A DNA stretch of 64,000 nucleotides from Desulfovibrio sp. (GTDB lineage Bacteria > Desulfobacterota > Desulfovibrionia > Desulfovibrionales > Desulfovibrionaceae): NCBI GenBank assembly GCA_031272715.1, contig JAISTH010000029.1, positions 31,886-95,885 of the forward strand, given 5' to 3'. Made by a program: the position numbers and the translations under genes. Shown in pieces: positions 1 to 64,000 of the stretch. Within the stretch, counting starts at the first letter, position 1, and the number at the start of each line of letters is the position of its first letter. The notes beneath the pieces were generated by a model, which worked only from the letters and a program-made list of their open reading frames with translations, did no database searches and had not been told where the DNA came from.

Positions 1-703
1 AAAAGATTTCAATCTCCTTTTCCGTATAACCAAACATTTCTGCAAAATTATTTTCCATAGTTAAATCAGTTAAGTTATTTAACCCTAAAAATCCTCCAGC
101 ATTGCTAAGCATGCTTATCCCAGTGACGTACACAAAATCAATAAATTTTTCACAAGCTTTGATCTGCCGATAGAAAAACTGTAACTGGCGATGGATTTCG
201 TCATGCAAAGGTTTGTTGTCAAAAGTATCCAAAAGCGGTGTATCGTATTCATCGATAAGTAGAACGATTTTTTTGCCGTGCGCTTCCGAGATATCTTGGA
301 TAATCTGAGCAAGATTTAAAGCAGGTATTTTGCCGTCTAATGCAATGTTAAAAATATGGGCAATATCAAGAAGACCAAAATGTAAAGTCTCTTCAAATGC
401 CTTGATATCTATTGGCACTGTCTTTGACATGTCAATGCTTAGGACAGGGCGTGGTGAAAAAATAGGCTCGTCAAGACGATTCTCTATCTGGAGTCCATGG
501 AATAGTGATCTACATTCTGCATTGAACAGCGACTCCAGCGTCGAGACCATGAGAGATTTTCCAAATCTCCTCGGCCGCGCAATGAATACACGCTGATAAT
601 TTGACAACATGTTTGCGATGAACTGTGTCTTATCAACATAAATGCAGTTCTTTTCACGTATTTCCTTAAAATCATAGGTGCCATTGATTAATTGAAATTC
701 CAT
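1..703 (-). CDS. AAA-ATPase-like protein (DUF1703-type), 3' end outside window
   Basis: The reading frame starts at an ATG at 703 and runs uninterrupted off the left edge (234 codons seen); the ORF track missed it because it has no stop in the window. A strong AGGAGGG Shine-Dalgarno lies seven bases upstream. Visible motifs are the family signature YVDKTQFI near residue 24, the P-loop variant RPRRFGKSL near 44-52 and a Walker B-like IVLLIDEYDTPL. This layout is that of the AAA-ATPase-like family (Pfam AAA-ATPase_like), normally followed by a C-terminal PD-(D/E)XK nuclease-like domain, which would lie outside the window. The cellular function of this family is not established. The gene is clearly AT-richer than the ribosomal operon to its right, suggesting acquisition. 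A truncated relative lies at 29449-29559. Confidence 0.85.
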   Translation of the reverse strand, partial: MEFQLINGTYDFKEIREKNCIYVDKTQFIANMLSNYQRVFIARPRRFGKSLMVSTLESLFNAECRSLFHGLQIENRLDEPIFSPRPVLSIDMSKTVPIDIKAFEETLHFGLLDIAHIFNIALDGKIPALNLAQIIQDISEAHGKKIVLLIDEYDTPLLDTFDNKPLHDEIHRQLQFFYRQIKACEKFIDFVYVTGISMLSNAGGFLGLNNLTDLTMENNFAEMFGYTEKEIEIF

Positions 704-743
704 ATTCGGACCCTCCTATAGAAATTTTATGAGGTTATTGGTA

Positions 744-765
744 GTGTGTACCTTTGCGTACATAC
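744..765. promoter_or_regulatory. Inverted repeat in the AAA-ATPase leader
   Basis: GTGTGTAC and GTACATAC face each other across six bases, just downstream of the predicted transcription start. It could be an operator or a small leader hairpin; one position is a G-T mismatch. Confidence 0.35.
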
Positions 766-780
766 TTGGCTGATCGTTAA

Positions 781-809
781 TATATACAATATCATTTAGT
801 GTTTTTCAA
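781..809 (-). promoter_or_regulatory. Sigma-70-type promoter of the AAA-ATPase gene
   Basis: On the minus strand TTGAAA and TATATA are separated by exactly 17 bases, upstream of the gene starting at 703. Transcription would begin near 774, giving a leader of about 70 bases. Prediction from sequence only. Confidence 0.55.
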
Positions 810-867
810 TATATTTTTGCCAGTTATATCTTACATTAGTGAGCTTATCTGTAAGCCTTTTATTGAT

Positions 868-1230
868 TTATTCGCCAGCAAATCCACTAGCGTTTCTAAT
901 AAAAAAAATAGCATAACAATGGAACTCTAGTATCTCATAAATGTGTACTCGCATCGTAGAGATAACTGACAATAATGTTGTAATTGTCTTCATTCCCTCT
1001 GCAAATCTGTTTGCATAGATTAGATTGAAGCGGACGCAGGCAGACTTTCCTAGGAGCGGCTCGCCGGTGACATAGCTTCCATGCAGCAGAACTTCTGAGA
1101 CATTCTCATGGCGACATGCGACATCCAAGTCGTGTCGCAGGACTGTAAGCAGCCAGGCTGGGAAGTCCTCAAACTTCCTATGGTGGTTGCTCTTTCTTAT
1201 TCCGTCATGCCCCTTCTCCCAACCTGCCAT
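868..1230 (-). CDS. Small hypothetical protein
   Basis: A 120-codon frame in moderately AT-rich DNA. I recognise no domain. The middle part (around HGSYVTGEPLLGKS) looks protein-like rather than a shadow, and the opposite strand has no competing gene. There is no convincing ribosome binding site, and the frame ends next to the AAA-ATPase promoter region. It may be a decayed fragment of an accessory gene. Treat as uncertain. Confidence 0.3.
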   Translation of the reverse strand: MAGWEKGHDGIRKSNHHRKFEDFPAWLLTVLRHDLDVACRHENVSEVLLHGSYVTGEPLLGKSACVRFNLIYANRFAEGMKTITTLLSVISTMRVHIYEILEFHCYAIFFIRNASGFAGE

Positions 1231-1662
1231 GTCTTCATGTGATCAGCAGTCCATTGTCTCTGCCGCCGTTCATAACCCTGGATGCGTTTCGTTGTCCATG
1301 ATGCCGACCTGTCCATGGGCGTCCCGTCGATCGTGAGAGGCCATGGGGCGCCGCAGTCGGGGCCGTCAACCATCCTCCCGCCTCCGGGCTCGCCAGCCCC
1401 GCTCTGGCCGCGGCACGGACATGGCCCCGTCCGCAGCCGGACTCCAACGGCCGGATGTCGGCCTTGACGGCAAGGATGCGCCCCGTTCGCCGTTCCCGGG
1501 AGCGTCGCCTTGGCAGAAGGAGCCCCATCCCCATGAGGTCTGCGGCCTGCCGGCCCGCGGCACCCCTTCCCCCTCCCGGGAATCCGCCAGCATCCCCACA
1601 ACGGGCCGGAGTCCCCACGGACCGCCCCGACTCCGCCAATCCTTCGCCCCTCGACGTCCTCC
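1231..1662. other. Gene-poor GC-rich spacer
   Basis: Several overlapping ORFs on both strands (for example 1197-1883 minus and 1455-2948 plus) cover this stretch, but none shows a recognisable domain or a good start; I see only non-coding or decayed sequence here. Confidence 0.4.
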
Positions 1663-1691
1663 TTGACTTCACGTCCCGGGCGGAGCATACT
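1663..1691 (+). promoter_or_regulatory. Promoter of the rpsF-rpsR-rplI-dnaB operon
   Basis: TTGACT and CATACT with a 17-base spacer lie about 60 bases upstream of the rpsF start, with an expected transcription start near 1698. No second promoter is evident further down the operon. Confidence 0.6.
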
Positions 1692-1749
1692 GCATGGTTC
1701 CTTGCTCGTCCCCGGATGGGGCGGGCTGCCAATCCACAAGGAGACCCAC

Positions 1750-2058
1750 ATGCGGAAATTCGAGACCCTGCTCCTCCTGTCGCCGGAGCTCTCCGCCGAG
1801 ACCAGGGAGGCCCTGCTGACCTCCCTGACGGCGGTGATCCAGCGCGAGGGGGGCGAAATCATCCAAACCGACCACTGGGGCATGCGCGACCTCGCCTACC
1901 CCGTGCGCAAGGTCATGCGCGGCTACTACGTCCGCCTGGAGTACCAGGCCCCGCCCCCGCTCGTCGCCGAACTCGAGCGCAACATCCGGATCGCCGATGG
2001 CATCTTCAAGTTCGTGACCGTCAAACTGGCCGACGAGGTGGCCGAGGAGGTTGCCTAG
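1750..2058 (+). CDS. rpsF: 30S ribosomal protein bS6
   Basis: The product (102 residues) is the small-subunit protein bS6, which pairs with bS18 on the 16S rRNA platform. The start was moved from the track's 1663 to the ATG at 1750, because AAGGAGACC sits at ideal spacing there and the protein then begins MRKFETLLLL, the normal bS6 N terminus. The core DHWGMRDLAYPVRKVMRGYY is diagnostic. Its stop codon abuts the ATG of rpsR with no gap, so the two partners are translationally coupled. First gene of the conserved rpsF-rpsR-rplI-dnaB cluster. Confidence 0.97.
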   Translation: MRKFETLLLLSPELSAETREALLTSLTAVIQREGGEIIQTDHWGMRDLAYPVRKVMRGYYVRLEYQAPPPLVAELERNIRIADGIFKFVTVKLADEVAEEVA

Positions 2059-2322
2059 ATGGCCTTCAAGAAGAAGTTCGCCCCCAGGCGCAAGTTCTGC
2101 CGCTTCTGCGCGGACAAGAACATACCCCTGAACTACAAGCACCCCGACATCCTCCGGGACTTCATCACCGAACGGGGACAGATCATCGCCCGCAGGATAA
2201 CGGGCGTCTGCGCCCATCACCAGCGCCTTCTGACCACCGAGATCAAGCGTGCCCGCCAGATGGCCCTGCTCATCTACACGGCCACCCACGACTCGGGGGT
2301 CAAGAAGAAGAGCATGATCTAG
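2059..2322 (+). CDS. rpsR: 30S ribosomal protein bS18
   Basis: An 87-residue bS18 of normal length. Recognised from [10 protein letters not shown] at the N terminus and the core [20 protein letters not shown], the rRNA- and bS6-binding part. The paired CxxC cysteines (FCRFCA) are those kept in zinc-binding (C+) bS18 paralogues. The ATG follows the rpsF TAG directly, so translation almost certainly couples with rpsF. The basic C-terminal tail ends VKKKSMI. Confidence 0.97.
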
Positions 2323-2331
2323 GGGGGCGCC

Positions 2332-2886
2332 ATGAAAATCATACTATGCGCCGACGTGGAGAACCTCGGCAAGCTCGGGGATGTCGTCACCGTCAGGGCC
2401 GGCTACGGACGCAACTACCTCCTCCCCCAGGGACTGGCCATGGTGGCCAGCGCCGGCAACCTCAAGCTCTTCGAGCTGGAGCGCAAGAAGCTCGTCGCGC
2501 GGATGGACCAGATCCGGTCCGAGGCCGCGGACACGAAGACGCGCCTCGAGGCTCTGGAAGTGATCATCCCCATGCATGTGGGGGAGAACGAGAAGCTCTA
2601 CGGGTCGGTGACCTCCACCATCATCGGGGACGCCCTCGCGGCCCTGGGGGTGGAGGTGGATCGCCGCCGCATCCTCATGGACGCCCCGATACGCACCCTC
2701 GGGGAGCATCCGGTGCGCGTGCGACTGCACTCCGACGTCGTCGCCCTCGTCCCCGTCAAGGTCGTCTCCGACCACCAGCCCCAGCCGGAATCCGAAGAGG
2801 ACGCCCCGGCGTCCCCGCCGGAGTCCGAGGAAGGGTTCCTGGCCGCGCAGCCCCAGGAAGAGGAAGTCGCAATCTCCCAGGAGTAG
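2332..2886 (+). CDS. rplI: 50S ribosomal protein bL9
   Basis: 184 residues. The N-terminal rRNA-binding domain is clear (DVENLGKLGDVVTVRAGYGR and NYLLPQGLA), followed by the connecting helix and the C-terminal domain (EKLYGSVTSTIIGDAL). The protein is longer than the usual 148-150 residues because of an acidic, proline- and glutamate-rich tail of about 35 residues (from roughly 150), which is unstructured in appearance. It lies nine bases after rpsR, with GGGGGCG before the ATG, and precedes dnaB by six bases. Confidence 0.96.
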   Translation: MKIILCADVENLGKLGDVVTVRAGYGRNYLLPQGLAMVASAGNLKLFELERKKLVARMDQIRSEAADTKTRLEALEVIIPMHVGENEKLYGSVTSTIIGDALAALGVEVDRRRILMDAPIRTLGEHPVRVRLHSDVVALVPVKVVSDHQPQPESEEDAPASPPESEEGFLAAQPQEEEVAISQE

Positions 2887-2892
2887 CGCACC

Positions 2893-4398
2893 ATGTCGCT
2901 CATCGACGAGGACATCGACCAAGAGCGGGCCTTCGCTCCCGACCTTGACCCTGGCTTTTCCCCCGCCCCCGGCGTCCCCGCCGGGGGCGGGCCCCTGACG
3001 GCGAGATTCCGCAGGGGGCGCAGCCAGGAAGTCGAACTGGTCGGGCGCGTCCCGCCCCACAACGCGGATGCGGAGCAGGCGGTCCTGTCCGGCATCTTCA
3101 TCCGTCCCGACGTCCTCGACGACGTCATGAACCTCCTGAAGGAGGAGGACTTCTACCTGGAGGGCCACAGGCACATCTTCAGGTGCTGCAGGTACCTCTA
3201 CGAGCGACGCAAGCCCATAGACATCGTGACCGTCGCCGAGCGCCTCCAGGCCCTGTCCCTCACGGACAAGGCGGGAGGGACGGCGTATCTGGTCGAGTTG
3301 ACCAACAACGTGATCATCGCCGCGAATGCGGAGCACTACGCCACCATCGTCCGGGAGAAGGCGATGCAGCGCAGGCTCATCGACGCCTGCGTCAAGATCA
3401 TCGGGAAGGCCCACACGTGGACGCAGGACGTCCCGACGCTTCTCGAGGAGTCCGAGCAGTCGGTCTTCGAGATAGCCCAGAACATCACGTCCAACGAGCC
3501 AGTGCATGTCGGGACCCTGCTTAACGGGGCCATGGACACGATGACGCAGCTTGCGGCGTCCAAGGACGTCGTCACGGGGGTGACCACGGGCTTCCAGCAG
3601 CTGGACAGGCTGACGGCCGGGCTGCAGAAGACCGACCTGATCATCATCGCGGCGCGGCCCAGCATGGGCAAGACGGCCTTCGGCCTGAACATCGCCCTGC
3701 ACGCCGCCGTGCGCAAGCAGGTGCCAACGGCCGTCTTCTCTCTGGAGATGAGCCGTCAGCAGCTCCTCACCCGCATGTTCGCCGCCCTGGGCAAGGTGGA
3801 GATGGGGCGTCTGCGCTGTCCCGGCATGCTCAACCAGGATGACTGGGACAGCATCCAGACCGTCGCCGACGATCTGTCCAACGCCCCTCTCTTCATCGAC
3901 GACACCCCCGCGCTCTCGACGCTGGAGTTGCGGGCCCGGGCGCGGCGCCTCAAGTCCAGGGAGAACCTGGGCCTCGTGATGGTGGACTATCTCCAGCTCA
4001 TGCGCGCCAGCAGGCGGACGGACTCCCGGGAACTGGAGATCTCGGAGATATCCCGATCCCTCAAGGCCTTGGCCAAGGAACTGGACATCCCCGTCGTCGC
4101 CTTGGCCCAGCTCAACCGCAAGCTCGAGGATCGGCAGGACAAGCGGCCCATCCTCTCGGATCTGCGGGAGTCCGGGGCCATCGAGCAGGACGCCGACGTG
4201 ATCATGTTCATCTACCGGGAGGACGTCTACACCCACGCCAAGCCGGCCGATCGGCCTCCCGTCGGGCAGGCGGAGATCATCATCGGCAAACAGCGCAACG
4301 GCCAGGTGGGCGCCGCGGAACTGCACTACCACAGCAGGTACACGTCCTTCGAGAGCGTCGAGTACGCGGCCAGGCCATCCGAAGACGAGGCCGCGTGA
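2893..4398 (+). CDS. dnaB: Replicative DNA helicase DnaB
   Basis: A 501-residue hexameric 5'-3' helicase that unwinds DNA at the replication fork. The first ~45 residues are a non-conserved acidic/proline-rich leader. The N-terminal domain follows (PPHNADAEQAVLSGIFI), then the linker and the RecA-type motor with Walker A ARPSMGKTAF near residue 254 and Walker B MVDYLQLM near 362. The C-terminal R-finger/DNA loop region (SDLRESGAIEQDADVIMFIYR) is intact. It is the last gene of the rpsF operon, a placement common in Gram-negative bacteria. A degenerate GTG-initiated frame overlaps its stop codon. Confidence 0.97.
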   Translation: MSLIDEDIDQERAFAPDLDPGFSPAPGVPAGGGPLTARFRRGRSQEVELVGRVPPHNADAEQAVLSGIFIRPDVLDDVMNLLKEEDFYLEGHRHIFRCCRYLYERRKPIDIVTVAERLQALSLTDKAGGTAYLVELTNNVIIAANAEHYATIVREKAMQRRLIDACVKIIGKAHTWTQDVPTLLEESEQSVFEIAQNITSNEPVHVGTLLNGAMDTMTQLAASKDVVTGVTTGFQQLDRLTAGLQKTDLIIIAARPSMGKTAFGLNIALHAAVRKQVPTAVFSLEMSRQQLLTRMFAALGKVEMGRLRCPGMLNQDDWDSIQTVADDLSNAPLFIDDTPALSTLELRARARRLKSRENLGLVMVDYLQLMRASRRTDSRELEISEISRSLKALAKELDIPVVALAQLNRKLEDRQDKRPILSDLRESGAIEQDADVIMFIYREDVYTHAKPADRPPVGQAEIIIGKQRNGQVGAAELHYHSRYTSFESVEYAARPSEDEAA

Positions 4399-4568
4399 CG
4401 GCGGGGGCCGGAGATGTTTGCGGACGGCCATGCCGGCCGTTCCTCGAGACGGCCAAGAAGCCGGACAACGGTTCCGGCCCGGTGCGGGACGTGGCGGACT
4501 TCTTCCTCGTCAACGCCTACCCGAAATCCCTGATAACGCCGCCGAAGCTCCGGAAACCGAGCCCGTAG
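4395..4568 (+). pseudogene. Remnant of a Panacea/SocA-like (DUF4065) domain
   Basis: A GTG overlaps the dnaB stop and opens 57 codons. The segment DVADFFLVNAYPKSLITPPK resembles the start of Panacea domains, whose typical form is VAxYFLxxA...LITxLKLQKLLYYAQG. The frame stops just where the LQKLLYYAQ part should follow. Panacea proteins are antitoxins or proteolytic adaptors of toxin-antitoxin systems. No downstream frame clearly continues the domain, although the +1 frame to 4813 is open. I infer a decayed gene; similarity is judged by eye only. Confidence 0.35.
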
Positions 4569-4954
4569 AACGGCTCTTCCCTCTCGGGATGGTCCGGACG
4601 CGCCATGGCGGCCACTCCGGCGACCTTCTTGCGGAGGATTCCAACAAGGACTTCTCTGGGATCCGGTCCAAGGGGGCGTCCCGCAAGGCGATTCCGGATG
4701 CGGAGATCAAGGCGAGGTTCGAGAGGCACCCGGTCGTCGTGTCCGTCGACGGGCAGATGGCGGCGCCTTGGGCAGAGCCTTGTGGCGGCAGGGATGGCGG
4801 CGACATGCCCTGATTAAGGGGAGGGTCGTTTTTTGCGGGATCGCCCCAAGGCCTGGGGGAGAATCGTGCGCATTTTCGGCAAACTTCCCGCAGCCGCGCC
4901 CATGGCCGTCCGGAGCCGATTCGGGGTCGGTTTTCCAAAAACCCGCACCTGCTG
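4569..4954. other. Gene-poor spacer between dnaB and the RRM gene
   Basis: Only shadow-like frames are present (4418-4813 plus, 4510-4971 minus). The plus-frame segment after the Panacea remnant may be further decayed coding DNA. No RNA gene or intrinsic terminator was recognised. Confidence 0.35.
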
Positions 4955-4984
4955 TTGACATTGTTCCGCAAACGTGCTTACGTA
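4955..4984 (+). promoter_or_regulatory. Candidate promoter of the RRM-protein gene
   Basis: A perfect TTGACA at 4955-4960 is followed 18 bases later by TACGTA, inside the palindrome CTTACGTAAG. The -35 is strong and the -10 weak, so activator or stress control is possible. Confidence 0.4.
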
Positions 4985-4992
4985 AGCGGAGG

Positions 4993-5047
4993 CCGCACGC
5001 CCGACAATACGTTTTGTCGGGGAACCGTGCGGGAGCATGTTTTTTTT
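4993..5047 (+). promoter_or_regulatory. Leader hairpin plus T-run before the RRM gene
   Basis: CCGCACG pairs with CGTGCGG, and inside it CCCGACA pairs with TGTCGGG, giving a long two-part stem in the 5' leader. An eight-T run follows five bases later, directly before the ribosome binding site GAGAGG. The arrangement could act as an attenuator or as an RNA-binding site for the encoded protein. Confidence 0.55.
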
Positions 5048-5063
5048 GAGAGGGTTATTATTC

Positions 5064-5330
5064 ATGTCCAAGTCCATTTATGTCGGGAATCTCCCCTGGT
5101 CCGCGACCGAGGAGGAAGTGCAGAACCTGTTCGCCGAACACGGCAACGTCATCTCCGTCAAGCTCGTGAGCGACCGGGACACCGGCCGTGCCAGAGGGTT
5201 CGGGTTCGTCGAGATGGAAGACGCTGAGGCCGACAGCGCCATCGAGGCACTCGACAACTTCTCTTTCGGTGGGCGCGCCTTGCGCGTGAACGAGGCCAAG
5301 CCTCGGGCACCGCGGCCGTCCCGCTACTAA
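5064..5330 (+). CDS. RRM-domain RNA-binding protein
   Basis: An 88-residue protein consisting of one RNA-recognition motif. RNP2 is IYVGNL at residues 4-9 and RNP1 is RGFGFVEM at about 43-50, with the usual aromatic residues. I prefer the ATG at 5064 over the track start at 5037, because MSKSIYVGNLPW is the normal N terminus of bacterial glycine-rich/Rbp proteins and GAGAGG lies upstream. A short basic tail (PRAPRPSRY) follows the fold. Such proteins are single-stranded RNA binders, often cold- or stress-induced. The gene is monocistronic, preceded by a structured leader and followed by two intrinsic terminators. Confidence 0.92.
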   Translation: MSKSIYVGNLPWSATEEEVQNLFAEHGNVISVKLVSDRDTGRARGFGFVEMEDAEADSAIEALDNFSFGGRALRVNEAKPRAPRPSRY

Positions 5331-5336
5331 TCCCGA

Positions 5337-5366
5337 CAAAAGGCGCCCCCGGGCGCCTTTTTTTTT
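5337..5366. terminator. Intrinsic terminator after the RRM gene (copy 1)
   Basis: GGCGCCC and GGGCGCC form a tight stem followed by nine T; AAAA on the left side makes it usable from the minus strand too. It lies seven bases after the stop codon. Confidence 0.85.
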
Positions 5367-5473
5367 GCCCCCCGGGCACCGGGGGGCGACGAGGACGACA
5401 GTACACACGAATGCACACGCCATCAGGGCCGCCACGGCCACGCCTGATCCCCGGGCACCGCTGCGAATCCCGA

Positions 5474-5506
5474 CAAAAGGCGCCCCAAGGGGCGCCCTTT
5501 TTTTGC
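5474..5506. terminator. Bidirectional terminator (copy 2), between RRM gene and galE
   Basis: GGCGCCCC-AAG-GGGCGCC followed by seven T on the plus strand and by TTTT on the minus strand, placed between convergent genes. It is a duplicate of the terminator at 5337. Confidence 0.8.
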
Positions 5507-5617
5507 CTGCCACGGATGCACCGGGGAGTGCCGAGGGACGACAGTACACACAAATGCACACGCCCTCGGAGGCCCCATGCGTCACGCCGGATGCCTCCGG
5601 GGCCGACGGGGCATCCG

Positions 5618-6604
5618 TCAGGACGATGCGCCACCTTTTTTCTGATGCCACTTCCAGGCCGTGCCGACGATCGTCTCGAGATCCGCCAACCGCGGCTTCC
5701 AGCCAAGTTCGTCGACGATCCTGCGGGAACTGCCCACCAGCATGGGAGGATCCCCGGGACGGCGCCCCTCGTGGCGCACCGCGATGGTGCGGCCGGTGAC
5801 GCGGCGTGCGCAGTCGATCACCTCCTTCACCGAGTGTCCCTGCCCGTTGCCGAGATTGAAGGCGCGGCTCCTTCCCCCGTCGAGAAGATGCTCGAGGGCC
5901 AGCAGATGGGCCGAGGCTAGGTCGTCCACGTGGATGTAGTCCCTGATGCAGGTGCCGTCCGGGGTGTCGTAGTCGGTGCCGAAGATCGCGACGTCCTTCC
6001 TGCGGCCCAGGGCGGCGTCCAGCACGAGGGGGATGAGGTGGGTCTCCGGATCGTGCTCCTCGCCGATGCGGGCCTCGGGATCGGCCCCCGCGGCGTTGAA
6101 GTAGCGCAGGCAGACGTTGCGCAGGCCGTAGGCGGCGTCGTAGTCGGCGAGGATGCGCTCCACCATGAGCTTGCTGCGCCCGTAGGGATTGATGGGATCC
6201 TGGGGATGGTTCTCCGGGATGGGGACTTCCGTCGGGACGCCGTAGGTGGCGCAGGTGGAGGAGAAGATGAAGACGCCGCAACCGGCGTCCCGCATGGCCT
6301 GCAGCAGGGTGAGGGTGGCGGCGACGTTGTTGCGGTAGTACTTGCCGGGGTCCGTCACCGACTCCCCGACATAGGCGTAGGCGGCGAAATGCATCACGGC
6401 GTCGGGCCGGTAGTGCTTGAAGACGCTCTCAAGCTGTCGCGCGTCCTCGAGGTCCCCCAGGACGAACTCCCCCCACTGGACGGCGTGCCTGTGGCCGTAG
6501 ACGAGATTGTCGTAGACCACGGTCCTGTAGCCCGCATCGCTTGCTACACGGTTCATGTGGCTTCCGATGTATCCGGCCCCGCCCGCGATCAGCAGCGTCT
6601 TCAC
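5618..6604 (-). CDS. galE: UDP-glucose 4-epimerase
   Basis: A 328-residue short-chain dehydrogenase-type epimerase interconverting UDP-glucose and UDP-galactose, supplying sugars for LPS or capsule. The NAD-binding GGAGYIGSH is at residues 8-16. The catalytic tyrosine and lysine are in YGRSK near residue 140, and the substrate-binding LRYFNAAGAD follows. Length is normal. The start codon is GTG with GGGAGGAAACG immediately upstream. It lies about 105 bases downstream of mutL on the same strand and converges on the RRM gene. Confidence 0.95.
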   Translation of the reverse strand: MKTLLIAGGAGYIGSHMNRVASDAGYRTVVYDNLVYGHRHAVQWGEFVLGDLEDARQLESVFKHYRPDAVMHFAAYAYVGESVTDPGKYYRNNVAATLTLLQAMRDAGCGVFIFSSTCATYGVPTEVPIPENHPQDPINPYGRSKLMVERILADYDAAYGLRNVCLRYFNAAGADPEARIGEEHDPETHLIPLVLDAALGRRKDVAIFGTDYDTPDGTCIRDYIHVDDLASAHLLALEHLLDGGRSRAFNLGNGQGHSVKEVIDCARRVTGRTIAVRHEGRRPGDPPMLVGSSRRIVDELGWKPRLADLETIVGTAWKWHQKKGGASS

Positions 6605-6709
6605 CGTTTCCTCCCTGTGCGCCCGCGGGCGCGATGGACGTGATGCCGCGGCGTGCGCGGCGCAGGTTCTTCGCGGGTGGTTCCCGCATTCGCCAAGGGG
6701 ATCGGGACG

Positions 6710-8764
6710 TCAGCGGCGCTTGAACAGCTTCGCAAGTTCCGTCCCGTCGTATCGCAGCACGCAGGGCCGGCCGTGGGGGCAGTACTCCCTGTCCGGCACC
6801 TCGAGCCACTGCGTGAGAAGTTCCATCACCTCGTCGGGGGTCAGCGGCTGGCCCGCCTTCACGGCGCCCTTGCAGGACATGGTGATGAAAAGCCCTTCGA
6901 TGTCGTCCTTGCATCCGGCCAGTATCTCCCGAAGGAACCGCTCCCCCTCCTCCCGGGTGAGCAGGGGCGGGAAGGCCGTGACCGAGATGCCGCCCTCCCG
7001 CGCCTCCATGGCGTAGCCGAGCCGGGACAGTTCCTCCCTCACCTCCCGGAAGCGTTCCAGTTCCGGTTCGTTGAGCGTCATCTCAAGGGGGTACAGCAGC
7101 GCATGCCCCGCGCCGGAGGAGCCCTCCTCGTGGCGCTTCGTGTACAGCACCCGTTCGTGGGCGGCGTGCTGGTCCACGAGCACGAGGGCTCCGGCGTCGT
7201 CCCGCAGAACGAGATAGGTGTCGGCGACCTGCCCCAGATAGTGGAAGGGTCCGATGCGCAAGGCGGCGGGCATCCCGGCCCCTTTTTTCTGTTGGGGCGA
7301 CGGTTGCCCGAAGGGCTCCGGTTCCTCGAAGGGGGGTGGGGAGCCTGACGGGGGAGGCGCAGGGACGGGGGGACGGGTTCCTGCGGGAGGAACGTCGTCC
7401 CAAGGGAGCGGGCCGCTGGGACGCATCCCGGCGGGAGGGACATCGTCCCGAGGGAGGGGGACATACGGAGGCGTCCCGGCGGGAGGGACGTCTTCCCAGG
7501 GGAGGGATGGTCCGGATTGCCGCGGGGGCGCGGGATATGGGGCGCCGGGAGAGGGCGGAACCTGACGGGGCGTGCAGGGTCCGCCTGGCGCGGACTGCTG
7601 CCCGTAAGGACCTGATGTTCCGGGCGGGACCGCGGACCTCGGCGTTGAGGCCGGGAATGCGGTCCTGGGTCCCCCGGGGGGGAACGGGATGCCCATGTCC
7701 TCCGTCTGGGCCGGATGGGGAAGGAACTCCCCGTCGTCACCCTCCACGAAGGAGGAGTCCATGCCCGACCAGGTCCGGGAGAGGACGTCCTGCAGGCCGT
7801 GGTGGACGGCGGAGAATATCCCCGACGAGTCCATGAAGCGCACCTCGGACTTCGCCGGATGGACGTTGACGTCCACCTCGTCGGGAGGGACGTCGACGAA
7901 GAGGACCACCTGGGGATACTGCCTGCTGATCAGGCGCCCTTGGTAGGCCTGCCGCACGGCCGCCAGCAGCTGCTTGTCCTGGACGCTGCGCCCGTTGACG
8001 TAGAGGAGGATCCTGTCGGGCCGGGGCTGGCTCGTGGAAGGGAGCCCCGCAAGACCGTGGGCGGTCGTGCCTTTCCGCGTGGCGCTGAAGGGGTGGAGGC
8101 CGTCGACGATGAGCTTCGGCCACACCACCATGAGGCGCTGCCGCAGATCCTGGTCCTGGAGGAACCGGAGCACTTCCCGATCCTCGGCATACAGCCCGAA
8201 TCCCGCGTTCCGTCTCGCCAGGGCGAGTCGCATGATCCAGTCCTGGCAGCGCTTGAACTCCGTTGCCGGGGCCTTGAGGAACTTGAGTCTGGCCGGCACG
8301 CTGGCGAAGAGGTCCCGCACCTCCACGACGGTCCCCTTGTGGAGCGCCGCGGGCTCGTTGCGCACCTCGCGTCCATGGTCCATTTCCACGCAATGGGCGG
8401 GCTGGTCGGGCATGGCCGATGTGAGAAGGAAGCGGGACACCGAGGCGATGCTGGGCAGCGCCTCGCCGCGGAAGCCGAAGGAGACGATCCTGTCGAGGTC
8501 CTCGATGGAGCCGATCTTGCTCGTTGCGTGCCGGGTCACGGCGAGGACGAGTTCGTCCGCGGGGATGCCGTGTCCGTCGTCCTGCACGCGGATCAGGGAC
8601 AGCCCTCCCCCGTCGAGGCGCACGTCCACGTTGGTCGCCCCGGCGTCCAAGCTGTTCTCCACCAGTTCCTTGACGATGCTGGCGGGCCGTTCCACCACCT
8701 CGCCGGCGGCGATCTGGTTGGAGAGTCCGGGGGGCAGGATACGTATGGGGGAGCGAGGGGTCAT
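6710..8764 (-). CDS. mutL: DNA mismatch repair protein MutL
   Basis: A 684-residue GHKL ATPase that links mismatch recognition by MutS to strand removal. Start set at the ATG giving MTPRSPIRILPPGLSNQIAAG; the track's extra 34 residues are not MutL-like. Motifs: ENSLDAGA, QDDGHGI and GFRGEALPSI in the N-terminal ATPase domain, then a long proline- and glycine-rich linker (roughly residues 375-510). The C-terminal dimerisation domain has DQHAAHERVLYT and ends with CPHGRP. The endonuclease metal motif DQHA-x2-E-x4-E is present except that its last glutamate is threonine. GalE follows on the same strand. Confidence 0.95.
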   Translation of the reverse strand: MTPRSPIRILPPGLSNQIAAGEVVERPASIVKELVENSLDAGATNVDVRLDGGGLSLIRVQDDGHGIPADELVLAVTRHATSKIGSIEDLDRIVSFGFRGEALPSIASVSRFLLTSAMPDQPAHCVEMDHGREVRNEPAALHKGTVVEVRDLFASVPARLKFLKAPATEFKRCQDWIMRLALARRNAGFGLYAEDREVLRFLQDQDLRQRLMVVWPKLIVDGLHPFSATRKGTTAHGLAGLPSTSQPRPDRILLYVNGRSVQDKQLLAAVRQAYQGRLISRQYPQVVLFVDVPPDEVDVNVHPAKSEVRFMDSSGIFSAVHHGLQDVLSRTWSGMDSSFVEGDDGEFLPHPAQTEDMGIPFPPGGPRTAFPASTPRSAVPPGTSGPYGQQSAPGGPCTPRQVPPSPGAPYPAPPRQSGPSLPWEDVPPAGTPPYVPLPRDDVPPAGMRPSGPLPWDDVPPAGTRPPVPAPPPSGSPPPFEEPEPFGQPSPQQKKGAGMPAALRIGPFHYLGQVADTYLVLRDDAGALVLVDQHAAHERVLYTKRHEEGSSGAGHALLYPLEMTLNEPELERFREVREELSRLGYAMEAREGGISVTAFPPLLTREEGERFLREILAGCKDDIEGLFITMSCKGAVKAGQPLTPDEVMELLTQWLEVPDREYCPHGRPCVLRYDGTELAKLFKRR

Positions 8765-9229
8765 CGGCGAAGATCCGGTTGGCGTTGAGGGGCTTCCGGC
8801 CCGGGGAAAGGGGGCGGAAGCCTTTTCGTAGGCGCATGGTCGCAAGCGCAACGCAACAACCGTCACGCAGGGGGAAGCGGGCCATCCGCATCACCGCATC
8901 CGGGCGGCCAGGCCGCACCGGACGGAGAATCCCCAAGGATGGGGCCGATCCGTCACCGTGTCGGCATGGCCTTGCGCAAGGCCGGCCCGGAGGGTGTCAT
9001 CCCTCGTTCGTCCGCAGTTGGCGCCCCTTTTGGGGGAACGCAAGACCGCAAGGGCTTCTGTTGCGCCCTTCCGGGAAGCCCTTGCAGAACTGCGGGTCCC
9101 CATGGAAGGGGCATTCTGGTCCGGGAACGCCCCCTTGTCAAAGTCCTCCCGGGGCGCGAAGACGCCCGGGGCCAGGAACGTCCGGGCATGCGGCGCCGCG
9201 AAGGACGCCGCGTGCCCTGTGCCTACCCA
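8765..9229. other. Spacer between mutL and the antiporter gene
   Basis: About 465 bases with only shadow ORFs on both strands. No recognisable RNA, terminator or repeat was found. It must contain the mutL promoter and the antiporter 3' end. Confidence 0.35.
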
Positions 9230-10681
9230 TCACAGGAAGAACAGCCAGGTCGTCACCAGGAAGACCGGGATCAGTATCCCCACGGACCAGGCCATGTACC
9301 CGAAGAAGCTCGGCATGGGCACGCCCTGTTCCTCGGCGATGGACCGCACCATGAAGTTCGGGGCGTTGCCGATGTAGCTGTTGGCCCCCATGAAGACCGC
9401 GCCCGCGGAGATGGCCGCGAGGGTCCCCTGCATCGGCCCCATCAGTTGCGCCGCGTCGCCTCCCGCCGTGTTGAAGAACACGAGGTAGGTCGGGGCGTTG
9501 TCCAGGAAGCTGGAGAGCGCCCCGGTCAGCCAGAAGTACATGGCGTTCACCGGCTGCCCGTCGTGGGACACAAGGCGGATGAGGGGGGCGAGGGCGCCGT
9601 CGGTTCCGGCCCGCAGGATCGCGATGGCCGGGATCATGCTGATGAATATCCCGAAGAAGAGCTTGCCCACCTCGAGGATGGGGGCCCAGGTGAAGCCGTT
9701 GAGTTCCCGGCACCGATGGCTTGTCAGCTTCATGGAGAGGCCGGCGATGACCAGCAGCAGAACGTCCCTGAGCAGGTTCTGTCCCTCGATGGGGACGCCG
9801 TAGACGCTGGCCACCTCCCCCAGGGAGAGGAGACCCGAGGCCAGCACCACCGCCACGACCCCCAGCAGCAGGAGCAGGTTCACCTTGCCGTCGAGTCCCA
9901 GCTTCTCCTCCCCTCCCGCCGGATCCTTGGGCGCCGCGGGATCCTTGGGCGCCGCGGGAGAGCCCTCCCTGCGGAAGAGCGCGAAGTCGACGACGAAGAA
10001 CAGCGCGAGGAGCACCGCCGACACGAATATCGTCTTGGACAGCAGATGCACCGTCGTCCAGAAGAAGGTCACCCCCTTGAGGAAGCCCAGGAAGAGGGGG
10101 GGATCCCCCAGAGGCGTCAGGGATCCGCCGATGTTGGCCACGAGGAAGATGAAGAAGACCACCGAGTGGACCCTGTACCGCCTGTGTGCGTTGGCCCGCA
10201 GCAGCGGCCGGATCAGGAGCATGGCGGCCCCGGTCGTCCCCATCCAGCTCGCCAGCACCGTCCCCACGGCCAGGATGCCCGTGTTCACCAGGGGCGTGCC
10301 CGCGAGGGAACCCGTGAGGCGCACGCCTCCCGCCACGGTGAAGAGGGAGAAGATGAGGATGATGAAGGGGATGTACTCCAGCAGGATCGTGTGCAGCAGC
10401 ACGTAGGTGCCCGTGTGGAGGCCGTACGCCGCGACGCAGGGGACGAGGAAGGCCAGTCCCCAGAAGACCGCGATCTTGCCGAAGTGGTGCTCCCAGAAGT
10501 GGGGGAGCGTCAGGGGCATGATGGCGATGGAGAGCAGCATGCAGGCGAAGGGGATCACCCACAGCGCCGAGAGTTCCGCACCGGGGATGGAGGGGTGCGC
10601 CCCCTCCGAGGCCAAGGCGACATCTGGCAGACAGGCGGCCAGCAACAACGCGAGCCCCAGCATCCATGGACGTTTCGACAT
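9230..10681 (-). CDS. Sodium:proton antiporter of the NhaD/ArsB superfamily
   Basis: A 483-residue inner-membrane protein of about 12-13 hydrophobic segments. The track start at 10903 was rejected; ATG 10681 has AGGAGG at ideal spacing and gives a signal-like first segment (MSKRPWMLGLALLLAACLP). Typical family elements are GTTGAAMLLIRPLLRAN, a glycine-rich NIGGSLTPLGDPPLF loop and the late SSFLDNAPTYLVFFN segment, which match Na+/H+ antiporters of the ion-transporter superfamily. A short charged, alanine-rich loop (PAAPKDPAAPKD) lies mid-protein. Role inferred: pH and sodium homeostasis. It is transcribed divergently from the secreted protein at 11114. Confidence 0.85.
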   Translation of the reverse strand: MSKRPWMLGLALLLAACLPDVALASEGAHPSIPGAELSALWVIPFACMLLSIAIMPLTLPHFWEHHFGKIAVFWGLAFLVPCVAAYGLHTGTYVLLHTILLEYIPFIILIFSLFTVAGGVRLTGSLAGTPLVNTGILAVGTVLASWMGTTGAAMLLIRPLLRANAHRRYRVHSVVFFIFLVANIGGSLTPLGDPPLFLGFLKGVTFFWTTVHLLSKTIFVSAVLLALFFVVDFALFRREGSPAAPKDPAAPKDPAGGEEKLGLDGKVNLLLLLGVVAVVLASGLLSLGEVASVYGVPIEGQNLLRDVLLLVIAGLSMKLTSHRCRELNGFTWAPILEVGKLFFGIFISMIPAIAILRAGTDGALAPLIRLVSHDGQPVNAMYFWLTGALSSFLDNAPTYLVFFNTAGGDAAQLMGPMQGTLAAISAGAVFMGANSYIGNAPNFMVRSIAEEQGVPMPSFFGYMAWSVGILIPVFLVTTWLFFL

Positions 10682-11113
10682 GGCGACCCCTCCTCGCACA
10701 TGTTTGCGCCGCCCCCCGCCCTCGCCATCAAGGGCGGATGCGGCGCCACCCCGCAGGGACAGGGCATGTTTGCCCCCCCGGCGGTCAAATGTCAACGCGG
10801 TTCCGGTCCCGGGGCCGCCACGGGGCGTCCGGGTCCCATCCATCTCCATGGCCCACGGGGCCGTTCTCGGGACGGGGTGGACTTTTACGGCGATCGGGGG
10901 CATAGTGTCGGCAGCGCAAGGCTTCCCCCAACCCGCCGGGACGACGGATCCCGATCCTTCGCTCCCCCATCGCGCCTCGACGAAGCCGCATGCCGCGCCG
11001 ATCCCGTCAGACCTCGGTTTTTCTGCGCCCCCAGGGCGTTCCGACCACCCACGACACCGTCACTTGCGCCGCTCACGCGGTCGCCAGGCGACAAACGAGA
11101 AGGAGTCCCCCAC
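10682..11113. other. Divergent intergenic region
   Basis: About 430 bases between divergent genes. Ribosome binding sites are visible at both ends (AGGAGG for the antiporter, AAGGAG for the secreted protein), but I found no convincing -35/-10 pair or structured leader. Confidence 0.4.
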
Positions 11114-12037
11114 ATGAAGAAAACCCTGTCCCTCATCCCCCTGTGCCTGTGCCTCATGCTGGCCGTGGCCATGCCCGCCAAGGCGGCCCAAGCCGCCAAG
11201 GCCGTCACGGACTACAAGGAGTACCTGCCCGCCCACACCTACACCCTCAAGGATTCCCACGAGGTCAAGGGACGGCAGGGCATCGCGGCCGACGACAAGT
11301 TCTATTACGTCAGCGGCAGCAAGGCCATCTTCAAGTACGACCGGCAATTCAAGCTGGTGGCGTCCAACGAGCAGCCCTTCGAGGGCTATGCCATCCCCTC
11401 CAACCACATCGGCGACATCGACGTCTACAACGGCGAGCTGTTCATCAGCGCCGAGTGGTTCGAGGACGGCGTGGGCAAGGACATCCAGATCGCCATCCAC
11501 GACGCCGACACGCTGAAGTTCAAGCGCACCTTCAAGTTCGAGCCCTCCTCCGGCCAGCAGGAGGTCTCCGGGATCTGCGTGGACCGCGACAAGAAGACCG
11601 TGTGGATGTGCTCCTGGGTCGGCGAGGACAGCGGCCGATACCTCTACGAGTACGACCTTGCCACGGGCAAGTATCTGCGCAAGGTCCACATCATGCCGGT
11701 GCCCCAGTGGGTGCAGGGCGTCTTCTATTACAAGGGCGCCCTCTACCTGACCGCCGACGACGGCGAGGCCGACTACAACGAGCCCGACCACGTCTACCGG
11801 GTCAACATCACCAAGGACGGCACCTACGCGACGGTTGCCATCGAGAAGACCATCACGGAAGTGAAGCGCCAGGGCGAGATCGAGGGTCTGTGCGTGGATC
11901 CGGTGACGAACGATCTCATGGTCCTGTACAACCGCGGCGCCCGGATCATCCTGGGCATGCCGAAGGGCTTCTACGAGGGCTATGACAAGGAGATCTCCGA
12001 GGTCTATCGCTTCGCCATGGCCCCGGTCAAGAAGTAG
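11114..12037 (+). CDS. Secreted beta-propeller-like protein
   Basis: A 307-residue protein with a clear Sec signal peptide (MKKTLSLIPLCLCLMLAVAM, probable cleavage after AKAAQA or nearby). The mature part has repeating strands such as RQGIAADDKFYYVSGSKAIFKYD, HIGDIDVYNGELFISAEW, VSGICVDRDKKTVWMCSW and IEGLCVDPVTNDLMVLYN. This is the look of a four- to five-bladed NHL/SMP-30-like propeller. No catalytic residues can be assigned. ATG 11114 is preceded by AAGGAG. It is monocistronic and ends before a large hairpin region. Specific function unknown. Confidence 0.85.
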   Translation: MKKTLSLIPLCLCLMLAVAMPAKAAQAAKAVTDYKEYLPAHTYTLKDSHEVKGRQGIAADDKFYYVSGSKAIFKYDRQFKLVASNEQPFEGYAIPSNHIGDIDVYNGELFISAEWFEDGVGKDIQIAIHDADTLKFKRTFKFEPSSGQQEVSGICVDRDKKTVWMCSWVGEDSGRYLYEYDLATGKYLRKVHIMPVPQWVQGVFYYKGALYLTADDGEADYNEPDHVYRVNITKDGTYATVAIEKTITEVKRQGEIEGLCVDPVTNDLMVLYNRGARIILGMPKGFYEGYDKEISEVYRFAMAPVKK

Positions 12038-12085
12038 CGCGGGCCGTTGACGGCCGCTTTACGTTCTCCTTTCTTTAACGTTCCA

Positions 12086-12188
12086 CTTCCCTTCAATGCT
12101 CCCCTTTCTTTAAATGCTCCCCTTCCCTTGAAACTCCCCTCTCTCGCTCCCGCGGGGGAGGGGAGCATTGAAGGGAAGGGGAGTTTTT
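12086..12188 (+). terminator. Terminator region with alternative hairpins
   Basis: CTCCCCTTCCCTT (12117-12129) pairs perfectly with AAGGGAAGGGGAG (12171-12183), followed by TTTTT. A competing 19-base perfect pairing exists between 12086-12104 and 12160-12178, and a smaller CTCCCCTC/GAGGGGAG stem is nested inside. One strand is almost pure pyrimidine. It lies 48-150 bases after the secreted-protein stop codon. Confidence 0.7.
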
Positions 12189-12284
12189 CGTCTCCATGCG
12201 TCCGGATCCTTTTGGCGCCAGCCTACATCCATGCCATACACAAGGACCATCAGCTGCGATCATGCAGAACGTCCCATGCAGGCG

Positions 12285-12917
12285 TCACTGCATCAGTTCC
12301 TGAATCATCTTTTCATGCCTTTCTAAACGTTTTTCCCAATCCTCTTTACCGAGATTTTTGAACTCTTCACGTGAGGTATAAAAGTTGCTGCAAATATCCT
12401 GTGCAACTGAGTATGCCTTATCATAGCCAGCTACGTCTGACAGCATGATTGAAGAGAATGTTCCGGCCACGCTTTTGTTTTCATCGAGACTTATCACAAA
12501 TGGCGAGGGCTGGAATTTTACCAGCGCATCAAAGTCGCTCCGCAAAACATCGCAGAAGAGGTATGCATTATTGTTTTCATAAAAAATCACTCCATCAACT
12601 TTAATTTCCCTCAGCACGTCCCATAAAACACATTGCACTTTTTGTCCATGTGCATATTTTTCACGATACTTGTCAATATTTTTATCTTCAAAAACAAGCC
12701 TCACTTTGTCACAGCCAACATTGTACAAAAACATAATGCCTAACCCAGCACACTCGGCATTCACAACATTTAAGACGATGATGAATTCGTCTTTCTGATC
12801 TACCGTGACTTGCCATTCGCCATATTGCTGACTCGTTTGCGTTTGCGCAAAAATAGCCGGCGATGCTGAAAAGAGCAACACAAATACTAGAATTGTGTAA
12901 AAAATCGCCCTTGCCAT
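12285..12917 (-). CDS. Hypothetical secreted protein
   Basis: A 210-residue protein with a strong signal peptide (MARAIFYTILVFVLLFSASP, probable cleavage after IFAQ). The mature region starts YGEWQVTVDQKDEF, faintly like invasion-associated locus B proteins, but without convincing overall similarity. It contains four to five cysteines, so disulfides in the periplasm are likely. The gene is AT-rich compared with its neighbours. It follows the gene at 12930 on the same strand by 12 bases, suggesting an operon of two small secreted proteins. Function unknown. Confidence 0.7.
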   Translation of the reverse strand: MARAIFYTILVFVLLFSASPAIFAQTQTSQQYGEWQVTVDQKDEFIIVLNVVNAECAGLGIMFLYNVGCDKVRLVFEDKNIDKYREKYAHGQKVQCVLWDVLREIKVDGVIFYENNNAYLFCDVLRSDFDALVKFQPSPFVISLDENKSVAGTFSSIMLSDVAGYDKAYSVAQDICSNFYTSREEFKNLGKEDWEKRLERHEKMIQELMQ

Positions 12918-12929
12918 GATATGTCTGGG

Positions 12930-13247
12930 CTAGAAATTCATGCTGCGAAAAATCCTCAGCACTGCTTCACAGTCTTCTGGAGTTTTTCCTTGTGATTGAT
13001 TTTTCGCACTCTGGTACATACCCATCATGAATATACGCTTATAGAAATCCTTCTCATCTCCAAATGTCGTGTTTATCCATGTTTCCGTCTTTGCGATAGG
13101 CGCCTCGACATTCTCGCCGCAAGCAGTGGCCCTTCCGTAAATTGCGGCCAGCGTGGTCAGACGATCGATGTCCGAGCTGTCGTAGGCGATGCTTCCTGAT
13201 GGGAACAAAAGGAATGCGACAAGCGCAAGCAATGACAATATTTTCAT
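12930..13247 (-). CDS. Small hypothetical secreted protein
   Basis: A 105-residue protein with signal peptide MKILSLLALVAFLLFPSGSI and probable cleavage before YDSS. Two cysteines (ATACGEN and PEDCEAV) are placed to form one disulfide. I chose the ATG at 13247, since the track start at 13289 adds residues in front of an otherwise perfect signal peptide; neither start has a strong ribosome binding site. It is the first gene of a two-gene AT-rich unit with 12285-12917. No family recognised. Confidence 0.65.
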   Translation of the reverse strand: MKILSLLALVAFLLFPSGSIAYDSSDIDRLTTLAAIYGRATACGENVEAPIAKTETWINTTFGDEKDFYKRIFMMGMYQSAKNQSQGKTPEDCEAVLRIFRSMNF

Positions 13248-13410
13248 CGTGGCTGTCCATGTTAATGTTTCCAAGATCCACTGCATCACGTTTCACGCAT
13301 GCGGCGCAAGCAGATCTCGTTCCCGTACATTCCAAGTCGCATCCCTGCATGGTCGCCTTCGCCCTGCCGGCTTCCGCCCAAGGCCGCCGCCCCCCTTTCT
13401 CACCCGCCCC

Positions 13411-16400
13411 TCAAAGCACCCCGGTCTCCATGTCCGTGCGGGAGCCGTCCGTCATGCAGAGCCTCTGCAGCACGATCTCGAGATACTCCCTGTGTCGGCT
13501 CAGGTAGAAGGAGAGCGTCTGGGCGAAATTCTCCCCGACGAGGCCGTTCAGAAGCATGACGCTGATCTCCTTCTCACGGGAGAGCACGAATTGGGATCTC
13601 GCCAGAAGCACGCACTCCTCGGGGGTCATCCCGGCGATCATGCGCAACAGGGTCTGCTGTGCCTGGGGCTGGTAGTAGTGGAAGTACATCATGTCCAGGG
13701 CGTTGGCGACGATGCCCACCTCGAGGCGGGGATCCGTCTCCCTGGCCAGTTCCAGCAGCCTCTCCGGCTGGGCGAGCAGCCCCAGGATGTTCCTTTCCGG
13801 ATACGCCAGCTCGAGGTGCGTGTACATCTCGAGCAACCGCTGCCACTTGTCGGCGTAGTCTAGGCGTCGGAGCCGGATGTTGTTGTTGCGGTCCGCGTAG
13901 CCCTCGATCATCCCGGCCACGGTGTCCGATGCGGTCTTGGAGATGATGGCCGCACCCACCTGCAGGAGGGCGCCGGGATCGGGCACGCCCGCCGCCGCCA
14001 GTATCCAGCGCAGGATGAAGTTGTACAAAATGGCCACGGGGATGGCCAGGAAGCTGCGGAAGATGTTGCCCACCACCGCCGCCTGGGGAAGCCCGCGGAA
14101 GATGTTGTGGCTGGCGAGATAGAACCCGTTGACCAGAGACATGACGGTGAAGAGCACGAAGGGGTGGGTGTTCACGGTCACGTCCAGCGTCCGCTCCAGG
14201 AGCAGGTACCGCACCCCGAGTTCCAGCAACGGCACGGAGAATCCCGTGTAGAGCAGGGAATCGCAGACCCTGGACACGTTGACGTAGCTGTTCCATCGCA
14301 GGAGGGACCGCTTCAGCACGCCGCCGCTCAGCACCGACTGGGCCACGTTCCGCAATGCGGTTATGCCGAACCAGATGATGGCCCCGAACCAGGCCAGGAA
14401 CCACCAGTTCTGTGTGTAGAGGAAGGTGAGCATCGCCGCCAGCAGCCCCACCAGGACCTTCAGGGCGTTCAGCACGCCGGTGTTGAGGTAGAGGGGGAAG
14501 AGCCTGTCCTCCCTGGTCTTCCGTTCCCGGTCCCGGAAGCGGTTCTCGGGCTTGACGACGCTCCCGAGGGTTATGACGTCCCCGGGTTCCGAGAAGACGG
14601 CCAGTTCCGAGTACTTCCATTCGCGCTTGGTGAAGTACCCGAGACGGGTCCACCCCAGCGTCTCGCGGCAGAAGCCCGCCCACCAGGATTCCCTGGGCGC
14701 CGTGTACACGGTGCTGGGATGGACCGCGATGCTCAGGGGCAACCGCAGGATGCGCCGGTTGCGTTTGATCCTGCGTTTCGCCCACCGCGTCAGCGTCTGG
14801 AGCTGGACCAGCCCCATGCCGTTGCGGATGCTCGCGTTGCTGGTGGAATCCGTGCCCACGTGGGAGCCAAGATGCCTGCGCAGGTACGGCCGCTGCAGTT
14901 CCCGCAGGTGCTGCAGGATGTCCCGCAGCACGTCCTGCCTGTCGGGATCCACATCCTGCCGGCCCGTCCTGCGCAGCATTCCGGACACGAGATATTTCAG
15001 GGGAAGGGGGCTGGGATTGTTGATGGCCTGCTGGAGTTCGCTGATGACCGCCAGGTGGGGCGTCTGGCCACGGCTGTATTCCCGCAGGTTGAAGGATTCC
15101 AGGTGCGTGATCCTTCCGCGGCACAGCCAGAGGATCTCGAGGACGTCCTCCGGGGAGAGGTCGGCCAGGTTGAGGCGGATGCGGGATCTTACCCGGAGCG
15201 TCTGCAGCCGGAGCGTCAGGGCCTCCGGCGTCACGGACGCCAGCAGGGGCATGCTCCAGTAGGTTCTGGGGTCCCGGGGCGGAATCAGCAGTTCCCCCCG
15301 TCCGAGCCAGTTGTCCTGCAACTCCTCGAGGGTCAGGGCGTTCAGGTAGGCCATCCGGTCCCGCAGGGCCTTGATCTCCTCCGTGGAAGGCTCCGGCGCC
15401 GCCTCGAGTTCCTGCACCTGCGCCTCCAGCTCCCTGAATCGCGCATCGAGGAGCGGGAGCACCCGCGTGTGGATCAGTTCGGCCAAGTGCAAGTCCGACG
15501 CCTGGCCGGCCCCCACGAATTCCAGGAAGCTGTTCCGGTCGATGGGAGGGGCGTCGATCCCGAGCTGCGCATTGAAGCGCCCCAGTATCGTCTCGTTCCA
15601 GAACTCCAACAGTTCCAGCACCCGGCGGGTGTTCCTCGCGCTGAGGTGCCGCCCTTCCTCCATCAGCTCCCGGATGCCCGGCTCGTTCAGGAATTCCGCG
15701 GCGTCGTCGATGTCCCGCAGGTTCGACGGCTCCCATATCAGGGCGATCTTGCGCCCCCTGAAGGGCACGTGGTACTCCAGCCCGATGTGCACGACGATGC
15801 CCATGATCTGGGCCGCCCGCAGGAGTTCGCTCACCGCGTCGACGCTGATGAAGTTGTAGTAGATGACGGTGATGAAGCGCAGCCCCTTGACCCAGGCGTC
15901 CATGATCAGGTGCGTGGGGTTCTTCCTGCCCTTCGTGTTGGAGTCGTGGACGTGGTTGTCCAGGGCCAGCTGGCTCTGGTTCTCCGGCATCTCCAGCAGG
16001 TGGTACCGGCGCAGAAGGTGGCGCACGACGCGCCTGTGGCCGACGCAGGCGCGCCGGAAGTCCCGGACCAGACGCAGCCGGAGCACCTTGTCGTCGCGGA
16101 TGCGCACGATGTCCTTCATGAGGGAGATGAGCACCCGGGCGGTGTTGTAGCGGTAGTCGGTCTGGGCCGAGCGGAGCACCTCCTGGTACAGATTGTCCAG
16201 GGCCGTCAGGCGACGGTCCGCCTGGTCGGCCTCTATGCTGTTGAGCAGGTTTATGACCGCCACGGCCATGCGGATGGAGTGGGGGGCGACCAGTTCCACG
16301 ATGCCGTGGGGATGCAGGGACACGTCGAAGAAGGGGCTGGATTGACGGCCGACATCCCCCTGGATGCTGTCGATGAGGGACAGGAGCCTGTGGTCCTGCG

Positions 16401-16449
16401 CGTCGAAGTAGACGGCGGGAGCGTTCAGGGTCTTCGAAGGCTGATGCAT
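13411..16449 (-). CDS. Large membrane protein, Gcr-like, with an N-terminal helical region
   Basis: A 1012-residue protein with a GAGGAAG ribosome binding site. Residues ~1-640 are soluble, helical and arginine-rich. A segment around 165-260 (VHDSNTKGRK, GLRFITVIYYN, VVHIGLEYHVPF) recalls PHP-type phosphoesterase or amidohydrolase folds, but a full metal site is not apparent. Residues ~655-850 carry several membrane spans (LVGLLAAMLTFLYTQNWWFL, AIIWFGITALRNVAQSVLSGG, GVRYLLLERTLDVTV, IPVAILYNFI). This half is reminiscent of the proteins annotated as Gcr/site-specific-recombinase-like, which are really membrane proteins of unknown role. The C-terminal ~150 residues are again soluble. Function unknown. 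Confidence 0.7.
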   Translation of the reverse strand: MHQPSKTLNAPAVYFDAQDHRLLSLIDSIQGDVGRQSSPFFDVSLHPHGIVELVAPHSIRMAVAVINLLNSIEADQADRRLTALDNLYQEVLRSAQTDYRYNTARVLISLMKDIVRIRDDKVLRLRLVRDFRRACVGHRRVVRHLLRRYHLLEMPENQSQLALDNHVHDSNTKGRKNPTHLIMDAWVKGLRFITVIYYNFISVDAVSELLRAAQIMGIVVHIGLEYHVPFRGRKIALIWEPSNLRDIDDAAEFLNEPGIRELMEEGRHLSARNTRRVLELLEFWNETILGRFNAQLGIDAPPIDRNSFLEFVGAGQASDLHLAELIHTRVLPLLDARFRELEAQVQELEAAPEPSTEEIKALRDRMAYLNALTLEELQDNWLGRGELLIPPRDPRTYWSMPLLASVTPEALTLRLQTLRVRSRIRLNLADLSPEDVLEILWLCRGRITHLESFNLREYSRGQTPHLAVISELQQAINNPSPLPLKYLVSGMLRRTGRQDVDPDRQDVLRDILQHLRELQRPYLRRHLGSHVGTDSTSNASIRNGMGLVQLQTLTRWAKRRIKRNRRILRLPLSIAVHPSTVYTAPRESWWAGFCRETLGWTRLGYFTKREWKYSELAVFSEPGDVITLGSVVKPENRFRDRERKTREDRLFPLYLNTGVLNALKVLVGLLAAMLTFLYTQNWWFLAWFGAIIWFGITALRNVAQSVLSGGVLKRSLLRWNSYVNVSRVCDSLLYTGFSVPLLELGVRYLLLERTLDVTVNTHPFVLFTVMSLVNGFYLASHNIFRGLPQAAVVGNIFRSFLAIPVAILYNFILRWILAAAGVPDPGALLQVGAAIISKTASDTVAGMIEGYADRNNNIRLRRLDYADKWQRLLEMYTHLELAYPERNILGLLAQPERLLELARETDPRLEVGIVANALDMMYFHYYQPQAQQTLLRMIAGMTPEECVLLARSQFVLSREKEISVMLLNGLVGENFAQTLSFYLSRHREYLEIVLQRLCMTDGSRTDMETGVL

Positions 16450-16754
16450 GGCTTCCTCGACGTCCGCGCCGGGAAATGGCTACGCTTGGCGCGTCCCGGG
16501 GACGGGAGCGCATCGCGTTCGCCAGAGCGGAGGCGCGGCGACGCCGGCGCAATCGTGGACCCTCGTCCCGGTGCTGCCGACGGCTTCAGGGGGGAGTTCG
16601 AAAATCCGCAAAGGGCTCGCGACGCGGCCCCCTTGGCGCGTGCGATGGATCGCGGAATCGGGAGGTGGATACGCCCTCCCGATCCGCCTGTCATCCGGCG
16701 GAAGGGCCGGATGCGAAAAATTTCAACGCGTGCGGACCATGCCGTGGCATGCCG
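16450..16754. other. Spacer upstream of the 1012-residue protein gene
   Basis: About 305 GC-rich bases with no supported gene. I see no clear terminator for the HAD hydrolase gene or promoter for the large gene. Confidence 0.35.
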
Positions 16755-17516
16755 TCACAATACCAGTTCCCCCAGATGCTCCACCACCCGCCACGGCTGG
16801 ATCCTCTCCCTGGCCAGATCCTCCCTTGTGGCCTCGCCGCTGAGCACCAGCACGAAGTCGATCCCCGCGTTCTCGGCGAGACGCTTGTCCGTGGAAAGCC
16901 TGTCCCCGGCCATGACCACGGCCTCCTTGGGGTAGCGTTCCAGCACCGGGGAAAGGACGGCGGGATCGGGCTTGCCGAATATCATGTCGGGCACGCGCCC
17001 CGTGGCCTTCTCGTAGAGGGCCAGGAAGCTGCCGACGTCCGGCAGGGGGCCCAGCGGGTCAGGGCACACGAGGTCGGGATGGGTGGCGTAGAAGGGGATG
17101 TCGCCGTTGCGCAGGAGTCTCGCGGACACGGCGAGCTTCTCGTAGTTGAGTTCGGTGTCGTAGGAGAGGATCACGGCCTGGGCCCCTTCCGGGGACAGGG
17201 CGAGTTCCGGCATGGCCCGGGCGATGTGGGCCGTGTAGTCCCGGTTCCCCACGAGATAGGCCCTGGTGATGCCCTCCCGGCGCAAATGCGCCAGCAGAGG
17301 CTCGGTGGGGGAGAGGAACTGGTCGAGCCGGGCCGGGATCCCCATGCTCGTCAGCTTGCGGACGTAGGTGTCCGGGGCCTTCGAGGTGTTGTTGCTGAGG
17401 AAGCGGAAGTCGAGGTCGTCCCAGTGGCGCTGTATGAAGGCCACGGCGCCGGCGATGGGGATGTTGCCGAGATAGACCGTCCCGTCGAGGTCGAGGACGA
17501 GGCACCGCTTTTCCAT
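16755..17516 (-). CDS. HAD-IIA family hydrolase (NagD-like phosphatase)
   Basis: A 253-residue haloacid-dehalogenase-type phosphatase. Motif I is DLDGTVYLG near residue 8, motif II LSNNTSKAP, and motifs III/IV are GKPDP and GDRLSTDKRLAENAGI near residue 205. The type IIA cap lies between II and III. Known relatives dephosphorylate nucleotides, p-nitrophenyl phosphate or glycolipid/phosphoglycolate-type substrates; the substrate here cannot be told. The start at 17516 was chosen because MEKRCLVLDLDG is the normal N terminus. It is downstream of dctM on the same strand, 160 bases away, so possibly co-transcribed with the TRAP genes. Confidence 0.9.
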   Translation of the reverse strand: MEKRCLVLDLDGTVYLGNIPIAGAVAFIQRHWDDLDFRFLSNNTSKAPDTYVRKLTSMGIPARLDQFLSPTEPLLAHLRREGITRAYLVGNRDYTAHIARAMPELALSPEGAQAVILSYDTELNYEKLAVSARLLRNGDIPFYATHPDLVCPDPLGPLPDVGSFLALYEKATGRVPDMIFGKPDPAVLSPVLERYPKEAVVMAGDRLSTDKRLAENAGIDFVLVLSGEATREDLARERIQPWRVVEHLGELVL

Positions 17517-17675
17517 GTTCTTCCGCTCGCTCCCTGAGTGCTTGGATTCGGACCGTTGGCCCCAACCGTTCCGCAAGGGCCGGCCGGCCCCGCGTATCAA
17601 GATCGGGCCCATCCGGCGCCGGGAGTCTGGACGCCGGAAGGGCCCGCGCATATGCCGGATCGACGGATCCGGGCG

Positions 17676-18956
17676 TTACATCAGCCACCTCATGGGCACG
17701 AGGGAGAGTTTGGGGAATATCACCAGCAGGAACAGGATGACCACCTCCGCGATGACGAACGGCAGCATCTTGCTCACCAGGTTCTGTATCTTGATGTTGC
17801 CGATGCCGCACACGACGTAGAGCACGGTTCCGACCGGCGGGGTGATGACCCCGATGCCAAGGTTCAGGATGAACAGCAGCCCGAAATGGTACGGATCGAT
17901 GCCCGCCTGCAGGATGAGGGGATAGAAGACCGGGGCGAAGATGAGCACGTTGGGGGTCAGGTCCATGACCATGCCGGCTGCGAGCAGGAAGAGCATGATG
18001 ACCATCAGCAGGATCGTCGGGGAGTCGATGAAGGGGGAGAAGAGGTTCGCCACTTGGTTGGGTATCTGGGCGAGGGTGATGAAGTAGGCCACGGCCGAGG
18101 CCGTTGCCACAACCAGCATGACGACGGCGGAGGTCCTGGCCGCCGCGGCGCTCACCCTGAGCAGTTGCCGGAAGGAGAGTTCCCTGTAGTAGAGCATGCA
18201 CACGCAGATGGCGAAGATGGCCGCGAAGGCGCCGCCTTCCGTGGGGGTGAAGATGCCGAAGCGGATGCCGCCAAGCAGAAGGACCGGCAGCATGAAGGCC
18301 GGGCTTGAGTCCTTCACGATGCGGATGGCTTCCTCACGGGTGAAGGTGATGGTCTCCGTGTAGCCGTCCTTGCGCACGATGAAGAACCACACGAACATGA
18401 GGGCCATGCCCAGCATCAGGCCCGGGAACAGGCCTATCATGAAGAGGCGCGTCACCGAGAGGCTCACGGTGGCCCCGAGGATGATGAAGTTCGTGCTGGG
18501 AGGGATGATGGGGCCGAGGATGGCGCTGGAGGCGATGAGCCCTCCCGCACGTCCGGGATGGTATCCCGCCTGGGCCATCATGGGGAGCAGCAGCCCCCCG
18601 AGGGCCGCCGCCTCGCCCACGGAACTGCCCATGAGGCCGGCGAAGATGACGCTGGCGACGATGGCGGCATAGCCGAGACCGCCCTTGACCCGCCCGATGA
18701 GCAGTTGGGCCAGTTGCACCACGCGCTTGGAGAGCCCTCCCGCCGCCATGATCTCCCCGGCGAACACGAAGAAGGGGATGGCCATGAGGGGATAGTTGTT
18801 GGCCCCGTCCAGCATGATGTTGGGGATGGTCATGATGTCCCACATCCCCGAGGTGTACATGAGCACCATCGCGCACAGCACGAGAACCAGGGAGATGGGG
18901 ATGCCCATGCACAGGAAGAGGAAGAGGCTCCCGAAGAAATAGTAGAGTTCCTGCAT
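17676..18956 (-). CDS. dctM: TRAP transporter large permease subunit DctM
   Basis: A 426-residue, ~12-helix membrane protein that carries out sodium-coupled solute uptake with DctP and DctQ. Family segments such as GGLLLPMMAQAGYHPGRAGG, ILGPIIPPSTNFII and LILQAGIDPYHFGLLFILNL are clear. The length is normal. It starts three bases after the dctQ stop, so translation is coupled. Although the name DctM comes from C4-dicarboxylate systems, TRAP substrates range over organic acids, sugars acids and sulfonates; the permease sequence does not reveal which. Confidence 0.95.
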   Translation of the reverse strand: MQELYYFFGSLFLFLCMGIPISLVLVLCAMVLMYTSGMWDIMTIPNIMLDGANNYPLMAIPFFVFAGEIMAAGGLSKRVVQLAQLLIGRVKGGLGYAAIVASVIFAGLMGSSVGEAAALGGLLLPMMAQAGYHPGRAGGLIASSAILGPIIPPSTNFIILGATVSLSVTRLFMIGLFPGLMLGMALMFVWFFIVRKDGYTETITFTREEAIRIVKDSSPAFMLPVLLLGGIRFGIFTPTEGGAFAAIFAICVCMLYYRELSFRQLLRVSAAAARTSAVVMLVVATASAVAYFITLAQIPNQVANLFSPFIDSPTILLMVIMLFLLAAGMVMDLTPNVLIFAPVFYPLILQAGIDPYHFGLLFILNLGIGVITPPVGTVLYVVCGIGNIKIQNLVSKMLPFVIAEVVILFLLVIFPKLSLVPMRWLM

Positions 18957-18959
18957 GGC

Positions 18960-19499
18960 CTAAACCTCCTTCTCGGCGCGGAGGAACTCCGAGGCGGGCT
19001 TGCGCACCAGCCGCACCAGATCCCTCAGATGGATCACGAAGGCCGAGATGGCCATGATGGGAAGGCTGCCGTTGATCAGCCCCATGTTGATGCCCGTGGC
19101 CACCGAGTAGGTGTCGTAGGTCTGCTGCACCATGACGATCCCGCCGACGATGAGCAGGACGAGGGCGGCGAGACCGAAAAGCGAGGCGATGATGTCGATG
19201 GTCTTGCGGGTGATGCCGCTGGTCAGGCCCACGAACATGTCCACCGCGATGTGCTTGCCGCGGTAGAAGGCCTCGATGGAGCCGAAGAAGGTCACGTACA
19301 TGAAGAGGAACCGGGCCCACTCCTCGCTGGGAGCGAAACTCGAGCGGAAGACGTACCGCAGGAACGCGTTGTAGAAGACGAGGCCGATCATCCCGAGGAA
19401 GATGGCCGCGCAGAACACCTCGAAAAGGAACTCCCCGATGGTGGTTTCGCCTATCGCGGGCGTCGCGTGTGGATCCTTTGGCGCTTCCGGAGTGGACAT
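18960..19499 (-). CDS. dctQ: TRAP transporter small permease subunit DctQ
   Basis: A 179-residue four-helix membrane protein. Typical DctQ pattern: IFLGMIGLVFYNAFLRYVF, SEEWARFLFMYVTFFGSIEAFYRGKHI (the conserved glutamate-tryptophan and RGKHI), then two further hydrophobic segments. ATG 19499 has AGGAG at good spacing; the track start ten codons upstream lacks it. It lies between dctP and dctM; a terminator-like hairpin separates it from dctP. Confidence 0.93.
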   Translation of the reverse strand: MSTPEAPKDPHATPAIGETTIGEFLFEVFCAAIFLGMIGLVFYNAFLRYVFRSSFAPSEEWARFLFMYVTFFGSIEAFYRGKHIAVDMFVGLTSGITRKTIDIIASLFGLAALVLLIVGGIVMVQQTYDTYSVATGINMGLINGSLPIMAISAFVIHLRDLVRLVRKPASEFLRAEKEV

Positions 19500-19538
19500 G
19501 GCTATCTCTCCTGATGACGGCCGCACACGTGGATGCGG

Positions 19539-19572
19539 AAAAAGGGCGGATTCCCTCTCGGGGAATCCGCCC
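19539..19572 (-). terminator. Terminator-like hairpin between dctP and dctQ
   Basis: On the minus strand GGGCGGATTCCC pairs with GGGAATCCGCCC and is followed by TTTTT, nine bases after the dctP stop. It would reduce transcription of dctQM relative to dctP or protect the dctP mRNA 3' end. Confidence 0.75.
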
Positions 19573-19580
19573 TGCCCTAA

Positions 19581-20582
19581 TCACTTCTTGTCTCTGTAGC
19601 TCAGCGCGCTGTCAAGGATCTCCTGGGCATTGGGAACGGTGTCATAGAAGAGCTTCCAGCTCCGCTTGCCCGCCTCGAACATGGCCTGCTTGAACTCGGG
19701 GGACGGCGTCGAGACCTTGCCGCCGCCATCGGTGATGGTCTTCACGGCCTTCTTCTCCAGATCGCCGAGGAGGCCCCAGACGTACTCGGCGGACTCGTGG
19801 GCCGCTTCGTCCACCCACTTCCTGTCCTGGTCGGGGAGGCCCTTGTAGAATTCCTCGTTGATGTAGAGGGAGTGGATGATCAGGATGTGGCCTGAGAGGG
19901 TGATGTTGGGGGTGATCTCGTACATCTTCAGGGCGACGATGTCGGCGAAGGGGCTGTCGCCGCCGTCGATGACGCCCTGGTCGAGGGCGGCCGGGACTTC
20001 GGCGAAGGGCATGGGCTGTCCGCTGATGCCGCATTCCTTGGCGAAGTTGGTGTACAGGGGGATGTTGGGCACCCGCATGCGCAGACCCTTCAGGTCGGCC
20101 ATGCTCTTGATGGGCTTCTTGGAATAGAAGTGGCGGAAGCCCAAGGGGAAGGCGTTGAGGGTGCGCAGCCCGGACTTCTCCGGGAAGCCCTTGTTGATGA
20201 GCTGGAAGGTCGTGCCGTTCATGGCCCTGTGGGCGTGCTCAAGGCTGTCGTACAGCATGGGGGTCTCGAGCATGGCCATGGCGGGATGCATGGAGGACGT
20301 CTGGGTGCCGGTGGCGCACATCTGGATCGAGCCCTTGCGGGTGCTGGCGATGTAGGCGTCCTCCTTGCCCAGCTGGCTGTTGGGGAAGACCTTGACGGAG
20401 TACTTGCCGTTGGACTTCTTCTCGAGGAGTTCCCCGAACTTCCGCATGCCCAGGGTCTCCGGCTCTCCGTCAGGCTTCATGCCGGCGATCTTTATCTCCA
20501 CCGGCGCCGCCTGGGGGGCGGTCACCAGAAAGGCGCCCAGCATGAGGGCGACGGCAAGCAGGAGGCTCAAACATTTTTTCAT
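19581..20582 (-). CDS. dctP: TRAP transporter substrate-binding protein DctP
   Basis: A 333-residue periplasmic binding protein with a signal peptide (MKKCLSLLLAVALMLGAFLV, probable cleavage after APQA). The DctP-family elements are LGKEDAYIASTRKGSIQM, LKGLRMRVPNIPLYTNF with the conserved arginine that binds the substrate carboxylate, and PAALDQGVIDGGDSPFADIV. It delivers the ligand to DctQM. First gene of the operon; the ATG follows GGAG. The ligand cannot be read from the sequence, but a carboxylate is expected from the conserved arginine. Confidence 0.94.
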   Translation of the reverse strand: MKKCLSLLLAVALMLGAFLVTAPQAAPVEIKIAGMKPDGEPETLGMRKFGELLEKKSNGKYSVKVFPNSQLGKEDAYIASTRKGSIQMCATGTQTSSMHPAMAMLETPMLYDSLEHAHRAMNGTTFQLINKGFPEKSGLRTLNAFPLGFRHFYSKKPIKSMADLKGLRMRVPNIPLYTNFAKECGISGQPMPFAEVPAALDQGVIDGGDSPFADIVALKMYEITPNITLSGHILIIHSLYINEEFYKGLPDQDRKWVDEAAHESAEYVWGLLGDLEKKAVKTITDGGGKVSTPSPEFKQAMFEAGKRSWKLFYDTVPNAQEILDSALSYRDKK

Positions 20583-20859
20583 GGTGCAACTCCATTTTCT
20601 GACGTTGGCGGCGGATGCCGTCCGGCGGTGTCGCCCGGCGGCAGGAAGCCGAAGGATCGGTTCCGGTTCCCGTCCACGCCCACGCTTGGGGGGCGAGGTA
20701 GGATGCGAGGCATGGTCGCGGAAGTGGCCCGGACATCGACGCGGAAAGGCCTTCGGGGATGACCGATGCGATGCCTTCCCGTGCGCGGTCTGCCGTTCCA
20801 GCTACCTGGATCGCGGCGCATTCCGTCCATCCCGTAGGGTCGGGACGGACTTTCCGAAA

Positions 20860-20888
20860 ACCCTATAACAATATGAGGGAAAAGGCAA
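20860..20888 (-). promoter_or_regulatory. Candidate promoter of the dctPQM operon
   Basis: TTGCCT and TAGGGT with a 17-base spacer on the minus strand; an overlapping TATA-rich stretch (TTATAG) is also present. The leader to dctP would be about 270 bases, long enough for regulation, though I recognise no known riboswitch in it. Confidence 0.35.
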
Positions 20889-20979
20889 CGCCCGGGATTC
20901 GGCCGCAATGCGGCCGTGACAGTCGATGGGGACATGCTGGCATGGACGGGGCATGTGCAGCGGGACTGCGCGAATAAAG

Positions 20980-21091
20980 TGGCCAGCCTGGTCACCCAAG
21001 GCCTGTCCGCATGAACCTGCCCCCGGCCGCCTGCCGTGCCGGCATTTGCCCCGCCGGCCATCGCCTGAGGCGGAACGACCCTTGCGAACGC
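20980..21091 (-). repeat. Diverged ~110-bp repeat, copy A
   Basis: On the minus strand the segment beginning CGTTCGCAAGGGTCGTTCCG, through AAATGCCGGCACG and TCATGCGGACAG, matches the plus strand at 22682-22795 at about 70 percent by eye. The two copies are in inverted orientation. Confidence 0.6.
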
Positions 21092-21590
21092 AACGTCTGG
21101 CCGATGTGCGCCGAACGGCAGGACCTTCGGTCTCTCCACCGGGAAGGTCCAGATTTCCTGAATGATGGCGTCGCCATCGAGGAGATTCTCGTCGCCGCTC
21201 CGCGCCGTGTAGGACTGGTCGCGATGTGCATGTACCGGGACGCCGATGTGGGGGACGATATCGAGGACATCCGTCCGGAACCTGTACTCGCTCTGGCCCC
21301 GGCGGATATCGCCCAACCCATGACGTCACTTTCCAGGTCCCCCATCCCCATGCTGTCGGGCAGGTACTGCTGGAGCCTGTTGTAGGCTTGTGTGATCGAT
21401 GTCGGCGGAGAGGGCGAAGTCGCAGTTGGTCCAGCCTCCGTAGAGGCCGCCCCCACCACAGAGGGAGAAGCCGTCGGTCCCCTCGGCCACGTCGCCGGAG
21501 GCGACCATGTAGCTCCCGCCGATGCAGAAGGAGAGACCAGCCAGGAACATCGTGAAGCCCGAACTGCCCCGTCGTCCCCGCCTTGTCCCC
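21083..21590 (-). pseudogene. Decayed autotransporter beta-barrel domain
   Basis: Three minus-strand frames, read in succession, spell out an autotransporter barrel: GGSYMVASGDVAEGTDGFSL and LYGGWTNCDFALSADIDHTS in one frame, LQQYLPDSMGMGDLESDVMG in the next, then YRFRTDVLDIVPHIGVPVHA and GDAIIQEIWTFPV in the third. This order matches the C-terminal translocation barrels of large AidA-type autotransporters, which are abundant in this bacterial group. At least two frameshifts separate the pieces and the C-terminal strands and entire passenger are missing, so the gene is dead. The 3' side runs directly into the repeat at 20980. Confidence 0.65.
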
Positions 21591-22004
21591 GTATGCCTCT
21601 TCTGGCCCGCAGCTCCCATCCTTTCTCCCATGGTTGCGACTGAACCGCCTGCGACAAGGGGCGGTCCTCCCTCTGCGGTGATGCTGCTGTGCGTTGGCCG
21701 TCTTTCGGGGCGGAACAAATTTTTTGGGGGCATTTTTTTCTTGACGGTCCTCCACTAAGCATGGTACAACCCTTGGACAACAGGGGTGCGCCGCCAGCAA
21801 ATCCATTTGCTGGGCAAGCTCTCCCGAGGAGACGGCTGCCGAGGACCGTTGCCATGTTCCCTTCGGAAATGTTCAGAGATCACGTATCTCCTTTCGGTAG
21901 ATGCCCATAGCAAAGGCGGATACGCCCCTGCGGAAAGTCACTACGACTGTTGTCTTGACGTACTTTAGATTCGTGGAATGTGCTCATTGCCGGGTTGTCT
22001 GGCA
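21591..22004. other. Debris region upstream of the barrel remnant
   Basis: No gene is supported. Short T-runs (TTTTTTGGGGGCATTTTTTT near 21720) are present, but without a convincing hairpin. The minus frame continuing from the barrel is interrupted. Confidence 0.3.
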
Positions 22005-22154
22005 ATGAACAATCTTCTGATTTCCTTGCTGGCCGGGCGAAGGCGCAGTGAACGCCGAATACAGACGGAAGTAGGCTACTCAGCCTGAAACTGCCTATTG
22101 ATGCAGATGATGGTAAATGTTCAGATAGAATCTCAGACATTGAAAAGGAAAAAA

Positions 22155-22247
22155 ATGACATGGATAATTCTTACTGCTGGTGCTGCCGTCATTGCTGCGA
22201 TAATAGCTGTCCTATGGAGGGCCAAAAGTGAAGGGTACTTTGGATAA
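22155..22247 (+). CDS. Small membrane peptide (30 residues)
   Basis: A 30-codon ORF below the track's cut-off, encoding MTWIILTAGAAVIAAIIAVL then WRAKSEGYFG. It is one perfect transmembrane segment with a short polar tail. AAAAGGAAAA precedes the ATG at normal spacing, and an intrinsic terminator follows 44 bases after the stop, which together support a real small transcript. Similar single-span peptides act as membrane-protein regulators or type I toxins; which applies here is unknown. Confidence 0.45.
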   Translation: MTWIILTAGAAVIAAIIAVLWRAKSEGYFG

Positions 22248-22290
22248 ATCAGACATGCCTCCCGCATGATATCTGCATCACTCCACTACA

Positions 22291-22331
22291 ACGATTGGCT
22301 TGGCATAACCACTAGGCCAATCGTCTTTTTC
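22291..22331 (+). terminator. Intrinsic terminator after the small peptide gene
   Basis: ACGATTGGC pairs with GCCAATCGT across a 16-base loop, followed by CTTTTT. Confidence 0.65.
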
Positions 22332-22832
22332 GCACCTAGACGCAATCAACAGCAGGCATGATCCTCTGCATGTCGCCAATGATGGCATCTGTGGTGCGTA
22401 GTCTCTCAAACATCCCAGAATTCTATGCCAGACCGCTTTGGACTGACGATCATCAGCCTCGTCCACAGAATCAGCCTAGAACTCGAATCTGATCCTCCCG
22501 AAAACCCCATGGGCCATCGTGTGCTCAAAAGCCGTGCATGCGGGATTGCCGGACGACTGCCCAAGCCGATTGCACGAAAGAATGGCGCGGACGGAACCCG
22601 CCCCTCTTCTTCGAGGCCCATTGGCCGGCATGGCTCTGTGGCACGGGCCTGCGCATGCTCTCTGCACAGCGACCAACCGCCTCGTTCGCAAGGATCGATC
22701 CGCCCTGGCGACGCTTAGAGGAACAAATGCCGGCACGACTGGCAGATGGGCGCAGTTCCATGCGGACAGACCCCGAGTGGCCAAGCCGGCCCTGCTTTCA
22801 TGCGATCGCCTCGGTGCCTGCGTCCCGGTGCG
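22332..22832. other. Spacer upstream of glpA
   Basis: Composition shifts from AT-rich to GC-rich around 22450. Only shadow ORFs are seen, apart from the diverged repeat copy B listed separately. Confidence 0.35.
22682..22795 (+). repeat. Diverged ~110-bp repeat, copy B
   Basis: CGTTCGCAAGGATCGATCCG, AAATGCCGGCACG and CATGCGGACAG on the plus strand match copy A (20980-21091 minus) at about 70 percent by eye. The copies bracket about 1.6 kb of debris in inverted orientation. Confidence 0.6.
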
Positions 22833-22861
22833 TTGACAACTCCATGTCCTCGGACTAGGAT
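22833..22861 (+). promoter_or_regulatory. Promoter of the glpABC operon
   Basis: Perfect TTGACA, 17-base spacer, TAGGAT. Expected transcription start near 22868, giving a leader of about 155 bases before glpA. It starts just past repeat copy B. Confidence 0.65.
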
Positions 22862-23024
22862 GCCCCTCGACGTCAGGGGAACGGCCGCCCACCCCCATGG
22901 CTCGGCCCCCGCCCCACGTCTCCCCGACGTCGAAGTCACGGCCCTCCCTGACGACGCCCCGCCCACACGCGCCGGGACCGCGTCGCCGCACTCCCGGACC
23001 ACACGCTTGCCCGGCAGGTTCGAT

Positions 23025-24659
23025 GTGAGCACCCCCTCCCCAGAAAGAAACGCCACCACTGTCGCCATCATCGGCGGCGGCGCCACTGGCGTCGGCATAC
23101 TCAGGGATCTCTCAATGCGGGGCATCCCCGCCGTGCTGCTGGAGCGTCAGGCGCTGGCCGCCGGCACGAGCTCCCGCTTCCACGGACTCCTGCACTGCGG
23201 CGGCCGTTACGCCGTGGGGGATCCCGAAGCGGCAAGGGAATGCATCCAGGAGAACCGCATCCTGCGCCACATAGCCCCGAACTGCATCGAGTCGCCGGAG
23301 GGCTTCTTCGTCCTCACCCCGGAGGACGACCCGGCGTACGAGAAAACCTGGCTCGAAGGCTGCGCCAAGGCCGGCATCGCGACATCCCCCGTTGATCCCG
23401 ACGAGGCGCGCCGCCTCGAACCCGGCCTCTCCCCGGACATCAAGGTCGTGCACCGCGTGCCCGACGCCTCCGTGGACGGCTTCAGGCTCGTCTGGCACAA
23501 CTGGCTCAGCGCCAGGGAGCACGGGGGGCAGCTGCGGCTGCGCCATCAGGTCACGGGCATCCTGCAGGACGGGGGCAAGGTCGCGGGGTTGCGGGTCCTC
23601 GACCGGAACAAGGGGGAGGAATACGTCCTGAACTGCGACATGGTGGTCAGCGCCGCAGGTCCCTGGGCCGGGGAGGTCGCCGCCATGGCGGGCATCCACG
23701 TGGACATCACCCCGGACCGCGGCACCCTCGTCGTCTTCAACCACCGCTTCGCCTCCCGCATCGTCAACCGCCTCCACCGCAGCGGCGACGGGGACATCTT
23801 CGTTCCCGTGGGCACGGTGACCATCCTCGGCACGACCTCCTTCACGGCGGACGGCCCGGAGGACACGCTGCCCACCAGCGAGGAGGTGCTGCGGTTGCTT
23901 GATCTTGGCGCCCCCGTCTTCCCCGATCTGCGATCCCACAGGATATTGCGCGCCTTCGCAGGCGTGAGGCCCCTCTACACCCCGCCGAACACCGCCCACG
24001 GCCGCGGCGGAAGCCGGAACTTCGTCATCGTGGACCACGCCGACCAGGGGCTTGCGGGCATGGTCTCCATCTTCGGCGGCAAGCTCACGACATACCGGCT
24101 CATGGCGGAGAAGATCGGCGACCTCGTCGCCAAGCGCCTCGGCGTGAACGCCCCCTGCGCAACGGCCAGGACGCCCCTTTCCCCGCCTCCATCCCGCTCG
24201 GACATGGAAAAGGCCTCGAAGATATTCCCCGTGTCGGCGTTGCGGCAGGCCGCCGAGCGTCAGGGCGCCGCCTTCCCCAAGCTCGTCAAGGGACTCGCCG
24301 AAGGGCGGGGCGCGGAATTCCTGTGCGAGTGCGAGATGGTCAGCCGGGCCGAAGTCGAACTCACCGCCATGGAGAGTCCGGCCTTCAATCTCAACGACAT
24401 CAGGGTGCGCACCCGCATCGGCATGGGCACCTGCCAGGGGGCCTTCTGCCCCCTGCGCAGCATGGGTGCGCTCCATGCCGCGGGGATACGGGAGGATCTC
24501 GATCCCCGGCGGGAACTGTCGCGATTCCTGGGCGAGCGGTGGAAAGGGCTGCGCCCGGCCCTCTGGGGCGTGCAGGTGCAGGAGATCGAACTCAGCCGGG
24601 AGATATACGGGGCCACCTTCAATCTCGGCAACAGCAGGGAAGACGGGGAGACGTCATGA
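23025..24659 (+). CDS. glpA: Anaerobic glycerol-3-phosphate dehydrogenase subunit A
   Basis: A 544-residue FAD-dependent catalytic subunit oxidising glycerol 3-phosphate to dihydroxyacetone phosphate. The dinucleotide fold IIGGGATGVGILRDLSMRG lies at the N terminus, FGGKLTTYRLMAE in the middle and a C-terminal BFD-like iron-sulfur domain with CECE...GTCQGAFC. The track start at 22746 lies upstream of the predicted promoter, so I take the in-frame GTG at 23025 (VSTPSPERNATTVAIIGGG), which gives the standard length. The stop overlaps the glpB ATG (ATGA). Electrons pass through GlpB and GlpC to menaquinone. Confidence 0.93.
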   Translation: MSTPSPERNATTVAIIGGGATGVGILRDLSMRGIPAVLLERQALAAGTSSRFHGLLHCGGRYAVGDPEAARECIQENRILRHIAPNCIESPEGFFVLTPEDDPAYEKTWLEGCAKAGIATSPVDPDEARRLEPGLSPDIKVVHRVPDASVDGFRLVWHNWLSAREHGGQLRLRHQVTGILQDGGKVAGLRVLDRNKGEEYVLNCDMVVSAAGPWAGEVAAMAGIHVDITPDRGTLVVFNHRFASRIVNRLHRSGDGDIFVPVGTVTILGTTSFTADGPEDTLPTSEEVLRLLDLGAPVFPDLRSHRILRAFAGVRPLYTPPNTAHGRGGSRNFVIVDHADQGLAGMVSIFGGKLTTYRLMAEKIGDLVAKRLGVNAPCATARTPLSPPPSRSDMEKASKIFPVSALRQAAERQGAAFPKLVKGLAEGRGAEFLCECEMVSRAEVELTAMESPAFNLNDIRVRTRIGMGTCQGAFCPLRSMGALHAAGIREDLDPRRELSRFLGERWKGLRPALWGVQVQEIELSREIYGATFNLGNSREDGETS

Positions 24660-25948
24660 CCGACCGCACACGGGACGCGTCACCTCCGGGGCGGGGCATG
24701 CGAATCTGCGACGTCGTGGTGGCGGGATCCGGACTCGCGGGGATGATGACCGCGATCCTCCTCGCCCGGAAGGGCCGGAAGGTGACCCTGCTCACCAGGG
24801 GGTCGCCCTGCCTCGCCATCTCCGGCGGGTGCGTGGACGTGCTGGGATACATGGACGGCAAGCGCGTCCATGGCGATCCCCTCGAAGCGCTGCAGACGCT
24901 TCCGGCCTCCCACACATACCGGACGCTTGGGAAGGACGCCGTCGTCCGCTCCCTCGCCCTGCTCTCCGAGTTGTGCGAGGGGGAGGGGGTGTCCCTGGCG
25001 GCCGACCCGGGCCTGAACATGTGGATGCCCACGGTTCTCGGCACCTTCAAGCCCACGTATCTCGCCTTCCCCCGCATGGACAAGGACGTCATGGAGGCGG
25101 CGAATTCCGTCATCATCCCCCGTCTGCCGCTCAAGGACTGTCCCGCGGAGCTCGCCCTCAGGGGATTCTCCGAGGTCGCGGGCGTCAAGGGGAAGGTCTT
25201 CCTGGGGTCGCAGCTCGACCACCCCTTCGGGCATGGCCATCGTGACCTCACCCAGCTCGACCTCGCCCGCCATCTGGAGACGCAGAAAGGCCAGGACTGG
25301 CTGGTCAAGGGGCTGGCCCCTTGCCTGCGTCGCGGCGCCGTGCTGCTTCTCCCCCCGATCCTCGGCATCGACCGCCATGCGCAAGTGCGCAAGCTCCTCG
25401 AGGGGGAACTTTCCTCTCCCATCGCGGAGATGCTCTCGCCGCCTCCGGGCGTCGGCGGTCTGCGCATACTGGGCGCCCTGCGCAGGGCGGCGTCGAAGGC
25501 AGGGGTGCGCATCGTCGAGAACGCCGAGGCCGTCGCGGCGGATGTCGAAGGGGGCGCGTGCGCCGCGCTCCACTGCGGCACCTCCGTCAGGACGTCCTTC
25601 GCCGCGCGGGAGTATGTCATCGCCACGGGAGGGTTTCTGGGGGGCGGGATCCGGGCCTATCCCGGCATGGCCCGGGAGGCGCTCTTCGACCTGCCCTTGA
25701 AGGTCCCGTCCCGCATCGAGGACTGGTCGACCCGGGACGTCTTCAAACCGCAACCCTACGCCGCCGTCGGCGTGGCCATCGACGGGAGCATGCGCCCCGT
25801 CGACAGGGACGGGAAGGTGGTTCTTTCCAACGTGCGGTTCGCCGGCCGCATCCTCGCGGGGCACGATCCCGCGGCGGAGATGTGCGGCAACGGCGTGGCG
25901 CTGGCGAGCGCCCTGCGATGCGCAGAGGAGGTGGGGGCCGATGTCTGA
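24656..25948 (+). CDS. glpB: Anaerobic glycerol-3-phosphate dehydrogenase subunit B
   Basis: A 430-residue flavoprotein of the GlpB family. The N-terminal FAD fold is VVVAGSGLAGMMTAILLARK, followed by the family signature SGGCVDVLGY; the C-terminal part contains EYVIATGGFLGGGI and the terminal GNGVALASALRCAEE. The start codon overlaps the glpA stop and the 3' end overlaps glpC by eight bases, so the three subunits are tightly coupled. GlpB connects GlpA with the iron-sulfur subunit GlpC. Confidence 0.93.
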   Translation: MTDRTRDASPPGRGMRICDVVVAGSGLAGMMTAILLARKGRKVTLLTRGSPCLAISGGCVDVLGYMDGKRVHGDPLEALQTLPASHTYRTLGKDAVVRSLALLSELCEGEGVSLAADPGLNMWMPTVLGTFKPTYLAFPRMDKDVMEAANSVIIPRLPLKDCPAELALRGFSEVAGVKGKVFLGSQLDHPFGHGHRDLTQLDLARHLETQKGQDWLVKGLAPCLRRGAVLLLPPILGIDRHAQVRKLLEGELSSPIAEMLSPPPGVGGLRILGALRRAASKAGVRIVENAEAVAADVEGGACAALHCGTSVRTSFAAREYVIATGGFLGGGIRAYPGMAREALFDLPLKVPSRIEDWSTRDVFKPQPYAAVGVAIDGSMRPVDRDGKVVLSNVRFAGRILAGHDPAAEMCGNGVALASALRCAEEVGADV

Positions 25949-27242
25949 CGCCGCTTCACGTCCCGACGCCAAGACCCCGACAGGCGGAACCGGGGAGGGG
26001 GGCGCGTTCCTGGACATGTTCCGGGACGTCCCGGTCCCGGACAGGTGCGTCGCCTGCACCAACTGCTCCCTTGCCTGTCCCGTGACGAGGGTCGCGCCGG
26101 ACTACATGGGGCCCAGGATGATGGGGCCGGTGTACGAGCGATTCCGCAGGGGGGAGGTTCCCCCGACCTCCAGGAAGGCCTTGAAGCTTGCGCTTCACGA
26201 GGACCCCTTCCTCCACTACTGCTCGAACTGCAAGAACTGCGACATCGCCTGCCCCTGCGGCGTTCCCATATCCTCCCTCATCATGGAGGCCCGCGCCTCC
26301 TTCCCGAGATCCCGGCTCACCGCTCTCAGGGACTGGATTCTCGCCCACGGCGAGACCATAGGCCTGCGCACGGCCCTGTTCCCGGCGGCCCTGCGGAACT
26401 TCGCCATGAACCTGTCCCCGACGCGGCACGTGCTCGCCGCGCTGGGGGTGGCCTTCAAGGCCCCGCTGCCCGCCTTCGCCTCGGCGACCTTCAACGGGTT
26501 CCTCGGCTCCCTGCCCCAGCCCGAAGGGCTCGTCCGCAAGGTGGCAGTCTTTCCCGGCTGCTACGTCAACCTCTACGATCACGACTGCGGGAAGGATCTC
26601 GTCTACCTGCTGAACAGGGCCGGATACAGGGTCGTCCCCTCCGGCTTCGTCTGCTGCGGTCTGCCCATGATCGCCAACGGCTTCGCCGGGGACGCCAGGG
26701 CGAACGCCGAAACGAACATGGCGGAACTCGCCAGGCTCGAGAACGACGGCGTTCCCGTGCTGGCTCCGTGCCCCAGCTGCGTCATGACCCTGAACGAAGA
26801 CCGTCCCGCCGCCTGCAAGGACGCCGGCCCGCCGCCCGTCATCGATGCCTGCGCCTTCGTCGCCGGTTGCATCGCCCGGGGGGAACTCGCCTTGCCCAGC
26901 GCCAACCCGATGCGGGTCATGTACCATGCGCCCTGCCATCTCAGGGCCCAGGGCATCGGGTTGCCGGGACTGGATCTTCTCTCGGACGTCCCGGGCCTCG
27001 ATGTCCTCGAGGCCGGGGCCGGGTGCTGCGGCATCAGCGGCAGCTACGGCTTCAAGAAGGAGAAGTACGCCCTCGCCATGTCCATCGGGGAGGAGCTCTT
27101 CGGGCGGGTGAAGGAGAGCGGCGCGGGACTCGTCGTCACCGAATGCGGCACCTGCCGGGTGCAGATCGCCCATGGTACGGGGAAGGCCGTCCGGCATCCC
27201 CTCTCGCTGTTGCGCTCCCTCTTCGCCGACGTCGTCCGCTGA
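25941..27242 (+). CDS. glpC: Anaerobic glycerol-3-phosphate dehydrogenase subunit C
   Basis: A 433-residue iron-sulfur subunit. Two CxxCxxCxxxCP-type [4Fe-4S] motifs (CVACTNCSLACP and CSNCKNCDIACPCG) lie in the first 100 residues, followed by two CCG domains (FVCCGLPMIANG and AGCCGISGSYGF) that bind a further cluster. This subunit anchors GlpAB to the membrane and transfers electrons to quinone. It ends the operon; no glycerol facilitator or kinase gene is adjacent. Confidence 0.95.
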   Translation: MSDAASRPDAKTPTGGTGEGGAFLDMFRDVPVPDRCVACTNCSLACPVTRVAPDYMGPRMMGPVYERFRRGEVPPTSRKALKLALHEDPFLHYCSNCKNCDIACPCGVPISSLIMEARASFPRSRLTALRDWILAHGETIGLRTALFPAALRNFAMNLSPTRHVLAALGVAFKAPLPAFASATFNGFLGSLPQPEGLVRKVAVFPGCYVNLYDHDCGKDLVYLLNRAGYRVVPSGFVCCGLPMIANGFAGDARANAETNMAELARLENDGVPVLAPCPSCVMTLNEDRPAACKDAGPPPVIDACAFVAGCIARGELALPSANPMRVMYHAPCHLRAQGIGLPGLDLLSDVPGLDVLEAGAGCCGISGSYGFKKEKYALAMSIGEELFGRVKESGAGLVVTECGTCRVQIAHGTGKAVRHPLSLLRSLFADVVR

Positions 27243-27282
27243 GGGGAGCGCCTCGGAGGCGCCTGCACAAGCCTGCAAGACG

Positions 27283-27317
27283 GACGCCCGCGCCGGATCC
27301 GGCGCAGGCGTCTTCCT
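27283..27317 (+). terminator. Probable terminator of glpABC
   Basis: GACGCC...GGCGTC encloses CGCGCCGGATCCGGCGCA, a strong stem, followed by the weak T-tract TTCCTTTG about 40 bases after the glpC stop. Confidence 0.5.
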
Positions 27318-27462
27318 TTGCGCAGAGATGCGCCGCTTCGTGCAAGGCACGAGGCCAAGCCCTCAGCCATGATGTGACGTCACGATCCTGACGATGCAAC
27401 GGGATTCCGATTGCGGAGGAATTGCAGGGGAAACGCCCTTTGCGGGCGGCAGGAATGCACGC

Positions 27463-28119
27463 TCAGGAGTATGCGATAGGGACGAGGGTTTTCTTTTTGT
27501 TTGTGTCGGGATTGTATTCTTTTGGCCGATTGATGTTGTCTTTTGAAAAGAAAAACTGATCAGGCCTATGTTTCTGGAAGAATTTGAGCGCAGACAAGTC
27601 CTTGAACTGCAGGATTTCACTCGGAGACTGTATTTTCTCTTTTGATATCTTCAATCTCTCGGCTTCAGCCCTGTTCTCATGCCAGTTTATCAGATCATAT
27701 TCGGGAGTGCCATTCATTCCCGGGGACAGAATTGTCTTGACGACGGCAAGATTTGAATGGTAGGGGATGGATAGTGGGCAGTACCCGACTTTTCTATACA
27801 GCTGTTTGTTTTTATCGGGATCGGGCGCTATTACCTCAGGGACGAACAGATTCCAGAGCTTGCTGTCTCTGCGCACACACCAATAGATGACGAGTGCGTC
27901 CATCGGCTCGCCGTTCTTGGTGACTTTGCACATTTCAAAATGGGACAGATTCTCTATGGCAGAGAACTTGACTTGGGCGAAAGTGACAATGTCGAAATCA
28001 TTGACACCGTATATTCTCTTGTATATCCTGTCGATAGCGTGTTCCGTGTAACAGACTATTCGTTTTTCACCGTTTATCTCGACACTATGCCTGTCCGCCG
28101 AAAAAAAATACCTGTTCAT
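27463..28119 (-). CDS. Hypothetical accessory protein
   Basis: A 218-residue protein in AT-rich DNA. No domain recognised. The N-terminal third (VCYTEHAIDRIYKRIYGVND) and a basic C-terminal third (KFFQKHRPDQFFFSKDNINR) look like an authentic soluble protein. It overlaps the end of the gene at 28085-28693 by 35 bases, so the two form a coupled unit. The composition and lack of core neighbours point to horizontal acquisition. Confidence 0.6.
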   Translation of the reverse strand: MNRYFFSADRHSVEINGEKRIVCYTEHAIDRIYKRIYGVNDFDIVTFAQVKFSAIENLSHFEMCKVTKNGEPMDALVIYWCVRRDSKLWNLFVPEVIAPDPDKNKQLYRKVGYCPLSIPYHSNLAVVKTILSPGMNGTPEYDLINWHENRAEAERLKISKEKIQSPSEILQFKDLSALKFFQKHRPDQFFFSKDNINRPKEYNPDTNKKKTLVPIAYS

Positions 28120-28693
28120 CGCCGCTCATGACATTGTACAGCTTTTTGAATTCGATATAGTAGTTTTTTTGATTGTTTGTCATTCCGATGTCGAAAAGAT
28201 AGTCATGCAGGAAGAACTTCTTACCACGCAGATCAAAAATTCTATTTATGACATAATTCAGAAAGTAGTCATGATAGTAATTGACCACCCTATGGAAGAG
28301 TCTGTCATCATCCTCTTTACTTATTTCCTCATCGGAACAGAGCAATTTTTCCTGATGCTCGGAAAAGAAATCCGTTATTGGGTGTCCGTACAAGGATTTC
28401 GTTTTCCTGATTTCTTCTATGTACCAATCAAATGCAGGACCAATGCTGTATTTTCGTATCAGCTTGAAGTATTCCCTCTCATAGGTTGCACAATCATCGT
28501 ATGAAAACTTAGTGAGACAGTCTAGGACTGTATCAACATATTCTTGATCCATATCATTTTCATCGTAAGGGACGATGACGATCTCCGGGTAGATGCTTTT
28601 CTCGCTAGCGTCCAACCGGGACGATCGCTTGGCCTCTCTTTTGGCCTTCTTGCGCTCGCGCTTTTTCTGCAAGTCTTTTTGCTTGAGAGACAT
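28085..28693 (-). CDS. Hypothetical accessory protein with lysine/arginine-rich N terminus
   Basis: A 202-residue protein. The first ~25 residues are strongly basic (LKQKDLQKKRERKKAKREAK), probably a helical nucleic-acid-binding or coiled segment, followed by an acidic, tyrosine-rich body. GGAAAAGGGCGAC precedes the ATG. It is the first gene of an overlapping pair with 27463-28119. No family recognised; the codon use is AT-rich and unlike glpC. Confidence 0.6.
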   Translation of the reverse strand: MSLKQKDLQKKRERKKAKREAKRSSRLDASEKSIYPEIVIVPYDENDMDQEYVDTVLDCLTKFSYDDCATYEREYFKLIRKYSIGPAFDWYIEEIRKTKSLYGHPITDFFSEHQEKLLCSDEEISKEDDDRLFHRVVNYYHDYFLNYVINRIFDLRGKKFFLHDYLFDIGMTNNQKNYYIEFKKLYNVMSGDEQVFFFGGQA

Positions 28694-29448
28694 TTGTCGC
28701 CCTTTTCCAAATCAGGGAGTTGCAGTGTCTGAAATGGGATCGCCCCCGGGAATCCGGCCATGCGCCGCTGCCGAAGGGCCTGGGGCGAGATGGGCTCCGG
28801 GCCGTCCCGGTTCCCGCAGGATGCGCCGGGAAGTCCGGACATCCAGACCCGAGAGAACCCTGTACTTGATTGTCTGCGCCAACGCAACCGAAGGATTTGG
28901 CGGTGACGGGCCGGGATGATCCGCCGGCGGCGCTGCCGGCGCCATTTCCCCAAAATGGTGTCCGGGGACATGCCGTGAGGCCATGGCGACGATGCCCGCC
29001 GCCGCACCCCGTCATGGATGCCGGCCGGTCGCACGGCCGGCGTGTCCATGGCGACTCCGGTGCCGCGCCCATCAAGGGGGCCGTCCCGCAAGGCGAACGC
29101 CGGCGGATTGCCGGAATGCACGCAGGCGGACCATGGAAGATTGTCCCTCAAGACCGCAATGCGCAAGAGGACGGGATCAGCCGGCGTCCCAGGGCATGCC
29201 TCGACGGGAGTCACGTCTGCGGTCACGCCGCCTGCCGTGCCGCCCCGCCTAGATTCCCGTCTTGCCTCGGCATGTTCACCGATGCCGACAGGGCCCAATG
29301 GACGGCCCAAGGCGCCGACGATGGCACTTGCACGGGAACGGGCACACCACTTGACAGACAGTCCCGGATGCTGGATATCCACGTCAAAGGGGCGCGGGCG
29401 CCGACATCGCCCGATGGTCCGCCACCCCCTTCCCTCGAGGAGACCGCC
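28694..29448. other. GC-rich spacer without supported genes
   Basis: About 755 bases carrying only shadow-like frames on both strands. I recognised no domain, RNA or terminator. The composition is that of the host chromosome, in contrast to the AT-rich DNA on either side. Confidence 0.35.
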
Positions 29449-29559
29449 ATGTACGAGATACCGAACAATCTGCCCATCGGCGAGCAGAACTTCGAAACCA
29501 TCCGCACGGATGGGTTGCTGTATGTCGACAAGACCTCGTACATCCGCCGCAACAAATGA
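29449..29559 (+). pseudogene. Truncated AAA-ATPase-like (DUF1703-type) gene start
   Basis: A good ribosome binding site (GAGGAG) and ATG begin MYEIPNNLPIGEQNFETIRT, followed by DGLLYVDKTSYIRR. This is the typical first 35 residues of the AAA-ATPase-like family that also occurs at 1-703 (compare YVDKTQFI). The frame ends at codon 37, exactly where the DNA changes from GC-rich to AT-rich. The P-loop and everything after it are missing, so this is a gene stub left by an insertion or deletion. Confidence 0.7.
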
Positions 29560-29560
29560 C

Positions 29561-30100
29561 CTAACAATATATCAATCCGTGTTTGATAATTTGAAGCTTG
29601 CTCTTGCTAGCGACACAATATGGCTAAATGGCATACTTGAAGCAAAAATGAGCGGAAGCACGATTAAAGATTTTAGTTACATGCTTAAGGATATGGACGG
29701 AAATGGGATTCAAGAACTTTTCCTCTATGATGGTGGCAGCAAATTGCTAATTGCTGTATTCACAATTGCCAATAATAAAGTCGAATTATTACAAGAATTT
29801 TGGTCAAAAAATTCTGGCTACCTTACAGTTAACGACCAAATTCTAACCGATTGGACTAATGGCACTGATAATTCCCGAGTGTCGGTATTTTCCTTTGCCA
29901 ATATGGTGACTGCAACTTTCTTGATACAAGTAGATGGATATGAAGTAAGGACGGACGAAAAGGGAACAGTTTCATATATCAAGTTTGATTACACTGGTGA
30001 AAATGAGGATATTTTAATGAATTCCGCGGAATTGGATACATTCAATAAAAATCCAAATTATATGGAAAATAAAAATCTTCATTTATTGCAAATCCCTTAA
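29561..30100 (+). pseudogene. 3' fragment of a foreign gene, hypothetical
   Basis: The frame has no proper start: it is open through the junction at about 29556 and runs to a TAA at 30100. The AT-rich portion encodes about 180 residues beginning LTIYQSVFDNLKLAL. YMLKDMDGNGIQELFLYDGG resembles the DxDGDGxxEL motif of calcium-binding/VCBS-like secreted proteins. Since the 5' end is fused to the stub of an AAA-ATPase gene, I infer a truncated import. An internal ATG at 29648 could still give 150 residues. Confidence 0.45.
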
Positions 30101-30319
30101 TTAAACGCTTCCCAGTTATGCATTCACGAGCTACTATCTTATTGATTAAAACCTTCAATAGGATTATAAAAACACTGCAACATTAGATAATGTTATTTCA
30201 ATTGGCTCATGAAATGAATAAAGACACTATCGGTAATAGATTCTTAACTCAGAGTCTTAAATTATCGATAAACCGTCTACCTCATAACTATACGAGTAGA
30301 CAAAAGATAGGTAAAACTC

Positions 30320-30658
30320 ATGCAATCAAAAACTTCAGATTCAATTTCACTGATGACAAGCATATCTCCTCATTGGTCTGGCTTTGACTTTGCTATATAC
30401 GCTTCCGAAAAGCCTGACAATAACGACGCAGACAATATTTTTGTTAAAGTCGGAGTTGACAGGAGCCGAATAAATGATGGATTTTTCATTCTCTTTGACG
30501 ATGACATGACGACTGAAGGAAATGTGTTTCTTGACGACAAGAAGCTTAAGGATCTGAAGGGATGGCTCAAAAGTAACATTGAGGCTTTTACCTTGTACTG
30601 GGAGAAGGAGATAGAGTTTGATGAGTTCTTGAGCATGCTGAGTAGGTTCCAGGGATGA
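30320..30658 (+). CDS. Small hypothetical protein
   Basis: A 112-residue acidic protein in AT-rich DNA (core WSGFDFAIYASEKPDNNDAD, helical C terminus KLKDLKGWLKSNIEAFTLYW). I recognise no family; the size and charge recall immunity or anti-toxin proteins, but that is speculation. AGGT lies before the ATG at acceptable distance. It ends the AT-rich insert; GC-rich sequence resumes immediately after. Confidence 0.5.
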   Translation: MQSKTSDSISLMTSISPHWSGFDFAIYASEKPDNNDADNIFVKVGVDRSRINDGFFILFDDDMTTEGNVFLDDKKLKDLKGWLKSNIEAFTLYWEKEIEFDEFLSMLSRFQG

Positions 30659-31473
30659 TCATCCGTTTTCGCGTGACATGAAAATCGCTGAAACCCTTGC
30701 CATCGGCATCCGTTCCCGTGCGCCTCGATGGGGATTCCCCGCCATGCGCGCCGCCTCGGGGCACCACTGGCCCATCCTCGCGACGGGATCCGGCCCGGTC
30801 TTCCTCCGCGGTTGCGTACCGTATGCCCCTCGCCACTGCGAGGCTTGTCCGGATCGCCGGAAGACGGCCTGCCCGCTCAGGGAACCGACCTCCCCTGCCG
30901 CAATGCGCCGTCCGTTGCGTTGTTGCGGATCGAGGCGACGCCCTCCCTGAGCGGAGTTCCCTGTCGATGGGGCCACGGCCGTCCGAAAAAACCACCCATC
31001 CAAACATCCGGTTCCACGTCCGCCGCATCCATGGGACGCAACACTGGGCCCGGCCGACCGGTTCGAGGAACGTCCCCCGCCTTTTCGAGATGCCGCGAAC
31101 GCCCCGCGTCCTTGCCCCACATCCCTCGCGGCCCCGTCGCCTCTCCCCCAGGGTGCCGGTCGACGACATGGCGACAACTTGTTGATTTTGATCCCCGTCT
31201 CGCACTTGCGCACGGCACGGAAATGGAGTACATTTTTCCCGCCTTGGATGCGGAAACGCCATGCCCCACGAAAACCGCCGCCTTGTCGGGCGCGGCCGGG
31301 GCTTGCCAAAGGCGCGCTTTCGCCGGTTCCGGAACCTCCGGGAACGGTGCGGGCGTGGCTTTGTCCCCATTCAGGGCCGCGGATTTCCCGCGGGTTCGCC
31401 GGCGAGGATCGGCCGATGCCAAGGCATCGCCCCCAAAGCGCTCCGGACCCGGAAATCCCCATGGTTGCAGCGT
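30659..31473. other. Gene-free GC-rich spacer upstream of tRNA-Val
   Basis: About 815 bases. Frames exist on both strands (for example 30588-31370 minus) but lack domains and plausible starts. No terminator, repeat or RNA was recognised. Confidence 0.35.
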
Positions 31474-31550
31474 AGGAGCGTAGCTCAGTTGGCTAGAGCA
31501 CTTCCTTGACACGGAAGGGGTCAGCAGTTCAAGTCTGCTCGTTCCTACCA
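31474..31550 (+). tRNA. tRNA-Val(GAC)
   Basis: A complete cloverleaf: acceptor AGGAGCG/CGTTCCT (one G-T pair), D arm GCTC..GAGC, anticodon stem CTTCC/GGAAG with loop TTGACAC and anticodon GAC at 31508-31510, T arm GCAGTTCAAGTCTGC, discriminator A and an encoded CCA end. It lies 173 bases before thrS. Confidence 0.95.
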
Positions 31551-31643
31551 ACACCGCAGTGGCGGAGGGGCCTCCCCTCCTTGTATGTTCTCGGCCCCGG
31601 CGCGACGATCCGCCCGGCCGAAGGCGTTCGCTTGTGCAGTCCA

Positions 31644-31677
31644 CATGGGGAGGATCGCCTCCCCATGGTCGTTTTTG
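31644..31677 (+). promoter_or_regulatory. Terminator-like hairpin in the thrS leader
   Basis: CATGGGGAGG pairs perfectly with CCTCCCCATG over a four-base loop, and GTCGTTTTT follows. It lies 94-174 bases after the tRNA and 47 bases before thrS. It could terminate tRNA transcripts or attenuate thrS. A smaller GGAGGGG/CCCCTCC stem lies at 31564. Confidence 0.55.
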
Positions 31678-31723
31678 AACCTTGCAACGGGATGTCGGAG
31701 ACGTCCCCCGGAGTCTTCATCTG

Positions 31724-33671
31724 ATGCATGTCCGCATAGAGGGCAAGGACCACGACGTCGCCGCCTCCGGGACGTGTGGCAACGCCCTGGCCGCGGCTCT
31801 GAGCGGCAAGCGATACAAGGCCGCTCTCGCCGCGAAGGCCGTCGTCCCCGCAGGGGACGGGAAGACCGCGACGACCCTGCTGGATCTTTCCGCACCCATC
31901 CCGGCGGACTGCACGGAACTCGTGCCCGTCTACCCCGACGATCCGGACGCCCTGCCGCTTCTGCGGCATTCCGCGGCACACGTCATGGCCGCCGCGGTCG
32001 TCCGCCTCTTCCCCGACGCCAAGGTCGCCATAGGCCCTGCCATCGACACCGGCTTCTACTACGACTTCGACGTGGCGCGCCCCTTCTCCCCCGAGGACTT
32101 CGAGGCCATCGAGAAGGTCATGGCCGAGATCGTCGCCAGGAAAGACCCCTTCGTCCGGGAGGACATCCCCAAGGCCCTCGCAATCGAGCGATTCAGGCAG
32201 GCCGGGGAGCCCTACAAGGAGGAGCTCGCCGAGACCGTTCCCGACGACACCGTCTCCCTTTACACCTGCGGGGACTTCACGGATCTGTGCCGCGGCCCCC
32301 ACGTCTCCCACACCGGGCAGATCGGGGCCGTGAAGCTGATGTCCGTGGCCGGGGCCTACTGGCGCGGCGACGAGCACAAGCCCATGCTCTCCCGCATCTA
32401 TGCCACCGCCTTCCCCGACGGGAAGGGGCTTTCGGCCCATCTCCACCGGATCGAGGAGGCGAAGCGCCGGGACCACCGCAAGCTCGGCCGCGATCTCAAG
32501 CTCTTCCTCTTCCAGGAGGACGTCGCCCCGGGCATGGTCATCTGGCTCCCCAAGGGGATGCTGCTGCGCACGATCCTCGAGGACTTCTGGCGCAGGGAGC
32601 ACCTGAAGCGGGGCTACGACATGGTGCAGGGGCCGCAGCTCCTGCGGGTGGAGACGTGGAAGAATTCCGGCCACTACGACCATTACCGGGAGAACATGTA
32701 CTTCACCAGCATCGAGGAGGACGAGTACGGCATAAAGCCGATGAACTGCATCTCCCACATGCTGATCTTCCGCAGCGACACCCGCAGCTACCGCGACCTG
32801 CCCCAGCGCTACTTCGAGCTGGGCGTCGTGCACCGCCACGAGAAGAGCGGCGTGCTCCACGGGCTGCTGCGGGTGCGCCAGTTCACCCAGGACGACGCCC
32901 ACATCCTCTGCACCCCGGACCAGATGGAGGGGGAGATACTGGACGTCATCCGCCTGATCCAGGATCTCATGGGCCTGTTCGGATTCCAGTACAAAATCGC
33001 CGTCTCCACCCGCCCGGAGAGCAGCATCGGCACCGACGAGGCCTGGGAGACGTCCACCGCGGCCCTGATCAGCGCCGTGGAGAAGGCGGGCCTGCCCTAC
33101 GAGATCAACGAGGGGGACGGCGCCTTCTACGGACCGAAGATCGACGTCAGGCTTCTTGACTGCATCGGCCGCGAGTGGCAATGCTCCACCATCCAGGTGG
33201 ACTTCACGCTGCCCGAGCGGTTCGATCTCACCTATGTCGACAGCGACGGGGAGCGCAAGCGGCCCGTCATGGTGCACCGCGCCATCATGGGATCCCTGGA
33301 GCGGTTCATCGGCGTGCTGGTGGAGCAGTACGCCGGGGCGCTTCCCACGTGGATCGCCCCGGAGCAGGTGCGGCTGCTCACGGTGGTGGACGACGCCGCC
33401 CCCTTCGCACAGGAGGCGCTGCGGATGCTGCAGGACCGGGGCATACGGGCCCACGCCGACATCCGCAACGAGAAGCTGGGCTTCAAGGTGCGGGAGGCGC
33501 AGCTGGACAAGGTGCCGTACATGTTCGTGGTGGGGGAACGCGAAGTCCAAGATCGCGGCGTGAACATACGCCTGCGCTCCGGGGAGAGCCTCGGCTTCCG
33601 CACGGTCGCGGAGGCGGCGGCCCTGGTGCTGGACGATGCCCAGGAACCATTCAGACAGGGAGGGATGTGCT

Positions 33672-33685
<14 letters not shown>
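31724..33685 (+). CDS. thrS: Threonyl-tRNA synthetase
   Basis: A 653-residue class II synthetase charging tRNA-Thr. Order: N-terminal TGS domain (~1-62), editing domain with HSAAHVMAAAVVRLFPD near 82 and the downstream HxxxH/C elements, catalytic core with motif 2 FELGVVHRHEKSGVLHGLLR and motif 3 HRAIMGSLERFIGVLVE, and anticodon-binding domain from about 540. Start taken at ATG 31724 (MHVRIEGK), since the track's 14 extra codons lie in the leader. Its 3' end overlaps the probable AUA start of infC. Head of the thrS-infC-rpmI-rplT-pheST cluster. Confidence 0.96.
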
Positions 33686-34217
<532 letters not shown>

Positions 34218-34271
34218 CGCCGCCGGGCCGTGAAGGCGGCGAACCGGGAAGGGGTCGGGAGACCCGGGGGA

Positions 34272-34347
34272 CCTTCGCCTGCGCGGCGAAGGCCCTGACG
34301 GCCCTGCGTCCCGATTTCGGGAACGGCCTTGCGGCCGTCCGGTTTTT
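34272..34347 (+). promoter_or_regulatory. Leader hairpins before rpmI, possible attenuator
   Basis: CCTTCGCC/GGCGAAGG (34272-34292) is followed by ACGGCC-TTGC-GGCCGT and, after CCGG, TTTTT (34323-34347). The second stem looks like an intrinsic terminator within the operon. This is where other bacteria place the bL20-controlled leader of rpmI-rplT. Confidence 0.5.
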
Positions 34348-34416
34348 GCGGCATTCTATGCGGTTCCCCGCCGGCCGGCCGGCACGGGGCACCTTCGTCT
34401 TTTCAAGGAGTCAGAC

Positions 34417-34614
34417 ATGCCCAAGATCAAGACCCGGCGCGCTGCGGCCAAGCGCTTCCAGCTCACCGGCAGCGGAAAGTACAAGCGGCGCCGCCAGAAC
34501 CTGCGCCACATCCTCACCAAGAAGAACGCCAGCCGCAAGATGCGGCTCGGCCAGGACACCTTGGTGGACAAGACCAACGAGAAGGCCGTCAGGCGGATGC
34601 TTCCCAACGGATGA
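34417..34614 (+). CDS. rpmI: 50S ribosomal protein bL35
   Basis: A 65-residue, very basic protein of normal length (MPKIKTRRAAAKRFQLTGSG, then RRRQNLRHILTKKN). AAGGAG lies seven bases before the ATG. It belongs to the infC-rpmI-rplT unit and is separated from infC by a structured 199-base leader. Confidence 0.97.
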   Translation: MPKIKTRRAAAKRFQLTGSGKYKRRRQNLRHILTKKNASRKMRLGQDTLVDKTNEKAVRRMLPNG

Positions 34615-34713
34615 CGGGACCGGGCGGTCGCCCGGCGGACCCGTGACGGTTTCACGGACCATTGCAACCCGGCGGGCCAGCCTCCGCCTTGTCGGGGGAA
34701 GGAGGTCGCTTAA

Positions 34714-35067
34714 ATGCGCGTGAAGAGAGGATTTGCAGCACATCGTCGTCACAAGAAGTATCTGGCCATGGCCAAGGGCTTCAGGGGAGGCCGCAGCCGC
34801 CTCTACCGCACCGCCAGGGAGGCCGTCGAGCGTTCCCTGCAGAACGCCTTCGTCGGCCGCAAGCACCGCAAGCGGGACTTCCGCTCCCTCTGGATACTGC
34901 GCATCAACGCCGCCGCCCGGCTCAGCGGGCTGTCCTACAGCCGTTTCATGTTCGGGCTGAAGCGGGCGGGCATCACCCTCAACCGCAAGGTGCTTGCGGA
35001 CCTGGCCGTCTTCCGGAAGGACGACTTCGCCCGGATCGTGGCCCTGGCCAAGGGCGCCCTCGCGTAG
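34714..35067 (+). CDS. rplT: 50S ribosomal protein bL20
   Basis: A 117-residue assembly protein of the large subunit. Sequence is typical: [20 protein letters not shown], then [20 protein letters not shown] and a C-terminal domain ending [21 protein letters not shown] very strong GGAAGGAGG precedes the ATG. In many bacteria bL20 represses its own operon by binding the rpmI leader; a structured leader is present here. Confidence 0.97.
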
Positions 35068-35076
35068 ACGCACGAC

Positions 35077-36111
35077 ATGGACATTCTCGAGACCCTCGAC
35101 GAACTCGTGGACGAGACCAGACGCCGCCTCTCGGACATCGCCGAGGAGCAGGCGCTGGAGGCGCTGCGCATCGACGTGCTGGGCCGCAAGGGCCGGCTCT
35201 CGGCCATCATGGGCCGGCTGGCCGAACTCGACCCGGCCGAGAGGCCGAAGGTGGGGGAGAAGGCCAACGCCGTGAAGCAGGCCTGCACCGACCTCATCGA
35301 GACGAGGCGGAAGGACATCGCCGCCCGCAAGGAGGAGGAGGGCCTCGCCCGCTTCGATCCGACGCTGCCGGGGCGCGCCCCGTGGCAGGGTTCCCTGCAC
35401 CCCACCACCTGCGTCATCGACCAGCTCTGCGGCGTCTTCGTCTCCATGGGCTTCAAGGCGGTCTCGGGACCCGAGGTGGAGCACGACTACTACAACTTCG
35501 AGGCCCTGAACATGCCCGCCGCCCATCCTGCGAGGGACATGCAGGACACGCTGTACATCACCCCGACGACGCTGCTGCGCACCCACACCTCCCCGGTGCA
35601 GATACGCTCCATGCTGGCGTCCCCGCCGCCCCTGGCGGTCATCGTGCCGGGCAAGGTGTACAGGAGGGACTCGGACCTGACCCACACCCCGATGTTCCAT
35701 CAGATAGAGGGACTCCTCGTGGGGGAAGGGGTGACGATGGCGCATTTGCGGGGCACCCTCACGACCTTCGTCCAGGCCGTCTTCGGCGCCGACACCCGCA
35801 TCCGCTTCCGTCCCAGCTTCTTCCCCTTCACGGAACCCTCCGCGGAGGTGGACATCTCCTGCAAGCTCTGCGGCGGGACGGGGAACTGCGACGGGGAGCC
35901 CTGCCGGGTGTGCAAGACCACGGGCTGGGTGGAGATACTGGGATGCGGCATGGTGGATCCCGCGGTCTTCGAGGCGGTGGACTACCCCGCGGACGTCACG
36001 GGCTTCGCCTTCGGCTTGGGGGTGGAGCGGGTGGCGATGCTCAAGTACGCCATCAACGATCTGCGGATGTTCTTCGAGAACGACAAGCGCTTTCTGGAGC
36101 AATTCCTATGA
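35077..36111 (+). CDS. pheS: Phenylalanyl-tRNA synthetase alpha subunit
   Basis: A 344-residue class II catalytic subunit of the (alpha-beta)2 enzyme. An N-terminal coiled coil is followed by [20 protein letters not shown], motif 2 [38 protein letters not shown] and motif 3 [15 protein letters not shown] cysteine-rich insertion ([19 protein letters not shown]) follows FTEPSAEVD and probably binds zinc; comparable insertions occur in delta-proteobacterial PheS. It starts nine bases after rplT and overlaps the following small gene at ATGA. Confidence 0.96.
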
Positions 36112-36455
36112 TGTCCCCGAAAGTACTGCTCAGCGCGCTGCTGATCGCGTTCATGGCACTGCCCCCATGCGCCTCCTTCGCCGCCTCGGCGCTGTCGCCT
36201 CGACACACGGGCCTGGAACCCCTGAACCGCCGTTCCGCCCGGGAGACCATGGCGACGACGAAGCGGGATTCCGGAACCCAGGCCGAGAAGGGGCACACCG
36301 ACGCCTACGGCAACCGCGTGGAGAATCGTCCCCCGGAGGAGAAGGAGGCCAAGAGCCGTCCCTCTCCCGGCGCCTATGGCCAGTACGGGACCTCCCAATC
36401 CGCCCCTCCCCTGAGCATCCCCGACGACCAGCCTCCCGCCTGGAGCTTCCGCTGA
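36108..36455 (+). CDS. Small secreted proline-rich protein between pheS and pheT
   Basis: A 115-residue protein, merged in the ORF track with an unrelated upstream frame. ATG 36108 overlaps the pheS stop (a second ATG follows at 36111). The N terminus [19 protein letters not shown] with CASFA is a clear signal peptide. The mature part is hydrophilic and probably disordered ([20 protein letters not shown], ending PPAWSFR). No family recognised. Translation must be coupled to pheS, which is unusual because pheS and pheT normally sit directly together. Confidence 0.75.
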
Positions 36456-36488
36456 CGGCGGCCCCCGGCCCCGCACAGGACTAGACAC

Positions 36489-38879
36489 ATGCTGCTCTCC
36501 CTTTCCTGGCTCCGCGATTTCACGCCCTATGAAGGCACCGCCGAGGCCCTCGGCGACAGGCTGACCATGCTCGGCCTGGAACTCGAGGACATCCGCCGGC
36601 CCTATGCGGGCATCTCCTCCATCGTCGTGGGGCATGTGGTCGCCTGCGAGGCCCATCCCGACTCCGATCACCTGCATCTGTGCCAGGTGGACGCCGCGCA
36701 GGGGGAACTGCTCCCCATCGTCTGCGGCGCCCCCAACGTGGCCGCCGGGCAGAAGGTCGCGGTGGCTCTTGTCGGCACGAAGCTGCCCGACGGCACGGTC
36801 ATCAAGAAGGCCAAGCTCAGGGGCAGCCCCTCCCACGGGATGATCTGCTCCGAACGGGAGCTTGCGCTCTCGGAGGGGCACGGCGGCATCCTCGTGCTGC
36901 CGGAGGGTTTCGTTCCCGGGGCGCGGCTGGTGGACTGCCTGAAGCTCGACGAGGAGATACTGGACATCTCCGTCACGCCCAACCGGGCGGACTGCCTCTC
37001 GGTGCTGGGATTGGCGAGGGAGACCGCCCTCGCCTTCGGCCTGCCCCTGACCCCGCCCGCCGTCCCGGCCATCGAGGAGACGGAGGGTCCGCTGCCCGCC
37101 ATCCACATCGCCGATCCCGAGCTTTGCGGCCTCTATTCCGGCAGGGTCGTCGCCGACATCACCGTCGCCCCCTCCCCCATGGAAGTGAGATTCCGGCTGA
37201 ACGCCCATGGGGTCCGCCCCATATCCAACATCGTGGACGTCACCAACTGGATTCTGCTTGAGTGCGGCCAGCCCCTCCACTCCTTCGATCTCGGCAGGAT
37301 CAGGGGGGACAGGATCGAGGTCCGCCGCGCCCGGCCCGGGGAGACCTGCGTCACGTTGGACGGGCAGGAGCGTCGTCTCGATCCCGAGGATCTGTGCATC
37401 TGCGACGCGGAGCGGATCGTGGGGCTGGCGGGGGTCATGGGGGGGCAGAACACGGAGATCGTCCAGGAGAGCCGCGCCGTGTTCCTGGAGAGCGCCGTCT
37501 TCAAGCCGGAGTCCATCCGCAGGACGTCCCGGCGTCTCGGGCTTTCCTCCGAGGCCTCCTACCGCTTCGAGCGGGGCGTGGACCAGGAGCGGACCATGCT
37601 TTCACTGGACCGTGCCTGCGCCATGATGGTCTCTCTGAGTCCCGGGGCCGTGTGCCGCGGACTAGCCGTCGCCCAGCCCGGACCTTTCGTTCCGGCGAGG
37701 ATGGCCTTCAGGCCCGCGAGGGTGGGGGCGCTGCTCGGGGTGTCCATCGAGGAATCCTTCATGGAGAAGGTGCTGCAAGGCACCGGATGCGCCGTGGACC
37801 GGTCCGACCCGGTCGCGTGGAGCGTCCTGCAGCCGAGCTGGCGTCCGGATCTGACCCGGGAGGCCGATCTGGTCGAAGAGGTCGCCCGGTTCCACGGCAT
37901 GGACACCATCCCCCCGGCCGGGCCTCCCGTCGTCGGGACGTCGGTCGAGCCGGGCCGACACGACTTCTGGGCCATGATCAAGCGCTGGGGGGCCGGCATC
38001 GGCCTCAACGAGGTGGTCAACTACAGCTTCGTCGGCCATGCCGACCTCGACCACCTGGGCCTGCCCAGGGAAGGCCGCATCAGCGTCCTCAACCCCCTTT
38101 CGGCGGAACAGGACGCATTGCGCACCGTCCTCGCCCCGGGGCTGCTCAACACGCTGCGCCACAATCTTGCCCAGGGGGCGACGGGGCTGCGCGTCTTCGA
38201 ACTGGCCAACGTGTTCGCCCCGGACGACCGGGACGTCTCGGAGAGGGCCACGGGGGTCCGGGAGACGGGCACCCTGGGACTGCTCCTCTACGGCAGCCGC
38301 CACGACGCCTTCTGGCCCCATCCGGCGGCGGACATGGACTACGCGGACGCAAGGGGGCTCGTGGAGCACCTGATCGCGACCCTGCACCTTCCCGCACCGG
38401 TCTTCAAGGCCGCGGACGGACATCCCTACCTTCTGCCTTGCGTGACCGTGGTCTGCGGGGACAGGGAGATCGGCCACGCGGGCAGGGTGAAGCCCGCCCT
38501 TGCCGACCCCTTCCACGCCCGCAAGGACGTCTGGATCGTCGAACTGAATCTCGACACGCTCCGGGAGGAGCACGCCAAGGCGACCATCGTCTTCCGTCCG
38601 CTTCCGGGCTTCCCTCCCGTGCGCCGCGACATCACCCTCGTCTGCACCCCCGACGTCCAGGCCGGACGGATCGAGGCGCATCTCGCGTCCCTCTCCCTGC
38701 CGCTCCTTGCGGAAACCGCCCTGCTGGACGTTTACGAGCCGGCGGGCGGCCCGGAACGGCACCTGACCTTCAGACTCACCTTCCGCCACCCCGACCGCAC
38801 CTTGAAGGACGCCGAGGTGGACAGACTGCGCGAGGAGGTTGCGCAATCCCTCGCGAAGCTGCCCGGCGTGCATCTGTAG
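36489..38879 (+). CDS. pheT: Phenylalanyl-tRNA synthetase beta subunit
   Basis: A 796-residue partner of PheS. It contains the N-terminal tRNA-binding EMAP-like domain (VVGHVVACEAHPDSDHLHLC), the B3/B4 editing domain (SVTPNRADCLSVLGLARE), B5, the catalytic-like core (PSWRPDLTREADLVEEVARF) and the C-terminal FDX-ACB anticodon-binding domain (PLPGFPPVRRDITLVC). The length is normal. It lies 33 bases after the small secreted-protein gene and 21 bases before the MerR-type gene. Confidence 0.96.
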   Translation: MLLSLSWLRDFTPYEGTAEALGDRLTMLGLELEDIRRPYAGISSIVVGHVVACEAHPDSDHLHLCQVDAAQGELLPIVCGAPNVAAGQKVAVALVGTKLPDGTVIKKAKLRGSPSHGMICSERELALSEGHGGILVLPEGFVPGARLVDCLKLDEEILDISVTPNRADCLSVLGLARETALAFGLPLTPPAVPAIEETEGPLPAIHIADPELCGLYSGRVVADITVAPSPMEVRFRLNAHGVRPISNIVDVTNWILLECGQPLHSFDLGRIRGDRIEVRRARPGETCVTLDGQERRLDPEDLCICDAERIVGLAGVMGGQNTEIVQESRAVFLESAVFKPESIRRTSRRLGLSSEASYRFERGVDQERTMLSLDRACAMMVSLSPGAVCRGLAVAQPGPFVPARMAFRPARVGALLGVSIEESFMEKVLQGTGCAVDRSDPVAWSVLQPSWRPDLTREADLVEEVARFHGMDTIPPAGPPVVGTSVEPGRHDFWAMIKRWGAGIGLNEVVNYSFVGHADLDHLGLPREGRISVLNPLSAEQDALRTVLAPGLLNTLRHNLAQGATGLRVFELANVFAPDDRDVSERATGVRETGTLGLLLYGSRHDAFWPHPAADMDYADARGLVEHLIATLHLPAPVFKAADGHPYLLPCVTVVCGDREIGHAGRVKPALADPFHARKDVWIVELNLDTLREEHAKATIVFRPLPGFPPVRRDITLVCTPDVQAGRIEAHLASLSLPLLAETALLDVYEPAGGPERHLTFRLTFRHPDRTLKDAEVDRLREEVAQSLAKLPGVHL

Positions 38880-38900
38880 TCCGCGCTCGGAGGGTGGCCC

Positions 38901-39257
38901 ATGGAGGAGAAGAAAAAGACCTACCGCATCAGCGAGGCCGCGGAACTGCTCCAGATTCCCGACACGAGCCTGCGGTTCTGGGAGACCGAGTTCAACAACC
39001 TCTGCCCCGCCCGCACCAGTTCCGGGCAGAGGATTTACACCGACGAGGATCTGGCGGTCGCCAGGAACATCCACCACCTGCTCCACGAGCGGGGTCTGAC
39101 CATCGCCGGAGCCCGGCGCATCCTGGAAGGCCAGGCCCGGGAGGATCCCGACGGGGAGGAGGAGGTCGTCCCGATCGCCGATCCGAAGTTCATGCAAATG
39201 CTGCAGGACGAACTCATCGACCTGCGGCGACTGCTCGCCTTCGAGCAGCCCCAGTGA
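38901..39257 (+). CDS. MerR-family transcriptional regulator
   Basis: A 118-residue regulator with an N-terminal winged-helix MerR domain (KKTYRISEAAELLQIPDTSL, RFWETEFNNL, RIYTDEDLAVARNIHHLL). A short acidic linker and a C-terminal dimerisation helix follow. There are no effector-binding cysteines or a ligand domain, so it is of the minimal HTH type often found directly after pheT in delta-proteobacteria. GGAGGG precedes the ATG. Target genes unknown. Confidence 0.9.
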   Translation: MEEKKKTYRISEAAELLQIPDTSLRFWETEFNNLCPARTSSGQRIYTDEDLAVARNIHHLLHERGLTIAGARRILEGQAREDPDGEEEVVPIADPKFMQMLQDELIDLRRLLAFEQPQ

Positions 39258-39378
39258 CACCCCGCGTCGCTCTCCTCCGCGTCCGCCGCGGGATTCCCCT
39301 GTCCGGGGGCGTCCGGCCGGGAAGAGGAAGGACGCCCGGACCCGCTGGAACGCGCTTCCGGCCTGATGGAGCCGCCCC

Positions 39379-40089
39379 ATGATCCTCGCCCCCTCCCTTC
39401 TCGGAGCCGACCTCGCCGATCCCGGAGGGGAGATCGCCGCCGTCGAGGCCGCAGGCGCCAAATGGCTCCATCTGGACGTCATGGACGGCGACTTCGTCCC
39501 GAACATCACCTTCGGCCCCCCCGTGATCAAGGCCCTGCGTTCCCGCACGCGCCTGTTCCTCGACGTCCACCTGATGATCATGAACCCCTCCCGGCATCTG
39601 GAGGCCTTCAGGGACGCGGGGGCCGACATGCTGACCATCCATCTCGAGACCGACTCGCACCCCCAGCGGACCCTCGCCGAGATACGCCGTCTCGGCATGA
39701 AGGCCGGAATCGGCCTCAATCCAGGCACTCCCCTGCATGCGCTGGAATGGCTGATCGACGACATGGACATGCTCCTGATCATGGGGGTCAACCCGGGCTT
39801 CTGCGGCCAGTCGTTCCTGCCGGGGACCATGACGAAAGTGGTCGCCGCGCGGGCCATGATGTCCGGCAAGGGGAACCCCGCCGCCCTCCTGCAGGTGGAC
39901 GGGGGCGTGACCCCCGACAACGCGAGGCGTCTCGTCCTGGCAGGCGCGGACGTGCTTGTCTCGGGATCCGCCTTCTTCGCCATCAAACCTTACGACGAGG
40001 CCCTCGCCACCTTCCTGCGGACGGTGGCGGACCTGCCCCCCACGCCGGCCGAAGAGGCCGCCGCGGACTGGCCCGTCAAAGCATCCTGA
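39379..40089 (+). CDS. rpe: Ribulose-phosphate 3-epimerase
   Basis: A 236-residue TIM-barrel enzyme interconverting ribulose 5-phosphate and xylulose 5-phosphate. Catalytic and metal elements are visible in WLHLDVMDGDFVPNITFGP, FLDVHLMIMNPSRHLEA, LIMGVNPGFCGQSFLP and LQVDGGVTPDNARRLVLAGA. The C-terminal end is about 15 residues longer than usual. It lies 18 bases upstream of tkt, forming a non-oxidative pentose phosphate unit with pgk further on. Confidence 0.95.
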   Translation: MILAPSLLGADLADPGGEIAAVEAAGAKWLHLDVMDGDFVPNITFGPPVIKALRSRTRLFLDVHLMIMNPSRHLEAFRDAGADMLTIHLETDSHPQRTLAEIRRLGMKAGIGLNPGTPLHALEWLIDDMDMLLIMGVNPGFCGQSFLPGTMTKVVAARAMMSGKGNPAALLQVDGGVTPDNARRLVLAGADVLVSGSAFFAIKPYDEALATFLRTVADLPPTPAEEAAADWPVKAS

Positions 40090-40107
40090 AATCCGGGGGA
40101 CATGCCC

Positions 40108-42117
40108 ATGCCGACATCCTCCAGACAGTGCGCCAACGCCCTGCGCATCCTGGCCATCGACGCCATATACAAGGCGAACTCCGGCCATCCCGGCGCTCCC
40201 CTCGGCATGGCCGACATGGCCGAGGTCCTCTGGCGAAAGCACCTCAAGCACAATCCGTCGAATCCCGAATGGCCCGACAGGGATCGGTTCGTCCTTTCCA
40301 ACGGCCACGGGTCCATGCTGCTGTACGGACTCCTCCATCTCACGGGCTACGACCTCTCCATGGAGGAACTGCGCAACTTCCGCCAGTGGGGGTCGAAGAC
40401 CCCGGGCCATCCCGAGCGGGATCTCTGCCCCGGCGTGGAGATGACCACCGGCCCCCTGGGGCAGGGCCTCGCCGCCGCCGTGGGCATGGCCCTTGCCGAA
40501 CGCATGATGGCGACGGAATTCAACACCCGGGAACGGGTCGTCGTCGACCACCGCACCTACGTTTTCTGCGGGGACGGATGCCTCATGGAGGGGGTCTCCC
40601 ACGAGGCGTGCTCCCTTGCCGGCACCTGGGGACTGGGCAAGCTCATCGTCCTCTACGATGCCAACGGCATCACCATCGACGGCGACATCGACGGATGGTA
40701 CGACGAGGACGTCGCCGGACGCTTCGCCGCCTATCACTGGCAGGTCCTGGGCCCCGTCGACGGGCACGATGCGGAGGCCGTCTCCCGGGCCATCGACGAG
40801 GCCAAGGCCGACCTCACCCGTCCGAGCCTGATCATCTGCCGCACCCACATCGGCTTCGGCTCGCCGCTGGCGGGCTCGGCCGCGTGCCACGGCTCCCCTC
40901 TCAGCGGCGAGCAGATCAAGGCCACCCGGGAGAATCTCGACTGGCCCTGGCCCCCCTTCGAGGTTCCCGACGACGTGCGGGCGGCATGGGACGCCCGGGA
41001 AGCCGGGAAGGCCGCGGAGGCGGCATGGCAGGCGGTCTTCTCCGACTACGGGCGGCTCTTTCCGGAGAAGGCCGAAGCGTTCCGGCGCCACGTTTCGGGG
41101 AACTTGCCCCGGGACTGGCCCGCGATCGCCGACGCGATCGTGCGGGGGGCGCTGGCGTCCGGGAAGGACATGGCCACGCGCAAGGCGTCCCAGTGGGTGC
41201 TGGAGCGCATCGTCCCGGCCCTTCCGGAACTCATGGGAGGCTCCGCCGACCTGACCGGCTCCGTGGGCACGGCCGTGGGCACATCCAGGACCATCGACCC
41301 CAAGGCCGGCACGGGCAACCACATCCACTACGGCGTGCGGGAATTCGGGATGTGCGCCATCATGATGGGACTCGCCCTGCACGGGGGCTTCATCCCCTAC
41401 GGCGGCACCTTCCTCTCCTTTTCGGACCAGGGGAGGAACGCCCTGCGCCTCGCCGCCCTCATGGGCCTGCGCTGCATCTGGCTCTTCTCCCACGACTCCA
41501 TCGGCGTCGGCGAGGACGGACCCACCCACCAGCCCGTGGAACAGCTCGCCGGACTCCGGGCCATCCCGAACCTCGACGTCTGGCGCCCCTGCGACCTCGT
41601 CGAGACGGCCGTCGCCTGGCGCCGCGCCCTGGAGGCCGAGAACATGCCCTCGGTCCTCTCCCTGTCGCGCCAGACGCTGCCCCACTTCCTGCACACCCCG
41701 GAACAGGTGGAGGAGATCGCCAGAGGGGGCTACGTCCTGCTGGACTGCGAGGGCGAACCGGAGATCATCCTCATGGCCACCGGATCCGAAGTCCATCTCG
41801 TCACCGAGGTCTGGAAGCGGCTGACGGCCATGGGGCGGCGGGCCCGGGTCCTCTCCCTCCCGTGTCTCGAGCGTTTCGAGGCGCAGGACGACGCCTACCG
41901 GCAGGCGATACTGCCGGATTCGGTGCGGACGCGCCTTGCGGTGGAGGCGGGGCATCCCGACATCTGGCACAAGTACGTGGGCCTCGACGGCGCCGTGATC
42001 GGGATGACGCGCTTCGGCGCCTCCGCCCCCGCCCGGGTTCTCGAGGAGCGCTTCTCCTTCACGGTGGAGGCCGTCCTCTCGGCCGCACTGGACCTTCTGC
42101 ACGGGCGCGACGGTTGA
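40108..42117 (+). CDS. tkt: Transketolase
   Basis: A 669-residue thiamine diphosphate enzyme transferring two-carbon units between sugar phosphates. N-terminal half: AIYKANSGHPGAPLGMADMA, TTGPLGQGLAAAVGMA and the cofactor-binding GDGCLMEGVSHEA. Second half: FGMCAIMMGLALHGGFIPYG, HDSIGVGEDGPTHQPVEQLA and the transketolase C-terminal domain. Two ATGs are possible; 40108 has GGGGGA at better spacing than 40102. It is co-directional with rpe and pgk, so the three may be co-transcribed. Confidence 0.96.
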   Translation: MPTSSRQCANALRILAIDAIYKANSGHPGAPLGMADMAEVLWRKHLKHNPSNPEWPDRDRFVLSNGHGSMLLYGLLHLTGYDLSMEELRNFRQWGSKTPGHPERDLCPGVEMTTGPLGQGLAAAVGMALAERMMATEFNTRERVVVDHRTYVFCGDGCLMEGVSHEACSLAGTWGLGKLIVLYDANGITIDGDIDGWYDEDVAGRFAAYHWQVLGPVDGHDAEAVSRAIDEAKADLTRPSLIICRTHIGFGSPLAGSAACHGSPLSGEQIKATRENLDWPWPPFEVPDDVRAAWDAREAGKAAEAAWQAVFSDYGRLFPEKAEAFRRHVSGNLPRDWPAIADAIVRGALASGKDMATRKASQWVLERIVPALPELMGGSADLTGSVGTAVGTSRTIDPKAGTGNHIHYGVREFGMCAIMMGLALHGGFIPYGGTFLSFSDQGRNALRLAALMGLRCIWLFSHDSIGVGEDGPTHQPVEQLAGLRAIPNLDVWRPCDLVETAVAWRRALEAENMPSVLSLSRQTLPHFLHTPEQVEEIARGGYVLLDCEGEPEIILMATGSEVHLVTEVWKRLTAMGRRARVLSLPCLERFEAQDDAYRQAILPDSVRTRLAVEAGHPDIWHKYVGLDGAVIGMTRFGASAPARVLEERFSFTVEAVLSAALDLLHGRDG

Positions 42118-42166
42118 TCCCGACATCGCCCCGACACCAACGCATCGCAACCGGAGGAAGACGAAC

Positions 42167-43336
42167 ATGCCCATCAAGCTCATGAAGGACTGCGATCTCG
42201 CCGGAAAGACCGTCGTGATCCGCCAGGATCTCAACGTCCCCATGAAGGACGGCGCCATCACCAACGACAAGCGCATCCGCGCCGCCGCCCCCACCATCAT
42301 CCAGGCCCTGGACAAGGGCGCGGGCGTCATCGTCCTCTCCCATCTCGGCCGCCCCACCGAGGGACAGTACGAGGAGGCCTTCTCCCTGAAGCCGGTGGCG
42401 GAGCGACTCTCCACCCTGCTGAAACGGCCCGTGGCCCTCGTGAAGACCCTGGAGGAGGCCAAGGCCGCCCCCGGGGAGTGCGTGCTGCTGGAGAACATCC
42501 GCTTCTGCAAGGGGGAGAAGAAGAACGATCCCGATCTCGCCCAGCGTCTCGCCGACCTGGGGGACGTCTACGTCATGGACGCCTTCGGCGCCGCCCACAG
42601 GGCCCACTCCTCGACGGAAGGGGCCATCCGCAAGGCCAAGGTCGCCTGCGCGGGCCCGCTCATGGCGGCGGAACTCGACGCCTTCGCCAAGGTGCTGGAC
42701 GCCCCGGCCCGCCCCCTCGCGGCCGTGATCGGCGGCTCCAAGGTCTCCACCAAACTGGGCCTGCTGGAGAATCTCCTGGCCAAGGTGGACATCCTGATCA
42801 TCGGCGGCGGCATCGCCAACACCTTCCTCGCCGCGGCGGGCCACGCCGTGGGGACCTCCCTCCAGGAGGCCGACCTGATCCCCGAGGCCAGGAAGATCAT
42901 GGACGAGGCCAAGCGCCTGAACAAGTCGCTCCCGCTGCCCCTGGACGTGGTGGTGGCGAAGGAACTCGCCCCCGGCCAGCACCCGACGATCTGCGGCATC
43001 GACGCCGTCCCCGCCGACGCCATGATCCTCGACATCGGGCCCAAGACCGTCGCCCTCTACACCGATCTCCTGAACACGGCCAAGACCGTGGTGTGGAACG
43101 GTCCCGTGGGGGCCTTCGAGACCGATCCCTTCGGAGCCGGCACCAAGGCCCTCGCCCAGGCCCTCGCGGCCTCGAAGGCCTTCGTGGTCGTGGGTGGAGG
43201 GGATTCCGTGGCGGCCGTGGAGGGCTACGGCCTCGCCGACGCCATGGGGTACATCTCCACGGGAGGCGGCGCCTCACTGGAACTGCTGGAAGGCAAGGTC
43301 CTCCCCTCGGTGGCCGCTCTCGAGGCCAGGGGATAG
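42167..43336 (+). CDS. pgk: Phosphoglycerate kinase
   Basis: A 389-residue glycolytic kinase. The N-domain starts with KTVVIRQDLNVPMKDGAITN and includes VIVLSHLGRPTEGQYE; the nucleotide-binding C-domain has ILDIGPKTVALYTDLL, WNGPVGAFETDPFG and VVGGGDSVAAVEGYG. GGAGGAAG lies ten bases before the ATG. A strong terminator follows, closing the rpe-tkt-pgk group. Confidence 0.97.
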   Translation: MPIKLMKDCDLAGKTVVIRQDLNVPMKDGAITNDKRIRAAAPTIIQALDKGAGVIVLSHLGRPTEGQYEEAFSLKPVAERLSTLLKRPVALVKTLEEAKAAPGECVLLENIRFCKGEKKNDPDLAQRLADLGDVYVMDAFGAAHRAHSSTEGAIRKAKVACAGPLMAAELDAFAKVLDAPARPLAAVIGGSKVSTKLGLLENLLAKVDILIIGGGIANTFLAAAGHAVGTSLQEADLIPEARKIMDEAKRLNKSLPLPLDVVVAKELAPGQHPTICGIDAVPADAMILDIGPKTVALYTDLLNTAKTVVWNGPVGAFETDPFGAGTKALAQALAASKAFVVVGGGDSVAAVEGYGLADAMGYISTGGGASLELLEGKVLPSVAALEARG

Positions 43337-43355
43337 CAGCCCTCGTCCCTTTGCC

Positions 43356-43392
43356 GCGGGACGCGTCCCAAGGACGCGTCCCGCACGTTTTT
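43356..43392 (+). terminator. Intrinsic terminator after pgk
   Basis: GCGGGACGCGTCC and GGACGCGTCCCGC form a perfect 13-base stem with a three-base loop, followed by ACG and TTTTT. Confidence 0.9.
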
Positions 43393-43425
43393 CGGAAGGG
43401 GAGACGGAGGCGCCGTACAAGCCAC

Positions 43426-43455
43426 TTGCGGCAGCGGCCCTCCGTATGGCATAGT
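43426..43455 (+). promoter_or_regulatory. Promoter of the methyltransferase gene
   Basis: TTGCGG and CATAGT with an 18-base spacer, just after the pgk terminator. The start at about 43462 would leave a short leader of 28 bases before the GTG at 43490. Confidence 0.45.
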
Positions 43456-43489
43456 TGGCTCCCCCGGCATGCACCACGGAGGCAGCAGC

Positions 43490-44260
43490 GTGCGGCGCTT
43501 CTATCAGGAAAGTTGGCAAGGCATCCCCTTCACCTCCTTTTCCCACATATCCTTCTTCCACCTTGCCGAACCCCGCTTCTACGCGGTCTTCTACGAGGAA
43601 CTCTTCCGTCGCTACCAGCACTGGGACGACCTGCCCGCGGTATGGCGCGCCAACAAGACCAAGGACGCCAAATGGCTCGCGGAACGGCTGCAGCGACGCA
43701 TAGACGCCCTGCCGGAACCTCCGGACCGGCCGGTGCGGGTGCTCTCCATCGGCAGCGGCGTGGGCTTCATGGAGAAGGTCCTGCTGGACGTCTTCCCGGG
43801 CATCGAGATGCACGTCAACGAGCCCAGCACGGTGGGGATGAAGTGGCTTCGGGCCTTCATCCCGCCGGAGCGCATCTACATAGGCTTCGCGCCGGTGTGC
43901 CTGCCTCCCGACGTGCAGTACGACATGATCTACCTCTCCACGGTGGACTACGGCATCCCCACCAGGGAACTGACGCGCCTGTTCCGGGAGCTTCGGGCCC
44001 AGCTCGCCCCCGGTGGGGAGATCGTCTGCCTCTCCGCCTCGCTGCTGGAGGAGGATTCCTTCGTGGGGGGCTTCGTCAACGCTATCAAGATCTTCATCAG
44101 GGGAATCCTGCATTTCTGCGGCATACGGCGCCAGCAGTTCTGGGGATGGCGGCGCACGAGGGCGGAGTACGTGCGGCTCTTCCAGCAGGCGGGACTGAAG
44201 GAGATCACGGACGGCTACCTGGACGACGGTTTCGACACCTACTGGATCCGGGGCGAGTAG
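43490..44260 (+). CDS. SAM-dependent methyltransferase-like protein
   Basis: A 256-residue protein with a class I methyltransferase core: motif I VRVLSIGSGVGFMEKVLLD near residue 83, acidic strand HVNEPST, and a later YDMIYLSTVDYGIP and LAPGGEIVCLSAS. The track start (43469) was replaced by GTG 43490, because GGAGG is placed exactly seven bases before it. The C-terminal part has a short hydrophobic helix (FVNAIKIFIRGILHF). The substrate cannot be inferred; neighbours give no clue. Confidence 0.8.
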   Translation: MRRFYQESWQGIPFTSFSHISFFHLAEPRFYAVFYEELFRRYQHWDDLPAVWRANKTKDAKWLAERLQRRIDALPEPPDRPVRVLSIGSGVGFMEKVLLDVFPGIEMHVNEPSTVGMKWLRAFIPPERIYIGFAPVCLPPDVQYDMIYLSTVDYGIPTRELTRLFRELRAQLAPGGEIVCLSASLLEEDSFVGGFVNAIKIFIRGILHFCGIRRQQFWGWRRTRAEYVRLFQQAGLKEITDGYLDDGFDTYWIRGE

Positions 44261-44593
44261 CGGGCGCGTCGGCGTCCCGGATAGCCGCGGCGCCCGGGGC
44301 CGTCACGGGCGGGAGACGGGCGGAAGCGGGAGGCGGCGACGCCCTCCGGCATGGGGCGCATCGCCCATCCCTTGCCCGAGTCCCTGTCTTGCCGCACGCC
44401 CCGGCCGTGGGACTTGACGATCCGGAGCGCCGGCCGTTCAGATGCGCACGTGCCCGTTTTGCCCGGCTCACTTCCATGCATGTTTCCAGCCTGTCACACA
44501 CTGCGTTCCGCTCTATCAGCACATTGCACCAGCTGAATCTTCTTGAAATCCTCAAATGCAGATGGCGTCTTTTGAAAACAAGGAGTCGTGGCC
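44261..44593. other. Transition from chromosome to AT-rich island
   Basis: About 330 bases without a supported gene. The sequence changes from GC-rich to AT-rich near 44480, which I take as the left edge of the accessory island. No terminator or direct repeat was identified. Confidence 0.35.
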
Positions 44594-45232
44594 ATGGATA
44601 TACTTAAATATCTCTTTGGCAAAAAAGAGGACAACAAACTGCTGCACGATGCATTTGAGCACGTCATCAAAATTCTTGATGACGATGAAGTGCAGATGCA
44701 GAACACGGTTCCGATGCTCAGAGAAGTAATTCGTAAAAGGCCTGCCGTTGACATGATCAAGGGTGGAAAAGGACCATTCGGCCTAGTTGAGACAAACCCG
44801 ATTCCAGTCAATGGGCCAATCGGCCAGATATCGTATTTATCAAAGCTTCTGACAGACGACAGTAACGAACAGATGCTTTTCCACAGGATCGGAGCCATCC
44901 ACACTGTTGACGTATTTGAAGCGGTGACTTTTGATTCTAATAAATGGTTTATACTTTATGTAGATTTCTACCACCCTCGACGATCAAGATTAACGCCTGA
45001 AGGTTTTCATTTTTCAGAAATTCCCGCATATTTTTCTGGATTTCATGTATACTGTAAAGATTTTCCATACAATTTCAAGAAGATAAAGGAAGAGGTACGA
45101 AGCGACTTTTCCATTGCATACATACCTTTCGACTACATATCAGAACAGCTTGCCAGAAAGATATACCAGAGACCTGAAAGTCATACGGAAAAGCTAATGG
45201 CCATCAATAGCCGTCTTACAAGCCGGTCGTAG
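44594..45232 (+). CDS. Hypothetical protein of the accessory island
   Basis: A 212-residue protein. I chose the ATG at 44594, nine bases after AAGGAG; the track uses GTG 44588. There is no signal peptide. The central segment NPIPVNGPIGQISYLSKL followed by GAIHTVDVFEAVTFDSNKWF and YHPRRSRLTPEGF has the look of a conserved family, but I cannot name it. First gene of the AT-rich island, followed by a long non-coding stretch. Confidence 0.6.
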   Translation: MDILKYLFGKKEDNKLLHDAFEHVIKILDDDEVQMQNTVPMLREVIRKRPAVDMIKGGKGPFGLVETNPIPVNGPIGQISYLSKLLTDDSNEQMLFHRIGAIHTVDVFEAVTFDSNKWFILYVDFYHPRRSRLTPEGFHFSEIPAYFSGFHVYCKDFPYNFKKIKEEVRSDFSIAYIPFDYISEQLARKIYQRPESHTEKLMAINSRLTSRS

Positions 45233-45597
45233 TTCTACTAGAAATATTGTAGTTGTTGGACTGCATAAGCTATTATTAGGACATTAGATAAATTCGCCAG
45301 AATAGATCAAAGTAACATATTGACACTGATATTTTATAGTATTTTTGAAATTCTTTATATAATATAACAACTACAGGCAAATACTTTCTCACATATAGAT
45401 AGTCGCATAATTATTTGAAGGTCTGATCGGATGTTCATCGCCACCCGCAACCATGCGACGGACTGGAGTTCAAATAAATATGCGACCATCTATATAAACA
45501 AATATTTATTACAGCCCTGCTGTCGTTCTGCATTGTTAAATTGTTGAGAATCTCCCAGAAAAAATAATTTTCATTTTATATTATTGGAGTCCAGCCC
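45233..45597. other. AT-rich non-coding stretch
   Basis: 365 bases of very AT-rich sequence; apart from the inverted-repeat element listed separately, only the ribosome binding site TTGGAG of the next gene is apparent. Confidence 0.5.
45394..45494. repeat. 101-bp element with 26-bp terminal inverted repeats
   Basis: TATAGATAGTCGCATAATTA at 45394 and the reverse complement of 45469-45494 match at 24 of 26 positions. The 49-bp centre is GC-richer than the arms and holds another ATGCGAC, the core of the arms. It may be a MITE-like element, a protein-binding site or a long RNA hairpin. Confidence 0.65.
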
Positions 45598-46821
45598 ATG
45601 GATACCTATATTCCACGCATGCTAGAACACAGCGTTAAAAAGTTGATGAAATTTTTCCCCGTAACTGCGATCATCGGCGCAAGGCAGTGCGGTAAGTCTT
45701 CTATCGCGAAAAATATTTGCAACATGTACAATGATTATCTCTACCTCGACTTGGAAGACGAAAATGATTTAAATAAAATAACAGGGAATATCCGCGCTAA
45801 GCAGTTTCTTTCTGAAAATATGGACAAATTGATTGTCATTGATGAAGTACAACTTCGCCCTGAGCTTTTCCCCACCCTAAGAGTATTAGCAGACCAGATA
45901 GCAAATACTCGTGATAAAAATTTCGATATATACCATCCCGCTCGATTCCTCATTCTCGGGTCCGCATCGCCAATGCTGTTGAGACAGTCGGGGGAGACTT
46001 TGGCAGGCAGAATTACTTACGTGCGCCTCACTACTTTACTTGTCACTGAAATACCCGACTGTGATCTGAAAAAATATTTTATACGCGGAAGTTTCCCAGT
46101 AAGCTACCTTGCAAGCAGCGACGAAAGCTCCTTTGTCTGGAGGAAAAGTTATATGTCAGCATTTTTACATAGAGACCTTGAAAAATGGGGGGATTTGGCA
46201 GAAGGGACAATGGAGAGACTTTGGCACATGTTGGTGACAGTAAATGGTCAAGAAACAAATCACGAAAGAGCTCTCAGCTCCCTTAAGATACCGTTTAAAG
46301 AAGCGCAAAATTATTTTGATACATTAAAGAGTTTATTTCTTATTGATTCAATTCCTCAATTTACGAAAAATCCATTTGCAAGTATTTGCAAGACACCAAA
46401 AACATACATAACTGACCATGGCTTAATTGCAAATGAATTTGAAATAAAATCATTTGACGATCTCAGAAGACCAACTAATGCAGTAACTTATGGGACAATG
46501 TGGGAACAGATCGTGCTTAACCACCTAAGGGCATGGTACCCTAGACCCAATGGCGAAAACATTTTCTTCTATCGTGACAAAGACGGAAACGAAATTGACT
46601 TTATCCTAACAAAAAATCGTATGCCCTTTGCAATAGAATGCAAAATTTCGTCAAATGCTTGTATGTCATCCGGGACATATGCGGCGATGGAAAAACTTGG
46701 CATACCTGAAGAACACGCATTTATAGTTACGCCTTTTCAAAGTTCTGAGAAATCTAATACTATTACGTTGCCTGAATTGCATGCAAAGCTAGAGGAGATT
46801 CTCAATGCACCGATAGAGTAA
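45598..46821 (+). CDS. ATP-binding protein, AAA_14/DUF4143 type
   Basis: A 407-residue protein. N-terminal ATPase: Walker A IIGARQCGKSSIAK near residue 26-36 and Walker B KLIVIDEVQLRPELFPTLR near 80, then the ARFLILGSASP sensor region. The C-terminal DUF4143 domain has the nuclease-like signature NGENIFFYRDKDGNEIDFIL with IECK (D...ExK arrangement). Such proteins are widespread in anaerobes and lack an agreed function; some are suggested to act in defence or mobility. A paralogue follows directly downstream. Confidence 0.85.
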   Translation: MDTYIPRMLEHSVKKLMKFFPVTAIIGARQCGKSSIAKNICNMYNDYLYLDLEDENDLNKITGNIRAKQFLSENMDKLIVIDEVQLRPELFPTLRVLADQIANTRDKNFDIYHPARFLILGSASPMLLRQSGETLAGRITYVRLTTLLVTEIPDCDLKKYFIRGSFPVSYLASSDESSFVWRKSYMSAFLHRDLEKWGDLAEGTMERLWHMLVTVNGQETNHERALSSLKIPFKEAQNYFDTLKSLFLIDSIPQFTKNPFASICKTPKTYITDHGLIANEFEIKSFDDLRRPTNAVTYGTMWEQIVLNHLRAWYPRPNGENIFFYRDKDGNEIDFILTKNRMPFAIECKISSNACMSSGTYAAMEKLGIPEEHAFIVTPFQSSEKSNTITLPELHAKLEEILNAPIE

Positions 46822-46904
46822 ATAAGCTGTCCCACAAATACAATGCTACACATGGCAATTTTATATATTTTACAAGCGTGGCGCATCCTATGGGAACAAA
46901 CCCC

Positions 46905-48127
46905 ATGAACATTCACATTCCGAGAGATCAAGAACGCAACATAGTGAGAGCCTTGAGATCTAATCCTGTCACCGCGATTATTGGTGCAAGCAAGTGTGGT
47001 AAATCCTATATTGCAAAGCACGTCTGCGATACATATGAAAACTTCTTGTATCTTGACTTGCAAGACGTAGATGACTTAGAAAAGATCCTTGGTGACCGCC
47101 AGGCAAAAAGATTTCTCTCAGACAGTATGGATAAATTAATTATAATTGATGAGATTCAGCTTCGTCCTGAGCTTTTCCCCACACTAAGGGTGTTGGCAGA
47201 CAAAATTGCACACTCACGGGGCGAAAGATTTAAGATAACACACCCTGCACGCTTTCTCATTATAGGGTCTATATCGCCAATGTTGTGGAGACAGGAGAAG
47301 GAGTCTTTAACAGGAAGAATTGCATACGAGCGCCTCACTACACTCTTGATTACTGAAATTCCTGATTGCGACATGAAAAAATATTTCATACGAGGTGGTT
47401 TCCCACAAAGTTATCTCGCAAACAGTGATGATACCTCAATTAGATGGAAGAAGGATTACATTACAAATCTCCTACTTAATGATCTAAAAAATGGGGGAAT
47501 TTTGATATTGATATACTTGATGAACTTTGGCACAAACTTGTAGCAGGTAACGGCAAGAAAATAAGTTCTTGCGGATTGTCTCGTTCGCTTAAGATACAAC
47601 AACAAGAATGCGATCAGTGCATTGACATATTAAAATACTTATTCATTCTTGATTCAATCCCCAAATATACAAATACGCACTTTTACAGCACCAGCGATAC
47701 GAAAAAATTCTATGTCACTGACTCAAGCTTTGTAACAAATGAACTTGGCATAACGTCATTTGAAAACCTCGGATCACCTGCTAATGTGAATACATATGCA
47801 TCTTTATGGGAATCGATCGTCCTCAATCACCTAAGGGCATGGTATCCACGACTCAACGGTGAAAATGTATTCTTCTATCGTGACAAAATTGGCAATGAAA
47901 TTGACTTTATCCTCACAAGAAGACTTATGTCTATTGCAATTGAATGTAAGACATCCTCAAATGCAACGATGTCAGCAGGGACATATGCTGCGATGGAAAA
48001 ACTTGACATACCCAAGGAACACGGATTTATTGTTACGCCTTTCCCAAGTCCAAAGAATAAGAAGACTGTAACATTGCCCGAATTACATACAAAACTAGAA
48101 GAGATTTTCAATGATCCGACACAATAA
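46905..48127 (+). pseudogene. Frameshifted paralogue of the AAA_14/DUF4143 ATPase
   Basis: Two track ORFs (46878-47543 and 47576-48127) are the N- and C-terminal parts of one gene closely related to 45598-46821: VTAIIGASKCGKSYIAK and KLIIIDEIQLRPELFPTLR, then NGENVFFYRDKIGNEIDFIL. The frame breaks at the run AAAAAAT-GGGGG (47486-47496); adding one A restores KKWGNFDIDILDELWHKLV across the gap, which matches the paralogue's DLEKWGDLAEGTMERLWHML. I start it at MNIHIPRD by comparison with the paralogue. Either a pseudogene, a homopolymer sequencing error or a phase-variable gene. Confidence 0.75.
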
Positions 48128-48214
48128 AAATAAGTTATGAAATGAACAGAATGCAATCAGTGCTTGAATTCATTTCGTGTTGCTGTATCTCAAAAATTCT
48201 CGCGAAGAAAAGCT

Positions 48215-49270
48215 ATGCATGATAATGCTACCTCAGGATGCCGAAAAAGCCCCTTCCCGAAGCGGGAGGCGTTCCAATGGCCGAAGTCCCTTGCGGAGTG
48301 TGCGTGGATCCACGCAGAGGAGAACGATGGACATTTCGTCGCTCTCCGGGAGTTCGCCTTGGCGTTCTACACGACGAAACACATAGATCGTCAGGGGATG
48401 CTCGCCGAGGAACCCATAGCCACTGGGGACGCCGTGTATGACGCTCTTCTTGGCGGCATGGCGGAGCATTTCTCTTGGGAATACGAGCTGACGCCTCCGA
48501 AATGGACGGAAGACGAAAAGAGATTCCTCACTGAACCGTATTATTTCGCAATGGAAGGATTGCCGAAGTACTGGGACGAGATGCGACGGGAGTCCCCACT
48601 CCCTTACGTCCGAAGGAACCTCTTTCCGGGAGCCGATCCATTCTCCCGTCCGGGAAAATACACTGACATGAAACTCGCAGGAGAACCAGAGCTTTTCTTT
48701 GCGAGAATCAGGACGAAGGAACCACGCGTGCTGATCCCGGCATGCTGGAAGACCATAGTAAAGACCTTTGCAGACGAGGTACAACCACTCGTCGAAGGAG
48801 AGTTCGCCCATGTGACCGAACGAGTTCCTAAAAGAGGAACGGTTCCAGAATGCTATTATCTTTCCATGGCGATCAACGAACTTAAATTCCGAGGCGGAGA
48901 TTCCGGATGGAAGACGGCGATGGGCCTCATCGACAGGATGGAGATGGCTTTCTACGATGAGGTCATCTCATGTCTGCGTTCGCCTCTCTCAAACGACAAT
49001 ACGGCATCTAAGACGACGAACGCCATAGTCTCCGATGGATGGATGCGCCTCAAGGATGTGACGGATAAACTGCAGACATTTCTTGAATCTGAACTCCCAG
49101 ACGTGGCTAGGCGATGCCCGAGACGCCCTGGCGTTTGCGTCAATGATGGGCTCTATTTCACTGCAGCCATTGATGGGCTTAAGAAACTGCATGGCGATAC
49201 TGGAAATTCGATTGCCATGAAATTTATCGATGAGCTTGAGTCTGGCGGTTGGCGTAACATTACTATTTAA
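48215..49270 (+). CDS. Hypothetical protein with an internal duplicated domain
   Basis: A 351-residue protein; the ATG at 48215 is preferred to the track's TTG. Residues ~20-110 form an unidentified N-terminal domain (WIHAEENDGHFVALREFALA). Two copies of a ~70-residue module follow: one around WKTIVKTFADEVQPLVEGEF ... RVPKR ... YYLSMAINELKFRGGDSG, the other WMRLKDVTDKLQTFLESELP ... RCPRR ... YFTAAIDGLKKLHGDTG. The next gene starts five bases later, so the two belong together. No known family; a nucleotidyltransferase partner makes a toxin-antitoxin or defence role conceivable. Confidence 0.65.
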   Translation: MHDNATSGCRKSPFPKREAFQWPKSLAECAWIHAEENDGHFVALREFALAFYTTKHIDRQGMLAEEPIATGDAVYDALLGGMAEHFSWEYELTPPKWTEDEKRFLTEPYYFAMEGLPKYWDEMRRESPLPYVRRNLFPGADPFSRPGKYTDMKLAGEPELFFARIRTKEPRVLIPACWKTIVKTFADEVQPLVEGEFAHVTERVPKRGTVPECYYLSMAINELKFRGGDSGWKTAMGLIDRMEMAFYDEVISCLRSPLSNDNTASKTTNAIVSDGWMRLKDVTDKLQTFLESELPDVARRCPRRPGVCVNDGLYFTAAIDGLKKLHGDTGNSIAMKFIDELESGGWRNITI

Positions 49271-49275
49271 AGAAC

Positions 49276-50184
49276 TTGGGCTTGTATGTTACAAAGTTAT
49301 TTAAGAACTTGTTTTTTAGCGAAAAACTGTCTTACGATTATATCGTAAAAGGTTTAAATGAAGTCAATGAATTATGTAAATATCATCGCTTACGGCTTAA
49401 CGCAACGATTGTTGGTTCAGCGGCAATTATATTACAATACAAAAACAATTATCTTGGGATGACTGACGATGTAGACTTTTCGACCAATGATGACGTGTAT
49501 ACTCAAAGATTCATTTACAGCATGTCAAAATTAATTGCAAAAAAGTACGGATGGAAAGATAATTGGTTTAATAATTGTTTTGATTCATTTTATGTCACTT
49601 TGCACAGCAAAAAACTGTCTATCCTACAAAATTCAGAAGATGATGAATATGGCTTGTTTATTGATGTAGTCGTTGAGGATCAGCTTCTGGCGCTTAAATG
49701 TGATGCTCTCAGAAAGGGACAAGGACGACACGATTATGAAGATGCAATTTTCCTCATGCAGGAGACTGGAATTATATCTAGGGAGGATTTGCTTGAAAAC
49801 ATGAGGAAGTATTTTGGAGATCAATATATGAACAAAGACACTAAAATACACGGCAAGATCGATAATCTGCTCGACTGTCTTGCGGAGTGGGGCGCAATGT
49901 CCGCCCAGCCACCAGACGACACGGAGGCTGCGGCCATGTGGTTCCTTGACCAGGGCGTTCTTGATCCGCGCACAAAGGAGCAGGTGTTTGAGAAGATATG
50001 GGGAGTCAATGCAGGGCCGAAGATACGGAATACGCTCTCAGCGCTCCTAGGCGCTTATCGAGAAAAGGAAATCGACATCAATGCTGCGACTGAATGGGCG
50101 AAGCAATTCCATGTCGGATTCCAGAAGGTGCTCCGGCCTACGCAAGCTGGGCATCGCGAGGACGTGGTCTTCGACGATTTCTAG
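49276..50184 (+). CDS. Nucleotidyltransferase-like protein
   Basis: A 302-residue protein. The segment LNATIVGSAAIILQYKNNYL followed by MTDDVDFST has the GSx(n)DxD arrangement of nucleotidyltransferase folds (as in AbiEii/MenT and DUF6036 proteins), and IDVVVEDQLLALKCDALRKG continues that pattern. The probable start is a TTG at 49276, coupled to the gene ending at 49270; no strong ribosome binding site is seen. The first ~195 codons are AT-rich while the last ~108 (from about 49860) are GC-rich and code for a different-looking helical domain, so the gene may be chimeric. Confidence 0.6.
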   Translation: MGLYVTKLFKNLFFSEKLSYDYIVKGLNEVNELCKYHRLRLNATIVGSAAIILQYKNNYLGMTDDVDFSTNDDVYTQRFIYSMSKLIAKKYGWKDNWFNNCFDSFYVTLHSKKLSILQNSEDDEYGLFIDVVVEDQLLALKCDALRKGQGRHDYEDAIFLMQETGIISREDLLENMRKYFGDQYMNKDTKIHGKIDNLLDCLAEWGAMSAQPPDDTEAAAMWFLDQGVLDPRTKEQVFEKIWGVNAGPKIRNTLSALLGAYREKEIDINAATEWAKQFHVGFQKVLRPTQAGHREDVVFDDF

Positions 50185-50336
50185 ACCGAGCAAAAGACGC
50201 ATACGAAATTATGTAGAATCGCTTGAGTTAGATCAGATCGTTAAACCATTCCAAAAAACAATGACATTGTGAAGTGCTCCCAGCAATAGCCAATTGAAGC
50301 ATCGCTCCATACTCCACCATCTCAAGGAGATGCATC

Positions 50337-51857
50337 ATGACTATCAGACGATTGCAGTACTGCGTGGACAACGCATGGAAGGAATCCAAGGCCGGGAAGT
50401 ACACGGCCGTGATGAACCCCAGCACCGGCGAGCAGATCGCCGAGACGCCCGTTTGCACCAAGGACGAGGTGGAGGCCGCCGTCGCCTCCTGCCGGGCCGC
50501 CTTCCCCGCCTGGGCCGCAAAGCCCGTGGCCGTGCGCACGCAGCTCATATTCAAGTTCCGGGAGATCGTGAACGCCCACTTCGAGGAACTCTCCGTGCTG
50601 CTGGCCACGGAGATGGGCAAGAACCTGGAGGAGTCCCGGGGTGACGTCTTCAAGGTCATCGAAGCGTGCGAACTCGCCGTGGCCGCCCCGCTGGAACTGC
50701 AGGGATACTCCCTGATGGAGGCCACCCGGAGCCACGACATCACTCTCGTCCGCGAGCCCGTGGGCGTGTTCCTCGGAATCGCCCCCTACAACTTCCCGGC
50801 CATGATCCCCTTCGGCTGGTTCATCCCCGGCTGCATCGTCGCGGGCAACTGCATGGTGCTCAAGGCGGCCACCATGGTCCCCCAGACCGGGATGCGGCTG
50901 ATGGAACTGCTCATCGAGGCGGGCCTGCCCAAAGGAGTCGTGAACCTCGTCACCTGCAGCAGGGACGAACTGACGGCGCTGCTGGCCCACAAGGACATCG
51001 ACGGCGTCACCTTCGTGGGCTCGGAGTCGGTGGGCCGGAAGATCTACGCCGCCGCATCCGCCGCCGGCAAGCGCGTCCAGTGCCTCGTCGAGGCCAAGAA
51101 CCACGCCCTGATCCTCGAGGACGCACCACTGGAATGGACGGCGCGCCGGGTCGTCAACTCCGCCTTCGGTTGCGCCGGGCAGCGCTGCATGGCGTTGCCC
51201 GCGGTGGTCGTCCAGGAGTCCGTGGCGGACGAGTTCGTGCGCATCATGAAGAAGCTGGGGCAGGAGATGGTCGTCGGAGCTGCATACGAGCCCGCGACCC
51301 AGCTCGGCCCCGTCATCAGCGCCGCCCACAAGGCGTCCGTGGAGAAATGGATCGCCAAGGGCATCGAGGAGGGCGCAACGGCCGTGCTGGACGGACGGGG
51401 CTGCACCCCCAAGGGATGCGAGAAGGGATACTTCGTCGGCCCCACCATCCTTGACAACGTGAAGCCCGGCATGAGCGTGGGGGACGAGGAGATCTTCGGC
51501 CCGGTCCTCTGCGTCAAGCGATGCAAGGACTTCGAGGAGGGGCTTGCCATCATGAACGCCAACCCCTTCGCCAACGGTTCCTCCATCTTCACGTCAAGCG
51601 GGCACTACGCGAGGGAGTTCGCCAGCAGGACGGACGGGGGGATGGTTGGCGTCAACGTGGGCATCCCCGTGCCTCTGGGCTTCTTCCCCTTCTCGGGGCA
51701 CAAGCGGTCCTTCTATGGCGACCTCCACGTGCTGGGCCGCGACGGCATGCGCTTCTACACGAAGATCAAGACCGTCACCACCAAGTGGGTCTCCCCGGCC
51801 GAATCCCAGGAAGCCAAGGTCAGCACCTGGGAAGGGACCATCAACCGCGACCTCTAG
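50337..51857 (+). CDS. mmsA: CoA-acylating methylmalonate-semialdehyde dehydrogenase-type aldehyde dehydrogenase
   Basis: A 506-residue aldehyde dehydrogenase. NAD-binding ITLVREPVGVFLGIAPYNFP, substrate-channel glutamate region VQCLVEAKNHALI and catalytic cysteine in FGCAGQRCMALPAVV. The C-terminal PFSGHKRSFYGDLHVLGRDG and FYTKIKTVTTKW are typical of the MmsA/IolA subfamily, which forms acyl-CoA from semialdehydes. AAGGAG lies well placed. It stands alone between the island and a hairpin, so its pathway is unclear; sulfonate-aldehyde oxidation in Desulfovibrio relatives is an alternative role to valine or inositol breakdown. Confidence 0.85.
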   Translation: MTIRRLQYCVDNAWKESKAGKYTAVMNPSTGEQIAETPVCTKDEVEAAVASCRAAFPAWAAKPVAVRTQLIFKFREIVNAHFEELSVLLATEMGKNLEESRGDVFKVIEACELAVAAPLELQGYSLMEATRSHDITLVREPVGVFLGIAPYNFPAMIPFGWFIPGCIVAGNCMVLKAATMVPQTGMRLMELLIEAGLPKGVVNLVTCSRDELTALLAHKDIDGVTFVGSESVGRKIYAAASAAGKRVQCLVEAKNHALILEDAPLEWTARRVVNSAFGCAGQRCMALPAVVVQESVADEFVRIMKKLGQEMVVGAAYEPATQLGPVISAAHKASVEKWIAKGIEEGATAVLDGRGCTPKGCEKGYFVGPTILDNVKPGMSVGDEEIFGPVLCVKRCKDFEEGLAIMNANPFANGSSIFTSSGHYAREFASRTDGGMVGVNVGIPVPLGFFPFSGHKRSFYGDLHVLGRDGMRFYTKIKTVTTKWVSPAESQEAKVSTWEGTINRDL

Positions 51858-51926
51858 GCCGGACGGATCCCGTCCCGGAAGGCGGACGGCCTGACAACGC
51901 CAAGCGGAACGCGCAGCATTCCTGGC

Positions 51927-51960
51927 AACGGCGCCCCTGGGGAGAGACGGGGGCGCCGTT
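51927..51960 (+). terminator. Hairpin downstream of the aldehyde dehydrogenase gene
   Basis: AACGGCGCCCC pairs with GGGGCGCCGTT over a 12-base loop, 70 bases after the stop. There is no T-run, so termination is probable but not certain. Confidence 0.45.
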
Positions 51961-52290
51961 CGTGCATTATCGAAGTGCTGGGGTTTCGACCGCTGGGATC
52001 TTGCGGATCGGGATGGCCGGACGGTCGCCAGCGTCACCGGACATGGGGAGCGGCGACGACCCGTACCGTGAAGCCGAACCGGCCCGAGTCCGGGCGATGT
52101 GGCAGGCCATCGGAACCGAGGCGAGGGACTGGAGCGGCGCGTGTTCGATTCCTTCGGATACCGCAAAACCCGGCCGGTTCTAGGCGAATCCCTGAACACC
52201 CTCCCGCCGGACGGCTCCAAGTCCTTGATGTCGGCCATGCAGGCCGCCAGCTTGCGGCGCAAGAGGTATGCACGGAGGTATCAGAGCATA
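51961..52290. other. Spacer before tRNA-Phe
   Basis: About 330 bases with only shadow frames; no integrase remnant or attachment-site-like duplication of the tRNA 3' end was noticed. Confidence 0.35.
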
Positions 52291-52322
52291 CAAAAAGGGC
52301 CTCCCGGGGATACGGAAGGCCG
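52291..52322 (-). terminator. Terminator of tRNA-Phe
   Basis: On the minus strand GGCCTTCC pairs imperfectly with GGGAGGCC and is followed by CTTTTTG, ten bases after the tRNA 3' end. Confidence 0.65.
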
Positions 52323-52331
52323 CCTGGAATA

Positions 52332-52407
<76 letters not shown>

Positions 52408-52436
52408 ACGACACTGGGATCGCAAAGGGACGATTT

Positions 52437-53639
52437 TTACTCTCTGCCCAAAACTTTGGCAAGCCCCGCGGCAGCGGACTGAAAATCCCCGCCTCCGGGA
52501 GCCTCCGTTGCCACGTAGCTGCGGGCGTTGGCGGCTCCCATCCGGCAGAGGACCTCGTAGGAGATCGTCCCAAGCTTCCCCGCCATCTCCCTGGGGTTGA
52601 CCGGGGAGTGACCCGGCTCGGCCTCCCCTCCCAGGATCCACGCCTTGTCCCCTTCCCGGACCCCGGGAATCCCCGACACGTCCACCATGAACATCCCCAT
52701 GCAGACCCGGCCCACCTGGGGCGCCCGGCGGCCGCGGATCAGGACCTCCATGCGGTTGGTCAGGCTGCGGTCGATCCCGGTGGCGTATCCCGCTGCGAGC
52801 ACGGCGACCTTCTCGGGATGCTGGGTCGTGTGGAGGCGGCCGTAGGAGACGGATCTTCCCGGCGGCATGTTCCGCACCTGCAGGATGGGCGTCCAGACGC
52901 TCATGGCCCAGACGAGGCCCCTCCCCATGTTCTCCCGCACCGTGCCCACGAGGGGATTGTCGCCGTAGAGGGAGATGCCGGGCCTGCAGATGTCGAAATG
53001 GCTCTCCGGCATCCCCAGCGTTGCGGCGGAATTCGCCAGCGAGCGTTTCAGGCCGGGGAACGCTTCCCGCAACGCACGGGTGATCTCCGTGAAGCGGGCG
53101 ATCTGGCCTCTGCTGTATTCCTGCTGGTCGGGGTCGTCGGCGCAGGAGAGGTGGGACAGTGCCAGCACGGGGTTGAGGGCCCGATGGGCGCGAAGGAAGT
53201 CGACGACGTCGGGCACTTCCTCGGGTTCGAAGCCCAGCCGTCCCATCCCCGTCTCCCACTTCAAGGTCACGGGGAACGATCCGTCCTCGGGAAGGCATTC
53301 CGCCGCCTGACGCAGGTTGTCCGCCGTCGCTATGAGCGGCACGATGCGGGAGGCCGCGGCGATGCGCCAAGACTCGGGAGTCATGGCGTTGAGGAGCAGG
53401 TGGATGTCGCCCCCGACGCCGGCCTCCCGCAGTGTCTGGGCCTCGTTCACCGTTCCCACCGCGAACCGCTTGGCACCGGCTTTTTCCAGCGCCCGGGCCA
53501 CCGGCACGAGGCCGTGTCCGTAGGCATCGGACTTGATCACGGGCATGAGACGTTCCGGCTCGCCCAGACGGGCGAAGTTCCAGACGATCGCGCCAAGATC
53601 GATGATGCAGCCCCCGGGGGCGAAGACGGGATCGGACAT
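52437..53639 (-). CDS. alr: Alanine racemase
   Basis: A 400-residue PLP enzyme making D-alanine for peptidoglycan. The cofactor lysine is in MPVIKSDAYGHGLVPVA near residue 36. The second catalytic base tyrosine lies in SVSYGRLHTT, and MVDVSGIPGVREGDKAWILG is typical of the C-terminal beta domain. The length is slightly above normal. It starts nine bases after the cyclophilin gene on the same strand and is followed by tRNA-Phe, so the three may form one transcript. Confidence 0.95.
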   Translation of the reverse strand: MSDPVFAPGGCIIDLGAIVWNFARLGEPERLMPVIKSDAYGHGLVPVARALEKAGAKRFAVGTVNEAQTLREAGVGGDIHLLLNAMTPESWRIAAASRIVPLIATADNLRQAAECLPEDGSFPVTLKWETGMGRLGFEPEEVPDVVDFLRAHRALNPVLALSHLSCADDPDQQEYSRGQIARFTEITRALREAFPGLKRSLANSAATLGMPESHFDICRPGISLYGDNPLVGTVRENMGRGLVWAMSVWTPILQVRNMPPGRSVSYGRLHTTQHPEKVAVLAAGYATGIDRSLTNRMEVLIRGRRAPQVGRVCMGMFMVDVSGIPGVREGDKAWILGGEAEPGHSPVNPREMAGKLGTISYEVLCRMGAANARSYVATEAPGGGDFQSAAAGLAKVLGRE

Positions 53640-53648
53640 GTCCGCGGT

Positions 53649-54263
53649 CTACTGGACCACCGAGGCTCTTGTGATCGTCACGGGCTGCAGGGGCACGTCG
53701 CCGTGCGATCCCCTGTTGCCCGTCTTCACGCCGGCGATCTTGTCGACGACGTCCTGACCCTTGATGACCTTGCCGAACACCGCATATCCCCAGCCTTCGC
53801 GGGTCTGCCCCTTGTGGTCCAGGAACGCGTTGTCGGCGACGTTGATGAAGAACTGGGCCGACGCCGAGTGAGGATCGGAGGTCCGGGCCATGGCGATGGT
53901 GTACTTGGCGTTCCTGAGCCCGTTGTTCGCCTCGTTCTTGATGGGCTTGTCGGCCTGGCGTTCCCGCATGTCGGGGGTGAAGCCGCCGCCCTGGATCATG
54001 AATCCCGGGATCACCCGGTGGAAGATGGTCCCATCGTAGTGGCCGGCTTTGACGTATTTCAGGAAGTTCTCCGTGGTCACCGGCGCCTTGCGGACATCCA
54101 GGCGCAGCACGATGTCGCCCATGCTCGTGGACAGCATGACCACCGGATCTGGGCCGGCCTGGGGTTGTCCTTGGGGTTGTGCGGCGGCCGCGAGTCCCGC
54201 GGCGCCGAGGGAAAGACCAAGGAGCAGGCAGCAGCACGCCGCCGCACGTAGCAGATGCATCAT
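53649..54263 (-). CDS. Periplasmic cyclophilin-type peptidyl-prolyl isomerase
   Basis: A 204-residue protein with a signal peptide ([20 protein letters not shown], probable cleavage after GLAAA). The cyclophilin domain is clear: [40 protein letters not shown] with the active arginine, and [17 protein letters not shown]. Start taken at the ATG pair 54263/54260 because the longer track frame has no signal peptide at its N terminus. It assists folding of exported proteins. Upstream of alr on the same strand. Confidence 0.9.
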
Positions 54264-54410
54264 GATTCGTGCCTTTGGGTTTGGTTTGTTCGACATCGTC
54301 CCCGCCCGGGGAGCACAACGTTTTTGGGATCCGCCAGACCACGGTTCGGGCGTGGAAAGCGCTTCGAAAATCGTGCCACGATCGACCGCCGATGGTCGGC
54401 CATCGGCCCG

Positions 54411-54503
54411 GGAACGTCCCCCTGCGCGGGGGCCACGCATCAGGATGCAATGAAGTCAGGGATGCGCAACCAGGAACGTCCCCCTGCGCGGGGGCCACGC
54501 ATC
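54411..54503. repeat. CRISPR-like pair of 31-bp direct repeats
   Basis: GGAACGTCCCCCTGCGCGGG followed by GGCCACGCATC occurs identically at 54411-54441 and 54473-54503, with a unique 31-bp spacer between, a period of 62. Each repeat has an internal dyad (CCCCC-TGCGC-GGGGG). On the minus strand it resembles type I-E repeats in outline. No cas gene is nearby, so an orphan mini-array or other dispersed palindrome is possible. Confidence 0.5.
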
Positions 54504-54562
54504 GGGGCCGCCGCGCAGATCCACGTTTCAGCCTACCACGGCGCCACTTCCCGGGCAACCAC

Positions 54563-54590
54563 TTGCACATTCGGCAAAAGGCATTATACT
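54563..54590 (+). promoter_or_regulatory. Promoter of the BI-1 gene
   Basis: TTGCAC and TATACT with a 16-base spacer, about 95 bases before the start codon at 54684. Confidence 0.5.
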
Positions 54591-54683
54591 ATAACGTCAG
54601 GATCACAGGCATCGCCGAATGCACGAACTTTCGCCAACCAACACAGCACCTGCACCGTTCAGCGGTGAGGAGGAGGAAGAATA

Positions 54684-55388
54684 ATGCCCTTGACATACCA
54701 GACCACGGCACGAACCGGAGAAGTCAGCATCGCGTCGCTTTTCATGCGGCAGGTCTACCAGTGGATGGCGGCGGGGCTCGCCTTGACGACCGTCGTCGCC
54801 TTCGCCGTCGCCTCGTCCCCCGCCATCCAGCAGGCGTTGCTGGGGAACACCATCAGCATCATCCTCCTGATCGTGGCGCAGTTCGGCCTGGTCATCTGGC
54901 TCTCCGCCGGAGTGCACCGGATGTCCTCCGCGACCGCCACGGGAGCGTTCCTGCTCTATTCGGCCCTGACCGGGGCGACCCTCTCCTCGATCTTCGTCGT
55001 GTATCCCATCGCGTCCATCGCCAACGCCTTTCTCGTCACGGCCGGCACGTTCCTGGCCATGTCGATCTACGGCACCGTGACCAAGCGGGATCTGACCGGG
55101 ATGGGGAACTTCCTCTTCATGGGCCTGATAGGCATCATCATCGCCTCCCTGGTGAACCTGTTCCTGCAGAGTTCCATGATGGACTTCATCATCAGCTGCG
55201 TCGGCGTGCTCATATTCACCGGGCTCACGGCGTACGACACCCAGAAGATCTACCAGTTCGGCGCCGACGCCCCCATGGGCGACGCCCTCGCCATCCGGCG
55301 CGGCGCCATCCTGGGCGCCCTCACCCTCTATCTTGATTTCATCAACCTCTTCCTCATGATGCTGCGCCTGTTCGGCAACAGAGACTGA
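54684..55388 (+). CDS. Bax inhibitor-1/YccA family membrane protein
   Basis: A 234-residue protein with seven hydrophobic segments. The family signatures are FMRQVYQWMAAGLALTTVVA at the N terminus and the GLTAYDTQKI motif near residue 180, with the conserved aspartate pair near the C terminus (YLDFINLFLMMLRL). Bacterial relatives (YbhL, YccA, BsYetJ) modulate membrane proteolysis or act as pH-sensitive calcium leak channels. A strong AGGAGGAGGAAG lies upstream and a terminator directly follows, so the gene is monocistronic. Confidence 0.93.
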   Translation: MPLTYQTTARTGEVSIASLFMRQVYQWMAAGLALTTVVAFAVASSPAIQQALLGNTISIILLIVAQFGLVIWLSAGVHRMSSATATGAFLLYSALTGATLSSIFVVYPIASIANAFLVTAGTFLAMSIYGTVTKRDLTGMGNFLFMGLIGIIIASLVNLFLQSSMMDFIISCVGVLIFTGLTAYDTQKIYQFGADAPMGDALAIRRGAILGALTLYLDFINLFLMMLRLFGNRD

Positions 55389-55406
55389 TCCCTCGTGCCC
55401 TTGCCA

Positions 55407-55436
55407 CGGCCGGCGGAGGCGACTCCGCCGGCCTTT
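55407..55436 (+). terminator. Intrinsic terminator after the BI-1 gene
   Basis: GGCCGGCGGAG pairs perfectly with CTCCGCCGGCC over a four-base loop, followed by TTTTCC. Confidence 0.85.
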
Positions 55437-55656
55437 TCCGTGGACGGGCCGGACACGGGGCAGGCGCCGTCCAAGGACCCTGCGGCGTCAGCAGAAAACG
55501 GCCTCGGCTTCCCGCCTTTCCGAACACGCTTCCCCGCATCCTGTACGCCCCCATGGCCCCGCGGTTCCAACGCAGCGGCAAAGGCCCTCCACGCCGCCTC
55601 CGCCGCGGCATCCATCCTCATCTCCATCGCATGCGAACAGTCATCGCCCCGCCATC

Positions 55657-57390
55657 ATGAGCAGGAAAAAAAACACGGATACATACAGCGACGCCTCTTC
55701 CGACAAGTCCAGTCGTCCCAAGCCGACCGACATCGACCGCGTCCAGGGCTTCGAGCGGCAGGTCAAACGCTATCACCGCGTCCCCTGCAAGTTCACGGCC
55801 GCGACCGAGCGGGATGCCGCGGCACTGCCCGCCGAGGTGACCGCTGACGACATGCGGGGGCGGGAAGACATGCGGGACATCCCCTTCGTGACCATCGACG
55901 GGGCCGATGCCAGAGACTTCGACGACGCCATCCACGTGGAACGAACGGGCGAGAGGCAATGGCTCCTGCGCGTGGCCATCGCCGACGTGAGCCACTACGT
56001 CTCCCCGGACACGACCAAGGCCCTTGATGCTGAGGCACTCGTCCGCGGCAATTCCCAGTACTTCCCCCTGTCCGTGGAGCCCATGCTGCCCGAGGCATTG
56101 TCCAACGGCCTGTGCAGCCTCGTCCCATGGCAGGACAGGCTTGCGGTCGTGGCGGAATTCTCGATCTCGGCCGACGCCCCTCCGGGCAAGCCCCGGTTCG
56201 CCTTGGCCGTCATACATTCCCATGCGCGACTCACTTACGATCAGGTCAAGGCCTGCATGCTGGACCGTAATCCCGCCCAGCTGGAGGAGATGACGAGCCG
56301 GCCTTCCGGGATGGCCGTCGCGGGCATGCTCGAGGAGGCGTTCAACGTCTTCCGGGTGTTGCAGGAGGCTCGATCCGCCAGGGGATCGATGGACTTTGAT
56401 CACGGGGAACCGGTGTTCCAGGTCAAAAAGGACGGGGAGGGTTTCTCCTACGCCACGCGCCAGCGGCACGATGCCCATCGCCTGATAGAGGAGTGCATGA
56501 TCGCGGCCAACGAGGCCGTTGCGCGCCATCTCGAGGCCAGCGGCGCCCCCTGCATCTACAGGGTCCATCCGGAACCCGAGCCCGAGAGGCTCAAGGAACT
56601 CTTCGACACGTTGAAGTACGGATCCCTCTCCGTGTCCAACAAGCTTCCGTCCAAACCCACGCTTGCCGGCATCCTCGCCCTCGCGAAGGGGGCCCACGAC
56701 GAGGACATCGTCGCGCGCTGTTGCCTGCGGGCCATGCCGAAGGCCTACTACGACGTCAGGAACATCGGGCATTACGGGTTGGCGAGCGAGTCATACTGCC
56801 ACTTCACCTCGCCCATACGGCGCTATGCGGATCTGGCGGTCCACCGCGCCCTCAGGCAGTCCATGGGCTGGCCGATCCCGAAGAAGCTCGACTTCGGCAA
56901 GTTTGCGAACGTCGCAAACATCGTGAACGTGCGGGAGATCGTCTCCGTGGATGCCGAGCGCGAGATGGGGAAGATGCTGGGGTGTCTCGTGCTCTCGCGG
57001 CTTGAAGGGCGTACGGTGACGGCGACCGTGACGGGCCTTGCGGAATTCGGCCTCTTCATGGCGATCGACGGCATCCCGGAGATGGAGGGCCTTCTCCACG
57101 TCTCGAAACTCCCCTCCAACGTCTCCCCCAAAGCCCAGCGCGACCAGGAAGCCTACGACAGATGGCGCGATGGCGACTTCGACGACTACGACGACTTCTA
57201 TGACGACTACTCGCGGTACGGACGCCGCCACAGCTACCAGCGCAACTATGTCGAGCCATGGATGCTGGGCGTTCGGGGCAGGGTGAAAATCGAGTACGTC
57301 GACATCCATGCCCAGCGGGTCTCCCTCATCCCGGACGGATCCTTCAAGGGCGCCCTGACGCAGGCGGCCAACAACGCCATCAAGGCATGA
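55657..57390 (+). CDS. rnr: RNase II/RNase R family exoribonuclease lacking the N-terminal cold-shock domains
   Basis: A 577-residue 3'-5' exoribonuclease. The RNB catalytic domain is complete: FVTIDGADARDFDDAIHVER with the metal-binding aspartates, VEPMLPEALSNGLCSL and YCHFTSPIRRYADLAVHRAL. A C-terminal S1 domain follows, interrupted by an aspartate/tyrosine-rich insertion (FDDYDDFYDDYSRYGRRH). RNase R is usually 700-800 residues and begins with two cold-shock domains; here only ~75 residues precede the RNB domain. No ribosome binding site is visible at the ATG. The stop overlaps the murJ start (ATGATG). Confidence 0.88.
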   Translation: MSRKKNTDTYSDASSDKSSRPKPTDIDRVQGFERQVKRYHRVPCKFTAATERDAAALPAEVTADDMRGREDMRDIPFVTIDGADARDFDDAIHVERTGERQWLLRVAIADVSHYVSPDTTKALDAEALVRGNSQYFPLSVEPMLPEALSNGLCSLVPWQDRLAVVAEFSISADAPPGKPRFALAVIHSHARLTYDQVKACMLDRNPAQLEEMTSRPSGMAVAGMLEEAFNVFRVLQEARSARGSMDFDHGEPVFQVKKDGEGFSYATRQRHDAHRLIEECMIAANEAVARHLEASGAPCIYRVHPEPEPERLKELFDTLKYGSLSVSNKLPSKPTLAGILALAKGAHDEDIVARCCLRAMPKAYYDVRNIGHYGLASESYCHFTSPIRRYADLAVHRALRQSMGWPIPKKLDFGKFANVANIVNVREIVSVDAEREMGKMLGCLVLSRLEGRTVTATVTGLAEFGLFMAIDGIPEMEGLLHVSKLPSNVSPKAQRDQEAYDRWRDGDFDDYDDFYDDYSRYGRRHSYQRNYVEPWMLGVRGRVKIEYVDIHAQRVSLIPDGSFKGALTQAANNAIKA

Positions 57391-59039
57391 TGGCGGACGG
57401 CGCGTCCTCGACGCCGGGAGGCGATGCCGGCGCCACGTCCCGAGGGGTTTTCGGCAGGCGGCAGCGCATGGGTGCGGCCGCCCTGCTCCTTGCCTGCAGT
57501 GCGGTCCTGTCCAGACTGATGGGACTCGTGCGGGACAAGGTCATCTCCTGGCAGTTCGGCGCCGGCGCCGAGTCCGATCTCTACTTCGCCGCCTTCGTCG
57601 TCCCGGACGTCATAGGCTACCTTCTGGCCGGCGGCTTCATGTCCATCACGATCATCCCGCTACTGGCGGAGCGGTTCCGGGAGGACGAGGAGGACGCATG
57701 GCGGTTCTTCTCCTGCGTCTTCACGTGGATGGCCACGCTGTCCCTCCTCTTCACCCTCGTCTGCATCCTGTGCGCCGACCGTCTCGCCGTGGTCACGGCT
57801 CCGGGCTTCTCCCCGCAGCAGCAGGAGCGTCTGGCCTTCTTCATGCGGGTGGTGCTGCCCGCCCAGGTCTTCTTCCTGTCCGGGGCCTGCTTCACCGCGA
57901 TCCTCTATCTGCGGCGGCAGTTCGCGGTGCCCGCCGTGGCGCCCCTCCTCTACAACGGCGGCATCATCGCCTGCGGCGTCCTCCTTCCCATGATCGGACT
58001 CGTGCAGGGCATGACGGGATACTGCATCGGAGTGACGCTGGGGGCGGGCCTCGGGGCCTTCATCCTGCCCATGACAGTGGCCGCACGGGGAGGGCTGCAT
58101 CTGCGACCCCGATGGAGCCATCCCCTTCTCGGGAAGTTCTTCAAGACCGCCCTGCCTTTGATGCTCGGCCAGACGGTGATCATGCTGGACGAGCAGTTCC
58201 TGCGGATCTTCGGCAGTCTCGCGGGGGAGGGGACGGTGAGTCTGCTCAACTACGCCAGACGCATAGCCCAGGCCCCCGTGGGACTCGTTGGGCAGGCGGC
58301 GGCGGCGGCATCCTATCCGTTTCTGGTGGGGCTGCTGGCGGCCAAGGAGAGGGAGCGGTTCATCGAGACCCTGGCGTTGGCGCTGAAGACGACGGTATCT
58401 TTCATCGTCCCCTGCGCCATGTGCATGACGGCGCTGTCGCTGCCGCTGGTGAGCCTGATCTTCCAGGGGGGGCGATTCGGGCCGGCGGACACGATCGCCA
58501 CGGTTCCCCTGACCTGTCTGCTCCTTGCGCCCACGCCCTTCTGGGTCGCGTACATGGTGCTGGTGCGGGGCTATTACGCACAGGGGGACACCGTGACCCC
58601 GGCGGTGGCGGGCACGGTCATGACGCTTGTGACCCTTCCCTGCTACGCCTTGGCCGTGAGGTACGGGGGATGGGCGATAGCGCTGGTTTCGGCGACGAGC
58701 GTTCCCTGCTACGTGCTGTGGCTGATGGGGATCTGGCGGCGCAGGCAGGGCGGAGGGGCCTTCAAGGGGTTGGGGACGCTGGTCCTGCGGTCCGTCGGCT
58801 GTTCGCTGCCGGGAGGGGTGGCGAGCTGGTGGGTGTCGGAATGGTTGCGGGCGAATCTCGGGCTTTCTGCGCTGCCGTTGTCCTGCGTCTGCCTGGTTGT
58901 GGGGAGCGTGGCCTTCGCCGTATGTTTCCTGCCGATGATACTGGTCTTCGAGCCGCATATGAAGGGCGTGCTCTTGCAGGGACTCGGCCGGTTCGGCCGT
59001 AGATGGAGGCAGGAGCCAGCTGATGGGGGCGGGAGTTGA
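57387..59039 (+). CDS. murJ: Lipid II flippase MurJ
   Basis: A 550-residue membrane protein with about 14 segments that moves lipid II across the inner membrane for cell-wall synthesis. Recognised from SAVLSRLMGLVRDKVISWQF near the N terminus, AGGFMSITIIPLLAERFRED, LNYARRIAQAPVGLVGQAAA and LVRGYYAQGDTVTPAVAG. The ATG at 57387 overlaps the RNase stop codon, indicating coupling; the track start at 57258 lies within the RNase gene. C-terminal residues are basic and cytoplasmic. Confidence 0.94.
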   Translation: MMADGASSTPGGDAGATSRGVFGRRQRMGAAALLLACSAVLSRLMGLVRDKVISWQFGAGAESDLYFAAFVVPDVIGYLLAGGFMSITIIPLLAERFREDEEDAWRFFSCVFTWMATLSLLFTLVCILCADRLAVVTAPGFSPQQQERLAFFMRVVLPAQVFFLSGACFTAILYLRRQFAVPAVAPLLYNGGIIACGVLLPMIGLVQGMTGYCIGVTLGAGLGAFILPMTVAARGGLHLRPRWSHPLLGKFFKTALPLMLGQTVIMLDEQFLRIFGSLAGEGTVSLLNYARRIAQAPVGLVGQAAAAASYPFLVGLLAAKERERFIETLALALKTTVSFIVPCAMCMTALSLPLVSLIFQGGRFGPADTIATVPLTCLLLAPTPFWVAYMVLVRGYYAQGDTVTPAVAGTVMTLVTLPCYALAVRYGGWAIALVSATSVPCYVLWLMGIWRRRQGGGAFKGLGTLVLRSVGCSLPGGVASWWVSEWLRANLGLSALPLSCVCLVVGSVAFAVCFLPMILVFEPHMKGVLLQGLGRFGRRWRQEPADGGGS

Positions 59040-59701
59040 TGCCGGACAATGAGGAAATGACGAGAGAAGGCTGAAGACAGTATCTTGGCGTTCAGATCAT
59101 CCCAATTGCCAATCCTTCGCTAGTCATTCGGCCATTTCTCAAAGTTTTTCTTATTTCGACGCCATTCCTACAATTCTTCCAGCTGTCTGCAGAGCTGCCT
59201 CAGCCTCTTCTTCAATATTTTCAGATTGATATTTTTGGCCTTCTTGTGCATCGCCCTCATCGATTTCTCGTGAGGCCATATTCTGCGCTAGCTTGGCTGC
59301 CCTCTCCTTGCGCATCTTCACCAGCAGGAAATACACCCAGAGAACCGTGATCGGGAAGAGGACGAGGCAAATGTCAGCGACATCTGAATTTATGTTAAGT
59401 TTTTAGCAAATTCGGAGAAATACTCAACGCTGAACGTATACGCATGATCGCGCCGAATACGAGTATCGATTTTAATTCAAATTTAGCTCTTGTTATGTCA
59501 GCCTCATCTAAGCACAAAAGAATTTATGTTGATTTATCTGAATCCGAAAAGAAAATAACATCTGCAAAAAACTGAAGGAGATGTCGGGCTGGCATCATTG
59601 AATATCTTTGCCATCTTTGAACCTCGCATCGGATGCCTTTGACCCGCAGGACAAGAATCAACGTTGCCCACCGAAGGGCACGCCGTGCATCCTCCGTCAC
59701 G
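59040..59701. other. AT-rich spacer between murJ and nrdJ
   Basis: About 660 bases, AT-richer than the flanks. The minus frame 59151-59402 reads VADICLVLFPITVLWVYFLL, then KMRKERAAKLAQN, a membrane segment plus acidic tail, but it has no ATG and opens directly after a stop; it may be a decayed small membrane-protein gene. Nothing else is recognised. Confidence 0.4.
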
Positions 59702-61966
59702 CTACCCGCACCGCGAGAACCCGCAGGTCGCGCACATGAGGCACCCTTCCTGGAAGACCAAAGGCTCACCGCACTCGGGGCAGCGCTTCTCGTCCAGATC
59801 GGAAATCTCCTTGAGATGCTCGTCCTGAAGGTAGCGTTTTTCCAGCACCCAGGCGATGGCATCCGGGATGGAAAGCAGCAGCCCCTTGCCCCGGAAGACC
59901 GGGTGTTCCCCGCCTATCCCCTTGATCTGGGCGACGACGTCCCTGACATGGACGCCGCTGCGCAGCGCCAGGGACACCAGCCGTCCTATGGCCTCCGCCT
60001 TGGCCGTGATGGACCGGCCGGACTTGCCGATGGTGGCGAAGACCTCGAAGGGCCTGCCATCCACCTCGTTCACCGTGAGATACATGGCCCCGAGGCCCGT
60101 CTGCACCTTCTGGGTGAACCCCTCGACCACGTCCGGACGCTTGCGCACCGAGGAGACGCGGCCCTGGGGTTGCGCCTGCCCCGCGCCGTCCATCTTCGCC
60201 TGCCCCTCGCCGGTGGCCAGCACCTGCTGGCTCTTGCACCCGTCCCGGTAGACCGTGACCCCCTTGCACCCTTCCTTGTAGGCCAGCCAGTAGATGTCGC
60301 GGATGTCCTTCTCCGTGGCGGCGTTGGGCAGGTTCACGGTCTTGGAGACGGCGTTGTCGGTGTGGCGCTGGAAGGCGGCCTGCATGCGCAGATGCCAGAC
60401 GGGCTCGATGTCCATGGCCGTCACGAAGACCCGGCGCAGGTCCAGGGGCAGGAAATCCATGTCCTGGATGGATCCCCTGGCCACCACCGCATCCATCAGT
60501 TCGTGATCCGCCAGGCCCTCCCGGGCGAGCGCGGCCTCGAAGTAGGGATTGACCTCGGTCAGACGTTCCCCATCCAGAATGTTTCTCGTGAAACATAGCG
60601 CAAACAGGGGTTCGACCCCCGAGGAGCACCCGGCGATGATGGAAAGCGTCCCCGTGGGGGCGATGGTCGTCACCGTGGCGTTGCGGTAGGGCCCCTGCTT
60701 GCGGGCGCCGTAGGTGGATGTCGGATAGGCCGGGAAGGGGCCCCGCTCCTGCGCCAGCTGCGCCGACGCCTTGTGCCCCTCCGTCTGGATGAAGCCCATG
60801 ATCTTCTCGGCGACGGCGAGACCCGCCTCGGAATTGTACGGCACCTCGAGCTGGTACAGCAGGTCCGCGAACCCCATCACCCCGAGACCGATCTTCCGGT
60901 TGCGCGTGACGGTCTCCGTGATGCGGTCCAGAGGGAAGCGGGATGCGTCGATGACGTTGTCGAGGAACCGCACCGACAGGAACACCGCCCTGCGCAACGC
61001 CTCCCAGTCCACGCCCTGATCGCTGGGATCCTTGAGATGGTTGAATCCCGGGACGTGGAAGGCGGCGAGATTGATGGAGCCCAGGTTGCAGGCCTCGAAG
61101 GGCAGCAGCGGCTGTTCGCCGCAGGGGTTGGTGGACTCGATCTCCCCCTGGTCCGGGGTGGGGTTGTCCCTGTTGATCCTGTCCAGGAAGACGATGCCCG
61201 GATCCCCGGACTCCCATGCCTTCTTCACCAGCAGATCGAAGACTTCCCTGGCCCGGAGCCGCTCCCGGACCTCCCCGGTGTTCGGCGCCCGCAGTTCGTA
61301 CTCCTGATCCTTCTCCACGGCCTGCATGAAGACTTCGGTGAGCCCCACGGACAGGTTGAAGTTGTTGAACTCCCCTTCCTTCTCCTTTGCCCTGATGAAA
61401 CGGATGATGTCGGGATGGTCCACGCGCAGGATGCCCATGTTCGCGCCCCGGCGGGTCCCTCCCTGCTTGATCTGTTCGGTGGCCGTGTTGAATATCCGCA
61501 GGAAGGAAACGGGACCCGAGGCCACGCCGCCCGTGGATCCCACACGGCTCTCCCTCGGACGGAGACGGGAGAAGGAGAAGCCCGTGCCGCCGCCGGACTT
61601 GTGGATCATGGCGGCGAACTTCACCGCGTCGAAGATCTCCTCGATGGAGTCTCCCACGGGAAGCACGAAGCATGCGGAGAGCTGCCCCAGGTCGGAGCCG
61701 GCGTTCATCAGCGTCGGTGAGTTCGGGAGGAACCTGCGGCTCGTCATCAGGTCGTAGAAGTCCACGGCCAACCGGGCGGGGTCGCAGGAGGATCGGTCGT
61801 ACTTCGCCTCCTCCCCGGCTATGCTTGCGGCCACCCGCCAGAACATCTCCTTGGGGGTCTCCACGCATTCGTTGTCGGATCCCTTGCGCAGATAGCGCTT
61901 CTTCAGGACGACTTCGGTGTTCGGGGTGATTTCTGGCTCGTGGAGATCCGGGGGCATGGGAATCAT
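59702..61966 (-). CDS. nrdJ: Vitamin B12-dependent (class II) ribonucleotide reductase
   Basis: A 754-residue adenosylcobalamin-dependent enzyme reducing ribonucleotides, usable with or without oxygen. Evidence: FLPNSPTLMNAGSDLGQLSA with the first active-site cysteine, STNPCGEQPLLPFEACNLGS with the radical cysteine, TIAPTGTLSIIAGCSSGVEP, and a C-terminal zinc ribbon CPECGEP...CATCGFSRCG. The length and the zinc ribbon match the class II enzymes of delta-proteobacteria. Weak ribosome binding site. No B12 riboswitch was recognised upstream. Confidence 0.95.
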   Translation of the reverse strand: MIPMPPDLHEPEITPNTEVVLKKRYLRKGSDNECVETPKEMFWRVAASIAGEEAKYDRSSCDPARLAVDFYDLMTSRRFLPNSPTLMNAGSDLGQLSACFVLPVGDSIEEIFDAVKFAAMIHKSGGGTGFSFSRLRPRESRVGSTGGVASGPVSFLRIFNTATEQIKQGGTRRGANMGILRVDHPDIIRFIRAKEKEGEFNNFNLSVGLTEVFMQAVEKDQEYELRAPNTGEVRERLRAREVFDLLVKKAWESGDPGIVFLDRINRDNPTPDQGEIESTNPCGEQPLLPFEACNLGSINLAAFHVPGFNHLKDPSDQGVDWEALRRAVFLSVRFLDNVIDASRFPLDRITETVTRNRKIGLGVMGFADLLYQLEVPYNSEAGLAVAEKIMGFIQTEGHKASAQLAQERGPFPAYPTSTYGARKQGPYRNATVTTIAPTGTLSIIAGCSSGVEPLFALCFTRNILDGERLTEVNPYFEAALAREGLADHELMDAVVARGSIQDMDFLPLDLRRVFVTAMDIEPVWHLRMQAAFQRHTDNAVSKTVNLPNAATEKDIRDIYWLAYKEGCKGVTVYRDGCKSQQVLATGEGQAKMDGAGQAQPQGRVSSVRKRPDVVEGFTQKVQTGLGAMYLTVNEVDGRPFEVFATIGKSGRSITAKAEAIGRLVSLALRSGVHVRDVVAQIKGIGGEHPVFRGKGLLLSIPDAIAWVLEKRYLQDEHLKEISDLDEKRCPECGEPLVFQEGCLMCATCGFSRCG

Positions 61967-62157
61967 ACAGGCACACCTTGCTATGGTTGACCGTTAGCGG
62001 ACTTGATGACCGGGGAACGGGTGGAGGGTACGCCGGAAGGATCGTGCGGGCGTATTTATCGAAGGGGGCAAGACGTTACACCATGACGGGGAAGATTGCG
62101 ACCGAAGAATTTCCCCCATATGCCTGGCCGATGGAAGCCGGCCCGGCATGGGGACAT

Positions 62158-63813
62158 TCAGCGTCCTGCTTTGTTGCCTTCCAAAAAGCGTGGCAGACAG
62201 ATGGCACGGCTTCGCGGATCAAGGCGAGGACTCGCGGGCACTTGGACGAGCACCTGCTCCCCCTGCCCCACGTCCCCGGCATCCCCGAGCAGAAGAAGCC
62301 CTTTCGCCGAACAGGCGTAGCGGGCCCGGGGATTCGCCGCCGTCGCGAAGGGCGCGGAAAGGACTCTGGCCGGCAGGCCGTCCCCCCGTCCGGCAAGGGA
62401 CTCTCCCAGCAGCAGCATGGACAGGCTGAGAGATGCCTTGCCGAGACCGGCGCGCACGGAAAGATCCGCGAGATGGGCCGGGACTTTGGGGGCGTCGACG
62501 ACGAAATGGCACCAGGGACTGCCGCCTCGCCGCACCAGGGGACACTCCCCATTGTGAGGACAGGGATGCCTCGCCTGCCACCCTTCGGCGAGGGCGATTG
62601 ACCGCAGTTCCATGATCGATTTGCCGCCGAGACGCGTCCCGGGTTCCATGAAGAACGCCGCAGGCGTCCGGCCGGCGGATCCAGCGTGCAGCATCCCCTG
62701 AAGCTGGGGAAGCACCTGCCCGGCGCCGCCGGGCAGTTCGTTCAGGACGTTGCCGAAGGCGACGAGCCAGACGGGGGGCATGTCCCCGGACAGTCTGCCG
62801 AGCCCGAAACGATGGAGGATCGGGCTCTTCGTCAGATGGACGGGCCAGACCGGCACTCCCGCGAGACGCGACATCTCGGCCAGCAGCGCCTTCCCCATCT
62901 TCAGAGGCTGGATCGACTTGTCCATCGCATGGACGTGCATCCGCACGGTGCGCAGTTCCGGGAAGGCAAGCCACAAGGCGAGAGGGACGGTCAGCGGCCC
63001 GGAGCCGACATCGACGATGGCCATGTCTCCGGTTCCGACGGGGGGCAGGGGGAGGCCACCCAGCACGCCGAGGAGGCGCACCAGGTTCCAGGGCAGAAAG
63101 TAGTGGAGGTAGGCCGAGATCAGCCCCGGGGAACTCCAGTAGGAGAGGCCCATCCTGTCCCGCTCCGTGGTGAGGAGTCGGGAGAGCGCCGCAACGTCTT
63201 CGGGCAGTTCCTTCGCCTGCCGCGAAGAGAGGGGCCGGACGCGGTCAAGGGCCTCCGGCAAGCGATCAAGGAGTTGCCAGGAATCCACGGGCATCCCGGC
63301 GAACATGGGCTCGCGGGGGACCGGGAAACGCCAGAAGCCTTCCTCGGCCTCATTGCGGGAGGGTTTCGGCGTTTGGGCGGGTTTAGGTTTTGGACCTTCG
63401 GCCGGATTCTTCCCGTGTCGCTGGACCGTTCCCCGTTTCTCTTCCTGCTGAGGGCGACGCAGAGGCGATGGTTCCCGCAGGGGACGTCCGGCATCGGAAG
63501 CAGGAGGCGTTGTGCCTTTTCTGTCCTTGGGCGCACCCTGCTGAGGGCGATGTGGATCCGATGCATCCTGCGGGGGACGTCCGGCGCCTGAAGCCGGAGG
63601 CGTTGCGCCTTTCCTGTCCTTGGGCGCACCCTGCTGAGGCCGTCGCGTAGCCGATGCATCCCGCTGGGGCCGTCCGGCGCCTGAAGCCGGAGGCGTTGCG
63701 CCTTTCCCGTCCTTGGGCGCCTTCTGCTGAGGGCGCCGCGTAGCCGCTGCGTCCCGCGGGGGACGTCCGGCGCCTGAAGCCTGAGGCGTTGCGCCTTTCC
63801 TGTCCTTGGGCAT
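62158..63813 (-). CDS. Rsm22-like methyltransferase with a repetitive N terminus
   Basis: A 551-residue protein as called. The C-terminal ~400 residues resemble the Rsm22 family of ribosomal small-subunit methyltransferase-like proteins: MAIVDVGSGPLTVPLALWLA (SAM-binding motif I), VAFGNVLNEL and the cysteine motif CPHNGECPLVRRGGSPWCHF, which in this family ligates iron-sulfur. The N-terminal ~120 residues consist of a 31-residue tandem repeat (PKDRKGATPPASGAGRPPQD plus ASATRRPQQGA), basic and disordered. The start codon lies inside the repeats and lacks a ribosome binding site, so the true 5' end may lie outside the window. Confidence 0.75.
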   Translation of the reverse strand: MPKDRKGATPQASGAGRPPRDAAATRRPQQKAPKDGKGATPPASGAGRPQRDASATRRPQQGAPKDRKGATPPASGAGRPPQDASDPHRPQQGAPKDRKGTTPPASDAGRPLREPSPLRRPQQEEKRGTVQRHGKNPAEGPKPKPAQTPKPSRNEAEEGFWRFPVPREPMFAGMPVDSWQLLDRLPEALDRVRPLSSRQAKELPEDVAALSRLLTTERDRMGLSYWSSPGLISAYLHYFLPWNLVRLLGVLGGLPLPPVGTGDMAIVDVGSGPLTVPLALWLAFPELRTVRMHVHAMDKSIQPLKMGKALLAEMSRLAGVPVWPVHLTKSPILHRFGLGRLSGDMPPVWLVAFGNVLNELPGGAGQVLPQLQGMLHAGSAGRTPAAFFMEPGTRLGGKSIMELRSIALAEGWQARHPCPHNGECPLVRRGGSPWCHFVVDAPKVPAHLADLSVRAGLGKASLSLSMLLLGESLAGRGDGLPARVLSAPFATAANPRARYACSAKGLLLLGDAGDVGQGEQVLVQVPASPRLDPRSRAICLPRFLEGNKAGR

Positions 63814-64000
63814 GGCCTGCTGAGGCCGTCGCGTAGCCGATGCATCCCGCGAAGGACTTCCGATGCCTGAAGCCTGAGGCGTTGCGCCTTTCCTGTCCTT
63901 GGGCGCCTTCTGCTGAGGGCGCCGCGTAGCCGCTGCGTCCCGCGGGGGACGTCCGGCGCCTGCGGCCTGCGGCGTGGCGCGTTACCCGGCGGTGGGCGCA
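63430..64000. repeat. 93-bp tandem repeat array at the 5' end of the Rsm22-like gene
   Basis: At least six units, marked by GGCGTTGCGCCTTTCC at 63508, 63601, 63694, 63787, 63880 and, diverged, 63973, spaced exactly 93 bases. The period keeps the reading frame. The array runs past the window edge. Confidence 0.85.

What the first reader, a model, noticed from the sequence alone, without database searches (positions are those of the whole stretch)
48215..50184. Uncharacterised two-gene module with a nucleotidyltransferase-like partner
A protein with a duplicated ~70-residue module is followed five bases later by a protein with a GSx(n)DxD nucleotidyltransferase pattern. The pair lies in an AT-rich island with two P-loop ATPases. 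Two-gene nucleotidyltransferase units (AbiE, MNT/HEPN) are toxin-antitoxin or anti-phage systems, and the upstream partner here is not a recognised antitoxin. It is the best candidate in the window for an undescribed system.
Basis: partly seen in the sequence, partly recalled or inferred. Interest (0 to 1): 0.65.

Follow-up and report, generated by a model that had tools for sequence, protein, structure and literature searches.

The report
MenT/AbiEii-like nucleotidyltransferase with unnamed partner
Two adjacent Desulfovibrio genes look like a toxin-antitoxin pair: an enzyme related to the tRNA-poisoning toxin MenT1 of the tuberculosis bacterium, and a helper protein from a family that none of the databases searched has a name for but that accompanies this enzyme in distant bacteria.

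Summary
48215-49270 encodes a 351-aa protein with a real duplication (residues 172-251 and 270-351). Five bases later, 49276-50184 encodes a 302-aa nucleotidyltransferase (NTase). The pair is not a one-off: the genome has two more copies. A partner family, defined by the first ~155 residues of the upstream protein and without a hit in Pfam, NCBIfam, PHROGs, PADLOC or PDB, sits beside the same NTase subfamily in Desulfobacterota, Pseudomonadota and Actinomycetota. Both gene orders occur, and in mycobacterial plasmids the two are fused. The duplicated module and the NTase's C-terminal tail are lineage-specific additions. The NTase's relatives pass Pfam DUF6036 or AbiEii cut-offs. The best solved match is MenT1, a tRNA-extending toxin of M. 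tuberculosis. The MenT1 catalytic positions are conserved (window D65, K141, D156), as is the MenT1 autophosphorylation site (T63). Best reading: a MenAT/AbiE-like toxin-antitoxin pair with an undescribed antitoxin family; toxicity is untested. The two nearby ATPases are not part of it, and the NTase is not a new kind. Novelty: a new variant of a known kind; the new part is the partner family.

The parts
48215..49270 (+). Upstream gene: partner (proposed antitoxin), 351 aa
   Evidence: homologous pairs
48275..48682 (+). Conserved partner domain (about residues 21-156), the only part shared with distant relatives
   Evidence: profile A4, E 1.4e-54 (the window is one of its rows); alignments
48728..48967 (+). 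First copy of the ~80-residue helical module (residues 172-251)
49022..49267 (+). Second copy of the module (residues 270-351)
   Evidence: module not found in 60 relatives
49276..50184 (+). Downstream gene: nucleotidyltransferase (proposed toxin), 302 aa, TTG start
49297..49896 (+). NTase domain; T63 (49462-49464), D65 (49468-49470), D67 (49474-49476), K141 (49696-49698), D156 (49741-49743)
49876..50181 (+). C-terminal tail of the NTase (about residues 201-302), accessory; boundary approximate
   Evidence: absent from C93 and distant relatives; cut off by a TAG in C85; free-standing copy at C76

Best explanation
A two-gene toxin-antitoxin unit of the MenAT/AbiE kind. The downstream protein is a nucleotidyltransferase toxin which, like MenT1, probably adds nucleotides to the acceptor end of tRNAs (or another RNA) and stops growth. 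The upstream protein, through its conserved first ~155 residues, binds the NTase and holds it inactive, either by covering the active site or, as MenA1 does for MenT1, by making the NTase phosphorylate its own active-site Thr/Ser (T63). The tandem helical module on the antitoxin and the tail on the toxin are later, lineage-specific additions. Shown here: the pair, its conservation, both gene orders, the fusion, homology to MenT1, and conservation of the catalytic and phosphoacceptor residues. Inferred: which gene is the toxin, the tRNA target (about 0.45 likely), the way of inhibition, and any role in island or plasmid maintenance or phage defence.
For: Homology: the profile of 15 partner-linked NTases matches MenT1 (PDB 8an4, E 7.6e-7) best of all solved chains. 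The predicted structure's best Foldseek match is also MenT1/MenAT1 (prob 0.75-0.92, though E only 0.06-0.09); ANT(2'') and MenT3 also appear. Some members pass the Pfam cut-off for DUF6036 (P0009 26.6 bits, L020 30.4, L023 23.8; cut-off 23.6) or AbiEii (L034 23.0; cut-off 22.5). Catalytic set: MenT1 T39, D41, K137, D152 align with window T63, D65, K141, D156; D, K, D invariant in 15 of 15, T63 is Thr (13) or Ser (2). D41A, K137A, D152A abolish MenT1 toxicity (PMC10435456); T39 is the MenA1-induced phosphorylation site (PMC11375011). Linkage: partner-only queries found loci that then carried the NTase at G147, G240, G433, Methylobacterium (L034), G521, G703, G539, M. intracellulare (L037), Curtobacterium (L041); the reverse query added G172 and G328:C257, both with the partner. 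Fusion in one uninterrupted frame in L038, L044, L048, as expected of proteins that bind. Tight coupling, e.g. a 4-base overlap in L034 and a 5-base gap in the window. Asymmetry: partners without a detectable NTase (L022, L031, L039, L040, L047, L059) and broken or partial NTases beside partners (L018 frameshift; remnants at L036, L042, L043) occur, whereas the five high-scoring NTases outside this genome all have a partner; this suits NTase = toxin.
Against: No toxicity or neutralisation data exist for any member. The partner resembles no known antitoxin and its model is poor (mean pLDDT 61; no significant fold match). Fusion of partner and NTase in one chain is unusual for a toxin-antitoxin pair. 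The window's NTase alone is only a weak Pfam hit (DUF6036 E 0.017, below cut-off), so its assignment rests on its relatives. hhalign of the family profile against one AbiEii of this genome found no significant match. The solitary-partner argument rests on few loci, and several models were built partly from loci that are counted.
Confidence: 0.66

Rival explanations
1. Reversed roles, as in HEPN/MNT: the partner is the toxin and the NTase is an antitoxin that silences it by attaching nucleotides to it.
For: Two-gene NTase units of this sort exist (HEPN/MNT; PMC7641770, seen). The partner model is all-helical, as HEPN proteins are.
Against: No conserved RX4-6H motif and no column with His in 6 or more of 10 partner sequences. 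Sequence and fold matches go to MenT toxins ahead of MNT antitoxins. Partners occur without an NTase, which a toxin should not tolerate.
Confidence: 0.12
2. Not a toxin-antitoxin pair: a regulated RNA- or small-molecule-modifying NTase (such as an antibiotic nucleotidyltransferase) whose partner is a structural or activating subunit.
For: ANT(2'') is among the fold matches. The mycobacterial fusions put both domains in one polypeptide, natural for an activating subunit.
Against: MenT1 is the better match by sequence and fold, and the Thr/Ser phosphoacceptor is kept. The genes sit on plasmids, with toxin-antitoxin genes near L038, L039 and L047, and NTase copies are often broken or missing.
Confidence: 0.17
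3. Decaying remnants: the window copy is intact in sequence but no longer functional, for example through the poor TTG start of the NTase.
For: C85 has an in-frame TAG, C45 only a fragment, and the neighbouring second ATPase is frameshifted. There is no ATG at the start of the window NTase.
Against: Both window frames are complete and silent changes dominate between copies; catalytic residues are all present.
Confidence: 0.05

Closest known systems
MenAT1 (Rv0078B-Rv0078A), M. tuberculosis
   Same: NTase homologous over the fold; Thr-x-Asp-x-Asp, catalytic Lys and second Asp all conserved; a small partner is encoded beside it; no DNA-binding domain recognised in the typical partner.
   Different: MenA1 is a 68-aa protein without detectable relation to this ~130-155-aa partner family; here the gene order varies and fusions exist.
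AbiE (AbiEi/AbiEii, type IV toxin-antitoxin, DUF1814)
   Same: NTase with hG[G/S]...DhD, a motif III Lys and a motif IV Asp; bicistronic; AbiE cassettes are present in this same genome at C76.
   Different: The partner is not AbiEi (no Pfam hit; hhalign with a local AbiEi not significant); the NTase is shorter (~180 aa) and mostly below the AbiEii cut-off.
DUF6036 (PF19502) nucleotidyltransferases
   Same: Several linked NTases pass the family cut-off; fused mycobacterial forms are annotated under this name.
   Different: Further DUF6036 hits in G147 and G240 score poorly or not at all with the linked subfamily and lack this partner; no paper in the library mentions DUF6036.
HEPN/MNT (type VII toxin-antitoxin)
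   Same: Two-gene unit of an NTase and a helical partner.
   Different: No conserved RX4-6H in the partner; the NTase's best matches are MenT toxins, not MNT antitoxins.

Membership tests
AbiEii/MenT/DUF6036 NTase superfamily (the NTase itself) | hG[G/S] ... DxD (motifs I-II) | tested here: met
   G47-S48...D65-x-D67; G, D, D invariant in 15 of 15
AbiEii/MenT/DUF6036 NTase superfamily (the NTase itself) | Motif III Lys and motif IV Asp | tested here: met
   K141 and D156 invariant; aligned with MenT1 K137, D152
AbiEii/MenT/DUF6036 NTase superfamily (the NTase itself) | Ser/Thr at the autophosphorylation position | tested here: met
   T63; Thr 13, Ser 2 of 15
AbiEii/MenT/DUF6036 NTase superfamily (the NTase itself) | Score over the Pfam DUF6036 or AbiEii cut-off | tested here: inconclusive
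   Window protein 15.4 bits against a cut-off of 23.6 (not met alone); relatives P0009, L020, L023, L034 meet one or the other
AbiE type IV toxin-antitoxin | AbiEi antitoxin (winged HTH plus AbiEi C-terminal domain) as partner | tested here: not met
   No Pfam hit for the partner at E<=1; hhalign with a local AbiEi not significant. Not filed as AbiE.
MenAT1 | MenA1-like antitoxin | tested here: not met
   The partner profile finds no MenA1 chain in the PDB at E<=1
HEPN/MNT | Conserved RX4-6H motif in the partner | tested here: not met
Toxin-antitoxin system in general | Conserved adjacency of the two genes across distant taxa | tested here: met
   Desulfobacterota, Pseudomonadota, Actinomycetota, both gene orders, fusions
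Toxin-antitoxin system in general | One gene toxic, the other neutralises it | not testable with these tools
   needs expression assays
Known anti-phage defence system | Match to a described defence model | tested here: not met
   no PADLOC hit for either protein; a phage phenotype is not testable here

The most novel reading that the evidence does not exclude
The partner domain founds a new, widespread antitoxin family that neutralises MenT-like NTases. Because it occurs both as a separate gene on either side and fused in cis, it works by triggering autophosphorylation of the active-site Thr/Ser and not by being degraded and replaced. That would extend the MenA1/MenA3 mechanism to a third, unrelated antitoxin type.
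Probability: 0.25. Interest if true: 0.7.

Novelty: new variant of a known kind. Interest (0 to 1): 0.5.

Why it matters
A small, recurrent protein family with no name in the databases searched would be assigned a function (antitoxin of MenT-like NTases). NTases now annotated as 'unknown function (DUF6036)', including those on M. intracellulare and M. kansasii plasmids, would become testable toxins. Because the Thr/Ser phosphoacceptor is kept while the antitoxin is unrelated to MenA1 and MenA3, the family is a clean test of whether antitoxin-induced autophosphorylation is general, a question raised in PMC11375011.

Tried and rejected
Metabolic family for the upstream gene: no hit in Pfam, NCBIfam or PADLOC at E<=1, nor in PHROGs at E<=0.1. 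AbiEi partner: rejected. HEPN partner: motif absent. The ATPases as part of the unit: rejected, because C85 has no such gene nearby; one possible coincidence, L024, has a degraded partner between two ATPase genes. Phage origin: no relatives in phage records or viral contigs by the searches made (the pattern-based viral scans are insensitive). Module or tail as the conserved core: rejected. AF2 of the partner with three rows: too poor for a fold assignment. hhalign of the NTase profile with a single AbiEii: not significant. Rfam in the region: nothing. Promoter/terminator scan: not clearly above shuffles. HTH in the mycobacterial extension: only a weak hit, so not claimed.

Full report
What is there. 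Two intact frames on the + strand, 48215-49270 (351 aa) and 49276-50184 (302 aa), lie five bases apart in a 5-6 kb AT-rich island of a 65-70% G+C genome. The window lies in a 2.99-Mb draft assembly of 101 contigs. The upstream protein has a tandem duplication (z = 15).

Paralogues. The same genome holds a second arrangement on C85 (partner 69%, NTase 60% identical; an in-frame TAG removes the NTase tail but spares the catalytic domain) and a third on C93 (partner with one module, NTase of 198 aa without the tail, overlapping genes). A degraded partner fragment lies on C45. Silent changes dominate between the C10 and C85 copies.

A partner family. Weak hits in two congeners (G034, G024) turned out to be ~140-155-aa proteins that match only the first ~155 residues of the upstream protein, and each lies directly behind a DUF6036-like NTase. 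A five-row profile of this domain (A3) then found, without any reference to the NTase, loci in G147, G240, G433, G328 (two), G138 and Methylobacterium planeticum. Four of these seven have the NTase next door. A ten-row profile (A4) in 399 genomes of the phylum of M. planeticum found three more pairs and one solitary partner. Partner-only protein searches of plasmids gave complete NTases beside or fused to the partner in M. intracellulare, Mycolicibacterium and Curtobacterium; weak NTase matches or remnants beside it in Rhizobium, Methylorubrum, Microvirga and Azospirillum (the last with a TnpB gene in between); and no NTase in Clavibacter and Hydrogenophilus. The reverse query with the NTase profile gave two new high-scoring NTases in Desulfobacterota (G172, G328:C257), both followed by the partner; the low-scoring, more distant NTases lack it. 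Gene order is partner-first in this genome, G433 and the Actinomycetota, and NTase-first elsewhere. In three mycobacterial plasmids one frame of 359-370 aa holds an N-terminal extension, the partner domain and the NTase without a stop. The extension looks HTH-like by eye but has only one weak HTH_23 hit (E 0.066).

What the NTase is. The linked NTases form a subfamily between DUF6036 and AbiEii: some members pass one cut-off, some the other, and the window protein neither. Their profile hits MenT1 best among all PDB chains (E 7.6e-7). The AF2 model, fair only over residues ~20-200, also ranks MenT1 first, without reaching significance. T39, D41, K137 and D152 of MenT1 correspond to T63, D65, K141 and D156; all are conserved in the 15 sequences, with Ser replacing Thr in two. 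A W-x-N pair (W97, N99) is an additional invariant of the subfamily.

Mechanism. By analogy with MenT1/MenT3 the NTase would extend tRNA acceptor ends and block translation (PMC10435456). The partner would neutralise it by binding, possibly by inducing phosphorylation of T63 as MenA1 does for MenT1 T39 (PMC11375011). Adjacency in both orders, short gaps or overlaps, and cis fusion support binding. The loss pattern (partners present where NTases are absent or broken) supports NTase = toxin. None of this is a toxicity test. The tandem helical module was found only in this genome, and the tail almost only (one marginal hit in G078), so they tune the local version and are not the core.

What it is not. 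It is not AbiE (no AbiEi), not MenAT1 (different antitoxin), not HEPN/MNT by motif, and not a known defence system by PADLOC. It works like the MenAT/AbiE group; membership is claimed only for the NTase.

Limits. Profiles were partly built from loci later counted; the independent counts are those named above. The literature library lacks most subscription papers, so an earlier description of the partner cannot be excluded; DUF6036 itself occurs in none of the 5.39 million papers held.

Noticed in passing
window 45385-45503: 119-bp near-palindromic element (27-bp arms, 93% complementary) with six further near-full-length copies (73-83% identical) in the genome: a MITE/REP-like repeat just upstream of the first ATPase gene.
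   Followed up: partly
window 45598-46821 and 46878-48127: Two tandem AAA_14+DUF4143 ATPase genes (62% aa identity); the second is split by a frameshift near 47500. Both match the PADLOC candidate group PDC-S01.
   Followed up: partly
window 44588-45232: 214-aa protein with no Pfam, NCBIfam or PADLOC match at the edge of the AT-rich island.
   Followed up: no
L015 (G000:C76:20000-33000): An array of AbiEi/AbiEii cassettes, one intact and others broken, with a free-standing relative of the window NTase's C-terminal tail (L015 6326-6652, minus strand) right behind one AbiEii: a tail module shared between two NTase toxin families.
   Followed up: partly
L043 (Azospirillum ramasamyi plasmid): A TnpB-family gene lies between an NTase remnant and the partner gene.
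   Followed up: no
L038, L044, L048: Mycobacterial plasmid proteins annotated 'DUF6036 family nucleotidyltransferase' (or hypothetical, L048) are extension-partner-NTase fusions; an internal ATG at the junction (MPEP/MAQP) could also allow separate translation.
   Followed up: partly
window 12001-13000, 27001-31000, 59001-60000: Further AT-rich stretches (0.45-0.56 G+C) in a 0.65 G+C background, likely other acquired islands.
   Followed up: no
L024 (G138): A degraded partner domain lies between two AAA-type ATPase genes of the same general kind as in the window; possibly coincidence.
   Followed up: no
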